Position numbers and translations under genes: made by a program
The notes under the pieces: generated by a model
Databases searched by the model: none
What the model saw: the letters and a program-made list of their open reading frames with translations, nothing else
Told to the model about the DNA's origin: nothing
Assembly: GCA_946902875.1 (NCBI GenBank)
Contig: OX336350.1
Span: forward strand, 18,652,048 to 18,716,047
Length of the DNA: 64,000 nucleotides
Source of the DNA: Nematopogon swammerdamellus
Lineage: Eukaryota > Arthropoda > Insecta > Lepidoptera > Adelidae
Direction: 5' to 3'
Shown here: positions 1 to 64,000 of the stretch, piece after piece
How the letters are laid out: the number at the start of each line of letters is the position of its first letter
Position numbering within the stretch: the first letter of the stretch is position 1

Positions 1-182
1 AGTGGTCAAACAGCCAAAGCCCCTCATCAGGGCTCCGAAGTTGAGTCGGAACTGTCTCGACATCGAGCAGTAGAGGACGAAGTTGATAGCACCGTTGAGG
101 AGCGCCAGAATGTCCATCAACTCGCCGAAGAGATCGTAACAGTCCTTGAAGAAACACCTCCCGAGAAGACCGCTTAGAAGAC
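1..182 (-). CDS. GPCR exon 7 (TM7 and start of cytoplasmic tail; partial)
   Basis: The exon starts at 182 after the acceptor TTTTCGCAG and completes a split glycine codon from exon 6. It then gives 60 codons open to the window edge. It reads LLSGLLGRCFFKDC, then DLFGELMDILALLNG, then AINFVLYCSMSRQFR. This is TM7 with NGAINFVLY in place of the usual NPxxY, followed by the basic helix-8 segment SRQFR. The rest of the tail and the stop codon lie outside the window. The close match to the DmsR/FMRFamide-receptor TM7 makes the assignment secure; the downstream exon end cannot be seen. Confidence 0.9.
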
Positions 183-239
183 CTGCGAAAATGAAACAAA
201 ATGTGTGATACATCTCTCGTCTAGTACAGTACTACGCTA

Positions 240-361
240 GTGTTCTCTTGTTTCTGTGTGAACTATTGTTAATTTCTATTGTTCTTCTGTATCTTATCTT
301 CTGTCTTCTGTATCTCTGTTTGTGTTTTGTGTGCAATAAAGCATTTCTATTCTATTCTACA
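240..361 (+). repeat. LINE-type 3' tail fragment
   Basis: A T-rich stretch ends in GTGCAATAAAGCATTTC followed by short ATTCT repeats. This is the look of a heavily 5'-truncated non-LTR element 3' end. It lies in intron 6, just after exon 7's acceptor. No coding remnant is seen. Confidence 0.45.
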
Positions 362-489
362 GCATAGACAGCAATCCAAAGGGAAGTTTCCAGAATGGCA
401 CCTACTTGGAAGTGATATTGGCGATATTGGCGGTGGTTAAGTCAGAAGTACTAGAGCCTGAGCTCTAGTACTTCTGACTAAACCACCCT
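362..489 (+). repeat. SINE-T1 fragment carrying a short perfect hairpin
   Basis: Bases 362-431 match the end of the SINE-T1 body (see 35757). They run straight into an inverted repeat with arms 432-457 and 462-487 and a four-base loop. One extra A in the left arm context is the only clear irregularity. No gene is seen from here to 895. Confidence 0.5.
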
Positions 490-895
490 ATACCGAGTAG
501 CATACAAAATTGTTTACATGACCTTTGCGAATTTGAATGGAACAAGTCTCTATAGGATGGATCACATCATTATTCGAACATAGACTATAGTTTTATTTAT
601 CATCTAAACTAATTCATTGAGATTTTGGAGACATGCTTAATTTTACGTTAAAGCATTTTTAATTCGCAATTAATATCATATTTTATTTATTTCTTTCTAA
701 GCATATTATTGTGCAATACAAAACAAAGTAGTCTATTATTTCAGACGGGGGCTCCTGGTAACCAGAGATTTTAGGTAAGGGTAGCTTCTGCAGGGCCTGT
801 CTGTCATATCGATCTGTTCGGGCAGATTACACTATTGAAATTCCGTATATCTCCTGCATTAACAGGCTACATAACATAGAAACGTGTGGGGTCTG
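490..895. other. Intron 6 sequence, nothing recognised
   Basis: AT-rich sequence with no open frame of note, no tRNA-like box and no recognisable repeat. Confidence 0.5.
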
Positions 896-1180
896 CCCCA
901 CTGCATCTCTCCCCATGCATGTCGTAAAAGGCGACTAAGGGATCAGGACAAGGTGCGATGAATAAGGGCGACTGGTTGGCTACCTATCACCTTAGCACGG
1001 TCCTTCCAACGAGTCATGTAGCAGGTGGGCCTTCGTGCCTTACTTGCTGCTTGATAATTATTTTGTCCTAAACCTTTGCTATATGTGGTGGGTGGTCGGT
1101 GTTGTGCTGTAATTTACAAGAGTACTTGCAGCACAACACCGACTACTCTGCTTGCCGCGATTGTCGGGATGCAATGCAGT
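896..1180 (+). repeat. Interspersed repeat family A, copy 1
   Basis: This family begins CCCACTGCATCTCTCCCC, continues with GTCGTAAAAGGCGACTAAGGG and ends near GATTGTCGGGATGCA. It contains an internal inverted repeat, GGTGTTGTGCTGTAATTTAC against GCAGCACAACACCGAC. At least eight further full or partial copies occur in the window (3221, 4077, 6000, 16824, 21360, 22010, 51448, 59130). No coding capacity is apparent and I do not know its class. Confidence 0.75.
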
Positions 1181-1659
1181 GCATAAAATAAGTTCATAAA
1201 AGCTGAGCAGTGGAGTCGAAAGTGATCTAATTCGCGAACATCTCAGTCAGATAGACCATTAAGTCCGATTTTAACTCGAGCGCAGTCTGGAACACGTTTA
1301 GTGATTGATATAATAGAGATGCGATAAATATAGTCCATTTATTGAGTTCTCAGATTTTCAGAGTAAATACGTCCCTTTTGGAAAAGGGCACATCAACGGA
1401 AAGAACAAATGAAGCGAAAAAAGTATCGACTCGACCGGGCATAAGAGATTCTAAGAAAGGACACACTGATTGCTTTCTAGCTGTGGTTCCTAAACTGCTA
1501 CAAATTGTTGTTTGTAAGGAGAGATACTTTAGTACTCGAGAGGTATTGAGTTGCTAACAAGTTTGGATGGGAAATCGTGTTCGCGAAGTCCCGCGAATTG
1601 GCAAAATACGCGAAATCTAATTACACCTTATCTACCATTTGTGGTTTCGGCTTTCTCGG
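1181..1659. other. Intron 6 sequence, nothing recognised
   Basis: A 71-codon open stretch at 1342-1557 has no recognisable motif and no splice context, so I do not call it a gene. No repeat was identified. Confidence 0.45.
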
Positions 1660-2010
1660 ATTTTTTTTTTATAGATACGGAAACTGTTGGATACATCACC
1701 CATTACATTCGTGATGTCAGCCCATAACACCTTGGTGAACTAGGTGCCATGTCAGTGCTTTCTTTCGGTCGTGCCGGCTACACTGAACTGGACGGAAAAC
1801 ACGAACTTTTTAGCCGTTTCAATAACAAAAAAAAAACATTGAGCATTGTGCCTTGCGAAGTTTGTTTGTCAGTTTTTCTTCGCATTGAATTTAGAACTGG
1901 CGGAATTTTCGACATTTCCAAGCGTAGGTTACCTCCCTATGGATGAAATTATACAATAAACGATAAAACGTTCATTCACTGCGGTGGTACCAGCCCGGGC
2001 GGGTTAAAGC
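1660..2010 (-). repeat. SINE-T2 copy
   Basis: This is a minus-orientation copy of the tRNA-headed SINE whose 3' end reads GTAGCCAACCGTGTCAGTTTCC plus A-run (full copies at 30069 and 37228). It shows the poly-A end at its low-coordinate side and stops at GGGCGGGTTAAA. It is followed at once by the micro-hairpin at 2017. Confidence 0.75.
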
Positions 2011-2011
2011 C

Positions 2012-2056
2012 AAAGAGTTTGTATTACGTCGCTGAGCGCAGCGACGTAATACAAAC
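2012..2056. repeat. Micro-hairpin, copy 1
   Basis: Arms 2017-2033 and 2040-2056 are 17 bp and perfect, with a six-base loop. The core GTTTGTATTACGTCGCT recurs at 35631-35677. Both copies are flanked by AAAGA on the left. Confidence 0.8.
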
Positions 2057-3220
2057 CACCCTTCGGGTTTGACACCTGACAGCTCTGGCTGATCCTGCGC
2101 CTCCTCCTACGCTCCTTTCGGAAACACTCGGGTTGACTCGGCTCGAAAGCGAACCAACAGAAGCCGATATTCGTTTGGTCGTTTATGTAATTTGTTAGCT
2201 CATTGGTATAAGAGTGTAGGATTTTTATTTTTTCGATCTCGACCATTTTCAAAATTTGTTTTGTTTTTTTTTTTTTTTAAGCAATGTTAGGGTGTTAAAA
2301 TACCTAAGAAAGCTTTATTTTCGGAAATACAAACGTAACAAAAACGACATGCACCGCCTCAACATTAGGTTAGGGTTAATAGCGTAGTAATAGGTTAGTA
2401 GCGACGCATCTTCTCTATATTAACCCTGGTAATTTTTTTTGAACCACCAAAAACATTACTTATACATACCACATAACATCTCTCCTTCATACCACACATT
2501 ACTCCTTCGAGCCGAAGTTTGCCGAAAGGAGCAAAGGAGTAGAATGCAGGATCGAGCAGCTCTTTCAGGCGGCGGACCGCTACACCCTTCCCTTCTCACC
2601 TAGTAACGTAAGAAAGGAAGGGACCTACAGTTTTACGTGGAATCCGAACCTGCTACAGATGTTTTATCTCACGAAGTCCGTTTGGCTCTGGTTGTAGTAG
2701 TGACGGGTACTGATAAGCGTGCTTGTGTGTGTAAACGTGGGGAGCGCTAACAGAGAAATCTGATGCGGTAAATATTGACTTTAGAGAAAAAATTGCAAGA
2801 ATAAATATGTTTTATATTTCGTCTAAAAATAAGATTCAGGCGAAAAAACATCAACATTCGAGAACTACATTTGGAACATTAATTTGATTTTTTTTTCTCT
2901 GGAAATATTGACTTTAGAGAAAAAATTACAAGAATTAATGTGTCTTATATTTCGTCCAGAAATAAGATCATTCTACTTCCACTGTGTGTGTGTTGTAGGT
3001 AAAATTTTGGGGCATGCCTCGGGGCAAGTTCTCTGTACACGCCAGTAGAAATATCGTCCGCAACACATCCCCGAGCCACGTAAATGGATGTTGCATGCGG
3101 CATGTAGACTCTTTGTTGCGCGGTATGTTGCGAGGATATTTAGCATTATATTTTAGATGTCCGTGAGTATTTTTTTTTTATTTCTTTCCATCACAATAAT
3201 TATTAATCATGCATACATAC
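2057..3220. other. Intron 6 sequence with an SINE-T2 scrap and a local duplication
   Basis: Bases 2570-2655 match the 5' half of SINE-T2 (CCTAGTAACGTAAGAAAGG, ACCTACAGTTTTACGTGG). A ~70-bp segment beginning AAATATTGACTTTAGAG occurs twice, near 2769 and 2903, as a diverged direct repeat. Nothing coding is recognised. Confidence 0.5.
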
Positions 3221-3482
3221 ATATAACACACGCTGAATTCCGACAATCGGGTAAGCAGAGTAATCGGTGGTGTGCTGAAAGAACTCTGGTAAATTACAGC
3301 ACAACACGTTTCGCAAAGTATTCGAACAAGATTCAATGGATCAAGCAGCAAGTAAGGCGCGAAAACCCGCCTGCTGCATGACTCGGTGGAAGTACCGTGC
3401 CAAGATGAGAGGTCGCGATCCTGTCGCCCTTTAGCACGGCATCGTCGCCTTTTACGACATGCGCGGGGAGGTGATGCATTAT
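3221..3482 (-). repeat. Family A, copy 2
   Basis: Minus-orientation copy, from the CCGACAATCGGG end through the hairpin segment to CGCCTTTTACGACATGC. Confidence 0.7.
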
Positions 3483-3649
3483 TAATCAATTCCCATCTTT
3501 TCAACTGCAGCAAAAGTTATTTGTATATAATATTATATTTACCTATTTAGTAATTTATATGTATTAAAACATGTATGGCTTATGTTTTACTAGCATGTAC
3601 TTATATGTATTGTTAATAAGTATTCTTATTATTATTTTATCTTCAATTC

Positions 3650-3838
3650 TCACTCCTAACTCTTGCTACTACCTACTTACATTCCACTATATTATCGAGT
3701 CTCAAACATCCAAAGCTTGACTGTAAGAAATCTCTGTAAGGGATAAGTCCGCCTTTGCACCTTATGTAAATTTTCTGATGTATTTGTTACTGTTTAATGT
3801 TTATTGGAGCAATAAAGAATTTTCTATCTATCTATCTA
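3650..3838 (+). repeat. LINE 3' end with tetranucleotide tail
   Basis: Contains TCTCTGTAAGGGATAAGTCC, then a T-rich stretch, GAGCAATAAAG and a short (TCTA)n tail. The arrangement is typical of RTE/Jockey-like LINE 3' UTRs in Lepidoptera (from memory). No coding part remains. Confidence 0.55.
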
Positions 3839-4076
3839 AAAGGTCATATTCTTCTAGAAAATTTGACAGGAATAATAAATCGTTGTTTTTCTGCATAACA
3901 TTTCGTATGGCGTGCGAACTAATTTAGTAAACAATGTATTCGAAAAAAAGTTTAAAACAACAACAGGTTTCTGCTTCTACCAGATGTCAGGAGGAAATTT
4001 ATTTCAGAGAAAAAATCCTGAATTGTTTTTGATTAAGAAAAAAAAACCGCGTGCGATCGGTACTTAAAAAGAATAA

Positions 4077-4350
4077 CCCCACTGCAGCTCTCCCCGTGCA
4101 TGTCCTAAAAGCCCGACTAAGGGATGGGGATAAGATGCCGTGCTAAAGGGCTACAGGCTGGCCACCTCTCACCTTGGCACGGTCCTTCCACCGTGTCATG
4201 CAGTAGGTGGGTTTTCGTGATTACTTGCTGTGTCTGAATACTTTGCTAAACGTGGTGGACAGTTTTGTGCTGTAATTTACCGGAGTACTTGCAGCACAAC
4301 ACCGATTACTCTGTTTACGCCGATTTGTACAGCGTGTGGTATATATGTAT
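4077..4350 (+). repeat. Family A, copy 3
   Basis: Plus-orientation copy from CCCACTGCAGCTCTCCCC to the segment after AACACCGATTACTCTG. It ends about 70 bases from exon 6's splice donor. Confidence 0.7.
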
Positions 4351-4416
4351 GTACAAAATAAACCTAAAACACAAAAAAGGTATCACTGAATATTATTTAT
4401 CTAAAAAAAAACTCAC

Positions 4417-4587
4417 CCAAAATCCCCTGCGGAAACTCAGTCAGTAGAAATAGCAGTAAAACAGCCACCAGCATCTTGGTTGTCCTGTCCGTTCTCTTGT
4501 CGGACTTGGTCTGTCTCTTGGCCTGCTGCTTCGCCAGTATCGCACCATTGCCGTTCACGACCGTTGGTTGGGGGCATGAGTTGTAAC
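4417..4587 (-). CDS. GPCR exon 6 (ICL3 end and TM6)
   Basis: This 171-bp exon is bounded by the acceptor TTTATCTAAG and a GTGAGT donor. It starts by completing a glycine codon and ends after the first base of another. It encodes a basic third-loop end rich in K/R/Q (AKQQAKRQTKSDK), then RTDRTTKMLVAVLLLF and LLTEFPQGIL, the TM6 signature of DmsR/FMRFamide receptors. The RTDRTTKML motif at the base of TM6 is the strongest single family identifier in the gene. Confidence 0.93.
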
Positions 4588-4689
4588 CTTAGATAAAAGG
4601 ACAGAATAATTCTAGATTAACTATCTACTTACTCACATCTAGTCCTTTTGGCCTCCTTTTTATCAGGTTTTTTTATGTATCCGGTAATA

Positions 4690-4910
4690 AAACGTGCACA
4701 CCTACACCTGCTACTTCATCGTTCGGAACCGGTATGAAACTGTAGGTCCCTTCCCTTGCCCCTTACTAGGTGATAGGCTCAAAATTGTAGCCGACTAGGT
4801 AGGTACCACCGTACTAGACGAAATATAGCCGCACATAAACCTCGGCTGTGTTCTCCTCTAGCGCAGTATAGCCAGCGATCCAAGTGGAATTCTCCGCTAT
4901 TACATAAAAA
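4690..4910 (+). repeat. SINE-T1 fragment
   Basis: Body of SINE-T1 without the tRNA head: CACCTGCTACTTCATCG, GGTCCCTTCCCTTGCCCC, TACCACCGTACTAGACG, TGTTCTCCTCTAG. It abuts the family D copy that starts at 4911. Confidence 0.65.
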
Positions 4911-5250
4911 CCGGCCAAGTGCAAGTCGTACTAGCGCACCGAGGGTTCCGTATCGTCATGTCAAAGTCAGCGCCACTCACGCCATCTATGGATTAGTAAA
5001 AATGGTTCATACTCTTTTCGGTAGATGACGCGCATATACTTTTTAGTTTCTTGTATGGGGACCCCCGCCAATTTTTTACATTTTCTTATTTTCATTATTT
5101 GTTGTTATATCGGCCATAACAACACATACCTATTCTGTGAGAATTTCAAAGGGCTACCTATTACGGTTCAAGAGATACAGCCCTCGGACAGACAGAAGGA
5201 CATACAGACAGACAGACAGACGGCGAAGACTTAATAATAGCCCAACAAAC
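4911..5250 (+). repeat. Family D copy ('GGCCAAGTGCGAGTCG')
   Basis: Runs from ACCGGCCAAGTGCAAGTCG through GCCACTCACGCCATCTATGG and TTGTTGTTATATCGGCC to ATACAGCCCTCGGACAGACA and a GACA-rich tail. This is one of the commonest repeats in lepidopteran genomes (memory) and is probably non-autonomous. More copies lie at 7880, 20356, 36888, 45686, 50236, 55998, 57050, 58436, 61472 and 62075. Confidence 0.8.
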
Positions 5251-5358
5251 TAATTGGTGCTAACGGCAGATTTTTTAGATCTTAAAGTGGTATATTGGAT
5301 TAATATAACGCGTCACTACTGTTAGAGCTGAGCTCTTGTCCCACCCTTATAGCACTTA

Positions 5359-5534
5359 CAGGTCGGTTAACTAAAGCTGGCACGTACACAGTACTCACAC
5401 CAATGCAATTGCCCGCGTGCGAGTGACACGTCGCACTGCATACGCATCACGAAAACCCGATCTGTCTCACTCGCACGCGGGCAATTGCATTGGTATGAGT
5501 ACTGTGTACGTGCCAGCTTTAGTTAACCGACCTG
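5359..5534. mobile_element. TA-flanked foldback MITE
   Basis: The 176-bp element starts CAGGTCGGTTAACTAAAG and has ~67-bp inverted arms with about one mismatch around a ~40-bp loop. A TA dinucleotide flanks it at 5357-5358 and 5535-5536, as expected for a Tc1/mariner-type insertion. It lies in intron 5. No coding. Confidence 0.8.
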
Positions 5535-5714
5535 TACTAACGCTATTGTAAAGTCCAATAAATAACCTTAACCTGTATAAGAATGGGCCTTTATTAAACA
5601 GCTCTTATAACGCCTGTGTTAGCACCATAATGTTAGTTGGGAGGGTTCCGTACGACGGATATAGAACCCAGAATACGACGGATATGGAACCCTGAAAAAT
5701 GTTTGTGTAGTTAC

Positions 5715-5928
5715 CTTTCAGCGCTTTCTTCCTGCTGTTGGCGCTATACAAAGCCCTGATGAGCCAGGCGCTGATGACCGTGAGGATTGCGCACGGAAGC
5801 AGCTTGATGATGACCGCGTGAACCCAGAAGTTGAGCTGGTAGAGCCGGCCGTCGTAGTCGGAGTCCACGTGGTAGAACACGAGCTGCGTCGTGTTCTCGT
5901 GGACGATCTGCTCGTGGACTGTGAACAC
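5715..5928 (-). CDS. GPCR exon 5 (ECL2, TM5, ICL3 start)
   Basis: This 214-bp exon lies between the acceptor TTTGTGCGCAG and a GTAACT donor. It has 71 codons plus one base. It begins VFTVHEQIVHENTTQL, an extracellular loop with an N-glycosylation site NTT, then FYHVDSDYDGRLYQL. TM5 is NFWVHAVIIKLLPCAIL and TVISAWLIRAL, followed by the basic loop NSRKKALK. Proline and the KLLPC motif fit TM5 of peptide receptors. No cysteine is present in the loop before TM5. Confidence 0.92.
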
Positions 5929-5999
5929 CTGCGCACAAATAAACAGTCTTCATCATAAGTACCGTGTGATGCTGGTACTTAAAAATAATAATAGCCCCA

Positions 6000-6075
6000 C
6001 TGCATCTCTCCCCGTGCATGTCGTAAAAGGCGACTAATGGCTATCCATTAGTCGCCTTTTACGACATGCACCTAT
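6000..6075. repeat. Family A head as a perfect inverted dimer
   Basis: Arms 6014-6040 and 6045-6071 are 27 bp, perfect, with a four-base loop. Each arm is the family A motif GTCGTAAAAGGCGACTAA plus flanks, so this is the start of family A duplicated head to head. Confidence 0.8.
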
Positions 6076-6399
6076 CCTTATGGATATGATGCTGTGCGAA
6101 ACATAAATGCCGAAAGACGATTTTGTATGGAGAAAGTTAACTTCCGTCTCGTCTTAATAATTTGTATGTGAATAAATGTGAATACGCCTATAAAATGCTC
6201 TCCCTCCCCCCTAGTCACTTTCACGAGGGCGGGATCCCTCACATTGTGTCCTAGCCATCCGCGCTCCACTTCCTCGCCATTTCTTCTGGTGTCCACATTG
6301 GATCACACACAGCCCCCATTCCCCAGATAATTTTGGAGTCAAAAATCAACATAACTTTTTCTATCTTTTATATAGTACATAATTATCATCATCATCAAT

Positions 6400-7056
6400 A
6401 CTAATAATAAATCTGCAAGAGGTCGGTCATGGAGTAAGTTACTTTGTTTTATGAGATACTGAGTTTGTAGACTCTATGTATGATACTAAAACTAAATTGA
6501 TGATTTTTAGAAATATTTTATGTATGTATGTATGTTCCTCCATAACTCTTATAATATTGGATGAAAAAAAAAGACATACAAAACAATCTAACAAAACTCA
6601 CAGTAAAATTAAACTAGATAATAACTAAAAACAATAACAAACAAATAACAATTTTGAAGAAAAATCTAACAAAATAACATTTATAGATAAGTAAGTACAT
6701 ACTTAAGTACATTCTTTTTGCTTTCCTTCATCCAATGGGTGAGGTTATTGCCCTATGGCAATCTCTTCCAGCTCACCCATTAGATTTAAGGGCACTAATA
6801 ATACTGGGGCGCAGCGAACAAGTAACAACTCTTAAACCGGTCATCCGAATTTGATTAAACTTAGTACAAGCACATTTAACTATACGTGACACAGGATAGG
6901 CTAAATAAAATTCAGTTCCGCTTGCGCTAAGATGTGGCTCTCATACAAACCGAATTGTTCCGGCCGCCGAAATAAAGGTAAGGTAGCGGGTATACTTACT
7001 TTCTTTTTGTAAATACGAATTTCACGCAAGCGAAGCCGCGGGCAAAATCTAGTAAA
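6400..7056 (-). repeat. Family G copy, split by a later insertion
   Basis: Family G in plus orientation starts AGCTTTTGCCCGCGGCTTCGC and ends near ATAAATCTGCAAGAGGTCGG. This minus copy is interrupted at 6552-6826. Related copies are at 17030-18310 (rearranged), 19610, 51319 and 54994. No coding potential. Confidence 0.75.
6552..6826. mobile_element. 275-bp insertion with 8-bp target duplication, class uncertain
   Basis: It sits inside family G. The octamer AACTCTTA occurs on both sides (6544-6551 and 6827-6834), and the uninterrupted site is seen in the copy near 19733. On the minus strand it ends TTTTCATCCAATATTA after a T-rich run, and its head carries CTCACCCATTGGATGAAGG. No terminal inverted repeats are obvious, so a short retroposed LINE/SINE piece is likelier than hAT. 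Confidence 0.6.
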
Positions 7057-7879
7057 GTATAAGTTGGCACGCACGCTCGGCAACTCTATTGTGTTAGAAA
7101 AATCTCTGTGCAATGCGCGTAGGGCGTACGTGATAAAAAAATAACGGATAACATCGGAGAGCTCCTCCGACCTACGAGTGCTCTTCTTGGAAAAGGAATT
7201 TTATTTTTTCCCCTTCGATGGCCTCTTGACCTTCATTCTTAATCTCTTGATTCTCTTGACCCTCAAGTCAATCTTCCAGTGTCAAGTTAAAAATCCAGTT
7301 GTATTAAGAGTTATTGTAACAATTAGGTGTCATGTCAATGCTTCCCTTTGGTATTTATTACGGAACTCTTAATCGATAAATCGGTAACGTAGGTACTCCC
7401 GTGTCCGTCCATCTGACAGAGCGGTTTTTCTAGAAAACTCAGTAACATAGAAATTTAGCATAATTAATGATAGATCTTGATCAATAAATAACTAGATAAA
7501 TATTTATTTTAGATTAATATGTGGGGACAGTTTGATAGGACTAAAAAAAGTTTAAAATTAATATACCTATCGTGTGGGGTATTATTTAAAAGAGTTAATT
7601 ATGTGCAAAAATGATGATGTAGCTAAATACGTGCAAAAATTGACCCCCAAATACACAGGAAACAATGTAATAGTTGCGGAAAAAAAAAATCGTTTTTAGA
7701 TTTTAACTACAAGAAACAATGGTTTGCCTGGCAGCCAAACCATTGCTGTTGTTTTTATTTAGGCGTTTCGTTATTTTCAAAAACACAATTATTTTGGTAA
7801 ACACATAACACAAATATGTATATTGTGTGGGGGTACGGAACCCCGGACCAACGGAGCGCGAGTCCGACTCAAACTTGGC
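7057..7879. other. Intron 4 sequence, little recognised
   Basis: AT-rich. A small palindrome with arms CAATGGTTTG / CAAACCATTG lies near 7719-7745, and an SINE-T2-like scrap lies near 7325-7350. No coding seen. Confidence 0.4.
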
Positions 7880-8275
7880 GGCTTTTTAGGGTTCCGTATC
7901 CGGTACGGGACCATATTACTAAGCCTACGCCGTCTGTCTGTCCGTCTGTCTGAGGGCTGTATCTCTTGAACCGTAATAGGTAGCCCGTTGAAATTTTTAC
8001 AGAATAGGTATGTGTTATTATGGCCGATATAAAAACAAATAATAAAAATAAGAAAAATTTCAAAATTCACAGCGGTTCCCATAAGTGAAACTAAAAAGTG
8101 TATGCGCGCGCGCCATCTACCGAAAAGATTATGAAGCATTTTAACTAATCACGAATTTGAACTAATATGAAGCATTTCATAAACACGCCATAGATGGCGC
8201 GAGCAGCGCTAACCTTGACATGGCGATACGGAGCCCTCGGTGCGCGAGTTCGACTCGCACTTGGCCGGTTTTTTT
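7880..8275 (-). repeat. Family D copy
   Basis: Full minus-orientation copy, from TAGGGTTCCGTATCCGGTAC and the GTCTGTCTG tract to GACTCGCACTTGGCCGG. Confidence 0.8.
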
Positions 8276-8794
8276 TATAAACACACATGTTCATTGTTCA
8301 ACCGTCATGACGGACGTTGCGGACAAGCGGCCATCGCCGTTACATCGCAACATTCCTACGGAGTGTGAAATTAATTTGATGTCCGATTTATTTACGGCTC
8401 GTTATCTACGATGATATTCGCACCAGTACATGCGTGGCGGGCACCGTGACGCGCCATGGCGCCATGTCGAACGATTATCTTGTTTTCTGGGGCCGGGTCA
8501 CGCCATCCCGCCATCACAGTCCACTCAGCCCGCGATCAATATGATAACATATGTTCGGGCACAGGATAGAGCTTCTACTTCATTCAATTAACGATTTTTA
8601 TAGATTCTGGAACGGGCGTTCGATATTCAAATGAGGGTCGCGGGGATATAAAGAGGGTTTTAAACATCGAAACAAACCGATAGGAGTATGCTTGTGGCGC
8701 GTTAAGCTGTCGCAGAGAAGCTCTCTCGAATGTGCTGACTTCTCTCAAATGGTGTGAAAGATATTTTTTGCGGCCTCCACCCGGAGTAGACGAA
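8276..8794. other. Intron 4 sequence, nothing recognised
   Basis: Moderately GC-rich, apparently single-copy within the window. Open stretches lack motifs or splice-consistent ends. Confidence 0.4.
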
Positions 8795-9036
8795 CTACCT
8801 ACAACCGCACTGAATGAAAGGTCGGTTGTAAATAGTTTGTGTTTTCCGTCCAGTTCACTGTAGCCGGCACGACCGAAGGGAGGCATTGACATAGCACGTA
8901 GTTCACCAAGGTGTTATGGGCTGACATCACGAATGTAAAATAATGTAATGCTGTAGGGGAAATATTAAATATTTCTTATTTCTTATTTAATGTTGTAGGT
9001 GATGTAGCCAACCGTGTCAGTTTCGATAAAAAAAAA
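8795..9036 (+). repeat. SINE-T2 3' half with an internal insertion
   Basis: Matches SINE-T2 from ACCGCACTGAATGAAA to GTAGCCAACCGTGTCAG and a poly-A end. About 50 extra AT-rich bases separate ATCACGAATGTA from TGTAGGTGATGTAGCC. Confidence 0.65.
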
Positions 9037-9239
9037 CATCGGCGCCAATCGCGTTATTATCAAGTAAGTATGTCAAAGATTGATCTATAATAATTTTACT
9101 TAATTTTTATTAATTTAGAAATCGATAAAAAATATTGTATAGAAGGAAAATAATGAGATAAAAGACGCTGTATAAGTGTCGTACAACATGAATACGTAGA
9201 AAATATGGGCTCTCCTAAAAATTAAGAAAAAAAAAACTG

Positions 9240-10035
9240 ATATCGCGCTAACTGCCTACCCCCTAGCCTCCGCTCATGCCAGTTTGGACATCATCGGTAA
9301 AATACTTATTTCATCACTTGGAAGTGACTTTAATGTCGACTGCATGTGTGAGGATGTGCTGCAATCGAGGACTGGAAATCGCGATTAACGGAAGTAGATG
9401 GTCCAGTCACCCAAGAAATCCAGAAACGATGGGATGCTCCGAACATTGAAAAAATGCATACGAAATTTACTGGAACAAAGTCAAAATTCTGAAACTAACC
9501 GAGCTTGGATACTGTCAGCGTCACAACAGGAATCGGGGGAGTGGCTCAAGGCACACCCTTCTCCACACCTTGACACCTTGTTGGATAAAACAACACTAAG
9601 AATTTATTCTTGCTCTTAAAATCGGTGCCAACATGTGCCAGTCTCATTATTGAGTCTTCGGAGCGAGCATCAAATGTTTAGGACACCACGGTCTTGCATG
9701 CCAGCGGAGTGCAAGAAGACTGACGCACAACGCGCGCTTCAACAATATTATAAAAACATATCTAGCCTCCGCTGGTATTATGCCTTGCGTACTGGAGCCA
9801 CAGGGAATCCTGCGCTCGGACTGATGAAAAATATGAGCCCCTAAAAACCTCTTTGAGTTTTTAAGTTAAACTGTGGAAACCCTTGGTGTGTAGTCACCGC
9901 ACGCACTGGATTTAGCCGCAACGATTGGCAAATAGCTACTGGATAAGTCAGGTGACGTGGGTGCCAAGGCTTTCTTCATACGCCGCATAAGCCTATATTC
10001 CCTCCAAGAGGGAACGCTAAGTGTCCTACGGACCA
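9240..10035 (+). pseudogene. Decayed retroelement-like ORF (HGLSC / RDG / AIQRG family)
   Basis: Shifting between frames gives a recognisable but broken protein: AYPLASAHASLDIIGKIL, then ESGEWLKAHPSPHLDTLLD, ALKIGANMCQSHY, CLGHHGLACQRSARRLTH, CVLEPQGILRSD, then after a deletion VETLGVWSPHALDLAA (one stop read through). I remember this block order, with an H/C-rich knuckle, an EP...R-DG motif and a terminal IQRGN motif, from many animal genomes. It may be a PD-(D/E)XK-like part of a retroelement, but that label is uncertain. Stops and frameshifts make it a pseudogene. A related C-terminal piece is at 39240-39500. Confidence 0.6.
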
Positions 10036-11280
10036 TGGTTAGGTCGGGAGAAATGGGAGATTTTTTTGGGCGCGAGGCAGGATTCCAAGCACGCCGGCAG
10101 GTGCAGGCCGTGGCTACGGAGCTCTTCGAGACAATGCGAGGCAAGCTACAAACGATAGGTAGTGGCATTAGACACTTAGGCCACCACCACCCCCATCTCG
10201 GAGAGCTCCGTATCTGTCGGACCGCCGGGCGACGTCACGCAGCCTTTTTATTATCGACTTTGATCGTCGTGCGTGCGACACCAGTAGCGGGGGCTGTAGA
10301 CGGAGCACGGAGCCCCGATAGCTCCATAATACTTGGTATGGCCGAAGAACGATGTTGAGGATGTGCGCTGGTATTATAATATTACGCTAGCTCTGATTTG
10401 AACAAGTAACAAAAAAAAATGCCCTGAAATATGATTTGGGTATCACCATTCGATATACGAAATGCATCCGCTTGTCAGTAATATCTCAATAGATTTAAAA
10501 GGTTTAACGCCCCAAATCCCATAGGATCTAATCCTATGCCCCAAAACGCTTTGTGAATTATATTCATGCTAAGATACACATGCTAATTGGAAGATACCGA
10601 TTTTGAAGACCCTGTAAAGTGGTTTTTTTGTTGTTGATAAAAAAGCTAATGGGATCTTTTGGTCAAGCCACAGGCGTTTATTGTTTGTACATTATTCATA
10701 ACCTCATTAGCAAACTCTAATCATTCCCATCCTACTCGCTACACAGCCTACTTTCGCACACACACCACTCCATCACTGGCTCAGTTATGGTAATTACGGC
10801 CCTGCTGCTTGCCTGGTGTGATGTCCGGTGGGGGGAGTGAACAGCGCAGTCCACACTGCCTGCCCTCTCCCTCGCCCAGTGTGCAGTTAGGTAGGTGCTA
10901 TTATATTATACGATAGTACCTATTAAGTATTATCCGCTATAATTGTCTTTCTTCTCTTTATCTAAACGAACGATGGACCCTGTTTCCCATAGCACAGGGA
11001 ATCCTGAAATGGGAAACAGGGCACCACTAGAAATTACGTACAATTATAAGCAATAGTAATTAATTCTAGTTTAAGTTGTTCCTATCCTATGCATTGTATG
11101 TGAAAACTCTTTATTTATACAATAAACGATTTCTTTCTTCTTTCTTTCTTTGCTAATTAACAAAGCGAAGTTTCTACGGGCGACCGGTGATCGATGACCG
11201 TGTAGCATAGGTCAATATATGAATATCCTTATAACTCGAGAACCACTTTATTGATTTATATACGGTTTTAATTGTCACAT
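10036..11280. other. Intron 4 sequence, mostly unrecognised
   Basis: 10036-10358 stays open in one frame but shows no known motif. 10975-11160 holds a short inverted repeat (CCTGTTTCCCAT / ATGGGAAACAGG) and a LINE-like tail with ACAATAAACGATTTC and TTTC repeats. Confidence 0.4.
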
Positions 11281-11284
11281 TCTG

Positions 11285-11467
11285 TCAACTCAAGATGCCC
11301 CTCTTGAAGGTCTCGAGACTGTACTTGGGGGAGAATATATGAGCAGGGAGAGCGCTCCAGAGTTTACCGGTTCTGTCTGTAGAGTACATAATTATGTATG
11401 TTGAGTACCTTGGAAGTGCGATGCTAAGGTCATTACTTAAACTGTGCTTAGGTGTCTGATCGATCAA
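11285..11467 (-). pseudogene. LINE ORF2 C-terminal fragment
   Basis: Minus strand reads DRTGKLWSALPAHIF then KYSLETFKRGIL. This is the extreme C-terminus of Jockey/CR1-like LINE reverse transcriptases (R-T-x-LWNxLP ... FKRxV). Only about 60 residues remain. Relatives lie at 31074, 36180 and 54545. Confidence 0.7.
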
Positions 11468-12652
11468 AGGAAAGCAACGTCGGGCGCTGTCGGATTTTAG
11501 ATAGATGACCGTCTGACCGCGGAGGCTGGCCGTGGTTCGGATTCCACGTAAATCTGTGGCATCGTGGCTCCCAAACGGATGGACCGATTTGGATATATTT
11601 TTTTTTATTAGAAAGCTGGTTTAATCGGTATGGTTTTTAGTTATATTGTAATCAAGTAATTAAGTAATAAATAAATTAATTCTCTTAAAAAGTGGATCGA
11701 TTTGCATACGTTATTTTTAAAAAAGCTTCATTTAAAAGTTGCATTACAAATTAAAAAAAAAACCCTGACGAAAAACTCAAGAGTCCGTTTACTTACTTAA
11801 AGGAGTCGGGCGACCGGTAAGTAAGTACTAAAATATAAAAAATAACTCTTTAAGTAAGTAAACGGAAATTATTTTTTACTTTTAAAGAGTCGGGGGTTTT
11901 TCGATAAGAATATTTTTATTTTTACCGTGTGTGGCTTCAAAACCCAGGGGCTCCATGTCAGCTATTATAGAGTCACATGCTGTGCCACATGCTTTTATTG
12001 TCATGGGGCTGGGCAGTGGGCACTATACCTATATTTGTATTTTCAAATTGTTATTCTAAGCGAACTGTCAATGTACCGCCTCTTGATTGCGAAATAAACG
12101 TTTTAATTTAATTTAAATGACAAGATGGTCGTAAAAATCTTCTATAAAAATATTAAAAAGAAAATCTAAATAATTAATAAAAACCATATAAAAACCTAAT
12201 ACAAATACTAAAATAAAAAAACAATGTGATTTACAACTGTGGAGTACATAAAAAACTAAAGAAAGCAGCACCGGGCGCCTGGTAAAATCAACGACCATGG
12301 ATCAAAGGTACATACCAGTCAATAATACAGTCCACTACTTACTACTCGACATAATTATAATATTATGGCTTTGAATGTTGCTGATGTTCACATAATCCCA
12401 GTCAAGCTTTAACAATCAGTCTGTTTCAGGAATAAATCTATTTTAGGATTTAATCCCTTTAATATAGCCTTCGCCTTTTCACGAATAACCTTCAAATGTT
12501 ATCCTTTTGTCTAACTATACCAATTACATCGTTAGTGGGTGTCCACGTGAATCTAAATATATCCCAAATCTAGTCCAAACTATTAAAGTTTGTTTTCAAG
12601 CAGCGGATCAGCCTGGCGATCCAGGGGGGAGTCTTATTCTGGGCGATTATTT
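11468..12652. other. Intron 4 sequence, mostly unrecognised
   Basis: A 20-bp inverted repeat with ACTTACTTAAAG / CTTTAAGTAAGT lies around 11783-11868. Near 12060-12118 there is a LINE-like tail, GCGAAATAAACG followed by TTTAA units. No coding. Confidence 0.4.
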
Positions 12653-13430
12653 TTAACCGACTTCACAAAAGGAGGAGGTTCTTAATTCGAGTGTATGTTT
12701 TATTTGTATGTTTGTTACGCGTTTACTCCGTCAATTGTGGGTGAAAAATCAACAAAATACTATGGTGTGTGGTTACCTTCAGCAAAACTTTTGTTGTGGA
12801 CGTTTTCAGCAATTTGCAGTTTGATAAATTACTATGGTGTGTGGTTAAATTCAGCAAAACTTTTGTGTTGTGGACTTATTCAGCAATTTGCAGTTTGACA
12901 CATATTATGGCGAATAATTCTGTACCACTTCAATAGATTTCGATTATTCTTTTTTATGTAATATTACTAAAAAGAAAGAAATAAAAACTGTTTTAAAAAA
13001 TATAAAACCGACTTAAAAAAAAACTAGAACCAAAAAGTATTAAATACCTAATATTTTGAAAGTTTCTCTGCCATTTTATTGAAATACATGAATCAATATT
13101 GTGATACATATTCGGACCCTTGTTTCGTGAATATTCTAAATTTGAAATCTTTTCAGCCGGCCAGATGCGCTTAATATATTATGGTACGAGTACCATCGAG
13201 CTGGTCTGATAATGAAGACGGAAGGTGGCCATAGGAACTCCTAAACTACACATGATAAACCTACTGTGTTCGGGCTCGTTGCATTTGTCTTCACGAGCAA
13301 TTTACTTTAGACCTAGGAGATTCTCAATTCGACGGTATGTTTTCTTTTTTTGGATGTTTGTTACGCGATTACTCCGTCAATTGTAGGCCGATTTTGAAAA
13401 TTCTTTTTTTGTTTGAAAGGGGATAACCCT
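12653..13430. repeat. 'ACCGACTTCA' repeat pieces and a 72-bp tandem duplication
   Basis: 12653-12745 and 13310-13430 share GAGTGTATGTTTT-type and GTTTGTTACGCGTTTACTCC-type sequence, a repeat common in animal genomes. Between them 12757-12900 is two tandem ~72-bp units beginning ACTATGGTGTGTGGTTA. Confidence 0.55.
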
Positions 13431-13575
13431 GAGGTGGGTTAAACCCTACCACCTAGTAAGGTAAGAAGGGGAGGGACCTACAGTTTTACGTGCAATCTGA
13501 ACCACGGTCAGTCTCCAACGGTCGAGCGGTCACCCATCCAAGCTCTGACCGCGCCCAGGCGTGCTTATAATCACG
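13430..13575 (-). repeat. SINE-T2 5' half
   Basis: GGTTAAACCCTACCACCTAG to the tRNA-like region CACCCATCCAAGC. The tRNA head itself is degraded. Confidence 0.65.
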
Positions 13576-13799
13576 AACGACCTACCGCTTTACACTTTTC
13601 TGAATAAAACAGCAGTTAGAAGCAGTAATTTATTCATACGGAACTTGTACTTAATTTAATTACTTTAATTTAATAAGTTGTAGTTTAAAACTTAATTAAT
13701 TAGCCTAATAACATAATCACAGAAATTGTTAAATTAACTTCTACTCAGCAACTCATACCAACTTGTATGTAAGTAAATAGTTGAGAGAAGGCAGTTTGG

Positions 13800-13903
13800 T
13801 ACTTCCCACGGAAAAGACAGTACAAAGGGTGACATATTATGGCGCCAAGCCACCCCTAAGGTGTCTAACGAACGACGCCAAGCTGTGTCCGGCTGCTGCT
13901 GCA
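13800..13903. repeat. Short repeat also present inverted at 31340-31450
   Basis: GGCGCCAAGCCACCCCTAAG and GGTGTCTAACGAACGACG match the reverse complement of 31375-31430. Class unknown. Confidence 0.5.
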
Positions 13904-16823
13904 AGATTCAGATTCAGATTCAGATTCAGATATTTATTTCGCCATAAAGAACACACAACAATAACAATATTACATTGAGACATATGCATATTCAGTATGG
14001 TTCGTCATCATTTTTTATGATGTCCCGTTCAGTAGTGCAATCTATAAGGAAGAACCGGGTAAGAAACCTTACAGAGCTTTTTTTAAATATAACTTACATA
14101 CTAAGTTTTCTTTATGTTAAATATAACATACTATATCTAAGCAAAAAATTTAAAATACTTAGTCAAAAATATACCCATTAAAAAAGACAATAAAATACAA
14201 AACAAAGAACATAGGGTTCAGTCAAGTAATTATTAAAATTTGTGTTTATGCATATAAACAATTTGAATTATCAAAGTCAGCAGAATTTTTATTTACAGTA
14301 TGAAAAAAATTCACTTAACTTATAAAATGGATTGTCTAAGAGAAATATTTTCAGCTGACTCTGGAACACATTGTCACTATTTATTGATTTTATTGTATCA
14401 GGAACATTTTCGTACAATTTGGGTCCAATCACGTCAGGGTCTTTTTCAGCCATCGCCGATTTATGCGCAACAGATTTTAAACGCTCTGAGTTACGTGTGT
14501 TATAATTATGACTTGCGCCATTTGACTCAAAAGAATTCATGTTTTTGCGTACATATACCACTACTTCATATATATATAGAGAGCACACAGTTAATATACC
14601 AAAGGATTTGAAAAAGTCTCTACAAGATGTTGTTCGCGGTACACTGGCTAATACCCTTATCGCTCGTTTTTGCAATATTAGCACTCTTTCAGCATCGGTT
14701 GAGTTACCCCACAGGATTACACCATACGACAGTAATGAGTGTACGTACGCATAGTAGGACTGTCTCAAAGCCTCCGGACTGATCAAGCGGCGTAACTCTC
14801 TTAGTGCGTAAATACCTCTAGCCATCTTGTCACATAGTTTGTCTATGTGACTTTTCCAACTTAGAGTTGGGTCAATAAAGAACCCTAAAAATCGTATACA
14901 TGACTGGTAGCCAATAGAGCCGGATGAATTCGAAATAGAGAGCTCACGGGGACCACAGTTTCGTCCGGAAAATACCATATAGTTGGTCTTCGATGTATTT
15001 AGTATCAGTCCGTTCACAGCAAACCATTCCGATATTTTTCCTACTACTATATTTAATTTTATTTCCAGTTCATGCATGGATTCAGCAAAGACTATTATAC
15101 TAGTGTCATCGGCAAAAAGTATTAAAACACCATCTATTTTAATCAAGGCTAAGTCATTAATAAATACTAAAAATAATGTATTACCTAATGCAGAACCCTG
15201 TGGAATACCCATTTTAATTTTACCTGGCTCGGAACTTTTTTTGTTTCCTTTTAAGGTGACCTCAGTGACCTGTCTTCGATCTGTTAAAAATGACTTTAGC
15301 AATTCATGTGGTTTATCACTTACTCCATATTTTTCCAATTTGTGCAAGAGGAGGTTGTGGTCTACGACATCGAATGCTTTCGACAAGTCGCAGAATATAC
15401 CTGCCACCTTGTTCCTCTTGTCTATACCTTTTATTATCTCTCCTACTAGCTTCATGCCAGCTGATTTTGTGGAGTGATCTTTACGGTATGCGTATTGGTT
15501 GGGAGAAAGAAGTTTATTATCCTCAAGATGCTTAATTACAGAGTCAGATATAACAGATTCTATGATTTTAGATAGTGCTGGCACTAAACTTATAGGCCTA
15601 TAGTTATTTGGGTCAGCTCTTTCGCCGGCTCCTTTATAAATGGGACATACACGGGTCTGTTTTAGTACATTAGGATAGGTACCCTCTTCAAACATTTGGT
15701 TAACCAATACTGATATGTATGGCGACAAACTATTTGAACATTTGGCAATCAACTCTCCCGACAACTCAAAAATATCAAGACTGCTTTTTTTAGATAATTT
15801 GTCACGTATTAATTTTGAAATTTTTTCAGGTGTGACATAGGGTAGGCAAAAGGTTTGGTCGGCATCAAGACTGGGAATGTCTACCATTAGGGACAATGCT
15901 TTGCTTGGAGAAGCTGGATTCAGGGCTGTTAGCTTACTTCCGATATTCAGGAAGTGCATGTTCATACATTCAGGAATGTTTTCAATAGGAACATCATCTC
16001 CGTCTGAGGTTATAAGCTTATGAATACCATCTTCCCTGCACTGCCCTCTGTTGGTTTCATCTTTAATCACTCGCCATATCTCTTTTTTAGGATTATTACT
16101 ATTCATAATCCTTGACTCGATGCAATCTCTACGACTTTGCCAAGACATTATATCTATAGCTGTCTTGTACTTCTCAATACATTTTTTTAAAACGTCGCTA
16201 TCAGGGAATTGTTTTTTCATTTCAAATGTGTGACAGAGTTTTGTCTTTAGTGATAATATGTCGTCATTCATCCAGTATTCGTTTTTCTTATTTCTACTTT
16301 TTGACATTTTCATGGGAAAATACATATTTATATAATAGGTTAATACATTTATAAACTTCTCAAACTTAACTTCAATTGAATAATTACTGTTACATACTAT
16401 TTTACTCCAGTCATATAATTCGATCGCTTCGCAATACTGGCTCACTCTGCCGGGTGTACGAAGCCTCCGCTGTACAGAGGCAGGAGGTTCGCGACCGGCC
16501 TGCAGAGAGCTCTCCCTGAGACAGGCGAGCTGGCCGTCGTGATCACTGATTGCAGTGACACGTGCGGACACTGCGATCGATCTTGGAGACAAGTTAGAGG
16601 CTATGGCATCAATAGACGATTCTGACCCATCACAAGTTCGAGTCGGGAAAGTCACCAAATTGTACATGTTATATGTTTTTAACAAGTCGGTTATTTTGCT
16701 ACATTTTGAATTAATTGTCAAAAAATCTATGTTCCAGTCGCCAGCCAAAATTATGTTCTTATTGTCATCTGCAAAATGATTTAATATAGTGTCAATTGAT
16801 TTAAGGAAAATTCTAAAGTCACC
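13904..16823 (-). mobile_element. 5'-truncated Jockey/CR1-like LINE
   Basis: Reading on the minus strand, the element enters in the middle of the endonuclease domain at ~16823. It encodes reverse transcriptase to a stop at 14289, then has a ~360-bp 3' UTR ending ATGGCGAAATAAATATCTG and (AATCTG)n at 13904-13935. Its 3' tail recurs alone at 52376-52469. The upstream neighbour is a family A copy. The two flanks belong to different repeats, so no target duplication is readable. Confidence 0.85.
14289..16823 (-). CDS. LINE ORF2: partial endonuclease plus reverse transcriptase
   Basis: The frame is open from the truncation point with no stop or frameshift for about 845 codons. Taking the MAGDWN residue as 1: residues 1-80 are the C-terminal third of an APE-type endonuclease (GDWNIDFL, LVTFPTR, SSIDAIASN, SDHDGQ). 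RT occupies about 360-610, with NNYRPISLVPALSK (381-394), FCDLSKAFD (452-460), GIPQGSALGN (514-523) and the catalytic FADD (545-548). The end carries RAIRVLASVPRTTSC and a FKSFGILTVCSLY thumb-like tail. The missing N-terminus (most of the endonuclease, ORF1) means it is not autonomous. The intact frame suggests a recent insertion. It lies in GPCR intron 4 in the gene's orientation. Confidence 0.88.
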   Translation of the reverse strand, partial: GDFRIFLKSIDTILNHFADDNKNIILAGDWNIDFLTINSKCSKITDLLKTYNMYNLVTFPTRTCDGSESSIDAIASNLSPRSIAVSARVTAISDHDGQLACLRESSLQAGREPPASVQRRLRTPGRVSQYCEAIELYDWSKIVCNSNYSIEVKFEKFINVLTYYINMYFPMKMSKSRNKKNEYWMNDDILSLKTKLCHTFEMKKQFPDSDVLKKCIEKYKTAIDIMSWQSRRDCIESRIMNSNNPKKEIWRVIKDETNRGQCREDGIHKLITSDGDDVPIENIPECMNMHFLNIGSKLTALNPASPSKALSLMVDIPSLDADQTFCLPYVTPEKISKLIRDKLSKKSSLDIFELSGELIAKCSNSLSPYISVLVNQMFEEGTYPNVLKQTRVCPIYKGAGERADPNNYRPISLVPALSKIIESVISDSVIKHLEDNKLLSPNQYAYRKDHSTKSAGMKLVGEIIKGIDKRNKVAGIFCDLSKAFDVVDHNLLLHKLEKYGVSDKPHELLKSFLTDRRQVTEVTLKGNKKSSEPGKIKMGIPQGSALGNTLFLVFINDLALIKIDGVLILFADDTSIIVFAESMHELEIKLNIVVGKISEWFAVNGLILNTSKTNYMVFSGRNCGPRELSISNSSGSIGYQSCIRFLGFFIDPTLSWKSHIDKLCDKMARGIYALRELRRLISPEALRQSYYAYVHSLLSYGVILWGNSTDAERVLILQKRAIRVLASVPRTTSCRDFFKSFGILTVCSLYIYEVVVYVRKNMNSFESNGASHNYNTRNSERLKSVAHKSAMAEKDPDVIGPKLYENVPDTIKSINSDNVFQSQLKIFLLDNPFYKLSEFFSYCK

Positions 16824-17010
16824 AAGAACTCTGGTAAATTACAGCGCAACACCGACCACCACGTTTAGCAAAGTAATTAGGAGAAGATAATTCTCAAGCA
16901 GTAAGTAAGGCACAAAGAACCACATACTGGGTGACTCGGCGGAAGAACCATGACAAGGTGAGAGGTGGCTATAGGCTAGCCTGTCGGCCCATCTCTCTTC
17001 TTCATGTATC
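16824..17010 (-). repeat. Family A, copy 5 (partial)
   Basis: AAGAACTCTGGTAAATTACAG and ACACCGACCACCACG through GACTCGGCGGAAG to CCTGTCGGCC. It is truncated at the LINE junction. Confidence 0.65.
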
Positions 17011-17029
17011 TTATCAATAATCAATCAAT

Positions 17030-18310
17030 ACTAATAATAAATCTGTAAGGGGTGGTCATGGAGTAAGTTACTTTGTTTTATGAGATACTAGCTTTTGCCC
17101 GCGGCTTCGCTCGCGTGAAATTCGTATTTCAAAGGAAGAAAGTAAGTAACTAAGGGCGAGCTGGGTTCAGGTAAACGATAAACCTTCTCAACTAAAGTAA
17201 GTAACTAACGGCGAAGCTTCAGGCTGAGCTGCATTCTGGAAGACAATAAACCTTCTCGAAGAAAGTAAGTAACTAAGGGCGAGGCCGAAGGCCGAGCTGC
17301 GTTCAGGAAGATGATAAACCTACTCAAAGAAAGTAAGTAATTGAGGGCGAGGCCGAAGGCCGAGCTGCGTACAGGATGACTATAAACCTTCTTGAAGAAA
17401 GTAAGTAACTGAGGGCGAGGCCGAAGGCCGAGCTGCGTTCAGGAAGACGATAACCTTTTCGAAGAAAGTAAGTAACTAAGGGCGAGGCCGAAGGCCGCGC
17501 TGCGTTCAGGAAAACCTTCTCGAAGAAATTAAGTCATTGAGGGCGAGGCCGAAGGCCGAGCTGCGTTCAGGAAGAATATAAACTTTTTAATGAAAGTAAG
17601 TAACGGAGGGCGAGGCCGAAGGCCGAGCTGCGTTCAGGAAGACCATAAAACTTCTCGAAGAAAGTAAGTAACTAAGGGCGAGGCCGAAGGCCGAGCTGCG
17701 TTCAGGAAGACTATAAACCGTCTTGAAGAAAGTAAGTAACTATCGCCCATAGTTACTTACTGTCATCGAGAAGGTTTAGCGTCTTCCAGGATACAGCTCG
17801 GCCTTCGGCCACGCCCTTGGTTACTTACTTTCTTCGAGAAGGATTATAGTCTTCCTGAACGCAGCTCGACCTTAGGCCTCACCCTCAGTTACTTACTTTC
17901 TTCGAGAAGGTTTATGGTCTTCCTGAACGCAGCTCGGCCTTCGGCCTCGCCCTCTCTTACTTACTTTCATTAAAAAGGTTTATATTCTTTCTGAACGCAG
18001 CTCGGCCTTCGGCCTCGCCTTTAGTATGTTACTTACTTTCTTTGAGAATGTTTATTGTTCATCTAAATCCAGTTCACCCTCCGGCCCCGGCCTAATTTAC
18101 TTACTTTCTTCTTTTGAAATACGAATTTCACGCGAGCGAATCCGCGGGAAAAAGCTATCGATATTTAATTAGGAAACTTCAGTTAAAATAAATCAAATAC
18201 TTTAGATACCTAACAAATTATAATACTCCACTTATTAGCGTAACCGGAACTGAATTTTATTTAGCCTATCCTGTGTCTCGTATAGCTAAATGTGCGTGTA
18301 CTAATTTTAA
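17030..18310. repeat. Inverted ~62-bp minisatellite inside a rearranged family G copy
   Basis: From ~17145 to 17740 about nine direct units carry GGGCGAGGCCGAAGGCC and GAAGAAAGTAAGTAACT. From ~17750 to 18110 about six units run in reverse complement. The whole is bracketed by facing copies of the family G head: TTTTGCCCGCGGCTTCGC at ~17092 and CGCGAGCGAATCCGCGGG at ~18133. Family G itself contains GAAGAAAGTAAGTAA, so the array probably grew from that site. Remaining family G body follows at 18225-18310. Confidence 0.75.
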
Positions 18311-18428
18311 TCGAATTTAAATGATTGGCTTAAATTGTATGGAGGACTTTTTTTAGAACTATTTAAGAGAAACAACCAAATTTGATTTAAACGCAAATAT
18401 GATAATAAACTATCGTTTATCTTATATT

Positions 18429-19150
18429 CTCCCTCTCCCTCTCCCTCTCCCTCTCCCTCTCCCTCTCCCTCTCCCTCTCCCTCTCCCTCTCCCTCTCCCT
18501 CTCCCTCTCCCTCTCCCTCTCCCTCTCCCTCTCCCTCTCCTCTCCCTCTCCCTCTCCCTCTCCCTCTCCCTCTCCCTCTCCCTCTCCCTCTCCCTCTCCC
18601 TCTCCCTCTCCCTCTCCCTCTCCCTCTCCCTCTCCCTCTCCCTCTCCCTCTCCCTCTCCCTCTCCCTCTCCCTCTCCCTCTCCCTCTCCCTCTCCCTCTC
18701 CCTCTCCCTCTCCCTCTCCCTCTCCCTCTCCCTCTCCCTCTCCCTCTCCCTCTCCCTCTCCCTCTCCCTCTCCCTCTCCCTCTCCCTCTCCCTCTCCCTC
18801 TCCCTCTCCCTCTCCCTCTCCCTCTCCCTCTCCCTCTCCCTCTCCCTCTCCCTCTCCCTCTCCCTCTCCCTCTCCCTCTCCCTCTCCCTCTCCCTCTCCC
18901 TCTCCCTCTCTTTCTCCCTCCCTCTCCCTCTCCCTCTCCCTCTCCCTCTCCCTCTCCCTCTCCCTCTCCCTCTCCCTCTCCCTATCTTTCTCCCTCTCCC
19001 TCTCCCTCTCCCTCTCCCTCTCCCACTCCCTCTCCCTCTCCCTCTCCCTCTCCTTCTCCCTCCTCCTCTCCCTCCCCTCCCCCTCCCCTCCATCCCCCCT
19101 CCCCCTCCCCTCTCCCTCCCCTTCCCCCTCCCCTCTCCCTCCCCCTTTAC
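18429..19150 (+). repeat. (CCCTCT)n hexanucleotide microsatellite
   Basis: About 720 bp of near-pure CCCTCT. It decays towards its right end (TTTCTCC, ATCTTTC, CCTCCTCC, CCCCTCC interruptions from ~18900). Long Leu/Pro/Ser or Arg/Glu/Gly open frames here are artefacts of the repeat. Confidence 0.97.
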
Positions 19151-19154
19151 AGCA

Positions 19155-19510
19155 AACGGGATGGTACGGAACCCTCTTAACGCGAGCCCGACTCGAACTT
19201 GACCACTTTTTTTTTAATGTGTTACCATGTAATATACACTTAATTTACAGGAAAACGTAAAAGAAAATCCCAATCCTTCTAGTTCACACAAAAAACGTGA
19301 TGGTACGGAACCCTCTTTACGCGACCCCGACTCGAACTTGACCACTATTTTTTTTTTAAATAAGTTACCGTGGGATATACACTTAATTTACAGGAAAACG
19401 TAAAAGAAAATCCCAATCCTTCTAGTTCTCACAGAAAACGCGATGGTACGGAACCCTCTTTACGCGAGGTCGACTCGAACTTGACCACTTTTTTTAAAAA
19501 TTATGTTACT
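19155..19510 (+). repeat. Three tandem ~140-bp units
   Basis: GATGGTACGGAACCCTCT occurs at 19160, 19299 and 19442. Each is followed by CGACTCGAACTTGACCAC and a T-run, then TTAATTTACAGGAAAACG. The unit resembles part of family D (GGTACGGAACCCT...). The array follows directly on the CCCTCT tract. Confidence 0.8.
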
Positions 19511-19576
19511 CCGGGATACACACTACCCCTATACGAAGTTTCGTCAAAATCCGTCCAGCCGTTCAGGCGTGAAAGA

Positions 19577-19955
19577 GGAACAAACAAACAAACAAACAAA
19601 CAAACAAACAAACATACTTTCACATTTATGATATTAGTGAGAAGTACTGTGTTTGTAGACTCTATGTGTGATACTAAAACTAAATTAAGTATTTTTAGAA
19701 ATATTTTCTGTGTGTATGTATATTCCTCCATAACTCTTAAACCGATCATCCGAATTCGATGAAACTTAGTACAAGCACATTTAACTATATGAGACACAGG
19801 ATAGGCTGTGTTTCGGTTACGCTAATATGTGGCACTCCGCACTCATACAAACCGAAATTTTTCCGCGCGCCGAAATAAATGTACGGTAGCCGCGGGCTTA
19901 CTTACTTTCATCTTCTTAAATACAAATTTAACGCAGCGAAGCCGCGGGCAAAAGC
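19577..19955 (-). repeat. Family G copy with (AAAC)n at its side
   Basis: ACAAACAAACAAACAAAC lies at 19580-19612. Minus-orientation family G follows from GATATTAGTGAGAAGTACTG to CGAAGCCGCGGGCAAAAGC. The uninterrupted CATAACTCTTAAACCG here is the empty site for the insertion at 6552. Confidence 0.7.
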
Positions 19956-20165
19956 TGCGACTGCCCCACTCCGACGGTGACCGTAAAGGGAGCCGCGCGA
20001 GCGCCGATCGTTTTGTAGACGAAATCTCTATCACTTTTCACTAGCCTCGGTCCGGTTTTATTAACTTTTTCGAAAACGTCGCCGCCCGCTCGGCCCTGCG
20101 TCCGCTCGCGAGCACGGCTCAAGAGTTCACGCATCGCGGCCGCCTACGCGCTTCGCGATACTCGT
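19956..20165. other. GC-rich block of unknown role next to GPCR exon 4
   Basis: CpG-dense sequence (GGAGCCGCGCGAGCGCCG, CGTCGCCGCCCGCTCGG, CGCATCGCGGCCGCC) lies 60 bp downstream of exon 4 on the coding strand. An open frame on the minus strand shows no family motif. It may be part of a CpG-rich mobile element or an intronic regulatory block; the sequence alone does not decide. Confidence 0.35.
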
Positions 20166-20223
20166 TAATAAATAAAGTTACATACTAAAAGTTACGTACT
20201 AAAAGTTAAGGTGTTAGACAAAC

Positions 20224-20326
20224 CTTGTAAGCAGGTATGCAGAGTAGTGGAGGCAGAGCGAAACTGATTAGTATAGCCAAAGTGCATCGCCTTTCAGTGC
20301 AGAGCGACGCGCTGTGTGCTGGGTAC
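20224..20326 (-). CDS. GPCR exon 4 (ICL2 and TM4)
   Basis: This 103-bp exon has the acceptor TTTGTTGACAG and the donor GTTTGT. It begins with one base completing a lysine codon. It then encodes YPAHSASLCTERRCTLAIL and ISFALPPLLCIPAYK. This is ICL2 (basic TERRC) followed by a hydrophobic TM4 with the double proline typical of TM4. It ends in phase 0 and joins VFTVHEQ of exon 5. It is the weakest exon by length, but both phases fit only this reading. Confidence 0.87.
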
Positions 20327-20355
20327 CTGTCAACAAAGCAAAAACATATCTATTT

Positions 20356-21023
20356 ATAGGGTTCCGTATCGATCGTCTGTCGATCTGTCTGTCCGTCCGT
20401 CCGTCCGTCCGAGTCCTGTATCATTTGAACCGTAAAGGTAGCCGACTGAAATTTTCACAGAATATGAGTAATTATATCCGCCATAATAACACATATTCTG
20501 TGAAAATTTCAACGGGCTACCTATTACGGTTCAAGAGATACAGCCCTCGGACAGACAGACAGACAGACGGACGGACGGACGGACAGACAGACAGACGGCT
20601 TAGGCTTAGTAATAGGCTTCCGTACGGGATACGGAAGCCTAAAAACCGGCCAAGTGCGAGTCGAGCTCGCGCACCGAGTAATTACGATTCCGTATCGCCA
20701 TGTCAGGGTCAGCGCCACTCACGCCATCTTTGTATTAGTTAAAATGCTTCATACTCTTTTCGGTAGATAATGCGCATACACTTTTGAGTTTCTTATATGG
20801 AGAGCCACGTGAATTTATTATTTTTTGTTATTTTTATAATTTTTTGTTATATCCGCCATTAACAGATATTCAGTGAAAATTTCAACCGGCTACCTAAAAA
20901 TTTCAACTGGCTGGTTCTGGAGATACAGCCATCGGTCGAACGGACGGATAGACAGACGAACAGACAAATATACGTTGTAGGCTTAGTAATAGGCTTCCGT
21001 ACGGGGTACGGAAGCCTAAAAAT
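20356..21023. repeat. Family D: foldback pair plus one full copy
   Basis: 20356-20640 is an inverted pair of family D 3' ends (GTCCGTCCG tract facing GGACGGACGG, sharing TTTCACAGAATATG / CATATTCTGTGAAA). 20641-21023 is a full plus copy ending GGGTACGGAAGCCTAAAA. It starts 30 bp upstream of exon 4's acceptor. Confidence 0.75.
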
Positions 21024-21359
21024 CTACTACGCACTTTCTCCAGGTTTTTATTCGCCTGTGATATTTACACCTGTCTACTAACCTCGAGGAACCAACAACA
21101 AGTTTATCACTGCCTTATATCTAATTGATACTATCTAACAAGAAACCTCAATAGTTGAAGTGTCTGTTGAAGAATTTGAAGCAGCGTTGCTCGCAGCGAA
21201 TTTCTGACCGTTGGTACTTCAAAGTTTGTGAGGAGGTCCGGATTGCAGTACTTAATCCTGAAGAGCTCGTGGAAGGTGCTGAGTCTTATAGATTGCCTGT
21301 GTGATCGCCCAAGGGCGTGGACAAGAATCCAAGAGGCATTCCAAGATCTCCGTCGTGCA

Positions 21360-21590
21360 GGGTAATCTGTGTTGTGCTGCAAGTACTCTTGTAAATTACA
21401 GCACTACACCGACCACCACGTCTAGCAAGTATTCGGACAAGATAACTATCAAGGAGCAAGTAAGGCACGAAGACCCACCCGCTGCATGACTCGGTGGAAG
21501 GGCCGTTCTAAGGTGAGAGGTGGCCAACCTGTCTCCCTTTAGCACTGCACCTTGTCATTACACCTTTGTCGCCTTTTACGACATGACTGT
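21360..21590 (-). repeat. Family A, copy 6
   Basis: TGTTGTGCTGCAAGTACTC to CCTTTTACGACATGAC in minus orientation. 21655-21767 beyond it is a family D tail (GACAGACAGACGGCGTAGGC). Confidence 0.7.
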
Positions 21591-21823
21591 ACAATGATTA
21601 AAATTAAATAATGTCTATGCAATAACAGCTATCCTACAGGCACCATGCATTTCTTCGGGATGACAGCTCTCTCGGAGAGACAGACGGACAGACAGACAGA
21701 CAGATTGACAGACAGACAGACGGCGTAGGCTTAGTAATAGGGTCCCGTACGACGGATACGGAACACTAAAGAATATGATGCTGTGCACGAATAAAGTATA
21801 TAATTGAATTATTGTATACTCAC

Positions 21824-21960
21824 TTAATTGCAAGATATCTCCAGATGGCGAGAGAGAGCGTGAGGAATATAGATGACGTGTGCAGGATTTGTGTGTAGTG
21901 CATGTGGAACAGCAGGTATGCCGCCCATGAGTACGGGAAATCCATCGCACCGGGCAGGCT
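21824..21960 (-). CDS. GPCR exon 3 (ECL1 and TM3)
   Basis: This 137-bp exon has the acceptor CTGTTGACAG and the donor GTGAGT. It encodes SLPGAMDFPYSWAAYLLF, then HMHYTQILHTSSIFL and TLSLAIWRYLAI, ending after two bases of a lysine codon. WRYLAI takes the place of the DRY motif, as in DmsR-type receptors. No cysteine is present at the start of TM3 where most class A receptors have the disulfide partner. Confidence 0.93.
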
Positions 21961-22009
21961 CTGTCAACAGTAATATTAACAGTCATCATTAACATATCGA
22001 TATACATAT

Positions 22010-22363
22010 CACACACACTGAATCCCGGCAATGGTGGTATAAGCAGATTAATCGGTGTTGTGCTGCAAGAACTCTGGCAAATATTAAAGCACAACACCGA
22101 CCGCCACGTTTCGCAAAGTATTCGAATAAGATTCAATCGATCAAGCAGCAAGTAAGACACGAAGACCCATTTGCTGCTTGACTCGGTGGAAGTACCGTGC
22201 CAAGGTGAGAGGTGGCGGACCTGACGCCCTTTAGCACGGCATCTTGATGGGAATAATAAAAATGTGGGACATTCAAAGTGAGACCTAATGGGCCGAGACC
22301 GTCCTTATTCCTTAGTCGCCTTTTACGACATGCATGCATGGGGAGAGATGCTGCAGTAGGGCT
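22010..22363 (-). repeat. Family A, copy 7, interrupted by the BEL element
   Basis: Runs from the CCCGGCAATGGTGG end to CATGCATGGGGAGAG and GCTGCAGTAGGGCT. It resumes at 29637 with GGGCTATTCTTCTTAAG. The BEL element therefore landed inside this repeat. Confidence 0.75.
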
Positions 22364-22928
22364 TGGTGACGCGGCGGTAGGTCGCTGGAATTTTGCCCTT
22401 TTTAGGGTTCCGTATTTTTCTAAATATCGAACAAATTTTACCTATATAGGCTAGCGTTGCAAATTACAGTCGCGGTGAACACCACACCAGGGAAGGAAAG
22501 GAACTTGTGCAGGACTCACCCCCTGATGGATATCCTCGGCGCGGCGAAGCGGGTGGCCACCACGCGAAGAGGATCGTCTCCAGCAGCAGCCTTGCGAGAT
22601 GGACGACACTCGCGGCGATGAATTGTGTGCGAGCGGGTTAGTATGGACAACGTAGGTCCAGCGGCGAAGATTGAATAATAATTATATATTTTTTGATATT
22701 GCGGGTAAAAACTAGAGGTCCGATACCAATTTCGCGCGTGTGCAGACTCCAAGCGTATCGAGAGCTCACTGACTGCGTTCAGCTGCTCGGCCGCAGCGCG
22801 GCGTGACAGCGCGGAGCAGGCAGCGCGGTGCTCATCTCTTCAGGCGGTGAGGTAGGCATATTGGAGAGACAAGGAAGGGACTAGGTGAAATGTCACCACG
22901 ACTGATCTGCAACGCATCGGCCCAACCA
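22364..22928 (-). repeat. BEL 3' LTR
   Basis: Nearly identical to the 5' LTR. The visible difference is a short block near 22420, where TTTCTAAATATCGAAC replaces TTTCCTATATAGGC, making this copy 2 bp longer. The short open frame in both LTRs is not a gene. Confidence 0.95.
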
Positions 22929-22940
22929 TGCCCCCCAGCT
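22929..22940 (-). other. BEL polypurine tract
   Basis: On the coding strand AGCTGGGGGGCA directly precedes the 3' LTR, the expected position of the plus-strand primer. Confidence 0.65.
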
Positions 22941-23452
22941 TGACAGGACCAAGTCCTTTCAAAGTACATAGGACAAAGAAAAAAAAAATAAAATAAAATA
23001 ATTACAGAGAAAATACCTACCCAAGATTGTGCGAGCGAAGCAAAGCGCATTCAAAGTAATGCAATTATTTAAACCATTTTGTCGGTATATACCTACAGCG
23101 GATCGAAAAACAATTCGAAACAAGAAAAGAAATTAAAAATTTGTGGACTGTATAATTTGCGAAAGTAGGACTAGACAGTGTGAAAATATTCACCACTGTG
23201 CGCTTACTACGCGCCTACACTTTTCGGACCCAGCACGGCCGTTCACGATCTCACGAACGCCGTGACTTCCGGTGAGCAAATACAATATCAGGTATTTGCA
23301 GCGGTCATGATATTAGTTGATAAAAATATGATTGCGGTGAAATAATAATAAAGGGGAGAAGTCTATAGCTAAGCAAATTAGTATTACTCAAACTACAAAG
23401 ACAAAAAAAACAAAAAAAACAAACAAATAAATTTAATGTTTAAATGTGAAAG

Positions 23453-26400
23453 TTATTGATTTGGCAACGGACAAATCTTTACTACAGGACGCCTATACGT
23501 CCCGGTCTTAGTCCGGACATCGACCACTCTCACCACGCCGTCACTTCCGGGGAAAGTGTCCTCTACCACACCGAGCGGCCAGTTCAATGGAGCAGCGTCT
23601 CCCGATTTTAGTACGACTACGGTGCCCTTTTGAATAGTGTCTGTGGAAGAATTCCATTTTTGGCGTGTTTGTAAAGTGTTAAGATATTCCAATTTCCATC
23701 TTTTCCAAAAGGATTGTACGATTTGATCGACATTGCGCTTCCTGTGGAGGAGATTAGTGCATTCCCGCGAAACATCTTCAGAAGGAAGCGATTTAAGTGG
23801 AGTTAAGGTGAGAAAATGCGCCGGCGTGAGAGCGAGAGGTTCCGAAGGATCGGAACTCAGCATCGAAAGCGGTCGCGAATTAAGTATTGCCTCGATTTGT
23901 ACGAGTACGGTTAACATTTCTTCAAATGTGAGGAGTTGATTGCCAACTACTTTAAAGAGATGCAATTTAACACTGCGAACGTTACTCTCCCACATTCCAC
24001 CGAAGTGAGGAGCGGAAGGAGGATTGAACTTCCATTCAATATTATTATCGCGAAGTTCATTAGCAAACTTATCCTGATACTCCTCCGACGAAATCAACTC
24101 ATAAACCGCGTCGAGGTAAGACTTTGCTCCGACGAAATTGGTTCCGTTATCGGAGTACATGCAGCTGACCGGTCCGCGTCGCGAAATAAATCGTTTTAGC
24201 GCATTAAGAAACGACTCCGCGCTCAAATCAGAAGCCAACTCGATATGCACAGCCTTCGTCACCAAACATACAAATAGACAGATATATGCCTTGACACTAC
24301 GAGTGCCTCTGCGCCTGATTGGCACAATGTTTAGTGGTCCTGCAAAGTCTACTCCGGCAAAGCAAAAGCTTTTCGCTTCATTTACCCTACATGCCGGCAA
24401 GTCAGCCATTAGCGGAAATTGTGATTTCGGGTTTGTTTTGAAGCAGACATTGCATTGTTGGACACGTTTGCGAACAATATTGCGGGCGGATAATATCCAA
24501 TACGTCTGCCTCAGAAGCGACATTAACAATTGCGGTCCGGTGTGCAAGTATTTGCGGTGATAGTAATCCACGATAAGATCGACCACGTGATCACGCCGCG
24601 GTAGTAGGATGGGGTGGCGACTATCGTAAGGCAAATTAGCGTTACTCAATCTACCCCCAACTCGTAACACTCCGTCGTCGTCGAGGAAGGCATTTAATTT
24701 TCTAAATGCGGGACATAAAGTTTTCCCTGAGCGGGCATTGTTCAATTCGACAGGAAAGTGAACCTTTTGAACAGCCTTTAATATAGCGAGCTCGGCATAT
24801 TGTAAGTGAGATATTTCAAAGGTACCGGGCAATTTTCTTATAAATCTAAAAATGAAAATCACGATTCTACGCAGCTTCGGCCAAGAGGAGACGCGCGAAG
24901 CGAGCGTACACAGCAGCGGCGGTTCAGGTAAGTCCGTAGTAGCCGACATTACATTTATTTTCATTTCTGGTGGTTGCTCGACAGCACTCGGATCGAATAT
25001 GTTGACCGGCCATTGTTCAGCAGGTAGGTGGGCGAAAGCCGGCCCGCGGAACCACAGCGGGTGCTCCATTAATTGCGCAGGAGTTAGTCCTCGCGACAGG
25101 CAATCAGCTGGATTTTCTTTTCCACATACATGATGGAAATTACTAGCGGCGATATTTTCCTGAATTTTCGATACACGGTTCGCTATAAAAGTCTGCCAAC
25201 GCGAAGGAGAAGAATGAATCCAGGCCAGGGCCACGGTACTGTCGGTGAACGCGCAAATATTATCGATAGTACAGCGGGAAGCGTAGGTATCAATTACCAG
25301 ACGCATTAATTTTGCGAGGACTACATTTCCACATAGTTCCAAACGAGCGAGCGAAACATTACGGAGCGGTGCTACCTTTGATTTCGCACACACTAAACTT
25401 AATTGGTAGCGTTTTTTGCACGGAAACAATACGTGAAGGTAAACCACGCCACCGTATGCTCTTTCACTAGCATCAGCGAATCCTAAGATGGAGACGGTAC
25501 AGTCAGCAACGACACCCACGAGTCGTGGCAATCGTATATTCTGTAAATATGGGAGCTCTGACTCGAATTGGTTCCAGAGCGAGATGACACCTTGAGAAGG
25601 AGACTCATCCCAATCAATTTTATTTTCCCACAGTGATTTAATTATTAATTTTGCCATTAATATTACAGGTGCTACAAATCCCATTATATCCCAAAGACGA
25701 GCAATTGTGGACAATATGTTGCGTTTCGTGCACTCGCGATGTTCTGAGCAGACGGTGAATGAGAAGAAATCTACACGAGGCAGCCAATGTAATCCGAGAA
25801 TTTTGTAATGATCGTCCGAGTCGAACTCAACTGCCTCCGAGACGCGACGAGCGGCAGGTATGCCAGCCATCACTTGCGGGGAGTTACTTGAGAACTTTAC
25901 TAACTCAAACCCGCCAGCCTGAAATAAGTGAATCAGCTGATTTGATAACTCGGCAGCTGCATCGATAGAACAGCAACTAGTAGCCAAGTCATCCATGTAG
26001 ATATCAGTTGCCGCCACCTGCGCGGCTAGCGGGGCGCGCTCGCACTCGTCCGCAGCCAGTTGTCGCACGGTGCGCATAGCTAGGTACGGACTGCAGCGCA
26101 AGCCGAACGGCACACGCGTTAGCTCGTATAATTTAAGCGGTTCGTTATTGTTAAAGCGGTACAAAACTCTCTGAAAACATCTGTATTTTTTATCAACAAG
26201 TATTTGCATATACATTTGTCGAATATCAGCGCTGAGTGCAATAGGAAATAAGCGAAAATTTAATATTATTTTAAACAAATCATTTTGTAGATTTTTACCG
26301 GTGTGTAAGAACTCATTGAGCGAATGTCCTGAAGTGGTTTTCATACTGGCGTCCATCACGACGCGAACTTTAGTAGTCGATTTATCGTGACGAACAACAG

Positions 26401-28942
26401 CGTGGTGCGGAATGATATATTGCGGCGGCGCAGGTAAACTTGTCTGTGGAATAGCCACGACTGGTTCTAAGTAGCCTCTTTGTAGGTATTCTCTAAAAAC
26501 CTTATCGTATTCACCCTTTATCTCAGCGTCAGACAACAGTTTACGTTCTAATGCGTAAAATCTACGCTCAGCTATCATCCTTGAGTCACCCAGAATCGGC
26601 TCGTCCTTGAAAGGCAGTGCCACACTGTAGCGGCCGTTCGCGTCACGCATTGTCGTGTTTGAGTAAATGAGCTCGCACTCCTGTTCTTCGAACGTGAGCG
26701 ACGGCGCGTCTGGAACATCTTCTAACTCGAAGAATCTACTCATACTTGTTTCAAGGGAATCATTTACGTTACAATAAACGCGTGTAATATTGCACGTGGG
26801 ACCGAGGGCGGTTGCGGGCGCTTCTCCTAATATTAAGTAACCTAGTGAGGTTTCTATGGCGACCGGTTCACCCGAAGCCCGCGCGACCGTCCGACTACGT
26901 AAAATACGAGCGAATAGATCGGCCCCGATAATAAGGTCTATTTCGGCAGGTTCAAAATACTTGTTATCACTTAGCGGCAGATCGCGTAAATATTCAAGTT
27001 GCGAAATATCGACTTTAGTTGAAGGTAATTCATTAGTAATTCGATTTACCACAAACGGCTGTATGGTGAACCTTATGGTATCATCGAAGCGGGAGCGTAT
27101 GGTCAGGCACGTGACTCCTTCAATAGGGTTAATGACGTCACCTACTCCAGCAACTACTTTATTTTGCGGCGGGTGTAGTTTTAAATGGAGCTTCTTGCAA
27201 CAGGCGGTTGTGATTAAATCCTTCTGTGACGCGCTATCCACCAGCACACGCACCGTGTGAATGGTACCGGCGACATCGATCACGTGACATAATGCCGTGC
27301 CCAATAAAACCGTAGTGTTGCGGGAAACATTATTATTTGTTCCGACGGAACACAACACTGAAGGCGATCCTTCAGAAGGGAAAGCGGGGCGGACGGGCGC
27401 GGAGGTAGTGCTGGCGGAGACGTGCGGAGCGGGTGCGGGACGGACGACGGCGTGGTCGGCCGCGTGAGCCGCCGCCGGAGGCGGAGGAGCGAGCTCATCG
27501 ACAGAGGCGAGCGGTGCGGGCGCGGGCGCAAGGCTGAAGGCGGGGGAGCGCGCGCCGGAGGCGGAGGAGGCGGCGGCGGCGCGAGCGTAATTAACAGCGA
27601 CTTTATTCGACTGCGGAATCGGTGACTCGTTACTCGAATCAAAATGAAGCGACGTATGATGTGAACGAGAGCATACTCGACATCTGACTTTTGATTTACA
27701 GTTACGAATTGTGTGTTTGCTACTTAAACAATTAACACATAAATTATTGGATTTCACAAAGTTATATCGTTCGCGGGCAGACATTGCACTGAACTTGGAG
27801 CAATGATATAACTGTGAATGATCAATTCCTCCACAGGAAACACATCTATCGTCCGGTAGACTTACAAATGTTTTGTAAGTACTATTATTTCGGGACTGCG
27901 GCGGAGGTGGTGGAGGTTTGACCGCGGGGCGGTAATTATTGTTACCACTGGTAGCGTTCGGTTGATTCGCGCGGTGCGGAGGCGGAGAAGGCGGCTGATT
28001 TGCGGATGTACCCGCATACGCTCGTTGTAAGATGCGGGATTGCTCGCGAACGAAGTCAATGAACTTTAACGATGTAGGCATTGCGTTCTCGCCTCGGAGT
28101 GACATTTCAAATAATTTTACAGTTTCAACTCCGAGTTTTTTACTACCAATGTGAATGAACATGAACTCTTCCAAGCTATCCAGTTTTAATTGCTTCAAGG
28201 CGGACACAATGGATGAAAACTTATCCACGAATTTTTCCAAACTGCTGGCTGTGGCCTCACCGACACTCGGTAAATTCAGTAGCTGATCTAGATAATTAGC
28301 GGCCAGTACGCGTTTATCGTTATATTTTTTCACCAATGCGTCCCACAACACTGGATAATTGTCGGCAGTAGGCATGAAGCCTTGACACATATTCTGAGCT
28401 TGGCCTGTCAATCTACCAACCAAATATTGGATTTTTTCACCATCCGTCAGATCCGCGTTTTCGTGAATGACCGTTCTGAACGTCTCGAAAAATATAGGCC
28501 AATTATGTATGTCTCCATCGAAAGAACACAACTCTAACCGTGGTAATTTTGGCGCCTGTCGGAATGACAGTTTGCCATCCACCTTATTAGTTTGCGCGGT
28601 TTGTCGCGACGAAATGATTTGGTCGTATTTGAATTGTATTTCGGCGTACAAGTCCTCGAAAGCGTTCATGGACTTGTAGCAGGGTTCAGCAGCGTCCGGG
28701 TTTGACGCAAGCAGTTCGTTGTATTCGTCCAATGTCGACATAAATTCTTGGCGCATAGTGTTAGTGGTGGCTGCGTTTGCGACAAATATATCCACATTTT
28801 GTGGGTTTAGGTTTATTATTTTGTCAAATATGACCTGTAAGCGCTCGAAATAGCACTTCTTTTTATTTTCAATGCGCTTTAACTTACGCTCGTACAACCT
28901 TTTTTCACGTTCCATTTCGAGTCTATCTGCACCGGTAGCCAT
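23453..28942 (-). CDS. BEL/Pao gag-pol polyprotein
   Basis: 1829 residues, uninterrupted. Gag (1-450) has a coiled charged N-terminus, a DUF1759-like region (about 130-300), proline-rich linkers and zinc knuckles: C402-X2-C-X4-H-X4-C415 and a second cysteine/histidine cluster at 421-433. The aspartic protease has LVDSAS around D569. RT spans about 800-1050, with SADIRQMYMQI (D905) and YMDD at 982-985. RNase H has FADAS (D1157), LELCG (E1202), TDST (D1234) and D1280. The integrase has an H1462/H1467-C1497/C1500 zinc site and catalytic D1532, D1598, E1652, with a DUF5641-like C-terminus. All catalytic residues are present and length is normal for BEL, so it may be functional. The ATG at 28942 follows a 131-bp leader. 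Confidence 0.96.
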   Translation of the reverse strand: MATGADRLEMEREKRLYERKLKRIENKKKCYFERLQVIFDKIINLNPQNVDIFVANAATTNTMRQEFMSTLDEYNELLASNPDAAEPCYKSMNAFEDLYAEIQFKYDQIISSRQTAQTNKVDGKLSFRQAPKLPRLELCSFDGDIHNWPIFFETFRTVIHENADLTDGEKIQYLVGRLTGQAQNMCQGFMPTADNYPVLWDALVKKYNDKRVLAANYLDQLLNLPSVGEATASSLEKFVDKFSSIVSALKQLKLDSLEEFMFIHIGSKKLGVETVKLFEMSLRGENAMPTSLKFIDFVREQSRILQRAYAGTSANQPPSPPPHRANQPNATSGNNNYRPAVKPPPPPPQSRNNSTYKTFVSLPDDRCVSCGGIDHSQLYHCSKFSAMSARERYNFVKSNNLCVNCLSSKHTIRNCKSKVRCRVCSRSHHTSLHFDSSNESPIPQSNKVAVNYARAAAASSASGARSPAFSLAPAPAPLASVDELAPPPPAAAHAADHAVVRPAPAPHVSASTTSAPVRPAFPSEGSPSVLCSVGTNNNVSRNTTVLLGTALCHVIDVAGTIHTVRVLVDSASQKDLITTACCKKLHLKLHPPQNKVVAGVGDVINPIEGVTCLTIRSRFDDTIRFTIQPFVVNRITNELPSTKVDISQLEYLRDLPLSDNKYFEPAEIDLIIGADLFARILRSRTVARASGEPVAIETSLGYLILGEAPATALGPTCNITRVYCNVNDSLETSMSRFFELEDVPDAPSLTFEEQECELIYSNTTMRDANGRYSVALPFKDEPILGDSRMIAERRFYALERKLLSDAEIKGEYDKVFREYLQRGYLEPVVAIPQTSLPAPPQYIIPHHAVVRHDKSTTKVRVVMDASMKTTSGHSLNEFLHTGKNLQNDLFKIILNFRLFPIALSADIRQMYMQILVDKKYRCFQRVLYRFNNNEPLKLYELTRVPFGLRCSPYLAMRTVRQLAADECERAPLAAQVAATDIYMDDLATSCCSIDAAAELSNQLIHLFQAGGFELVKFSSNSPQVMAGIPAARRVSEAVEFDSDDHYKILGLHWLPRVDFFSFTVCSEHRECTKRNILSTIARLWDIMGFVAPVILMAKLIIKSLWENKIDWDESPSQGVISLWNQFESELPYLQNIRLPRLVGVVADCTVSILGFADASERAYGGVVYLHVLFPCKKRYQLSLVCAKSKVAPLRNVSLARLELCGNVVLAKLMRLVIDTYASRCTIDNICAFTDSTVALAWIHSSPSRWQTFIANRVSKIQENIAASNFHHVCGKENPADCLSRGLTPAQLMEHPLWFRGPAFAHLPAEQWPVNIFDPSAVEQPPEMKINVMSATTDLPEPPLLCTLASRVSSWPKLRRIVIFIFRFIRKLPGTFEISHLQYAELAILKAVQKVHFPVELNNARSGKTLCPAFRKLNAFLDDDGVLRVGGRLSNANLPYDSRHPILLPRRDHVVDLIVDYYHRKYLHTGPQLLMSLLRQTYWILSARNIVRKRVQQCNVCFKTNPKSQFPLMADLPACRVNEAKSFCFAGVDFAGPLNIVPIRRRGTRSVKAYICLFVCLVTKAVHIELASDLSAESFLNALKRFISRRGPVSCMYSDNGTNFVGAKSYLDAVYELISSEEYQDKFANELRDNNIEWKFNPPSAPHFGGMWESNVRSVKLHLFKVVGNQLLTFEEMLTVLVQIEAILNSRPLSMLSSDPSEPLALTPAHFLTLTPLKSLPSEDVSRECTNLLHRKRNVDQIVQSFWKRWKLEYLNTLQTRQKWNSSTDTIQKGTVVVLKSGDAAPLNWPLGVVEDTFPGSDGVVRVVDVRTKTGTYRRPVVKICPLPNQ

Positions 28943-29050
28943 CTTAATAGGTACGCGGGATTTACTATGTACCTACTTAATTTAATTTATAATTTTGAAA
29001 TGGATAATAAACACGAAATATAATATAACTGCAATGCTAACCAATAGGGA

Positions 29051-29068
29051 TCGCGGGTCGAAGGGCCA
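29051..29068 (-). other. Candidate BEL primer-binding site
   Basis: Five bases inside the 5' LTR the coding strand reads TGGCCCTTCGACCCGCGA. TGG is what a tRNA CCA end would pair with. I cannot match the rest to a particular tRNA. Confidence 0.4.
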
Positions 29069-29073
29069 ACTTA

Positions 29074-29636
29074 TGGTGACGCGGCGGTAGGTCGCTGGAA
29101 TTTTGCCCTTTTTAGGGTTCCGTATTTTTCCTATATAGGCAAATTTTACCTATATAGGCTAGCGTTGCAAATTACAGTCGCGGTGAACACCACACCAGGG
29201 AAGGAAAGGAACTTGTGCAGGACTCACCCCCTGATGGATATCCTCGGCGCGGCGAAGCGGGTGGCCACCACGCGAAGAGGATCGTCTCCAGCAGCAGCCT
29301 TGCGAGATGGACGACACTCGCGGCGATGAATTGTGTGCGAGCGGGTTAGTATGGACAACGTAGGTCCAGCGGCGAAGATTGAATAATAATTATATATTTT
29401 TTGATATTGCGGGTAAAAACTAGAGGTCCGATACCAATTTCGCGCGTGTGCAGACTCCAAGCGTATCGAGAGCTCACTGACTGCGTTCAGCTGCTCGGCC
29501 GCAGCGCGGCGTGACAGCGCGGAGCAGGCAGCGCGGTGCTCATCTCTTCAGGCGGTGAGGTAGGCATATTGGAGAGACAAGGAAGGGACTAGGTGAAATG
29601 TCACCACGACTGATCTGCAACGCATCGGCCCAACCA
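29074..29636 (-). repeat. BEL 5' LTR
   Basis: Copy of 22364-22928 with identical termini. It contains the duplicated motif CTATATAGGC near its 3' end on the plus strand reading. Confidence 0.95.
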
Positions 29637-30068
29637 GGGCTATTCTTCTTAAGTACCGACCCCACACGGTACGATATGTAACAATTTCTGACAAAAGCTC
29701 TATACACCAGATTTTTTTACTTTTGATTTTATGTGATCAGTATTATCAAGCTTAAATTATAGTTATTCTAGCTCCCAAACAGTATCTTAACACTGTAAGC
29801 GGTGTCTATTGTGTAGCTAGTCACAATGTATTGTAATCGAAGACGTTAAAAAAAGAACCCTGCAAACTTTCTTGCCGGCTATTTGTGGGTGTAATCGAAC
29901 TGGATTTTAAAAACTAAACAGGACAATTTCAAGCGTAGTGTACTACCATAAGAATGATGAAAAAAAAATAAAATAATAAAAAGAACCACTCCTCGCGAAA
30001 CCACACCCAGCGACGCGCAACAAGCGGCAAGGCCGACGGAACTATAGGGAACACACCTTGTCAATGTC

Positions 30069-30445
30069 AGCCCCGGTAGCTCAGTGGTGCGGCTAGTCGA
30101 CTGGTTGTTAAGCACACCTGTGCGCTGTCAGTAGTTGAATGGGTGACCGCTCGATCGTTAGAGGCTGACCGTGGTTCGGATTCCACGTACGACTGTAGGT
30201 CCCTTACCTTCTTACCTTAATAGATGGTAGGATTTATCCCGCCCGGGTTGGTAGCACCGCACTGAATGAAACGTCGGTCGAGACGGCTATGTAATAGTTC
30301 GTGTTTTCCATCCACATTAGTGTAGACGGCACGACCGAAGTGAAGCACTAACCTGGTACATAGTTCACCAAGGTTTTTTGGGCTGACATCACTCATCATT
30401 AGGTGATGTAGCCAACCGTGTCAGTTTCCATAAAATAAAACTATA
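30069..30445 (+). repeat. SINE-T2, full copy
   Basis: The tRNA-like head has an A box in GGTAGCTCAGTGGTGCGG and a B box GGTTCGGATTCC. The body TACCGCACTGAATG-type follows, and the 3' end is GTAGCCAACCGTGTCAGTTTCC with an A-rich tail. The same order recurs in reverse at 37228-37605, so this is a SINE and not a tRNA gene. Confidence 0.8.
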
Positions 30446-31070
30446 GATTTACATACAGTATTCACTGATTCTCTTACTTCTCAAGAAGGTTTCAGGATAT
30501 AAATAATAACGCTACCTCATCGGTGGCCTGAGCTGTCAGCAATAAGTCACACGAAGCGAAATCGCTGGCAAAAGTTACTGGTAAATGAATTGCGGTTCAC
30601 ATAAACAAGCCTCTTCCATGCTAAGTAGTGTTTACCTGAGGCGACGAGAGCAACAAAGTAAAAGCTTGTGCGACATAAGTTGCGCAATATCTAGGAGAGA
30701 ATTAGAAGCTAATATTATTCTACTACCTAGCACTTAACGGGTACATTATCCACCGAACGGCCATTGAGCCCGGGGACGACACAACTGCAGCGAGCCGCCA
30801 GGCAAGTACTGGATGCGCTAGAAGCTACTGATCTATAGTTAGGGGCCGTTCATATATTACGTCATTCACTTTTTTAGAATCGTCCCCACGTCGGGCGCCA
30901 ATGTAACGTAGTAGTGCGAAGAAAGCGGCGTTCACACCTGCTCCTTTCTTCCAAGGCTAGTCGCTTAAATTAAGCGACCACCTCGGGGTCCACGGAGTCG
31001 AACTGTCGCACGACTTAAATGTGTATAATTTCTAGAACCACTGTAACTCCGTAAGGATGTCGACTCCCTA
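30446..31070. other. Intron 2 sequence, nothing coding recognised
   Basis: 30841-30870 (GGGGCCGTTCATATATTACG) is a motif common at the edge of insect repeats; a related one is near 61386. The rest is unassigned. Confidence 0.4.
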
Positions 31071-31073
31071 AGT

Positions 31074-31316
31074 GTGTTCTATCGCTTATTCCATGGGGAG
31101 TGCTCGGAGGAGCTGTTTAACGTGATCCCTCCGCCATCCCCATTCCACCTCCGCACCACGCGCACTGGGCAGGGATTGCATCCCTACACGCTGGACTTAC
31201 CGCGGATGCGTACCAGTCGGTTCTGCAGATCTTTCCTCTACAGAACCGGTAAACTCTGGAACGCTCTCCCTGCCCATATATTTCCCCTTAAGTACGGTCC
31301 TTCAAGAGGGGCGTGA
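31074..31316 (+). pseudogene. LINE ORF2 C-terminal fragment
   Basis: Reads FYRLFHGECSEELFNVIP, FHLRTTRTGQGLHPYTLDL, SFLYRTGKLWNALPAHIF, the conserved tail of Jockey/CR1-like LINE ORF2 proteins. The rest of the element is missing. A short repeat shared with 13800 follows at 31340-31450. Confidence 0.75.
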
Positions 31317-31449
31317 ATGTTAATACCTGTCAGGCCGGCATGGCATTCGCAACCCCCGCATACGACCGAATGTCCATGGTTGTCGTTAGACACCTTATGG
31401 GTGGCTCGGCGCCATATTTCGCGCTGTCAACAAAAAAAACGTCTATAAA

Positions 31450-32034
31450 GTCCAGACAACGTCCATTAAAAGAGCCGGCAACGTCCGGTAGCGTCCTAAA
31501 CTCCTCGGCGTCGTTGTGAGTCACGACTCTCCTAACTTCAATCTGCATCCATGCTGCAAAGACGCTATATTACCTCTTCAGGCTCAGTGGTCGGTGACAT
31601 TATCTGACGACTGAATATGAAGTGCTAAGTGCGCGCCACTTGAAGAGTCACTCGACGGAACCGGCGGCGGCGGTACCGTGAAATATCGTGCATATTTCAC
31701 GGTAGCATAGTTACTACACCGCAATACCTAGGGAACCTGAACACGTTTTGGGTCTGGATCTTACGTATATCCTTCAGTAGAGAATTCGAGATATTCCAGA
31801 CCACAGATGTACGCACAGAGACCTGTGGCCTGATGTAATGAACCTTCAAGACGTATTATACGTAACTGTATTAAGAATTAATTTTCGTAGCAGAGTCTAT
31901 CTAGTCTTCTAGTCTAGTAATATATAAGTGAAACGAACAGAGTACTTTTAGAAGGCGTTGGCTGTACTAAAGAGTTTTATAGGTTGGTTTTGATAGTATA
32001 AGTTGATCGACTACATTTATGGCACAGTGTTTTA
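31450..32034. other. Intron 2 sequence, nothing recognised
   Basis: No motif or repeat identified. A small palindrome CCGTGAAATATCG / CATATTTCACGG is at ~31675-31704. Confidence 0.4.
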
Positions 32035-32036
32035 TA

Positions 32037-32494
32037 CAGGTTGTCCCCGGACAGGTGTAGTTCCTTTAAGGAGGCTATTCTACGCCTTGTAACAAAAGCA
32101 CTGGTGAAAGAATTTTTTTAATATGTGCTTTCATTAAAATTTTAGGATTTCCTAACAAACTAAATGCATACTACAATGTGTGGGCGCCTTTAGATCGCGC
32201 GACTGAAACGCAAGGCGGAATGGCGCGGGTCGGGGCGCGAGCGGTACGCGGTCGGAGCGGGCTATCTGTTTGCGTTCACTCGCGTCGCGTCCCGTCCGTA
32301 TTCCCGCTGCCCGCTGCCCCGCGCCCCGCGCGCGCCCGATTAGAGCATTACAACATTAAACTACATTAATAACTTTAAAAATTTATATCTCCGCAACAGA
32401 CGTACCTAGAACCCTACTTCTCTTAGTAATTATGTTTGTTACAAAGCGTAGAATAGCTTCCTTGAAGGAACTACACCAGTCCGGGGACATCCTG
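32037..32494. mobile_element. TA-flanked 458-bp MITE with GC-rich core
   Basis: Inverted ends of ~55 bp start CAGGTTGTCCCCGGAC on the left and CAGGATGTCCCCGGAC on the right arm. TA flanks lie at 32035-32036 and 32495-32496. The outside sequences rejoin as CAGTGTTTTATA / TTGTACAGAG, which matches CAGTGTTGTATATTGTACAG in each unit of the neighbouring array. It therefore inserted into intron 2 of the GPCR just after exon 2's donor. The core 32180-32335 is very CpG-rich. Confidence 0.85.
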
Positions 32495-32496
32495 TA

Positions 32497-34138
32497 TTGT
32501 ACAGAGCGGCGTGTACGTACGAAGTACTTGTAGGCGGCGAAGGGCACGCTGGACGAAGACGTCGGCGACCGCGAGCCACTTGAGCAGTCGGTTGATGGGA
32601 GCGGTGGCCGTGCGTATTGAATAGTGGCACAGTGTTGTATATTGTACAGAGCGGCGTGTACGTACGAAGTACTTGTAGGCGGCGAAGGGCACGTACTCCA
32701 GCATGACGAAGACGTCGGCGACCGCGAGCCACTTGAGCAGTCGGTTGATGGGAGCGGTGGCCGTGCGTATTGAATAGTGGCACAGTGTTGTATATCGTAC
32801 AGAGCGGCGTGTACGTACGAAGTACTTGTAGGCGGCGAAGGGCACGTACTCCAGCATGACGAAGACGTCGGCGACCGCGAGCCACTTGAGCAGTCGGTTG
32901 ATGGGAGCGGTGGCCGTGCGTATTGAATAGTGGCACAGTGTTGTATATTGTACAGAGCGGCGTGTACGTACGAAGTACTTGTAGGCGGCGAAGGGCACGT
33001 ACTCCAGCATGACGAAGACGTCGGCGACCGCGAGCCACTTGAGCAGTCGGTTGATGGGAGCGGTGGCCGTGCGTATTGAATAGTGGCACAGTGTTGTATA
33101 TTGTACAGAGCGGCGTGTACGTACGAAGTACTTGTAGGCGGCGAAGGGCACGTACTCCAGCATGACGAAGACGTCGGCGACCGCGAGCCGCTTGAGCAGT
33201 CGGTTGATGGGAGCGGTGGCCGTGCGTATTGAATAGTGGCACAGTGTTGTATATTGTACAGAGCGGCGTGTACGTACGAAGTACTTGTAGGCGGCGAAGG
33301 GCACGTACTCCAGCATGACGAAGACGTCGGCGACCGCGAGCCGCTTGAGCAGTCGGTTGATGGGAGCGGTGGCCGTGCGTATTGAATAGTGGCACAGTGT
33401 TGTATATTGTACAGAGCGGCGTGTACGTACGAAGTACTTGTAGGCGGCGAAGGGCACGTACTCCAGCATGACGAAGACGTCGGCGACCGCGAGCCACTTG
33501 AGCAGTCGGTTGATGGGAGCGGTGACCGTGCGTATTGAATAGTGGCACAGTGTTGTATATTGTACAGAGCGGCGTGTACGTACGAAGTACTTGTAGGCGG
33601 CGAAGGGCACGTACTCCAGCATGACGAAGACGTCGGCGACCGCGAGCCACTTGAGCAGTCGGTTGATGGGAGCGGTGGCCGTGCGTATTGAATAGTGGCA
33701 CAGTGTTGTATATTGTACAGAGCGGCGTGTACGTACGAAGTACTTGTAGGCGGCGAAGGGCACGTACTCCAGCATGACGAAGACGTCGGCGACCGCGAGC
33801 CACTTGAGCAGTCGGTTGATGGGAGCGGTGGCCGTGCGTATTGAATAGTGGCACAGTGTTGTATATTGTACAGAGCGGCGTGTACGTACGAAGTACTTGT
33901 AGGCGGCGAAGGGCACGTACTCCAGCATGACGAAGACGTCGGCGACCGCGAGCCACTTGAGCAGTCGGTTGATGGGAGCGGTGACCGTGCGTATTGAATA
34001 GTGGCACAGTGTTGTATATTGTACAGAGCGGCGTGTACGTACGAAGTACTTGTAGGCGGCGAAGGGCACGTACTCCAGCATGACGAAGACGTCGGCGACC
34101 GCGAGCCACTTGAGCAGTCGGTTGATGGGAGCGGTGGC
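32497..34138 (-). repeat. 153-bp tandem array of the 3' part of GPCR exon 2 with its splice donor
   Basis: GTACAGAG marks the units at 32499, 32644, 32797, 32950, 33103, 33256, 33409, 33562, 33715, 33868 and 34021. The spacing is exactly 153 except the first, which is 145 because of an 8-bp deletion. On the coding strand each unit holds 97 nt of exon (GGCCACCGC ... TACAAGTACTTC), the donor GTACGT, ~40 nt of intron and a ~16-nt filler. Only a handful of substitutions separate units. The period is a multiple of three and all three minus frames are free of stops across most of the array, so long ORFs here are a by-product. Confidence 0.97.
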
Positions 34139-34201
34139 CATTTCACGCCGCGTCAGCACGGCTACGTTCAGTGCGTTCGCCAGGCTCCCGAACACGCACA
34201 C
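34043..34201 (-). CDS. GPCR exon 2 (TM1 and TM2)
   Basis: This 159-bp exon has the acceptor TTTTTGTACCAG and the first available GTACGT donor. It encodes VCVFGSLANALNVAVL (TM1 with the conserved N), TRREMATAPINRLL (ICL1), then KWLAVADVFVMLEYV and PFAAYKYF (TM2 with D in LAVAD). Phase 0 at both ends joins exon 1 ...HGYVSLL and exon 3 SLPG.... Its last 97 nt are repeated ten more times downstream (see 32497). If a later donor is used the exon grows by 51 codons per unit without losing frame. Confidence 0.92.
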
Positions 34202-34922
34202 CTGGTACAAAAAGCCCTATAAATTAGTATACAATTCCAGTTAAATTCATAAAACGAGTATTTACTTCGAGTGACTGACGCTTAAGAAATGGATTTAAAA
34301 AATCTACAGATCTCACACTACGCGCAACTATCAAAGGCATTGAAAATGTAATTTAGAAATAAAGCAAATGATAAAATTTGACAAATTTGTTTTATTCGCA
34401 GAATTTTAATGATGGACCTTTTGTCAATGCCGCATAGGCTCCATACATAGTTAATAGGAATTCATTCTTTATCGTACTGACGATAAAGTGAACGGAGCGC
34501 AGACTGACCTCGCGCGTAAGGGACCCGCTACCGCCTACAGTTTTTGTCCGCCCACCTCCTAAGATGGCTCAAACTGTACCCGAGATACCATTTTTTCTGT
34601 TTCTTGAATAGGGAGCTCAAAAAAAAGTTATTGGGAAGTTCTCGATCCAAGTCGGCGAAAAAATTTTGAAATTTTGGCAAATTTTGAAAAATCTCAAAAA
34701 GTTGTAAACCGATTTTGGTAATTTAAATTGCACTATAAAGCCCTCCGGCAGACGCACATTTTAACATATTATGATATGATTCATCCGCGTGCCCTCATAT
34801 CTGCGAAACTACAAGCAAATGTCACAATTTAATAATTCGGGGCACTATACTCGAACGAAAACATAAGCATTTTCAATGTTAAAATTTTTTTTTTGTATAG
34901 TTTGCGAGTTTCGAGCCACTTA

Positions 34923-35577
34923 TACTCCGTTCATCCTAGGAACTAATGCCGAGCGGTTTCTCGCTCTCGCAACGGTTATTACTCTTCTTTACACAGGAGT
35001 CAGGACACAGGGTTGTGTTTGTGAGTCATAGGTGTATGCGAAAGTCATCTCAGAACCATAACGGCGCGTGCGCCGCTGCGCCTGGAGTTAGTTTTGCGTT
35101 TTTATTCTGAGAAGGTTTCAGGTAGCCAGGTGCAGTCGGCCGGTCAGTCGACGCATTAATCAGTAGCCTTTCCTACGCGTCATAATAATAACGTATTAAT
35201 TGTTTTGCATATTTTTCACGTGTTATTTTGAAGTTTTGTATATTATTTGTGTTGGTGGGTTAACTTGTCCACCTACAATAGAACGAACAGCTGAAGTAAG
35301 TAGATTAGGCAAAAAAATTAAATAATATATAATTTTAATATTAAATAATTTACAGTGAAATATAAATATTTCACTTGATTCCAAGCAAAAAATAAAAATA
35401 AACAGGTTTATTGCAAAATTTTCATTCATCAAATAAATAAACAATAATTCAATAATTTTTTTAAATTAAACTATAATCATAACCTCAGTTCACAGTCACT
35501 TCAATCACCCTTTGTGAGAGTGAGAAGTACAGAGAAAGAGAAACCGCTCGGCATTAGTTGCTAGGATGAACGGAGTG
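34923..35577. mobile_element. TIR element, 655 bp, TA-flanked
   Basis: The left end ACTCCGTTCATCCTAGGAAC and right end (reverse complement) ACTCCGTTCATCCTAGCAAC match for ~40 bp. TA lies outside both ends (34921-34922, 35578-35579). The interior is AT-rich with no transposase. Confidence 0.75.
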
Positions 35578-35630
35578 TAGCTCTCTTCGCCATACAAAAC
35601 ATAATTACGTTTATTATTTAAGGCGAGCTC

Positions 35631-35677
35631 AAAGAGTTTGTATTACGTGGAGCGCAGCGACGTAATACAAACTCTTT
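35631..35677. repeat. Micro-hairpin, copy 2
   Basis: 18-bp perfect arms AAAGAGTTTGTATTACGT and its complement around GGAGCGCAGCG. GCGAGCTCAA occurs on both sides, compatible with a target duplication. Same core as 2017-2056. Confidence 0.8.
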
Positions 35678-35756
35678 GGGCGAGCTCAATAACAGCTCTA
35701 ATTACGTGTCTCGAACTAAGAGTTTAATGTAAGTAATTTATATAATTTTATCAAGC

Positions 35757-36120
35757 GGCGGGTGGCCGAGTGGTTTGGGCATCGGCTTCTCATGCGAGAG
35801 GTCCGAGGTTCGAATCCGGTCGTCGTGTACCAATGAGTTTTTTTCTGACGAAAAAATTACGTGCATAAATGGAACCGGTGTAAAACTGTTAGTCCCTTCC
35901 CTTGCCCCTTACTAGGTGGTAGGCTCAAATTGTGGCCGACTGGGTTGATACCACCGTACTGGATGTAAGATGGTCGCATAGCAGCCTCGGTTATGTTCTC
36001 CTCTAGTCCAGTATAGCCAGCAACCAGGGAAGTCTGCGGTATGGCACCTACCTTCTCGGAAGTGATATTGGCTGGTCGGAGCATGTGCTTTGACCCCTCC
36101 GACTCAGCCACACTGGATTA
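35757..36120 (+). repeat. SINE-T1, full copy with tRNA-like head
   Basis: The head GCGGGTGGCCGAGTGGTTTG (A box) and GAGGTTCGAATCCGG (B box) resembles tRNA-Ser/Leu. It leads into a body with CCTTGCCCCTTACTAGGTGG and AAGTGATATTGGCTGGTCGG. The same head and body occur inverted at 52205-52710 and 60410-60795, so it is a SINE and not a tRNA gene. Confidence 0.8.
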
Positions 36121-36179
36121 CAGCCACACTCACACATACTGGATTACAAAAAAAAATCAACGTGATGATTTTATAAACT

Positions 36180-36290
36180 TTTGTTTTGTTGAAGCCTATC
36201 CTCTTGAAGGACCCGAGACTGTACTTGGGGGGAAATATATGGACAGTGAGAGCGTTCCAGATTTGACCGGTTCTATATTGTGGCCTAATT
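36180..36290 (-). pseudogene. LINE ORF2 C-terminal scrap
   Basis: Minus strand reads RTGQIWNALTVHIF and KYSLGSFKRIGF, the same terminal motif as 11285 and 31074. Confidence 0.6.
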
Positions 36291-36510
36291 ACTTGGTGGT
36301 AGGGTTTAACCCGCCCGGGTTGGTACCACCGCACTGAATGAAACGTCGATCTAAACGGCTATGTATATAGTTTGTGTTTTCCGACCAGTTCAGTGTAGCC
36401 GGCACGATCAAAGGGGGAAGCACTGACATGGCACCTAGTTCACCCGGTGTTATGGCCTGACATCACGGACGTTGTAGGTGATGTAGCCAACCGTGTCAGT
36501 TTCCATAAAG
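36288..36510 (+). repeat. SINE-T2, 5'-truncated
   Basis: TACCACCGCACTGAATGAAAC through GTAGCCAACCGTGTCAGTTTCC and A-tail. Confidence 0.75.
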
Positions 36511-36887
36511 AAAAAAATATATATATATTAGGGTTTGTATTGTGAAGTCTTCAATAACTTTGTTTTTATTATTTTAAAGCATACGCTCCGATTAAGTGTC
36601 GGGGGTGCGGTGGGAGCGCTAGGCTAGGTGAGTAGGTAAATCTCCTCCAGTTCTAGCAACTCCCCTGCGGTACCTAGGACACTTGCACAATTGCCCTCTC
36701 CGAATCTCCAGCGCTACACGTTGTGTGAAGAAAGCACCGGCGCCGCGCGACGGTCAACCGACTTATCGACAAGGAGTTTAGCCAAATCCTTGCTGAAAGA
36801 TTTTGTGTCAGGTGAACACACACCGAGCGTTTCCACCGCGAAAGCTAGAAATTCAGAGTGGCCCACAACGACTGAGTACTTTCCTTT
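36511..36887. other. Intron 1 sequence, nothing recognised
   Basis: A GC-richer stretch at 36600-36880 has an open frame (36691-36891) without motifs or splice-consistent ends. Confidence 0.35.
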
Positions 36888-37200
36888 TTAGGGTTCCGTA
36901 TCAGGTACGGGACCCTATTACTAAGCCTACGCCGTCTGTCTGTCTATCTGTCTGTCTGTCTGTCCGTCTGTCTGTCCGAGGGCTGTATCTCTTGGACCGT
37001 AATAAGAAGCCCGTTGAAATTTTCACAGAATATGTGTTATTTATTATTGATGATATAACAAGAAATAATAAAAATAAGAAAAAGTAAAAAATTCACGGGC
37101 GTCCCCATACAAGAAACTTAAGAGTGTATGCACGCCATCTACCGAAAACAGTATGAAGCAGCGCTGACCATGACATGGCGATACGTTCGACTCGCACTTT
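36888..37200 (-). repeat. Family D copy
   Basis: TAGGGTTCCGTATCAGGTAC, the GTCTGTCTG tract, GCTGTATCTCTTGGACCG, ending ATGGCGATACGTTCGACTC. Confidence 0.8.
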
Positions 37201-37227
37201 ATTTATTTATTTTATTTTTATTTTTTT

Positions 37228-37605
37228 TTACGGAAACTGACACGGTTGGCTACATCACCTACAACGTCCGTGATGTCAGCCCATAGCACCGGGTGAACTA
37301 GGTGCCATGTCAGTGCTTCCCCCTTTGATCGTGCCGGCTACACTGAACTGGTCGGAAAACACAAACTATTTACATAGCCGTTTAGACCGACGTTTCATTC
37401 AGTGCGGTGGTACCAACCCGGGCGGGTTAAACCCTACCACCAAGTAAGATTAGGAGGGAAGGGACCTACAGTTTTATGAGGAATCCGAACCTAGGTCAGC
37501 CTCCAACGGTCAGCGGTCACCCATCCAAGTACTGACCGCACCCAGCGTTGCTTAACATTCAATAGCGACAGTTGACTGTCTGCACCACTGAGCTAACGAG
37601 GCTGA
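37228..37605 (-). repeat. SINE-T2, full minus copy
   Basis: The poly-A end is at 37228, then the body, CACCCATCCAAGTACTGACC and the tRNA-like head ending CACTGAGCTAACGAGGC (37585-37603). Confidence 0.8.
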
Positions 37606-38470
37606 CTATTTCCACCGAGTTTCCCCACACGTGGCATCCCACACCAACGATCTACCACGGCTCCACGAGACAAGAATGCTTGTGAAAAATAATAATTAAG
37701 TAGTATGTTTGGGGCATGTGTCAGTTAAATGTGATTTGATTGCATTTGAACTCATTGCTGAAAGGTTAGTATGAAATGCGTATGAAATTTACAACGTAAT
37801 TATAACTTTTGTTGTTTTAAACGAAATCAACCTGTTCTGTATAAGGTTTCAAATGCTTGAAAGCTCAACGTATTTACGCTTTTGAAATATAATCGCCTGT
37901 TTATTTAACTCATTACATTTTGGATCAAATGAGAAATACAACAAAGGCGTTGAATTGAGTAAAATTCTACGAATTGAACGAGAAGTGTAACCAAACAGAA
38001 AATTGAGAATGTAACAGCGGGTATGGTTGAACTTTTACGTAAAATTGGAAGGCCGGTTTTGTTATTTTTTTAAGGAGTAAGGGGCGCAAATGACTGATAA
38101 TCAGCGTTTCAGTGTCAACTGCTGGACATACGCCTCTCCAAATAGCTCTCCAATTCCTCCCGGCCTTCAGCGACACCGAACCACTGTTTACCTGTTAATA
38201 ATATGGAATATATTGTTTTTAAGTTACTTCAATATTTATATTGTTTTTAGGCTTCCATACCTCAAAAGGGGAAAAAAAACGGAACCCTTATAGGATCACT
38301 CTTGTATCTGTCTGTCTGTCCGTCTGTCACTAGCTTATTTTCTCCGAACCTAGATACTGGATGAAAAATGTTTAAATTTGTTACATATTATATAAAGTTT
38401 AATGACCCAATAACGGACGTATTTTGGGGGTCGTTTTCGCGGACAAATGAGAAAGTTAAAATTTTTTTTA
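37606..38470. other. Intron 1 sequence, little recognised
   Basis: 38265-38345 is a family D-like scrap with a GTCTGTCTG tract. Otherwise unassigned AT-rich DNA. Confidence 0.4.
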
Positions 38471-38509
38471 AGGGCCTAATGTGCCATTTATGTCACAAAA
38501 CTGTACTTA

Positions 38510-38789
38510 TACACGGTGTTGCAACCCCAACCGTAAAACCCGAAAGGGGGTGATTTTGTACGTGAAATAGAACAACTTTTGTTCTACGACTTTTTTATCT
38601 GAAGAAAAAAAAATTTTTTTTTCGCCATACATTTTGAGAATAGGTAGGTAATGAAAATTAGTATGGAAAAAATATTTTTTTTTTGTTACAAAAATTTTTT
38701 TTTCTTCACAGAAGTTGTTTAGTTTCACATATAGAATAATCCCCTTATGTCAGTTGAAAATATTACGGGGGCAACTGCAACACCGTGTA
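38510..38789. mobile_element. ACACGGTGTTGCA MITE, copy 1
   Basis: 280-bp near-palindrome. Its ends TACACGGTGTTGCA / TGCAACACCGTGTA are flanked by TA, and the interior is made of A/T runs. The host unit around it recurs at 38945 without the element. Confidence 0.8.
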
Positions 38790-39239
38790 TAACGACTAGG
38801 TTCGTATCTAGGTCGAAGTAACAGATAATATCGAATACGTAAAAGATAAAGAAATCAAAACATAACATAAGAAACATCTATAGTTCAAAATCTAGTTCAA
38901 TACCTAAATAATGTAAGGTTTTTAGCATTAACATTACCACATGTCAGCGTCATTTATGTCACAAAACGGTATCTACTTATATGACGAATAGGTCCGTATC
39001 TAGGTCGAAGTAAGAGCTAATAACTACATATTAAATGAATTATCATTGAAAAGATATTTCAATACCTTAAAATAAAAAAAAAATGCATGCAATTCGGTCC
39101 ATTTTTTAAGATAATAATTTTTTTGATTACTTAATTACTTTTCAAACTAAACATATTGATTGTGCATTACAAAACTAAAAATCTATAACCTACATAAAAC
39201 CTAATAACCCTCCTCCAGGTGGGACGATGTGGGCACTGT

Positions 39240-39500
39240 TCCGAGGACGCTAGCGGCGTTGCCTCGCTGGATGGCCACACTGATACGCTGCCTCAGGAAC
39301 TCGAGCGAACGTCGTTCTCCTGAAGCAGCGTACAGGGACATCCCGATGTCTTTCGCGAGCCGCTTTGCCTCCTCAGACCATGCCCCCATCGTCTCCACCG
39401 AAAATGCGGCGAAGATGTGCTGGTGTTCCACCGATCTGTATTTGGTGTGCTTGTGGCGGGCTACAGTTTCTGCGGCTGCGCCGGCAATAATAAACGAAAA
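39240..39500 (-). pseudogene. C-terminal fragment of the HGLSC / AIQRG retroelement-like family
   Basis: Minus strand reads AAETVARHKHTKYRSV, HIFAAFSVETMGAWS, SLEFLRQRISVAIQRGN and AASVLGTVP. It corresponds to the end of the decayed ORF at 9240. The N-terminal part is absent. Function unknown. Confidence 0.65.
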
Positions 39501-39561
39501 TAATGTAAGGTTTTTAGCATTGTCACATCCGAGCGTCATTTATGTCACAAAAATTTACTTA

Positions 39562-39879
39562 AACACGGTGTTGCAGTTGCTTCCGTAATATTTTTAACTG
39601 ACATAAGGGGGTTATTCTATATGTGAAACAACTTCTGTGGCGAAAAAAATTGTTTTTGAAACAAAAAAAAAATTGTTTTGTCCATACATATTTTAAATAC
39701 CTATTCTCAAAATTTATGGAGAAAAAAAATATTTTTTTTTTTCAAATTAAAAAGTCGTAGAACAAAAGTTGTTCTATTTCACGTACAGAATCACACCCTT
39801 TCGGTTTTTACGGTTGGCGTTGCAGCGGTTCGGCCGAGTCCAGTGGCGAGCGGCCGCGATGTTGTTGCAACACCGTGTA
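39562..39879. mobile_element. ACACGGTGTTGCA MITE, copy 2, inverted
   Basis: 318 bp. It has the same termini and interior as 38510 but in the opposite orientation, with ~40 extra GC-rich bases near its right end (GGTTCGGCCGAGTCCAG). Confidence 0.75.
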
Positions 39880-41034
39880 TAACGACTTAGTTCGTATCTA
39901 GGTCGAAGTAAGAGCTAATAATTATTAAATAAATTAATATTTATAAGAAATATATAAAATTTCCAATACGGCTAAGAACTACTGCTCTAAAGTGCATTTC
40001 AAGATCAAATAAAATATTGCAGTCAAGCTTTGAAGCTAAAATTGCGTTGGTCAGCTGAGATGGCGGACTGCCCACTTCTGGGCTAGATGCTGAAGTGGTT
40101 AGCTGCTGAATGGTCGGCAAAATTGCTTCCTATACTAGCTGGACAGAGTTCGAGCCCCAGAAGGCGAGCTGTACGACTAAGAACTGGGACCGGTGAAAGT
40201 AAGAAGACCGCATTTTTAACATTGGAAATGTTTTTACGATCGCGTTGGTAGGGGGCCGTTTTCAGCGAAAGTGCGACATCGCTCTGGCGTCGTCAATTTT
40301 GGGGTTACGCGTGATGATGTGGGGTATCAAAAGACGTGTCTTGACGAGATCTACAAGATGGTGTAAAAAATGTGTGAAAAAGTCAAAAACTTTTTCGAAA
40401 AAGTGCAAAAATGTCGAAAAATGACGTGATTTTTTTGCGACTTCTTAACTTGAATCGACGATATCTCGAAAACGAAAAGCGATATCGAAAAAATTAAAAA
40501 AAGCACTCGGGGTATTGAGTTGGGCTACAGTTTGCAAAAAACGGAACCTCGCTACCTGTAATGGGGTTGGAGAAAGCTTTACCTTTATGCGGCGGAGTTT
40601 TCGCGGCGCGCGGTGCTCGCGTGTACTAGTGAGTTTCGTGTACTAACTAGAGCCATAGTAGGTAATATCTATAGGTTAGGTTAGAAGATGCGTCGCTGTC
40701 GCTACCCTATATAATATATTTATATTTGATATTTATTAATTTCTTACTTTTTAGTTAGTTAGATCTGTTAATTTCGTTTGGTTATAAGTATGTTAATATT
40801 TAATTAAGAAGACAAATCGTTAAACAAACTTATTAATTGTGAGTACTTAATATTAAATCTTATATATAATTTTATGTGTACCTAATAAAAATAATTATTT
40901 TGTTTCTTTATTATATATTTACGAAACGTTTACCCAATACAGTAAAATTCATACAAATTTTGCCTATGTTCATTTTCAATGTACCCGAAGGTCGTGAGAG
41001 GCATGAGATCTATGGATTTTTTCCATGAAAACTC
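39880..41034. other. Intron 1 sequence with one low-complexity repeat
   Basis: 40250-40460 (CGTTTTCAGCGAAAGTGCG, AAAAAGTCAAAAACTTTTTCG) is related, inverted, to 50620-50770. The rest is unassigned. Confidence 0.4.
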
Positions 41035-41395
<361 letters not shown>

Positions 41396-41399
41396 CAAA

Positions 41400-42273
41400 A
41401 AAACCGAGTGCGGGGCGGCCATCCCTGACTACAAGCGAGGAAAGTGAGAATGTAAGTAGTGGTTGTGTACGGACAGCGTGCGCTGGCGCGCGCTTGTGTG
41501 GGTGCGAAATCGGCGCGCTTGTATGAAGATGGTTAACTAGTCTGTTTAAACTACGGTTATACTATGTAGCTGACCTGGTGCAATCGAACGCGTATCAGCT
41601 TCTAGTAGCATTTATTCTTAGCCTGGAGAATTCCGAGGACTTCAGTCGGAGCATTCTCGCTGCAGCCGGACGACGCTCGCTTGAGTGCTTAATGAAATTT
41701 CTAAAATTACTGTTCCATTGTTCGAAGACAATTTCGCTATGTTCTGTGAGACCCTCTTTTCAGCTGCGTTGTAGGTAGTTGAATGAAAATCTTTAATTTA
41801 AGAATAAGGCTTAAGTATATAAAAGTAAATGTTGTAAAATTTGAGTTTCGGAATCACCCCTTAAAATTTTAGTAGTCTGTTATCATATCAGCTGCTGTAT
41901 ATACGAATGATAAATGAATCGCTTAGTTTCCAAATCGCACTACTCCAAAATGTCGTTTTTTTTTTTTTATGGCAACCCATTTGTTTCGCCTTGCCGGATG
42001 TTCCCGCGAAACCAAACAGCGCTAGTCCCACTGAAAGTAGGAGCACGTATGAGATCTAGAGATTATTCACCGTTTATTTTCCAAACATCACTTCTCCGGG
42101 ACTTGTGCACTTTGGAAAATAAATATTGTGTCAGTCAGTATATTTGACACATGACTTTGACAGTTTTTCAGGTTATTTTCATTCCCTTGGGTGTTAATAT
42201 GACGCACGCAAAATGGAACCAGAAAATAATGTAAACGATGTGCCTAGAAAACGAGAAAAGGTGTGACTAGACC
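41400..42273. other. Intron 1 sequence, nothing coding recognised
   Basis: 41916-41950 (GAATCGCTTAGTTTCC...) is the reverse complement of 49785-49818. The rest is unassigned. Confidence 0.4.
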
Positions 42274-42562
42274 CAAAGAGATTTTATGTATAGAGTGAGC
42301 ACTACGAAGAAAGAATACAGAGAAATGACGGCCAATAACTGAGGTATGAGGTAAGGTAGCGGGGTGGCGGAACGCTGAGCCGCGCGGGGCGGGAAGCGAG
42401 CGGGAGAGGGGCTAGCTAGCGAGCGAAGCGACTAGCGGCTAGCGGCCCGGCCGGCCCGGCCGGTCAGTCAACACGTGCATTGGAATACGTAGGGTTGTCA
42501 CTTAGTCTACCAAAAATATATTTTTCGATTTATTATTTTACGAGTAGGTATTATGGTTAATT

Positions 42563-42626
42563 GTGCCCGTAGTCTAGTGGTAACGCTTCTCAATGCAGAA
42601 GTTGCGGGTTCAAAATCCCGGGCACT
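42563..42626 (+). repeat. tRNA-like unit in duplication copy 1
   Basis: GTGCCC/GGGCAC ends, an A box TAGTCTAGTGG and a B box carrying one extra A (GGTTCAAAATCC). It has a 6-base anticodon loop and a short T-stem, so it is not a functional tRNA by eye. Confidence 0.55.
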
Positions 42627-43101
42627 AACTAATGTACTTATTTATTTCCTTGATAAAGATTGATATACGTGCATTTCATAACGAATAGGTACGATCGCTC
42701 CGGTGAAGAAAAATAAAGTTAGGTAACTAGTGCACACTGGTCTATGAAAGGTATTTTTGTGTAAACTGCTTCTGATTTCCACTGGTCACCATGTACGAGT
42801 AATCGAATCGGATATAACAAATTGTGACAAGTTCGAGTGCAATATGACTGCCATAAGAATACTCAATAAACAATAAAACAACAACAATAAAAACAATACC
42901 TCCTATGTCAGTGAGCAGAGTCCGTGCCTAGCAGTGAGACGTTTTAAAGGATTATAGAAGAAAACAGATAGTGAATTTCATCGAAAAAAACGTTTTTATG
43001 TATTTAAACTTAAAATACAGAACTATAATAACTTGAAATACATACCTAAACTTATATGGGTTTTTAAATTACCGTGGTTATTTGACATTTTAAGAAGTAA
43101 C

Positions 43102-43236
43102 AACGGCTTTACTCACTATCGAAATACGAGCTGTGTGGCTCGACATTTCGGCCAGAGTGCTCATGATGATGGGCCATACGTTTGGCCCGAAACGTCGAGC
43201 CACACAGCTCATATTTCGACCGCGAGTAAAGCCGTT
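43102..43236. repeat. Family H foldback, copy 1
   Basis: ~52-bp arms with few mismatches; the core is GAGCTGTGTGGCTCGAC against GTCGAGCCACACAGCTC. Also at 47942-48076 (part of the duplication), at 60188-60324 with a different core, and as a half at 52133-52200. Confidence 0.8.
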
Positions 43237-43964
43237 TTGTATTCTTATAATACCTACACTTAATAACTAGAATAATATCTAAAAAACTAAACTTAATAAT
43301 AAAGAATTCATAACTGCGGTCTTGGCCTTGGACTAAGCTTAAAATCTCCAAACCAAACATACATAAAATAAAGAGTGCAGCATTTATAAATATATATATA
43401 TATATATATATATAACTAAAAAAAAACATTAGGTATACTTTGGACTACACACACAAACACAACTAAAATAACTCTTCCTCCGTACTTAAACAAAATAATT
43501 TTAATTTCACTTTACACAAATTTAAATTTTCACTTTCCCTTAAACAATGTATCATCTTGGACTATTTTTATCCATCTTTCTCGTATTGATCCCTTAGAAG
43601 GATGTGGAAACAATGTAAAAAAAATTTTTTCTTGAAAATTTCTCAATTACTTACTAATTAAAAAAAAATAAAAGAATAGCGACAACCCTAATTAGCGGTC
43701 AATTCACTCTCATATTTTAACGTGGTTTAATACATATTTATTTACTTTCATACATGATATCCCAGAACTCTATTTCTAATCATTCATATGTGGCAGCCCT
43801 AATGAGCGCGTTCAATTTATTTGTTTAATTAAATAATGCTTATGTTATTGCAATGCGAGGTCAATACATAAAATGTACAAAATTTTCAAATTGAAGTAGC
43901 CTTGTGACAGCCCTAATTGGCCAGTTGAACCAAATATTTCTAAGCACATGGAAAACAATATATT

Positions 43965-44468
43965 ATATATAAGGTCTTTCAAAATTAGTTAATAGTACGC
44001 TAAGGGGGGGTTCTGTATCGTAAATAAATCACTTTTGAGGAACAAAGATTTTTTTTTACAAAAAAAAAAAATTATAATAATGTAAAATGTAAAAAAAAAT
44101 TCTTTTCTTAATCGTTTCAGTTTCATGCCAGGAACAAAAAAGTCTTCAAACACATAGATCTCTTTCTTTCAGAAATTGTGAAAACCACAATTTTAGTTTT
44201 ATTAGTATGGAATAGAAAGAATTTGATTTTTTTTACCAACTTACACGTGTTACATCAAAATGGTAATGAAGACTTTTTTGTTACTGTTATGAAAATGAAT
44301 CGATTAGGCTATAAAAATCAACCACATATTTTTTTATTTAAATACATACAAAACATTTTACATAAAAAAAGCCTAAGGTCCAAAAAATTTTATATAGGTT
44401 TTACTCCCTATATGATGCAGAACCCCCCCTTAGCGTACTATTAACTAATTTTGAAAGACCTTATATAT
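43965..44468. mobile_element. AAGGTCTTTCAAAATTAG TIR element
   Basis: ~50-bp terminal inverted repeats starting ATATAAGGTCTTTC and ending in GGGGGGGTTCTG. The interior is AT-rich. A second copy is at 48778-49280 within the duplication, and a lone left part at 50360-50530. Confidence 0.75.
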
Positions 44469-44768
44469 TAAGATCACAATGAAGTGATAATTACCTATGA
44501 AATGAGATGCCATCAGTTTTCCCAATATTTTTGGTATGATTTTTGCAATATTGCAATTCGCAACACACAACCGGGCATAATGAATGACTGGCGCGATGCG
44601 AGCCGCAGACGGACGGCAGCGAGCGCGCGGACGGCGCGTCCGCCGCGTTCGGTCGCTCGCGAGCTACTAGTCTCAAGAGGGTCCCTCCGCGTAATGGTTA
44701 CTCCACCGCGGTGGAGCGAAGGCTGTTGCCCGGGTAAGAGGTCTAGTAGAATACATGATACGTCATTG

Positions 44769-45685
44769 GGTCCAATATGTTTTCTTGAACTTTACATCTA
44801 TGAGTAATGGGGAGGAAATGCGCGGATTGCTCCCGCTAGGTGGCGCATCGTATTTGGTACTCAGCCATATAATATCACAGACAAAAGAATAATAATGTTG
44901 TTCAGTTCAATTAGAAGTTGATATCTGTGCAAACGAAAAGGGTACCAACTACTGTGGCGCCATCTGCGATTAGCTTTGCCTCCGCCTCCCCATTATGTAG
45001 GTACCCAGGCTCATAGCGACGGCGTCGTCTGGTGTTATAAATACGAAGCGGCCTATAATAAATAATAGATCTATATTCAGTATGCTGGGTGTTAACTTTC
45101 AAGTTGACGGTGACATAAGTTACTCTATGGTGACAGCATTTTGACAGTACCTTGCCACGACTGTGCTGCCTAGTGCTGCCATCTATAGTTTCAGCTAGGT
45201 ACCTCCCTATATAATATGTAGGTAGGTAACATGTAACAATTTGGGACAACACTGGCTATAAAATTTACTGTGGTACCTAAGATAAGATTGCCTAAAAGTT
45301 CATAAAATTGATGTGGCAACTTTGTGTTTTAAAACTGAGACCACAAAGAAGAGAGATAAAATGCTAAGAAAACCAACGAATTAAATTATCGGGAAGTGGC
45401 ATACAACGCACCGAATTGAGGCGCGCTATTGGTGAGCATTCAGCACCCTCTCCAATCGTTGTCTCTCCTTTATACGTATCAAATTGCCATTTAACCGTCT
45501 AACTCTATCGACGCTCGCACACTTACGCTGTTTTAAATATTGGCAATATATAGAACTCCAATCGCACCTTTCTGCCGGTAAAATGTATGACGAGGGCCCG
45601 TCCAGAAAGTAGAATGTCGTTGAAGAAAACTATGTCACGTCTGCGATAAAACGCATAAATTACAGTCTATTTACAATAAAAAAAA
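44769..45685. other. Intron 1 sequence, nothing recognised
   Basis: No motif or repeat identified between the two 2.5-kb copies here. Confidence 0.4.
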
Positions 45686-45962
45686 ACGGCCAAGTGCGAG
45701 TCGGACTCGCGCACCGAGGTTTCCGCACCACAAAAAAACATGGAAAAAAAAGTTTCTTGTATGGGAACCCCCCTTAATTTTTTACATTTTCTATTTTTTA
45801 TTATTTGTTGTTATATCCGCCATAATAACACATATTCTATGAACTATGACAGACTACCTATTACGGTTCAAGAGATACAGCCCTCGGACAGGCGGACGGA
45901 CAGACAGACGGCGGCGTAGGCTTAGTAATAGGCTTCCGTACGGCATACGGAAACCTAAAAGT
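45686..45962 (+). repeat. Family D copy
   Basis: CGGCCAAGTGCGAGTCGGAC to GGCATACGGAAACCTAAAA. Confidence 0.8.
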
Positions 45963-46259
45963 ATTAGTTATTAGAACTGAGCCCTTCTTACTTAGGAAAC
46001 TTAGAAATAAAACACCTTTCAAACTATAACAAAATCATATTTTATTAACTCACTTAATGCACGGGTTTAACATTTCATATCATTAAAATAATTACCTACT
46101 AAAAATGCCATAAATTAATACTTAAATGTCTAATGAACTGAATACATAGGTACATATCACACTGTCTCTCTCGACAATCGGCGAGTTCTTGCAGCGTATG
46201 ACAGTTAACGAGTCATTATGACAAGGTTCTTGTGCCTTCTCTCCGGCGTGAGTAATAAA

Positions 46260-46639
46260 CAGTGATCGGCGTAAGTAGTGCCATTTGGGGTCAATGAACA
46301 TGAAACATGATGTTTATATGGACATCCCCCGGGATTCCGGGATTGATGATCCTAGTTCACCGTTGTTATGGGCTGACATCACGGATGTTTTAGTGTAGCC
46401 AACCGCGTCAGTTTCCATTAAAAAAAACCTTTTTCGATTATAATAATTTGTGAAATATGAAGATGATTAAATAATGAAGATAAGAACAATTAACAAATAT
46501 TCAAAACACAGTAATATTTTATTCGCAGAGAATCAACATTTGTTCACAGAAACAAAACCTAAGGTAGACTAGGTAACTTACGTTAAGGAATATCCATGTT
46601 ACAAAATCCCGGAAATAGCACTACCTACGCCGATCACTG
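46260..46639. mobile_element. hAT-like MITE with 8-bp target duplication and nested SINE piece
   Basis: The termini CAGTGATCGGCGTA and TACGCCGATCACTG (complementary) start with the CAGTG typical of hAT elements. The octamer GTAATAAA flanks both sides (46252-46259, 46640-46647). An SINE-T2 3' end lies inside at ~46352-46425. 380 bp, no transposase. Confidence 0.82.
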
Positions 46640-46647
46640 GTAATAAA

Positions 46648-47120
46648 TACCCCCTTGTCATTGTGTGTGGTATGTAATGAACAGGACCTGCATCCGCACC
46701 GCTCAACTGTTGAATGCCTTTAATTAAACAGTGGCGGCGCTAGGCGTCGGCGACGGTCGCCGACGGCCTCGCGCCTGAGGGGGCCTCGCAAAAATTCGTT
46801 TACCCTAGCTGACTCCCTTTGGGATCGATCCCAAATATTCTCATCAAAGTATGGTCGCACACTTTGGGCTATTGCTTGTTGAGTTATTTATTGAGTTATT
46901 TATTTTATTTTGTGATTGTTCATGTAATGTTTTGTCAACATTTGATTAGCAATAAAACTCATATACTCATACATCAGTCTCATTCTATTTATCGTTTTCC
47001 TTCTGACTGGGAAATGAAAGTAATATGTATGTTCGTAGAGTGCGCGCGCACTGGAACGTGATTGTGTTTTGTTGTTTGTTTTGGTGTGTGTCAATAAAGA
47101 TGGAAAACACCAACCGCATA
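46648..47120. other. Intron 1 sequence, nothing recognised
   Basis: A stretch with several open frames of ~65 codons but no motif or repeat I can name. Confidence 0.35.
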
Positions 47121-49581
47121 CAAAGAGATTTTATGTATAGAGTGAGCACTACGAAGAAAGAATACAGAGAAATGACGGCCAATAACTGAGGTATGAGGTA
47201 AGGTAGCGGGGTGGCGGAACGCTGAGCCGCGCGGGGCGGGAAGCGAGCGGGAGAGGGGCTAGCTAGCGAGCGACTAGCGGCTAGCGGCCCGGCTGGCCCG
47301 GCCGGTCAGTCAACACGTGCATGGAATACGTAGGGTTGTCACTTAGTCTACCAAAAATATATTTTTCGATTTATTATTTTACGAGTAGGTATTATGGTTA
47401 ATTGTGCCCGTAGTCTAGTGGTAACGCTTCTCAATGCAGAAGTTGCGGGTTCAAATCCCGGGCACTAACTAATGTACTTATTTATTTCCTTGATAAAGAT
47501 TGATATACGTGCATTTCATAACGAATAGGTACGATCGCTCCGGTGAAGAAAAATAAAGTTAGGTAACTAGTGCACACTGGTCTATGAAAGGTATTTTTGT
47601 GTAAACTGCTTCTGATTTCCACTGGTCACCATGTACGAGTAATCGAACCGGATATAACAAATTGTGACAAGTTCGAGTGCAATATGACTGCCATAAGAAT
47701 ACTCAATAAACAATAAAACAACAACAATAAAAACAATACCTCCTATGTCAGTGAGCAGAGTCCGTGCCTAGCAGTGGGACGTTTTAAAGGATTATAGAAG
47801 AAAACAGATAGTGAATTTCATCGAAAAAAACGTTTTTATGTATTTAAACTTAAAATACAGAACTATAATAACTTGAAATAAATACCTAAACTTATATGGG
47901 TTTTTAAATTACCGTGGTTATTTGACATTTTAAGAAGTAACAACGGCATTACTCACTATCGAAATACGAGCTGTGTGGCTCGACATTTCGGCCAGAGTGC
48001 TCATGATGATGGGCCATACGTTTGGCCCGAAACGTCGAGCCACACAGCTCATATTTCGACCGCGAGTAAAGCCGTTTTGTATTCTTATAGTACCTACACT
48101 TAATAACTAGAATAATATCTAAAAAACTAAACTTAATAATAAAGAATTCATAACTGCGGTCTTGGCCTTGGACTAAACTTAAAATCTTCAAACCAAACAT
48201 ACATAAAATAAAGAGTGCAGCATTTATAAAAAAAATATATATATATAACTAAAAAAACCATTAGGTATACTTTGGACTACACACACAAACACAACTAAAA
48301 TAACTCTTCCTCCGTACTTAAACAAAATAATTTAAATTTCACTTTACACAAATTTAAATTTTCACTTTCCCTTAAACAATGTATCATCTTGGACTATTTT
48401 TATCCATCTTTCTCGTATTGATCCCTTAGAAGGATGTGGAAACCTTGTAAAAAAATTGTTTTCTTGAAAATGTCTCAATTACTTACTAATTAAAAAAAAA
48501 AAAAAGAATAGCGACAATTCACTCTCATATTTTAACGTGGTTTAATACATATTTATTTACTTTCATACATGATATCCCAGAACTCTATTTCTAATCATTC
48601 ATATGTGGCAGCCCTAATGAGCGCGTTCAATTTATTTGTTTAATTAAATAATTATTAAATAGTTATTGCAATGCGAGGTCAATACATAAAATGTACAAAA
48701 TTTTCAAATTGAAGTAGCGTTGTGACAGCCCTAATTGGCCAGTTGAACCAAATATTTCTAAGCACATGGAAAACAAGATATTATATATAAGGTCTTTCAA
48801 AATTAGTTAATAGTACGCTAAGGGGGGGTTCTGTATCGTAAATAAATCGCTTTTGAGGAACAAAGATTTTTTTTTACAAAAAAAAAATTTATAATAATGT
48901 AAAATGTAAAAAAAAATTCTTTTCTTAATCGTTTCAGTTTCATGCCAGGAACAAAAAAGTCTTCCAACACATAGATCTCTTTCTTTCAGAAATTGTGAAA
49001 ACCACAATTTTAGTTTTATTAGTATGGAATAGAAAGAATTTGATTTTTTTTACCAACTTACACGTGTTACATCAAAATAGTAATGAAGACTTTTTTGTTA
49101 CTGTTATGAAAATGAATCGATTAGGCTATAAAAATCAACGACATATTTTTTTATTTAAATACATACAAAACATTTTACATAAAAAAAGGCGAAGGTCCAA
49201 AAAATTTTATATAGGTTTTACTCCCTATATGATGCAGAACCCCCCCTTAGCGTACTATTAACTAATTTTGAAAGACCTTATATATTAAGATCACAATGAA
49301 GTGATACTTACCTATGAAATGAGATGCCATCAGTTTTCCCAATATTTTTGGTATGATTTTTGCAATATCGCAATTCGCAACACACAACCGGGCATAATGA
49401 CTGGCGCGATGCGAGCCGCAGACGGACGGCAGCGAGCGCGCGGACGGCGCGTCCGCCGCGTTCGGTCGCTCGCGAGCTACTAGTCACAAGAGGGTCCCTC
49501 CGCGTAATGGTTACTCCACCGCGGTGGAGCGAAGGCTGTTGCCCGGGTAAGAGGTCTAGTAGAATACATGATACGTCGTTG
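47121..49581. repeat. 2.5-kb duplicated segment, copy 2
   Basis: Direct-orientation copy of 42274-44768, about 34 bp shorter. Its tRNA-like unit at 47404-47466 keeps an intact B box GGTTCAAATCC. It carries the family H foldback (47942-48076) and the TIR element (48778-49280). Confidence 0.95.
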
Positions 49582-50235
49582 ACTAGACCACGTTTAGTTT
49601 CCAAAGAACAAATGTTCAAATTTAAAAAAAAAGTTATAAAAAAAAACCGCAATAGCTGAAAAAATCTTTTTTTCCAAATTAAATAAGAATGTATTAGAAC
49701 TTTTTTTTTACACAAGCAATATGTTTGCATAGCCATACACTTCACGATTTAAACAGTTTTTAGTCTTTCCTGTAAAAAGAGATTTTTGGAGAAGTGCGAT
49801 TTGGAAACTAAGAGATTCAAATAAAGACATTTAGGATTCTATTACTTATTCCTTCCGTCCCCCAGTTATTGTTTTGCAAAAATAGTTAATGTACAGACAC
49901 GGCAAGTCTACGATTTTATTATATGTATATAGATATAGAATATAGAATAGATAGATATATTGATAGTTGAGCGCAAAATGGTGTTCAAGTTTATTAAAAT
50001 ATATTTTGCTCCTGCGAGACAGATACTATTTAGTTCACTAAAGTCTACTGTAAAGCCTATAAAGCTTGTAATATTAATTAATTAGGTCTAAATAAACTAT
50101 TTCTGATTTTGAAATTTGAAACGCAGAGTTTCGCATCCATAGGTATATTCTTCTATGAATATATTAATTAAAACTCCTCATTCCTCTCTCACCAGAACCT
50201 CACTCTTCAGTCCTATAGACTTCTTTAATAGATTT
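49582..50235. other. Intron 1 sequence, nothing coding recognised
   Basis: 49785-49818 is the inverted partner of 41916-41950. Otherwise AT-rich. Confidence 0.4.
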
Positions 50236-50530
50236 TTAGGATTCCGTATCCATACAGAAGCCTATTACTCAGCCTACTGTCTGTCGTCTGTCTGTCTGTC
50301 CGTCCGTCCGAGTGATGTATCTTTTGAACGGTAATACGTAGCCGGTTTAACATTTCACAGTATATAAGGTCTTTCAAAATTAGTTCATAGTACACTAAGG
50401 GGGGTTCTGTATCGGAAATAGATCACTTTTGAAGAACAAAGAATTTTTTTTTTACAAAAAAATGTAAAAAAAAAAATTTTTTCTTAATCGTTTCAGTTTC
50501 ATGCCAGGAACAAAAAAGTCTTCCAACACA
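50236..50530. repeat. Family D scrap followed by a half TIR element
   Basis: GATTCCGTATCCATACAG with a GTCTGTCTG tract (minus family D). Then TATAAGGTCTTTCAAAATTAG, the left part of the element at 43965. A low-complexity repeat related to 40250 follows at 50620-50770. Confidence 0.65.
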
Positions 50531-50779
50531 AAGATCTGAGTCAATCTACAATATAAAAATATAAAAGTTTAAAATATATATTTAGAAATATGTTTAAAAG
50601 TGCCCTTTTTGAACCCCCTAAAACGGTCATTTTAAGCGGTTTTTTGCGATTTTCTCACAAACTTTTTTTCACTATCTTGTAGTCGATACGCGCCATTTGA
50701 CACCTTAATTATTTAAGTAGCCTTAAAACTCACGACACCAGGGCGAATTCGCACTTTCGCTGGAAATCGGGGACTAAAC

Positions 50780-51125
50780 TGAAACAGAACACTCAAAACT
50801 GTTCACGAACACTACCTACTATCCCACAGTTGAACTGTCGATTCATCTTCGAACGCCCAACGCGCACTCGATCACAGAAAAGTCCTCCCTATACGCGAGA
50901 AAGATGCCCACGGAGTCTCAAAAGATAGTGTGGCTGTCACCTACACTATTGTGCTACAATTGATCGAGCACCACTCTTGTCCAACAATCTAAATCAATTT
51001 AGCACTTTGAATTAAATTATTTCTTCACATCGGTACCTACATACAGGTTTATTGAACCGCGATGCGGCAATTTTAACCCTCTGTGAAATATTCGAGCATA
51101 AATTGTTTTGGATCAAAAATATTAT
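50780..51125. other. Intron 1 sequence, nothing recognised
   Basis: No repeat or gene identified. Confidence 0.4.
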
Positions 51126-51447
51126 CATTTCTCATTTATCATTTCTCATTTATAATTTCTCATTTATCATTTCTCATTTATTATTTCTCATTTATTATTT
51201 TGATCTTGCGGTACGAATGGCGTTTAAGTTTGCGGTTAATTTTGTGCAACATTCTGAATAATAGTGACCGCATTAAGCTGCTGTATTTAATATTTATGAA
51301 TTTTTTATTTATATTACTAGCTTTTTCCTGCGGTTTCGCTCGCGTGAAATTCGTATTTAAAAAGAAGAAGTAAGTAAGCCCGCTACCGTACCTTTATTTC
51401 GGCGCGCGGAACAATTTGGTTTGTATGAGAGCCACATCTTAGCGTAA
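51126..51447 (+). repeat. 14-bp minisatellite, then family G head
   Basis: Five units of ATTTCTCATTTAT(C/A/T) at 51126-51200. 51319-51447 is the family G head (CTTTTTCCTGCGGTTTCGC to CACATCTTAGCGTAAC). A short family A piece follows at 51448-51525. Confidence 0.75.
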
Positions 51448-51525
51448 CAAGAGTACTCGCGGCACAACACCGATTATTCTGCTTACACTGATTGTCGGGA
51501 TACAGCATGTGGTATGTGTGTATGT

Positions 51526-52130
51526 AGATTTGATTTAACCACTATCATTGGTCACAATGCCAGCCAATATGTTTCAAACAATTATACAATCAATCATTTA
51601 AAAATTCAAAACATTTTCTTTATTCATTCCATCACTTATCCTGAACCCACCCAATTAATTGTTTTTTTTTCCAAATATTCTCAATGAAAAGCCCCTCAAA
51701 TTTTTTTCAATTTTGTTTGAGATCACAAAAATGTCGACTGAATTTTACTTTGCAACTGGTGCTACTGACAATTCACCATATCGTCCCGGTGCCAAAATTA
51801 TGATAATAAATGGTTCATATCCTGGTCGATGCCAAAAAAGTATTTTTTTTTTTTCATTTTCGGCCATGTATATGTCCAAAATACTTAAAATAAAAATGCA
51901 TATTTCATCACTGCCTTTAGCAAGTATCTCATTCTTTAGAAACTCAGAAAGCGAAAGTTTACACCAACTCGGCATTGTGGTTTTAACTCTGGTATTTAAA
52001 ACTTTCCGTCTGTTAGAGAGTTTATTTGACTTCCTATATCGAAAACTGTACGTATATAGAAAATGATAGAAACCACACCACAATGAAACAATTCCTTCAA
52101 TGTATTTCACTCAAGGAACTAGTTATAAAA
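51526..52130. other. Intron 1 sequence, nothing recognised
   Basis: An open stretch at 51659-52066 has no splice-consistent context or motif. Confidence 0.35.
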
Positions 52131-52204
52131 TATGTTCCGCGGTGGAGTACTCAAGAAGATAGGACGTACGTTTGACCCGAAAAGTTGAACCACATAGGGT
52201 TTTT

Positions 52205-52710
52205 TGATTTTTATGTAATCCGGTAAGGGTCGCTTTGTCGGAGGGGCCAAAGCACATGCTCCAACCAGCCAATATCACCTCCGAGAACGTAGGAGCCATA
52301 CCGAAGACTTCCCTGGATTGTTGGATATATTGGACTAGAGGAGAACACAACCGAGGCTCCTATGCGGCCATCTTATGACGAACCATACTGAATATGCATA
52401 TGTCTCAATGAAATATTGTTATTGTTGTGTGTTCTTTATGGCGAAATAAATATCTGAATCTGAATCTGAATCTTACATCCAGTACGGTGGTATAAATCCA
52501 GTCGGCTACAAATTTGAGCCTACCACCTAGTAAGGGGCACGGGAAGGAACTTACAGTTTTATACCAGTTCCGAACGGTGAAGCAGCAGGTGTAGGTATGC
52601 ACGTAATTTTCTCCAGAAAAAACTCATTTATACACGCCAACCGGATTCGAACCTCGGACCTCTCGCATGAGAAGCCGATGTCCAAATGACTCGGCCACCC
52701 GCCGCTCAGG
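52205..52710 (-). repeat. SINE-T1 minus copy with nested LINE tail
   Basis: Body from GTAATCCGGTAAGGGTCG to the head ACTCGGCCACCCGCCGC. It is interrupted at 52376-52469. A family H half-foldback lies just before it at 52133-52200. Confidence 0.8.
52376..52469 (+). mobile_element. Minimal 94-bp copy of the 13904 LINE tail
   Basis: Contains CATATGTCTCAATG and ATGGCGAAATAAATATCTG, then (AATCTG)3, matching the 3' end of the LINE at 13904. ATCTTA occurs on both sides (52370-52375, 52470-52475), consistent with a target duplication, though the tail repeat itself makes the right border ambiguous. Confidence 0.75.
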
Positions 52711-52719
52711 TGGACAAAC

Positions 52720-53100
52720 GGCCGCGAGTAAGAGTTTCTTCAATCTTTCACGGTACATGCCCCTCAATACCTACGGAAATAAGGCACGGAAAATGGTAGA
52801 ATCGCGCAACTATTCCTCAGACACACTAGTCAGTGTTCTGAAAGATTTCAAGTTCGAAGTTTTGGACGACCGGCACGGGTGGCTGTGCCCAAAAGTTTAA
52901 AAGAAGATCAGATACAGCCAATAACACCACTCCTCGCGAAACCACGCTGAGAGAGGCGCCATGCCAGCTATATCTCAGAGATTTATTCCTATGGCGAAAT
53001 ACAAAACTGAAATATTAGAAACTTAATGGAATAAAATTGTTTCACTATGATCCATCGCTATGATTAGTAACCACAATAATTTGACGAATAAAATACTCAC
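52720..53100. other. Start of intron 1, nothing recognised
   Basis: Unassigned. Segments near 52910-52970 (CCACTCCTCGCGAAACCACG) recur near 29990 and 54470. Confidence 0.4.
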
Positions 53101-53382
53101 CAGTAAACTGACGTATCCATGAATCCCATTATAAGCCGTCACGACATCTTCGATAGTGCCAGTGCAGTACTCCACCGGGCATTCTGGTTCGCTTCTTATT
53201 GTGATGTTAAACTTATGTCTGTAGGTGTCCAGAAACTTGGCGAGATCTCCTATACTCTCGTTCGAGTGCAGTCTGTATCCGTACTCGATGTATGAAGAGT
53301 TGTAGGCCGGAGTGGCCTCGCTTGTGTTCGAGAAGGCGGATAAAAGGTCCTTCATTCTTTCGGCTAGAGCGTTGTCTAGCAT
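53101..53382 (-). CDS. GPCR exon 1 (start codon and N-terminal ectodomain)
   Basis: 94 codons from the ATG at 53382 (context TGACAATGC, A at -3) to a GTGAGT donor. An in-frame TGA 21 bp upstream (53401-53403) and the lack of a nearer ATG fix this start. The ectodomain has candidate N-glycosylation sites (NTS, NSS, NES, NIT) and two cysteines in CPVEYC. It then has TIEDVVTAYNGIHGYVSLL, the lead-in to TM1 that is conserved in DmsR-type receptors. No signal peptide is seen, as usual for class A peptide receptors. The exon ends in phase 0 and joins VCVFGSL of exon 2. Confidence 0.9.
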
Positions 53383-54162
53383 TGTCACATTGGTCTTGAA
53401 TCACTGGTTTTGGAGTTTTTTATTCACTCAATTTAATCATTAGTTTGTTTAGCTTTTGTGCAGTCACTATGTTTTTAGTCACTGTGTTTTTCTCGTTTCG
53501 ATTTCTTATTCACTGAGTAATGTTTTATCGTGGTTTATTAATTTAACTTTTAATGTTTTAATCATCTTGAATTTTAATGTCTTTGATTTCTTGTTTCACT
53601 TATCTTATTATCTTCTTTCGTAACAATTGCTGCTTTCAGGTTTTCACACATTTGATATTTTAACAGTCTCTTCAAAATGTCTTGTCCTCACTATCTCATG
53701 TTCCGTGTTGCAATTTCTGTAAAGTGAAATAGATTATATTATTATTGGTATTGGACCTTAAGAAGGCACAAGCGCCTGGTCTTTTTTTTTCGTTCAATAC
53801 GATTAGAATAGGAATGTTATAATTCCATCTAAGGACTGTCAACTCCCCTGCTTGAGCGATTTGTAACTGATCAAATTATATTCTCATTTATACGATAAGT
53901 ATGCCTCCTTCAAAAAAACTCTTGTACCTTCATGAAATGTTACACTTATAGGTAACAGTTGTCAAGTTGTGAAATATTTATGTCGAAAAATAATTTTTGT
54001 GAGTTTATCCTAATTTTAAAAGTGTGCCATGCTGATAATAAGGAATGAATGAAATGAATGAAACGAATGTAACTAATAAAACTAATAAAATGAATACCTA
54101 TTATTTTACTAAGAAGACTGATTATAATTTGGATACAATTTTGATATCGAGTGGTGAGACTA
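53383..54162. other. Upstream of the GPCR start, promoter/5' UTR not resolved
   Basis: AT-rich sequence that may contain the 5' UTR or an upstream intron. I cannot pick a promoter or a splice acceptor with confidence. Confidence 0.35.
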
Positions 54163-54325
54163 TTTCGCAGCGCGAAATTTTGTTCGCAGCGCGAATTTTG
54201 GTTCGCAGCGCGAATTTTGGTTCGCAGCGCGAATTTTGGTTCGCAGCGCGAATTTTGGTTCGCAGCGCGAATTTTGGTTCGCAGCGCGAATTTTGATCCG
54301 CAGCGCGAATTTTGGTTTGGAAGTG
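54163..54325 (+). repeat. 19-bp minisatellite
   Basis: About eight units of TTCGCAGCGCGAATTTTGG with few changes. Each unit holds the palindrome TTCGC(AGC)GCGAA, so single strands could form small stems. Open frames on both strands are artefacts. Confidence 0.92.
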
Positions 54326-54544
54326 CGAATGCTGCCGGTGAGTAAGAACGCTCCATAAGCCAAATAACTTTGAAGCAATCGTTCCATTACGTTAGTAACG
54401 GCGAGGAGGACAGCATTTTTTTTATAGACAGCCGGCGCTGATTTCTGTGCCCAATACTTAAACGGAAGATCAGGCACAGCCAATAACACCATTCCTAGCG
54501 AAACCACGCTCAGAGAAGTGCCATGCCGGCTATGAGGCGGACCA

Positions 54545-54995
54545 AAAGGTTGTCGTCTCATTTATTGACACGCCTTTTGAAGATTCCCAGGTGGTGAACA
54601 CTCACCGGAAGACCGTTCCATATTTTCGCCGTTCGACACAGGAATGATTTCGAAAAACGATGTGTTCATAGAAGTTGGGTGTCTACAACATAATTATGGA
54701 TGTTCCGAGCGAGCCCGGCGGGTGTGACGGAGACGAATGGGGACAGGAGGGATGAGGGAGGCCAATTCATCAGAGCAACGTCCGTATGGTCGTACCTATA
54801 AAACAGGCTAAGAGAACCGATTGTTCGCCTGTGGCTCAATGATTCGATTTCCTCCGTGAGCTTGGGATCACTTGGGATTAGACGGATAGCACGGCGCTGG
54901 ATAGAGTCCAAGGACGCCAATAAGTAAAGAGGGCATCCGCCCCACAGATGACTGCAGTACTCCATCACCGGGCGAATTTGCGCTTTATGTAGCAC
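54545..54995 (-). pseudogene. LINE ORF2 C-terminal fragment, frameshifted
   Basis: Minus strand reads LHKAQIRPVMEYCSHLW, LLASLDSIQRRAIRLI and LSHRRTIGSLSLFYRY. After a frame change it gives RTHRFSKSFLCRTAKIW and NGLPVSVHHLGIFKRRV. This is the end of a Jockey/CR1-like LINE ORF2. Confidence 0.8.
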
Positions 54996-55395
54996 TAGCT
55001 TTAATTGCCTTCGGCTTCGCTCGCGTGAAATTCGTATTTAAAAAGAAGAAAGTAAGTAAGCCCGCTACTGTACCTTTATTTCGGCGCGCGGAACAATTCG
55101 GTTTGTATGAGAGCCACATCTTAGCGTAACCGCAACTAAATTTTATTGCCTATTATTATATAGCCTATCCTGTGTCCCGTATAATCAAATGTGCTTGTAC
55201 GAAGTTTCATAAAATTCGGATGCTCGGTTTAACAGTTATGGAGGAATATACATACATACATACAGAAGAGTTTTCTAAAAATCGTCAATTTAGTTTTAGT
55301 ATCATAGAGTCTACAAATTAAATATTTCATAAAACAAATTAACTTACTCCATTACTACTCCTTATTTATAGATTTATTATTAGTATTGATAAGGA
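54994..55395 (+). repeat. Family G, near-complete plus copy
   Basis: CTAGCTTTAATTGCCTTCGGC and CTTCGCTCGCGTGAAATTCG through GGAGGAATATACATACATAC to TAGATTTATTATTAGTATTG. It is the best full-length copy in the window. Confidence 0.8.
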
Positions 55396-55743
55396 GTTGG
55401 GCCGGTGAGAAGAACCGTCTGCTGCGGTAGAGGACGCCTAATTTCCTAGAAGCAATGTTGCGCGTTTGGGGGACAATTTGATATATAGAGCGTCATTCAT
55501 ATTAAATTGTCTACATAACTGGAACACCAAGTTTCGATCGTGGCTTTGTTTAGCTGAAGTATTTCATCATTACTCCTAAACTATCTAACCTACTACCGAC
55601 TATAACTTTCCTTACCTTAGATACTAGAAAGGTACGCTAGATGTGCTAACAAAGGCGATGTGTATGAGATGACGGTGCGTGGTGGTGTCGCCAAAATTCC
55701 TACCAATCAACTTTCACAGCGAGTGCATATCGCTCGGAGATTG
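55396..55743. other. Intergenic, nothing recognised
   Basis: No gene or repeat identified. Confidence 0.4.
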
Positions 55744-55967
55744 AAGCTAGAAACTCATTGGGCCCACGTACGCTACGCACGCGTACGTGGGCGCGTCGGT
55801 CTTCATACATTTTGTATGGAAGAGTGCAGCACGCAGTGTGTCGCGTAGCGTAGGGTGGCGTGGGCCCAATGAAACTGCGTGCTGCACTCTACCATATAAA
55901 ATGTATGGAGACCGACGCGCCCAGATTCGCGTGTATGGCGTAAGTGGGCCCAATGAGTTTCCAGCTT
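55744..55967. mobile_element. Foldback element with 94-bp arms
   Basis: Arms 55744-55837 and 55874-55967 match with several mismatches around a 36-base spacer. Ends are AAGCTAGAAACTCATTGGGC and its near-complement. No TSD could be read. Confidence 0.75.
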
Positions 55968-55997
55968 GAAGGACACATTCAGTGAGCTTTTGTGATT

Positions 55998-56225
55998 ATT
56001 ACTAAGCCTACCCCGTCTGTTTGTCTGTCCGTCCGTCCGAGTGCAGTATCTTTTTAAACGTAATAGGTAGTCAGTTGAAATTTTCACAGAATATTTGTTA
56101 TTATTGCGGATGTGCCAACAAATAAAAAAAAAACCAAAAACAGAAAGTAAAAAATTAAGGGGTGCCCATACAAGAAATGTGCTAACAATCCAGTCGCGAT
56201 ACTGAATAATAGATGGCGCCACAGG
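55998..56225 (-). repeat. Family D minus copy, partial
   Basis: ACTAAGCCTACCCCGTCTG tract through ATTTTCACAGAATATTTG to GGTGCCCATACAAGAAATG. Confidence 0.75.
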
Positions 56226-57049
56226 CTTTCATATTTTGTCTTATTTTTTTTTTATTATCTCACCACCCATCTGTCTTACCTACGGATGATTCGTTGGTAA
56301 TGTCTTTAGGCTTTAGTTCGCCTTTTGTGACTTTAATTGTGCAATAAAGCATATTTTAATTTCATAAATTTTTAATAAAATGTGTTCACAACATTACATA
56401 CATATGTATCTCAAAAACTCTGGTGCGAGTTTTACTCGCGCACGGAGGTTTTCGTATCTAAAAAGGTAAAAAAAGGTAAAAGGTAAAAAATATTTATTCT
56501 TATAAACACAAAAATATACACCAGTCAAACAAACAATAATAACGTAATCCAGGGGTTCCCAAACTTTTTGATGTCGCGGCTCCCATATGCTACCAGAATA
56601 TTTTCGCGGCGCCCTTAGGGCATCGTGGCCTTTAAGTGGTATTTAAAAATTTTGTGTAATGATTTAATGTATATGATATGACCCCGCAACGTCGTGCTGC
56701 AAGCGCCACTCGGCGGCGTGGAGGCGGAAGTGGTATGTGCGCGCAATTTAAAAATTCTAAAGTGCTTAGGGACACCTCACGGCGCGGCGCCCCTGAGGGC
56801 TAGCCGCGGTGCCCTGGGGCGCCGCGGCGCACACTTTGGGAACCGCTGACGTAATCTATTGTAGTGTTTTAATTACATTTTTACGTGTTCTGCCCCTTAA
56901 ACTAGCCCATAGGCCCAAAAGGGGCAGTGCTTCCATTCTTACATCTAAACTGAATCTATCCGTTATTATCCGCCTATCTTTTGTCTTTCAACAATGCAAT
57001 CAAGAACACTTTCGTTCTGGAATGCAATGTATGCCTACGGCGCCATCTA
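56226..57049. other. Intergenic; LINE-like tail and a 'TTCCCAAACTTTTTGATG' repeat
   Basis: 56330-56360 (TGCAATAAAGCATATTTT) looks like a LINE tail. 56548-56850 runs from GGGGTTCCCAAACTTTTTG to CACACTTTGGGAACCGCTG, so its ends are inverted, the pattern of a hAT-like MITE common in animals. Confidence 0.5.
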
Positions 57050-57283
57050 TTATTTAATAGTGTGACAAATAGATTTTTGGAATGTTGGTTGGGGAGCCCC
57101 CTTAATTTTTAACATTTTAGTTTTTTTTATTATTTGTTGTTATATCCGCCATAGTAATACATATTCTGTGAAAATTTCAACGGGCTACCTATTAAGGTTC
57201 AAGAGATACAGCCCTCGGACAGACGGACGGACGGACGGCGGAGGGTTAGTAATAGGTTTCCGTACGGGATACGGAAACCTAAA
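57050..57283 (+). repeat. Family D plus copy, partial
   Basis: GTTGTTATATCCGCCATAG to CGGGATACGGAAACCTAAAA. Confidence 0.78.
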
Positions 57284-57477
57284 AAGGGGTTATGCCTAGT
57301 CTATCGGTCAATCAAGTCTATCGGCAAAGCTGTCAAAAGAAACGACCGCCAGCGCCATCTATTAGGCCATAATTTAACTGCTATAGATTGCCACTTCATA
57401 CAAATGAACTGAAATCGAATACGCTTTCTCTACTAACATAAATGTGACAAGTAATTTTGCACTCAACTATATAGTGC

Positions 57478-57625
57478 CCGGGACGGATCTCGGCGTGTCG
57501 TCGCCGCAGCGGGCGACCCGCCACGCGAATAAACTATACAAGTACGGTGCGGGTGCGAGGGAGAACACTGACTAACCGCTGCGGCGGCGCGGCGGCGACA
57601 CGCCGACATCCGCCCCGCGCATTAT
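57478..57625. repeat. GC-rich imperfect inverted repeat
   Basis: GGATCTCGGCGTGTCGTCGCCGC faces GCGGCGGCGACACGCCGACATCC around a ~70-base centre. No coding. Confidence 0.6.
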
Positions 57626-58200
57626 ACCTACCACACTATACGGAACCATTTGTTGATTATACATATTTACTAGAAATTTGTGATCTCGAAAATTTTCGAC
57701 GTAGTGCAGAACTCTGACGCTTAGTAATAAAGTAGTTATTACTTTTCACTGAAGGCTTATTCTGAATTCACAGTGAATATGTTTATTTAGAACTTCTGTA
57801 TACACGGTGTCGTGCAAATGGTTGAAGTATTTTAATTCGAAATGATTTTGTAAGAATTTTTATGTATGCATCATTCTCTAATGAAAATTTACCAATGTTT
57901 TGTTTCTTTATGTTTTAAGCCGGGTCTTCTGCGAAGGTTTTTTTCGAAAAATTACACGGAAACATGGAAACATTGGGGCGTGGCCATCCACATTTGTATG
58001 AAAACCATAGAGAAATAATGTTTTCGTTTCATGTTTTTTGTGTATTGTTTCGAAAATACATGCGCAGGAGACGCGGCTTTAGACACACAAGGAATGTTCA
58101 GAAGGAGTGCACTGCACCGTCAATTGGGTACTTCACAGACTGTCTCTGTGTCCAAAATGGCCGCCAAACTCCCAACCGTCACAACGTTTATTTTGTTTTG
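57626..58200. other. Intergenic, nothing recognised
   Basis: Two overlapping open frames at 57964-58264 show no motif. Confidence 0.35.
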
Positions 58201-58337
58201 GCAGGTATTCTCTAACGTCCTACCGTCAACGTCGGTGACGCTGACTAGTTATGTCTCTGTCTAATTATATGAACTAGACAGAGACATAACTAGTCAGCGT
58301 CACCGACGTTAACGGTAGGAGGTTAGAGAATGCCTGC
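58201..58337. repeat. Long near-perfect hairpin
   Basis: 63-bp arms (58201-58263, 58275-58337) with about four mismatches around an 11-base loop. Flanks show no repeat family; a family D head lies at 58436-58500. Confidence 0.9.
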
Positions 58338-58712
58338 CCAGCCAAGTTTCGACACGTTATAATATTCAAGACATAATCGCACATCTGAACGTCGTCAGTA
58401 TAACGAAGTACCTAGACTGATATATTGAAAAATAAAAAACCGGCCAAGTGCGAGTCGGACTCGCGCACCGAGGATTCCGTACCAACACATAGTTTTCTTA
58501 CTATCAGTTCAGGTTTTTACGATCGAGCAAAAAAAAAAAAAACATTTTCATTATGCCAAATTTCAAGGTTCTACGTTAGATAGCTTTCGAGAAAAGCCTC
58601 TGTGACAGACGGACGGACACAGGAGTGATCTTACATGAGTTCCGTTTTTATTATCGTTTAAGGTGCGAAACCCTATTCGCGACCCTGTGTCAATGTTCAA
58701 GGGACATACATA

Positions 58713-59121
58713 AATGGGTGGATCAAATTTTTCTTGTTTTTGGTATGTGTCTGAAAACAGGTTATTATCTTGACAAATTCACCTTATTTTAATAGTTACA
58801 GCAACTCCCAGATAAGTAAGAGATTAATGAGAAAGAAGCTGCACAAAGAATATTGAGTAATTTTAAAAAAAATTATGTTTACACTGAGGACAATCCCTTT
58901 TTTTTCATACAAAATTGGGGACAAAATTGTCCCCTGGGTCACCCCTAAAATTTGGTTAATTTTTTATTTTAAATAGTTCTCAACTTTTTTTTCAATTGCC
59001 TATAAACCTAAGTATTTTATACTTATTGATTTTCAACTAAGTAATAAATTGTAATTAACTTTTTTTTTATTTGACTGTGCACCTGATTTTTACGTTACAA
59101 GAAAAAGTTGATCCACCCAAA
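58713..59121. mobile_element. TIR element, ~410 bp, TA-flanked
   Basis: Ends GGGTGGATCAAATTTTTC and, on the other strand, GGGTGGATCAACTTTTTC, with TA outside both. AT-rich interior. Confidence 0.65.
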
Positions 59122-59129
59122 TATACCAC

Positions 59130-59425
59130 ACGCTGTATTCCAACAATCGGGGTAAGCAGAGTAGTCGGTGTTGTTCTGCAAGTGCTCTTGTAAATTACAG
59201 CACAACACCGACCACAATCACATTAAGCAAAGTATTAGGACAAGATAACTATCAAGCAGCAAGTAAGGCGCGAAGACTCACCTGCTACATGACTCGGTAG
59301 AAGGACCGTGCCAAAGTGAGACGTCGCTAGCCTGTCGCCCTTATGCATGGCATCTTGTGATAAGCTCTTAGTCGCCTTCTACGACATGCATTGGTAGAGA
59401 TGCATTGGGGCTATTATTTTTAAGT
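59130..59425 (-). repeat. Family A, minus copy
   Basis: Contains CCAACAATCGGGGTAAGCAG, the hairpin segment TCGGTGTTGTTCTGC / ACAACACCGACC, and CCTTCTACGACATGCATTGG. It ends TTGGGGCTATTATTTTTAAG, the intact form of the site hit by BEL. Confidence 0.75.
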
Positions 59426-59429
59426 AATA

Positions 59430-59840
59430 AGAAGGGAAGCACTGATATGACACCTAGTTCACCTGGTGTTATGGGCTGACATCACGGATGTAGTAGGTAT
59501 GCAGCCACAGAGCATCGAATGACGCGCGCGCCCCCTCCTAGAGACGCCCTAAGCGCGATTTCCCTACAACGCCGTTGAATCTGTGGGCGTGGCCTATGAC
59601 TTACTTGTGTGTTGTGCGTGTACATTTGTTTTGTGCGTGTGCCTAACTTGCTCCTATTTGTGTGTAGTGTCGATACTAACACACACACACACACACACAC
59701 ACATACACAGAGCTAGCAGCACTGCGTGCTGTTATTCGGTTTCAAATATTATTATTACTTTCGCCTCTAGAGAGGCGGCGCTACTAACTTCACTGCTCTG
59801 TGGTATGCAGCCAACCGTGTCAGTTTCCATAAAAAAAAAG
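59430..59840 (+). repeat. SINE-T2 3' end split by ~300 bp containing (AC)n
   Basis: AGGGAAGCACTGATATGAC to GGTATGCAGCCA at 59510. The SINE end GTATGCAGCCAACCGTGTCAG resumes at ~59800. GGTATGCAGCCA occurs at both borders, as a target duplication would. (AC)13 lies at 59677-59704. Confidence 0.65.
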
Positions 59841-60187
59841 TACCGACTCCACACGGTTCAAGGGACACCATGTATAGCAAGTCGATCTAACTTCCCGATA
59901 ACTATAAAACGAGTTTCTATAGCACAGCGCTATAGTTTGACTTATCCAGTTTTATTACAACGCATAAATTTACTTCACGCAAGATCGCTATCCGAAGTGC
60001 TGGCGTAAATATATTTATTTCTCTTGTCTATTGTAAACAATCGCAAATATAGTAGATTGTTTATCCTACGTGCCAGCCAATACTATTGACGGTTGCTTGA
60101 ACTGACGAATCTAGGGGTATTTATATGGGTTTTTAAATTACCGTGGTTGTCAGACATTATTTTTTATAACAAAACAGCTTCACTCAC

Positions 60188-60324
60188 GGTTGTTCCGAGC
60201 TATGTTGCTCGACGTTTCGGGCCAAGCGTAATGTTCTCTGCCAACCGTCGCACCAGGCAGAGTGCTCATGAGGATGGGCCATACGCTTGGCCCGAAACGT
60301 CGAGCAACATAGCTCGGAACAACC
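60188..60324. repeat. Family H foldback, copy 3
   Basis: 43-bp perfect arms (60188-60230, 60282-60324). The core is GAGCTATGTTGCTCGAC, different from copy 1 on both arms. Confidence 0.85.
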
Positions 60325-60409
60325 TAGGGGTATTTATTGAGTTGATAATATTAAATGTTGTAAATTCTTTTATTTTTTAGCGTTACGTACGGGACACTCA
60401 GTTTTTTTC

Positions 60410-60795
60410 TTCTAAGTAATCCGGTATGGGTGGATAAGTCGGAGTAGCCAAAGCGCATGCTCCGACCAGCCAATATCACCTCCGAGAAGGTAGGTGCCAT
60501 ACCGGAGACTTGCCTGGATTGCTGGCTATATATACTGGACTAGAGGAGAACACAACCACACACAACCTCACAACCATTTGAGCCTACCACCTAGTAAGGG
60601 ACAAGGGAAGGGACCTACAGTTTTACACCGGTTCCGAACGGTGAAGCAGCAGGTGTAGGTATGCACGCAAATTTTTTCGTCAGAAAAAACTCATTGGTAC
60701 ACGCTAGGTATGCTCGGTGGTACACGCCGACCGGATTCGAACCGCGGACCTCTCGCACGAGAACCCGATGCCCAAACCACTCGGCCACCCGCCGC
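60410..60795 (-). repeat. SINE-T1 minus copy
   Basis: TAAGTAATCCGGTATGGG to the head ACCACTCGGCCACCCGCCGC. Confidence 0.8.
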
Positions 60796-61471
60796 TGTTA
60801 CTAAGCATAAGCCTGTCATAACTTTAAAGGTGCTTTAAAGTGTTTTACCAAAATAATTTCATTTACTTTCATTTATTTATTTATTTATTTATTTATTCTC
60901 TTTCTTAACACCGTCAGGTTTAGAGAACATTTTATACATTTTTCACATTTTAACAGTTGCATACACACACTAATCTTAAATCCTCACTATTAATACATTA
61001 ACAATTTATAATTTATAATATGTAAGTTTTTTCTATTTATTGCCATATTTATGTTTTATCTATCACAGTTGTGCTATAAGTATATTGTTCTTTGTACAGT
61101 CAGTAATATACACCTAATATATCAGTCATTCTTAACAAAAAATTATCATGTCATACAGTATAAGAATAAAAAAACAAAATTCATTATGTTATTAAAATAA
61201 GTCAGATAAAATACAATTTAAATAGAACTTGATCGAATTGAACACAGAATAATATTTCAGATATAAATTAATATTACAGTAATTCAATTAGGAATGTTGT
61301 CAAAAATGTAAAATTTGATTAAATTAAAAATAAAAATTCATTATCATATAATAAGTCAGTCAAAAAACATTCGAATCACATTTGGGGCAATCCATATAAA
61401 TTACGTCATTTGAAATTAGGGGCAAGGCGAAATCGCCAAAGATCGGTGACATTACTTAAGGACGGCCCCTT
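60796..61471. other. Intergenic AT-rich sequence
   Basis: (ATTT)n at 60870-60897. 61386-61472 begins GGGGCAATCCATATAAATTACG and ends AAGGACGGCCCC, a short TIR-like unit related to 30841. No gene. Confidence 0.45.
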
Positions 61472-62439
61472 TGGCCGGTTTTTAGGGTTCCGTATCCGGT
61501 AGGGGACCCTATTACTAAGGCTACGCCGTCTGTCTGTCCGTCCGTTCGTCTGTCTGTCCGAGGGCTGTATCTCTTGAACCGTAATAGGTAGTCCGTTGAA
61601 ATGTTCACAGAATATGTGTTATTATGGCCGATATAACAACAAATAATAATAAATAAAAATAATAAATATTAAAAAATTCACGGGGGTTCCCATAGAACAA
61701 ACCAAAAAGTGTATGCGCGCGCGTCATCTACCGAATAGAGTGTGAAGCATTTCAACTAATCATGACATTTAGCTACTATGAAGCATTTCATAACACGCCA
61801 TAGATGGCGTGAGTGGCGCTAACCATGACATGGTGACAAGGAACCCTCGGTGCGCGAGTTCGACTCGCAGACCGAGAGCACCGCACTTGGCCGGTTTTTT
61901 AATTATTTATTTTTTTACTTTGGAGTTGCACTATTATCACACCAAGTTTAAAGATTGTATGTATAAGCAAAATGTTGAAAAAGAACGCGATTCTTGTATT
62001 GGTTTCTTCCTTATTTTTTTACTTTTTGTTTTTTTTTAATTATTTTTTAGGATATAGGTTTTGTGTTAATTAATTTCAACGGGCTACCTATTACGGTTCA
62101 AAAATATCCCTTTAAACGTAGGACAGACACTCACGCCATCTATGGGGTGTTTTATGAAAAGCTTCATATTAATTCAAATTCATGATTAGTTAAAATGCTA
62201 CATATTGTTTTCGGTAGATGGTGCGCATACACTTTTTAATTTCTTGTATGGGGACCCCGTGATTTTTTTACTTTTTTTTACGGTTCTTACACTTTTTGGT
62301 TTGTTCTATGGGAACCCCCGTGAATTTTTTAATATTTATTATTTTTATTTATTATTATTTGTTGTTATATCGGCCATAATAAAATTTTAACGGGCTACTT
62401 ATTACTGTTTAAGAGATACAGCCCTCAGAGCTCGGACAG

Positions 62440-62477
<38 letters not shown>

Positions 62478-62520
62478 GGCGTAGATTTAATAATAGGGTC
62501 CCTAACGTAACCCTAAAAAC
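61472..62520. repeat. Family D head-to-head pair
   Basis: A minus copy at 61472-61895 (TTTTTAGGGTTCCGTATCCGG ... ACTTGGCCGG) is followed after ~180 bases by a plus copy at ~62075-62520 ending in (GACA)n and CCTAAAAACC. The pair could fold into a ~400-bp imperfect stem. Confidence 0.75.
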
Positions 62521-62689
62521 CATGCATACATTGATGTATACCCTTCGGAAATTATATTGGCTGCGAAACAACGTACTCTATGAAAGTATTTGAATAATTT
62601 CTTTCCCTTGGGAAAAATATTGCTCTCACAAAAATAATATATTATGTAAATCCTAACTGGGTCAAAGGGCTCATCTGTATCGGACCTTC

Positions 62690-63795
62690 CGTTCTTACTA
62701 GTTGGTAGGGTTAACCCGTCCGGGTTGATACCACCGCACCGAGTGAAGGGTCGATCGAAGCGGCTACATAAATAGTTCGTGTTTTCCGTCCAGTTCAGTG
62801 TAGCCGACATGAAATGAAGGGAAGCACTGACACGGCACCTAGTTCACCAAGGTGTTATGGGCTGGCATCACGGATGTAGTATAGCCCAGTCATTATATCC
62901 AAAAAACCGACCCTACCCGTGAATAATTAGTTCTTGGATTTTTTTTTCGTAGGTCCCTCGGGGGGCTCACTGGGAGTGTAAATTCAAAAAGTAGACTGAA
63001 TCAGGAACCTGCGTATATTCGAAAAACGGTTTAAAAAAAAAACGGTTTTTCTTGAATAACTCGGCCATTTTTTATTTTACAGTAAGACCGTAAGGACAAA
63101 AATTGTAGGAAATTTGATTCTCTACGCGTCATCTCATCGCGCGTTTCAGGTTAGGTATATAAAGGACGCTATGACCGCCACTCCTTTTGTTCGCACAGCT
63201 GCCTATACCCAGTACCGCCAGCGTCTGGGGCACACTGGTGCAACAAGTCCCACTACCTGAAATGGGTAATTAATTAAGTTGTAATTAATTAATGAATAAT
63301 TAATTAATTAAGTTTAAATTCCAAAATATCGATTTTGGGGGAAAAAAGGTGGAAACCAAAACTGTTCAGAATTTGATTCTTTACAACTTTGTTTCTCTTC
63401 ATTCATGCCGTAGACCGTGGAACATAGGAGATAATGATAATATTTTGAATTTGTCGCTTTTTTTTCAAATTTAATTTCCAAAATATCGATCCTATAAGAA
63501 AAATTGTGACGACCAAACTTGTAGAGAATCAAATTTCCTACAATTTTTGTCCTTACGGTTTTACTGTAAAATCAAAAATGCCCGAGTTATTCAAGAAAAA
63601 CCGTTTTTTTTTTAAAACCGTTTTTCGAATATACGCAGGTTCCTGATTCAGTCTACTTTTTGAATTTACACTCCCAGTGAGCCCCCCGAGGGACCTACGA
63701 AAAAAAAATCCAAGAACTAATTATTCACGGGTCAAATCTATAATGACTGAACTAGTAGGCGATGTAGTCAACCGTGTCAGTTTCCGTGAAAAAAA
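62690..63795 (+). repeat. SINE-T2 interrupted by a MITE
   Basis: SINE-T2 runs from TACTAGTTGGTAGGG to ATCACGGATGTAGTA (62881) and resumes at 63755 with GTAGGCGATGTAGTCAACCG and the poly-A end. Confidence 0.82.
62882..63754. mobile_element. MITE with ~220-bp inverted repeats nested in SINE-T2
   Basis: Ends TAGCCCAGTCATTATA and, in reverse, TAGTTCAGTCATTATA. The arms continue from CCGTGAATAATTAG to GAAATTTGATTCTCTAC. A GTA duplication (or TA) is at the borders. The interior has no transposase. Confidence 0.83.
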
Positions 63796-64000
63796 AACCT
63801 TACCTTCTAACCCTTTCACAACTTTTATAAATCCGGAAACTTTTTAAAAGCTGCGTAAAAGAAAAACCTAGGAGTTTTTCAAATTATTTCTACTAAGCTT
63901 TTGGTGAATTTAATTAGTAAGTAGAGTCTGAAAAGTTCTAAATCAATATGTACAATGATTGTACAATATTAATCTTTCAAGAGGCAGATATTAAAAATAT
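63796..64000. other. Window end, nothing recognised
   Basis: AT-rich, no feature seen. Confidence 0.4.

Follow-up and report, generated by a model that had tools for sequence, protein, structure and literature searches.

Eleven tandem copies of a candidate splice donor in a putative dmsr-1-like receptor gene of the moth Nematopogon swammerdamellus

Introduction

How would a spliceosome pick one 5′ splice site from eleven sites of the same sequence, placed 153 nt apart in an intact-looking gene? A tandem array of Nematopogon swammerdamellus raises this question and could serve as a natural experiment on it, in which position and surroundings must decide donor choice because the donor sequence is constant. 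If the copy number varies among individuals, the locus would also offer a dose series, and if distal donors are used, a membrane segment of a receptor would be repeated by splicing alone. The original prediction, made from the letters of the 64,000-nucleotide stretch of DNA analysed here (the window), proposed that the array multiplies the end of a GPCR exon together with its donor, and that one gene could therefore yield a ladder of isoforms.

Results and Discussion

The host gene can be identified, by homology and gene structure, as an intact lepidopteran dmsr-1-like (myosuppressin-receptor-like) GPCR. A search with the first part of the exon 2 frame as query gave 101 proteins, largely lepidopteran dmsr-1-like receptors, the rest including some stick-insect and mollusc or unnamed sequences, and tblastn of these homologues against the window delimited seven coding exons on the minus strand, from 53382 to the window edge (Table 1). 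GT-AG borders were found at 6/6 introns, and the frame joined through the first array donor (donor 1) runs for 416 codons without a stop, to the window edge. Pfam detected rhodopsin-family/Srw-type 7TM domains in the receptor, PF10324 scoring 107.7 bits and PF00001 scoring 81.3 bits, each over cut-off. Homologues, domains and open frame bear out the original prediction of a real GPCR gene, and the splice sites confirm its exon 3 acceptor at 21960, with exon 2 at 34201-34043. The full-length search yielded 691 proteins with E-values no higher than 1e-60; the top identity among the best 120 of these matches was 72%, and identity to most of the best homologues listed was 66-72%. In a tree of 53 proteins hand-picked from the 140 collected, plus the window's own and with the bagworm entry P0083 left out, the receptor was sister to a lepidopteran A20-like clade that has Plutella (P0004) and Eumeta (P0010) among its members; this position had a support of 97/86, but the branch was long. 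A quick analysis of all 101 proteins gave this position a support of only 80. N. swammerdamellus may be an early-branching moth. The entry P0083, a bagworm (Eumeta) protein named "Mariner Mos1 transposase", contains a dmsr-1-like receptor fragment in which the exon 2/exon 3 border is longer by 130 residues; this entry may be a fused gene model.

Table 1. Position, strand and basis of the array, its surroundings and the exons of the putative receptor gene.
Feature	Position in window	Strand	Basis
153-bp tandem array, eleven units	32495..34139	-	TRF and unit table
Donor 1, TTC/GTACGT, giving the homologous receptor junction	34037..34042	-	script, U1 pairing, alignment
Donors 2-11	32515..33889	-	script and joined-frame check
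MITE-like element, CAGG...CCTG, TA on each side, in the unit 11 linker	32037..32494	.	inverted repeat
Intron 2 resuming past the element: TAAAACACTGTGCCA, vs TACAACACTGTGCCA in the array linker	32020..32034	-	sequence comparison
Coding exon 1, with start codon	53101..53382	-	tblastn, splice sites, joined frame
Coding exon 2, 53 codons, end of TM1 region to TM2	34043..34201	-	tblastn, splice sites, junction alignment
Coding exon 3, acceptor partner of the array donors	21824..21960	-	tblastn, splice sites, joined frame
Coding exon 4	20224..20326	-	tblastn, splice sites, joined frame
Coding exon 5	5715..5928	-	tblastn, splice sites, joined frame
Coding exon 6	4417..4587	-	tblastn, splice sites, joined frame
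Coding exon 7, cut by the window edge	1..182	-	tblastn, splice sites, joined frame

In regard to the array itself, TRF returned a period of 153 with 10.8 copies and 98% matches, and units 1-10 were found by script to be exactly 153 bp long. On the minus strand, a unit consists of 97 nt of the exon 2 end, running from GGCCACC to TTC, followed by 41 nt that resemble the beginning of intron 2 and by a filler of about 15 nt, and the exon part of unit 1 is the last 97 nt of exon 2. The donor motif TACTTC/GTACGTACACG (the slash marks the exon border) occurs in 11/11 units, with the TTC/GTACGT junction present in all eleven copies; the first intron base lies at 34042, 33889, 33736, 33583, 33430 and 33277 for donors 1-6 and at 33124, 32971, 32818, 32665 and 32520 for donors 7-11. 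Unit 11 has 4 nt in place of 12 nt (net -8), and its linker is cut by an inserted element. The eleven units with an identical GTACGT donor, the period of 51 codons, the 8-bp deletion in the most distal unit and the near-identity of the copies had all been read correctly from the letters. Because the copies are near-identical, the array is probably young or homogenised.

Differences among the copies are few. Relative to the consensus of units 1-10, a change of C to T is common to units 2 and 5, T to C is common to units 6 and 7, A to G is found in unit 9 alone, and the sole difference of unit 1 is the exon border base (ATG against ACG). The size of an array of near-identical units is easily misjudged, and an assembler could have multiplied one or a few true copies. 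Such an origin is nevertheless hardly probable, as the variants differ by unit, unit 11 carries a deletion of its own, and the last linker holds an inserted element beyond which the intron carries on; these features argue against assembler stutter. The array is real in the assembled sequence, where its apparent copy number is eleven.

Since unit 1 joins the true exon and unit 11, across the inserted element, the true intron, the array represents a tandem amplification of the border between exon 2 and intron 2. The intron past the element carries on with the linker's next bases, which shows that the intron-like part of the unit derives from intron 2; the best linker match outside the array is the intron just past the element (17 bp, 94%, E 0.026), a match weak by itself, yet located exactly at the element's edge. 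For the filler, no convincing source was found within the window. The inserted element shows the terminal inverted repeats and short target duplication of a MITE of the TA-target type, its arms (32034-32096 and 32435-32497, TAs included) being 63 nt long and 92% complementary, and no second copy of it was found within the 64-kb window. In the scenario we propose, the boundary of the intact dmsr-1-like gene would have been duplicated in tandem, with the filler at the join; expansion to eleven copies would have followed, presumably through replication slippage or unequal exchange.

Arrays associated with splicing are known from other genes. Human IFI6 (G1P3, 6-16) has a minisatellite with a repeat unit of 12 bp and with alternative repeat donors that are in-frame. 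In 1995, Turri, Cuin and Porter reportedly described this minisatellite as providing multiple splice donors. According to an excerpt of PMC4526556, two downstream minisatellite units of this gene serve as donors and give rise to three mRNAs. As far as that excerpt goes, IFI6 and the moth locus share a tandem array at an exon 3′ end with a donor in each unit. Likewise, as in a splice-donor minisatellite of the IFI6 type, every moth unit has its GT donor (11/11), and donors 1-10, not donor 11, lie in one phase. The two differ in that the IFI6 unit is very short, whereas the moth unit of 153 bp combines a TM2-coding segment with intron in a GPCR gene, and in that downstream donors are used in IFI6 mRNA, as the excerpt has it, whereas in the moth such use is hypothetical. 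VNTR6-1 of TERT intron 6, a tandem array of a 38-bp unit linked to splicing in an excerpt of PMC11830802, is similarly an array inside a gene and tied to splicing, but it lies within the intron, and the excerpt does not mention a copied exon-intron boundary. Lepidopteran dmsr-1-like/neuropeptide receptor A20-like GPCRs are alike in being intact seven-exon receptors, but the repeated block of the moth gene is absent from all 101 homologues that were aligned. The original prediction knew of no described receptor with this arrangement. Judging by titles and the openings of abstracts, no array of this kind in an insect receptor appeared among the matches listed in open-licence PMC, where no paper paired "tandem duplication" with "duplicated splice donor" either; the claim holds to that extent for insect receptors, but the arrangement as such has a non-receptor precedent in IFI6, as the excerpt describes it.

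Concerning the choice among the donors, donor 1 by itself already gives a normal receptor, its junction being homologous in the alignment (YKYF/SLPG vs e.g. YRYL/VLPG). We favour, with a probability of roughly 60%, a long-unit splice-donor minisatellite whose extra copies are mostly decoy donors. The donor nearest the acceptor (34042) would delimit the normal 159-nt exon and act as the productive site, and the ten further copies in intron 2 would be equal, weak decoys. Donors 2-10, if used occasionally, would lengthen the protein by 51 aa per step and most likely yield misfolded receptors. Apart from the homologous junction, the open 416-codon frame and the six GT-AG introns obtained with donor 1, this reading draws on the joins of unit 1 to true exon and of unit 11 to true intron, on the frameshift in unit 11, and on the near-chance open frame and the properties of the repeated blocks discussed below. 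Against it stands the likeness of the eleven donors, as the donor sequence itself does not favour the first.

The predicted strength of the donor also bears on this choice. Pairing of TTC/GTACGT with the U1 5′ end was predicted at -2.9 kcal/mol, the weakest of the gene's six donors, the other five having -6.0, -6.5, -7.6, -10.4 and -11.1 kcal/mol. A scan from exon 2 to 32400 covered 133 GTs, several of which outscore the array donor; such GTs lie, once per unit, in the exon parts of units 1-10 (-3.5), at 34193 (-3.9) and past the array at 32405 (-6.3), and because of them the measure does not predict the site used. Because the donor is weak by this prediction, competition among equal copies is plausible, as is leakage, which weighs against the decoy reading. 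A notable share of transcripts could then use distal donors or retain the array and give non-functional products, so that the copy number would lower or tune receptor output. The identity of the donors would fit such a role, as would the stops that end both the donor 11 product and full retention of the array, the latter at 32473, inside the element. On the other hand, under exon definition the acceptor-proximal donor giving a normal-sized exon is expected to win, and we consider substantial leakage unlikely, though well worth keeping in mind.

The weakness of the donor could have been compensated by the array. The last exon 2 residue is L in 83/102 rows, whereas F occurs in two, one of them the window's own; a codon for leucine with a final G would provide the pre-cut base that TTC is without. 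The donor could thus have become weak when this codon changed to TTC, with the repeats raising local U1 recruitment and being kept for that reason, a role to which its place as the weakest of the six would also correspond. Downstream copies would, however, compete as well as help, and we regard this possibility as most improbable.

Two further ideas on donor choice were rejected. A masking of the donors by RNA structure, suggested by the GTACGTAC palindrome, is not supported, as the folds were no stabler than shuffles (156/200 and 15/20 shuffles folded at least as well); in local accessibility, the eleven donors rank between the 17th and 38th percentiles, which is not extreme, with values of 0.005 to 0.030 vs 0.0003 to 0.0925 at the gene's other donors. 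Use of the copies as cassette or mutually exclusive exons is unlikely, since the 57-nt linker is without AG and each of the three AGs per unit is inside the exon part. The pyrimidine content at the unit AGs (0.60-0.70 over 20 nt) falls inside the 0.55-0.80 of the gene's own acceptors, and this measure does not exclude cassette use.

It was originally supposed that the distal donors could be used regularly, producing functional receptors with one to nine extra 51-aa blocks. The phase arithmetic behind this idea, which already excepted the most distal donor, was right: joined to exon 3, donors 1-10 are in frame and open to the window edge (416, 467 ... 875 aa), donors 2-10 adding a computed 51 to 459 aa, and donor 11 is out of phase and runs into a stop. 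Ten in-phase donors without a stop are what a ladder of isoforms requires, which counts against the decoy reading, and the alternative donors among the IFI6 repeat units (excerpt of PMC4526556) lend the ladder some analogy. The units are indeed open, as stated from the start, but the absence of stops is weak evidence for coding, because the unit is open in each of its three sense frames and because the open frame is near chance. In a given frame, 7,851/20,000 random 57-nt stretches of the gene's introns and 8,577/20,000 shuffled linkers were open, and with a further factor of one third for a period divisible by 3, we arrive at a chance of about 13-14% without coding function.

The blocks themselves speak for decoys rather than for a ladder. 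Among units 2-10, 3/3 substitutions at variable sites are nonsynonymous, a count that leaves out the unit 1 border base and the unit 11 deletion, and one of them turns W to R where W stands in 100/102 aligned rows. No coding constraint on the repeats was seen, with three variable sites giving little power, and the variants point weakly away from it. The repeated unit was found in 0/101 aligned homologues; two of these homologues are longer at the exon 2/3 border by more than 8 residues, which by eye are unlike the unit. With a best 19-residue hydropathy of 1.49, each block would bring one TM2-like helix, and TM3-7 should be inverted whenever the number of added helices is odd. Nothing was found in support of the ladder itself, which we consider very unlikely. 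A wider version, in which ten equal, weak, in-phase donors, perhaps of varying copy number, would act as a splicing counter giving graded TM2-block receptors or decoy-tuned output, is also very unlikely.

Pfam matches to GILT, YSIRK_signal, RepA1_leader, T2SSM and Nodulin in the array's conceptual protein were dismissed as chance scores summed over repeats, no single stretch passing alone in these five families; PF00001 is likewise without a single passing stretch there, and PF10324 has one.

Several other repeats were observed in the window. Intron 2 of the receptor gene holds a BEL/Pao-type LTR retrotransposon (22364-29636), with direct repeats at 22364-22928 and 29074-29636 (98.9%) and an uninterrupted 1,839-aa ORF with Peptidase_A17, RVT_1 and integrase domains. 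In intron 1, a direct repeat of about 2.5 kb (42274-44768 and 47121-49581) is 97.0% identical, with its copies about 4.8 kb apart. A non-LTR retrotransposon at 14289-16838 has an uninterrupted 849-aa ORF with a PF00078 reverse transcriptase and a sub-threshold endonuclease match. At 17152-18111, two adjoining 68-bp arrays with reverse-complementary units meet head to head at 17742/17743. A TCTCCC hexanucleotide array of about 121 copies (18428-19146) contains long low-complexity ORFs in several frames, and an uninterrupted GA dinucleotide array (41202-41360) comprises 79.5 copies with 100% matches.
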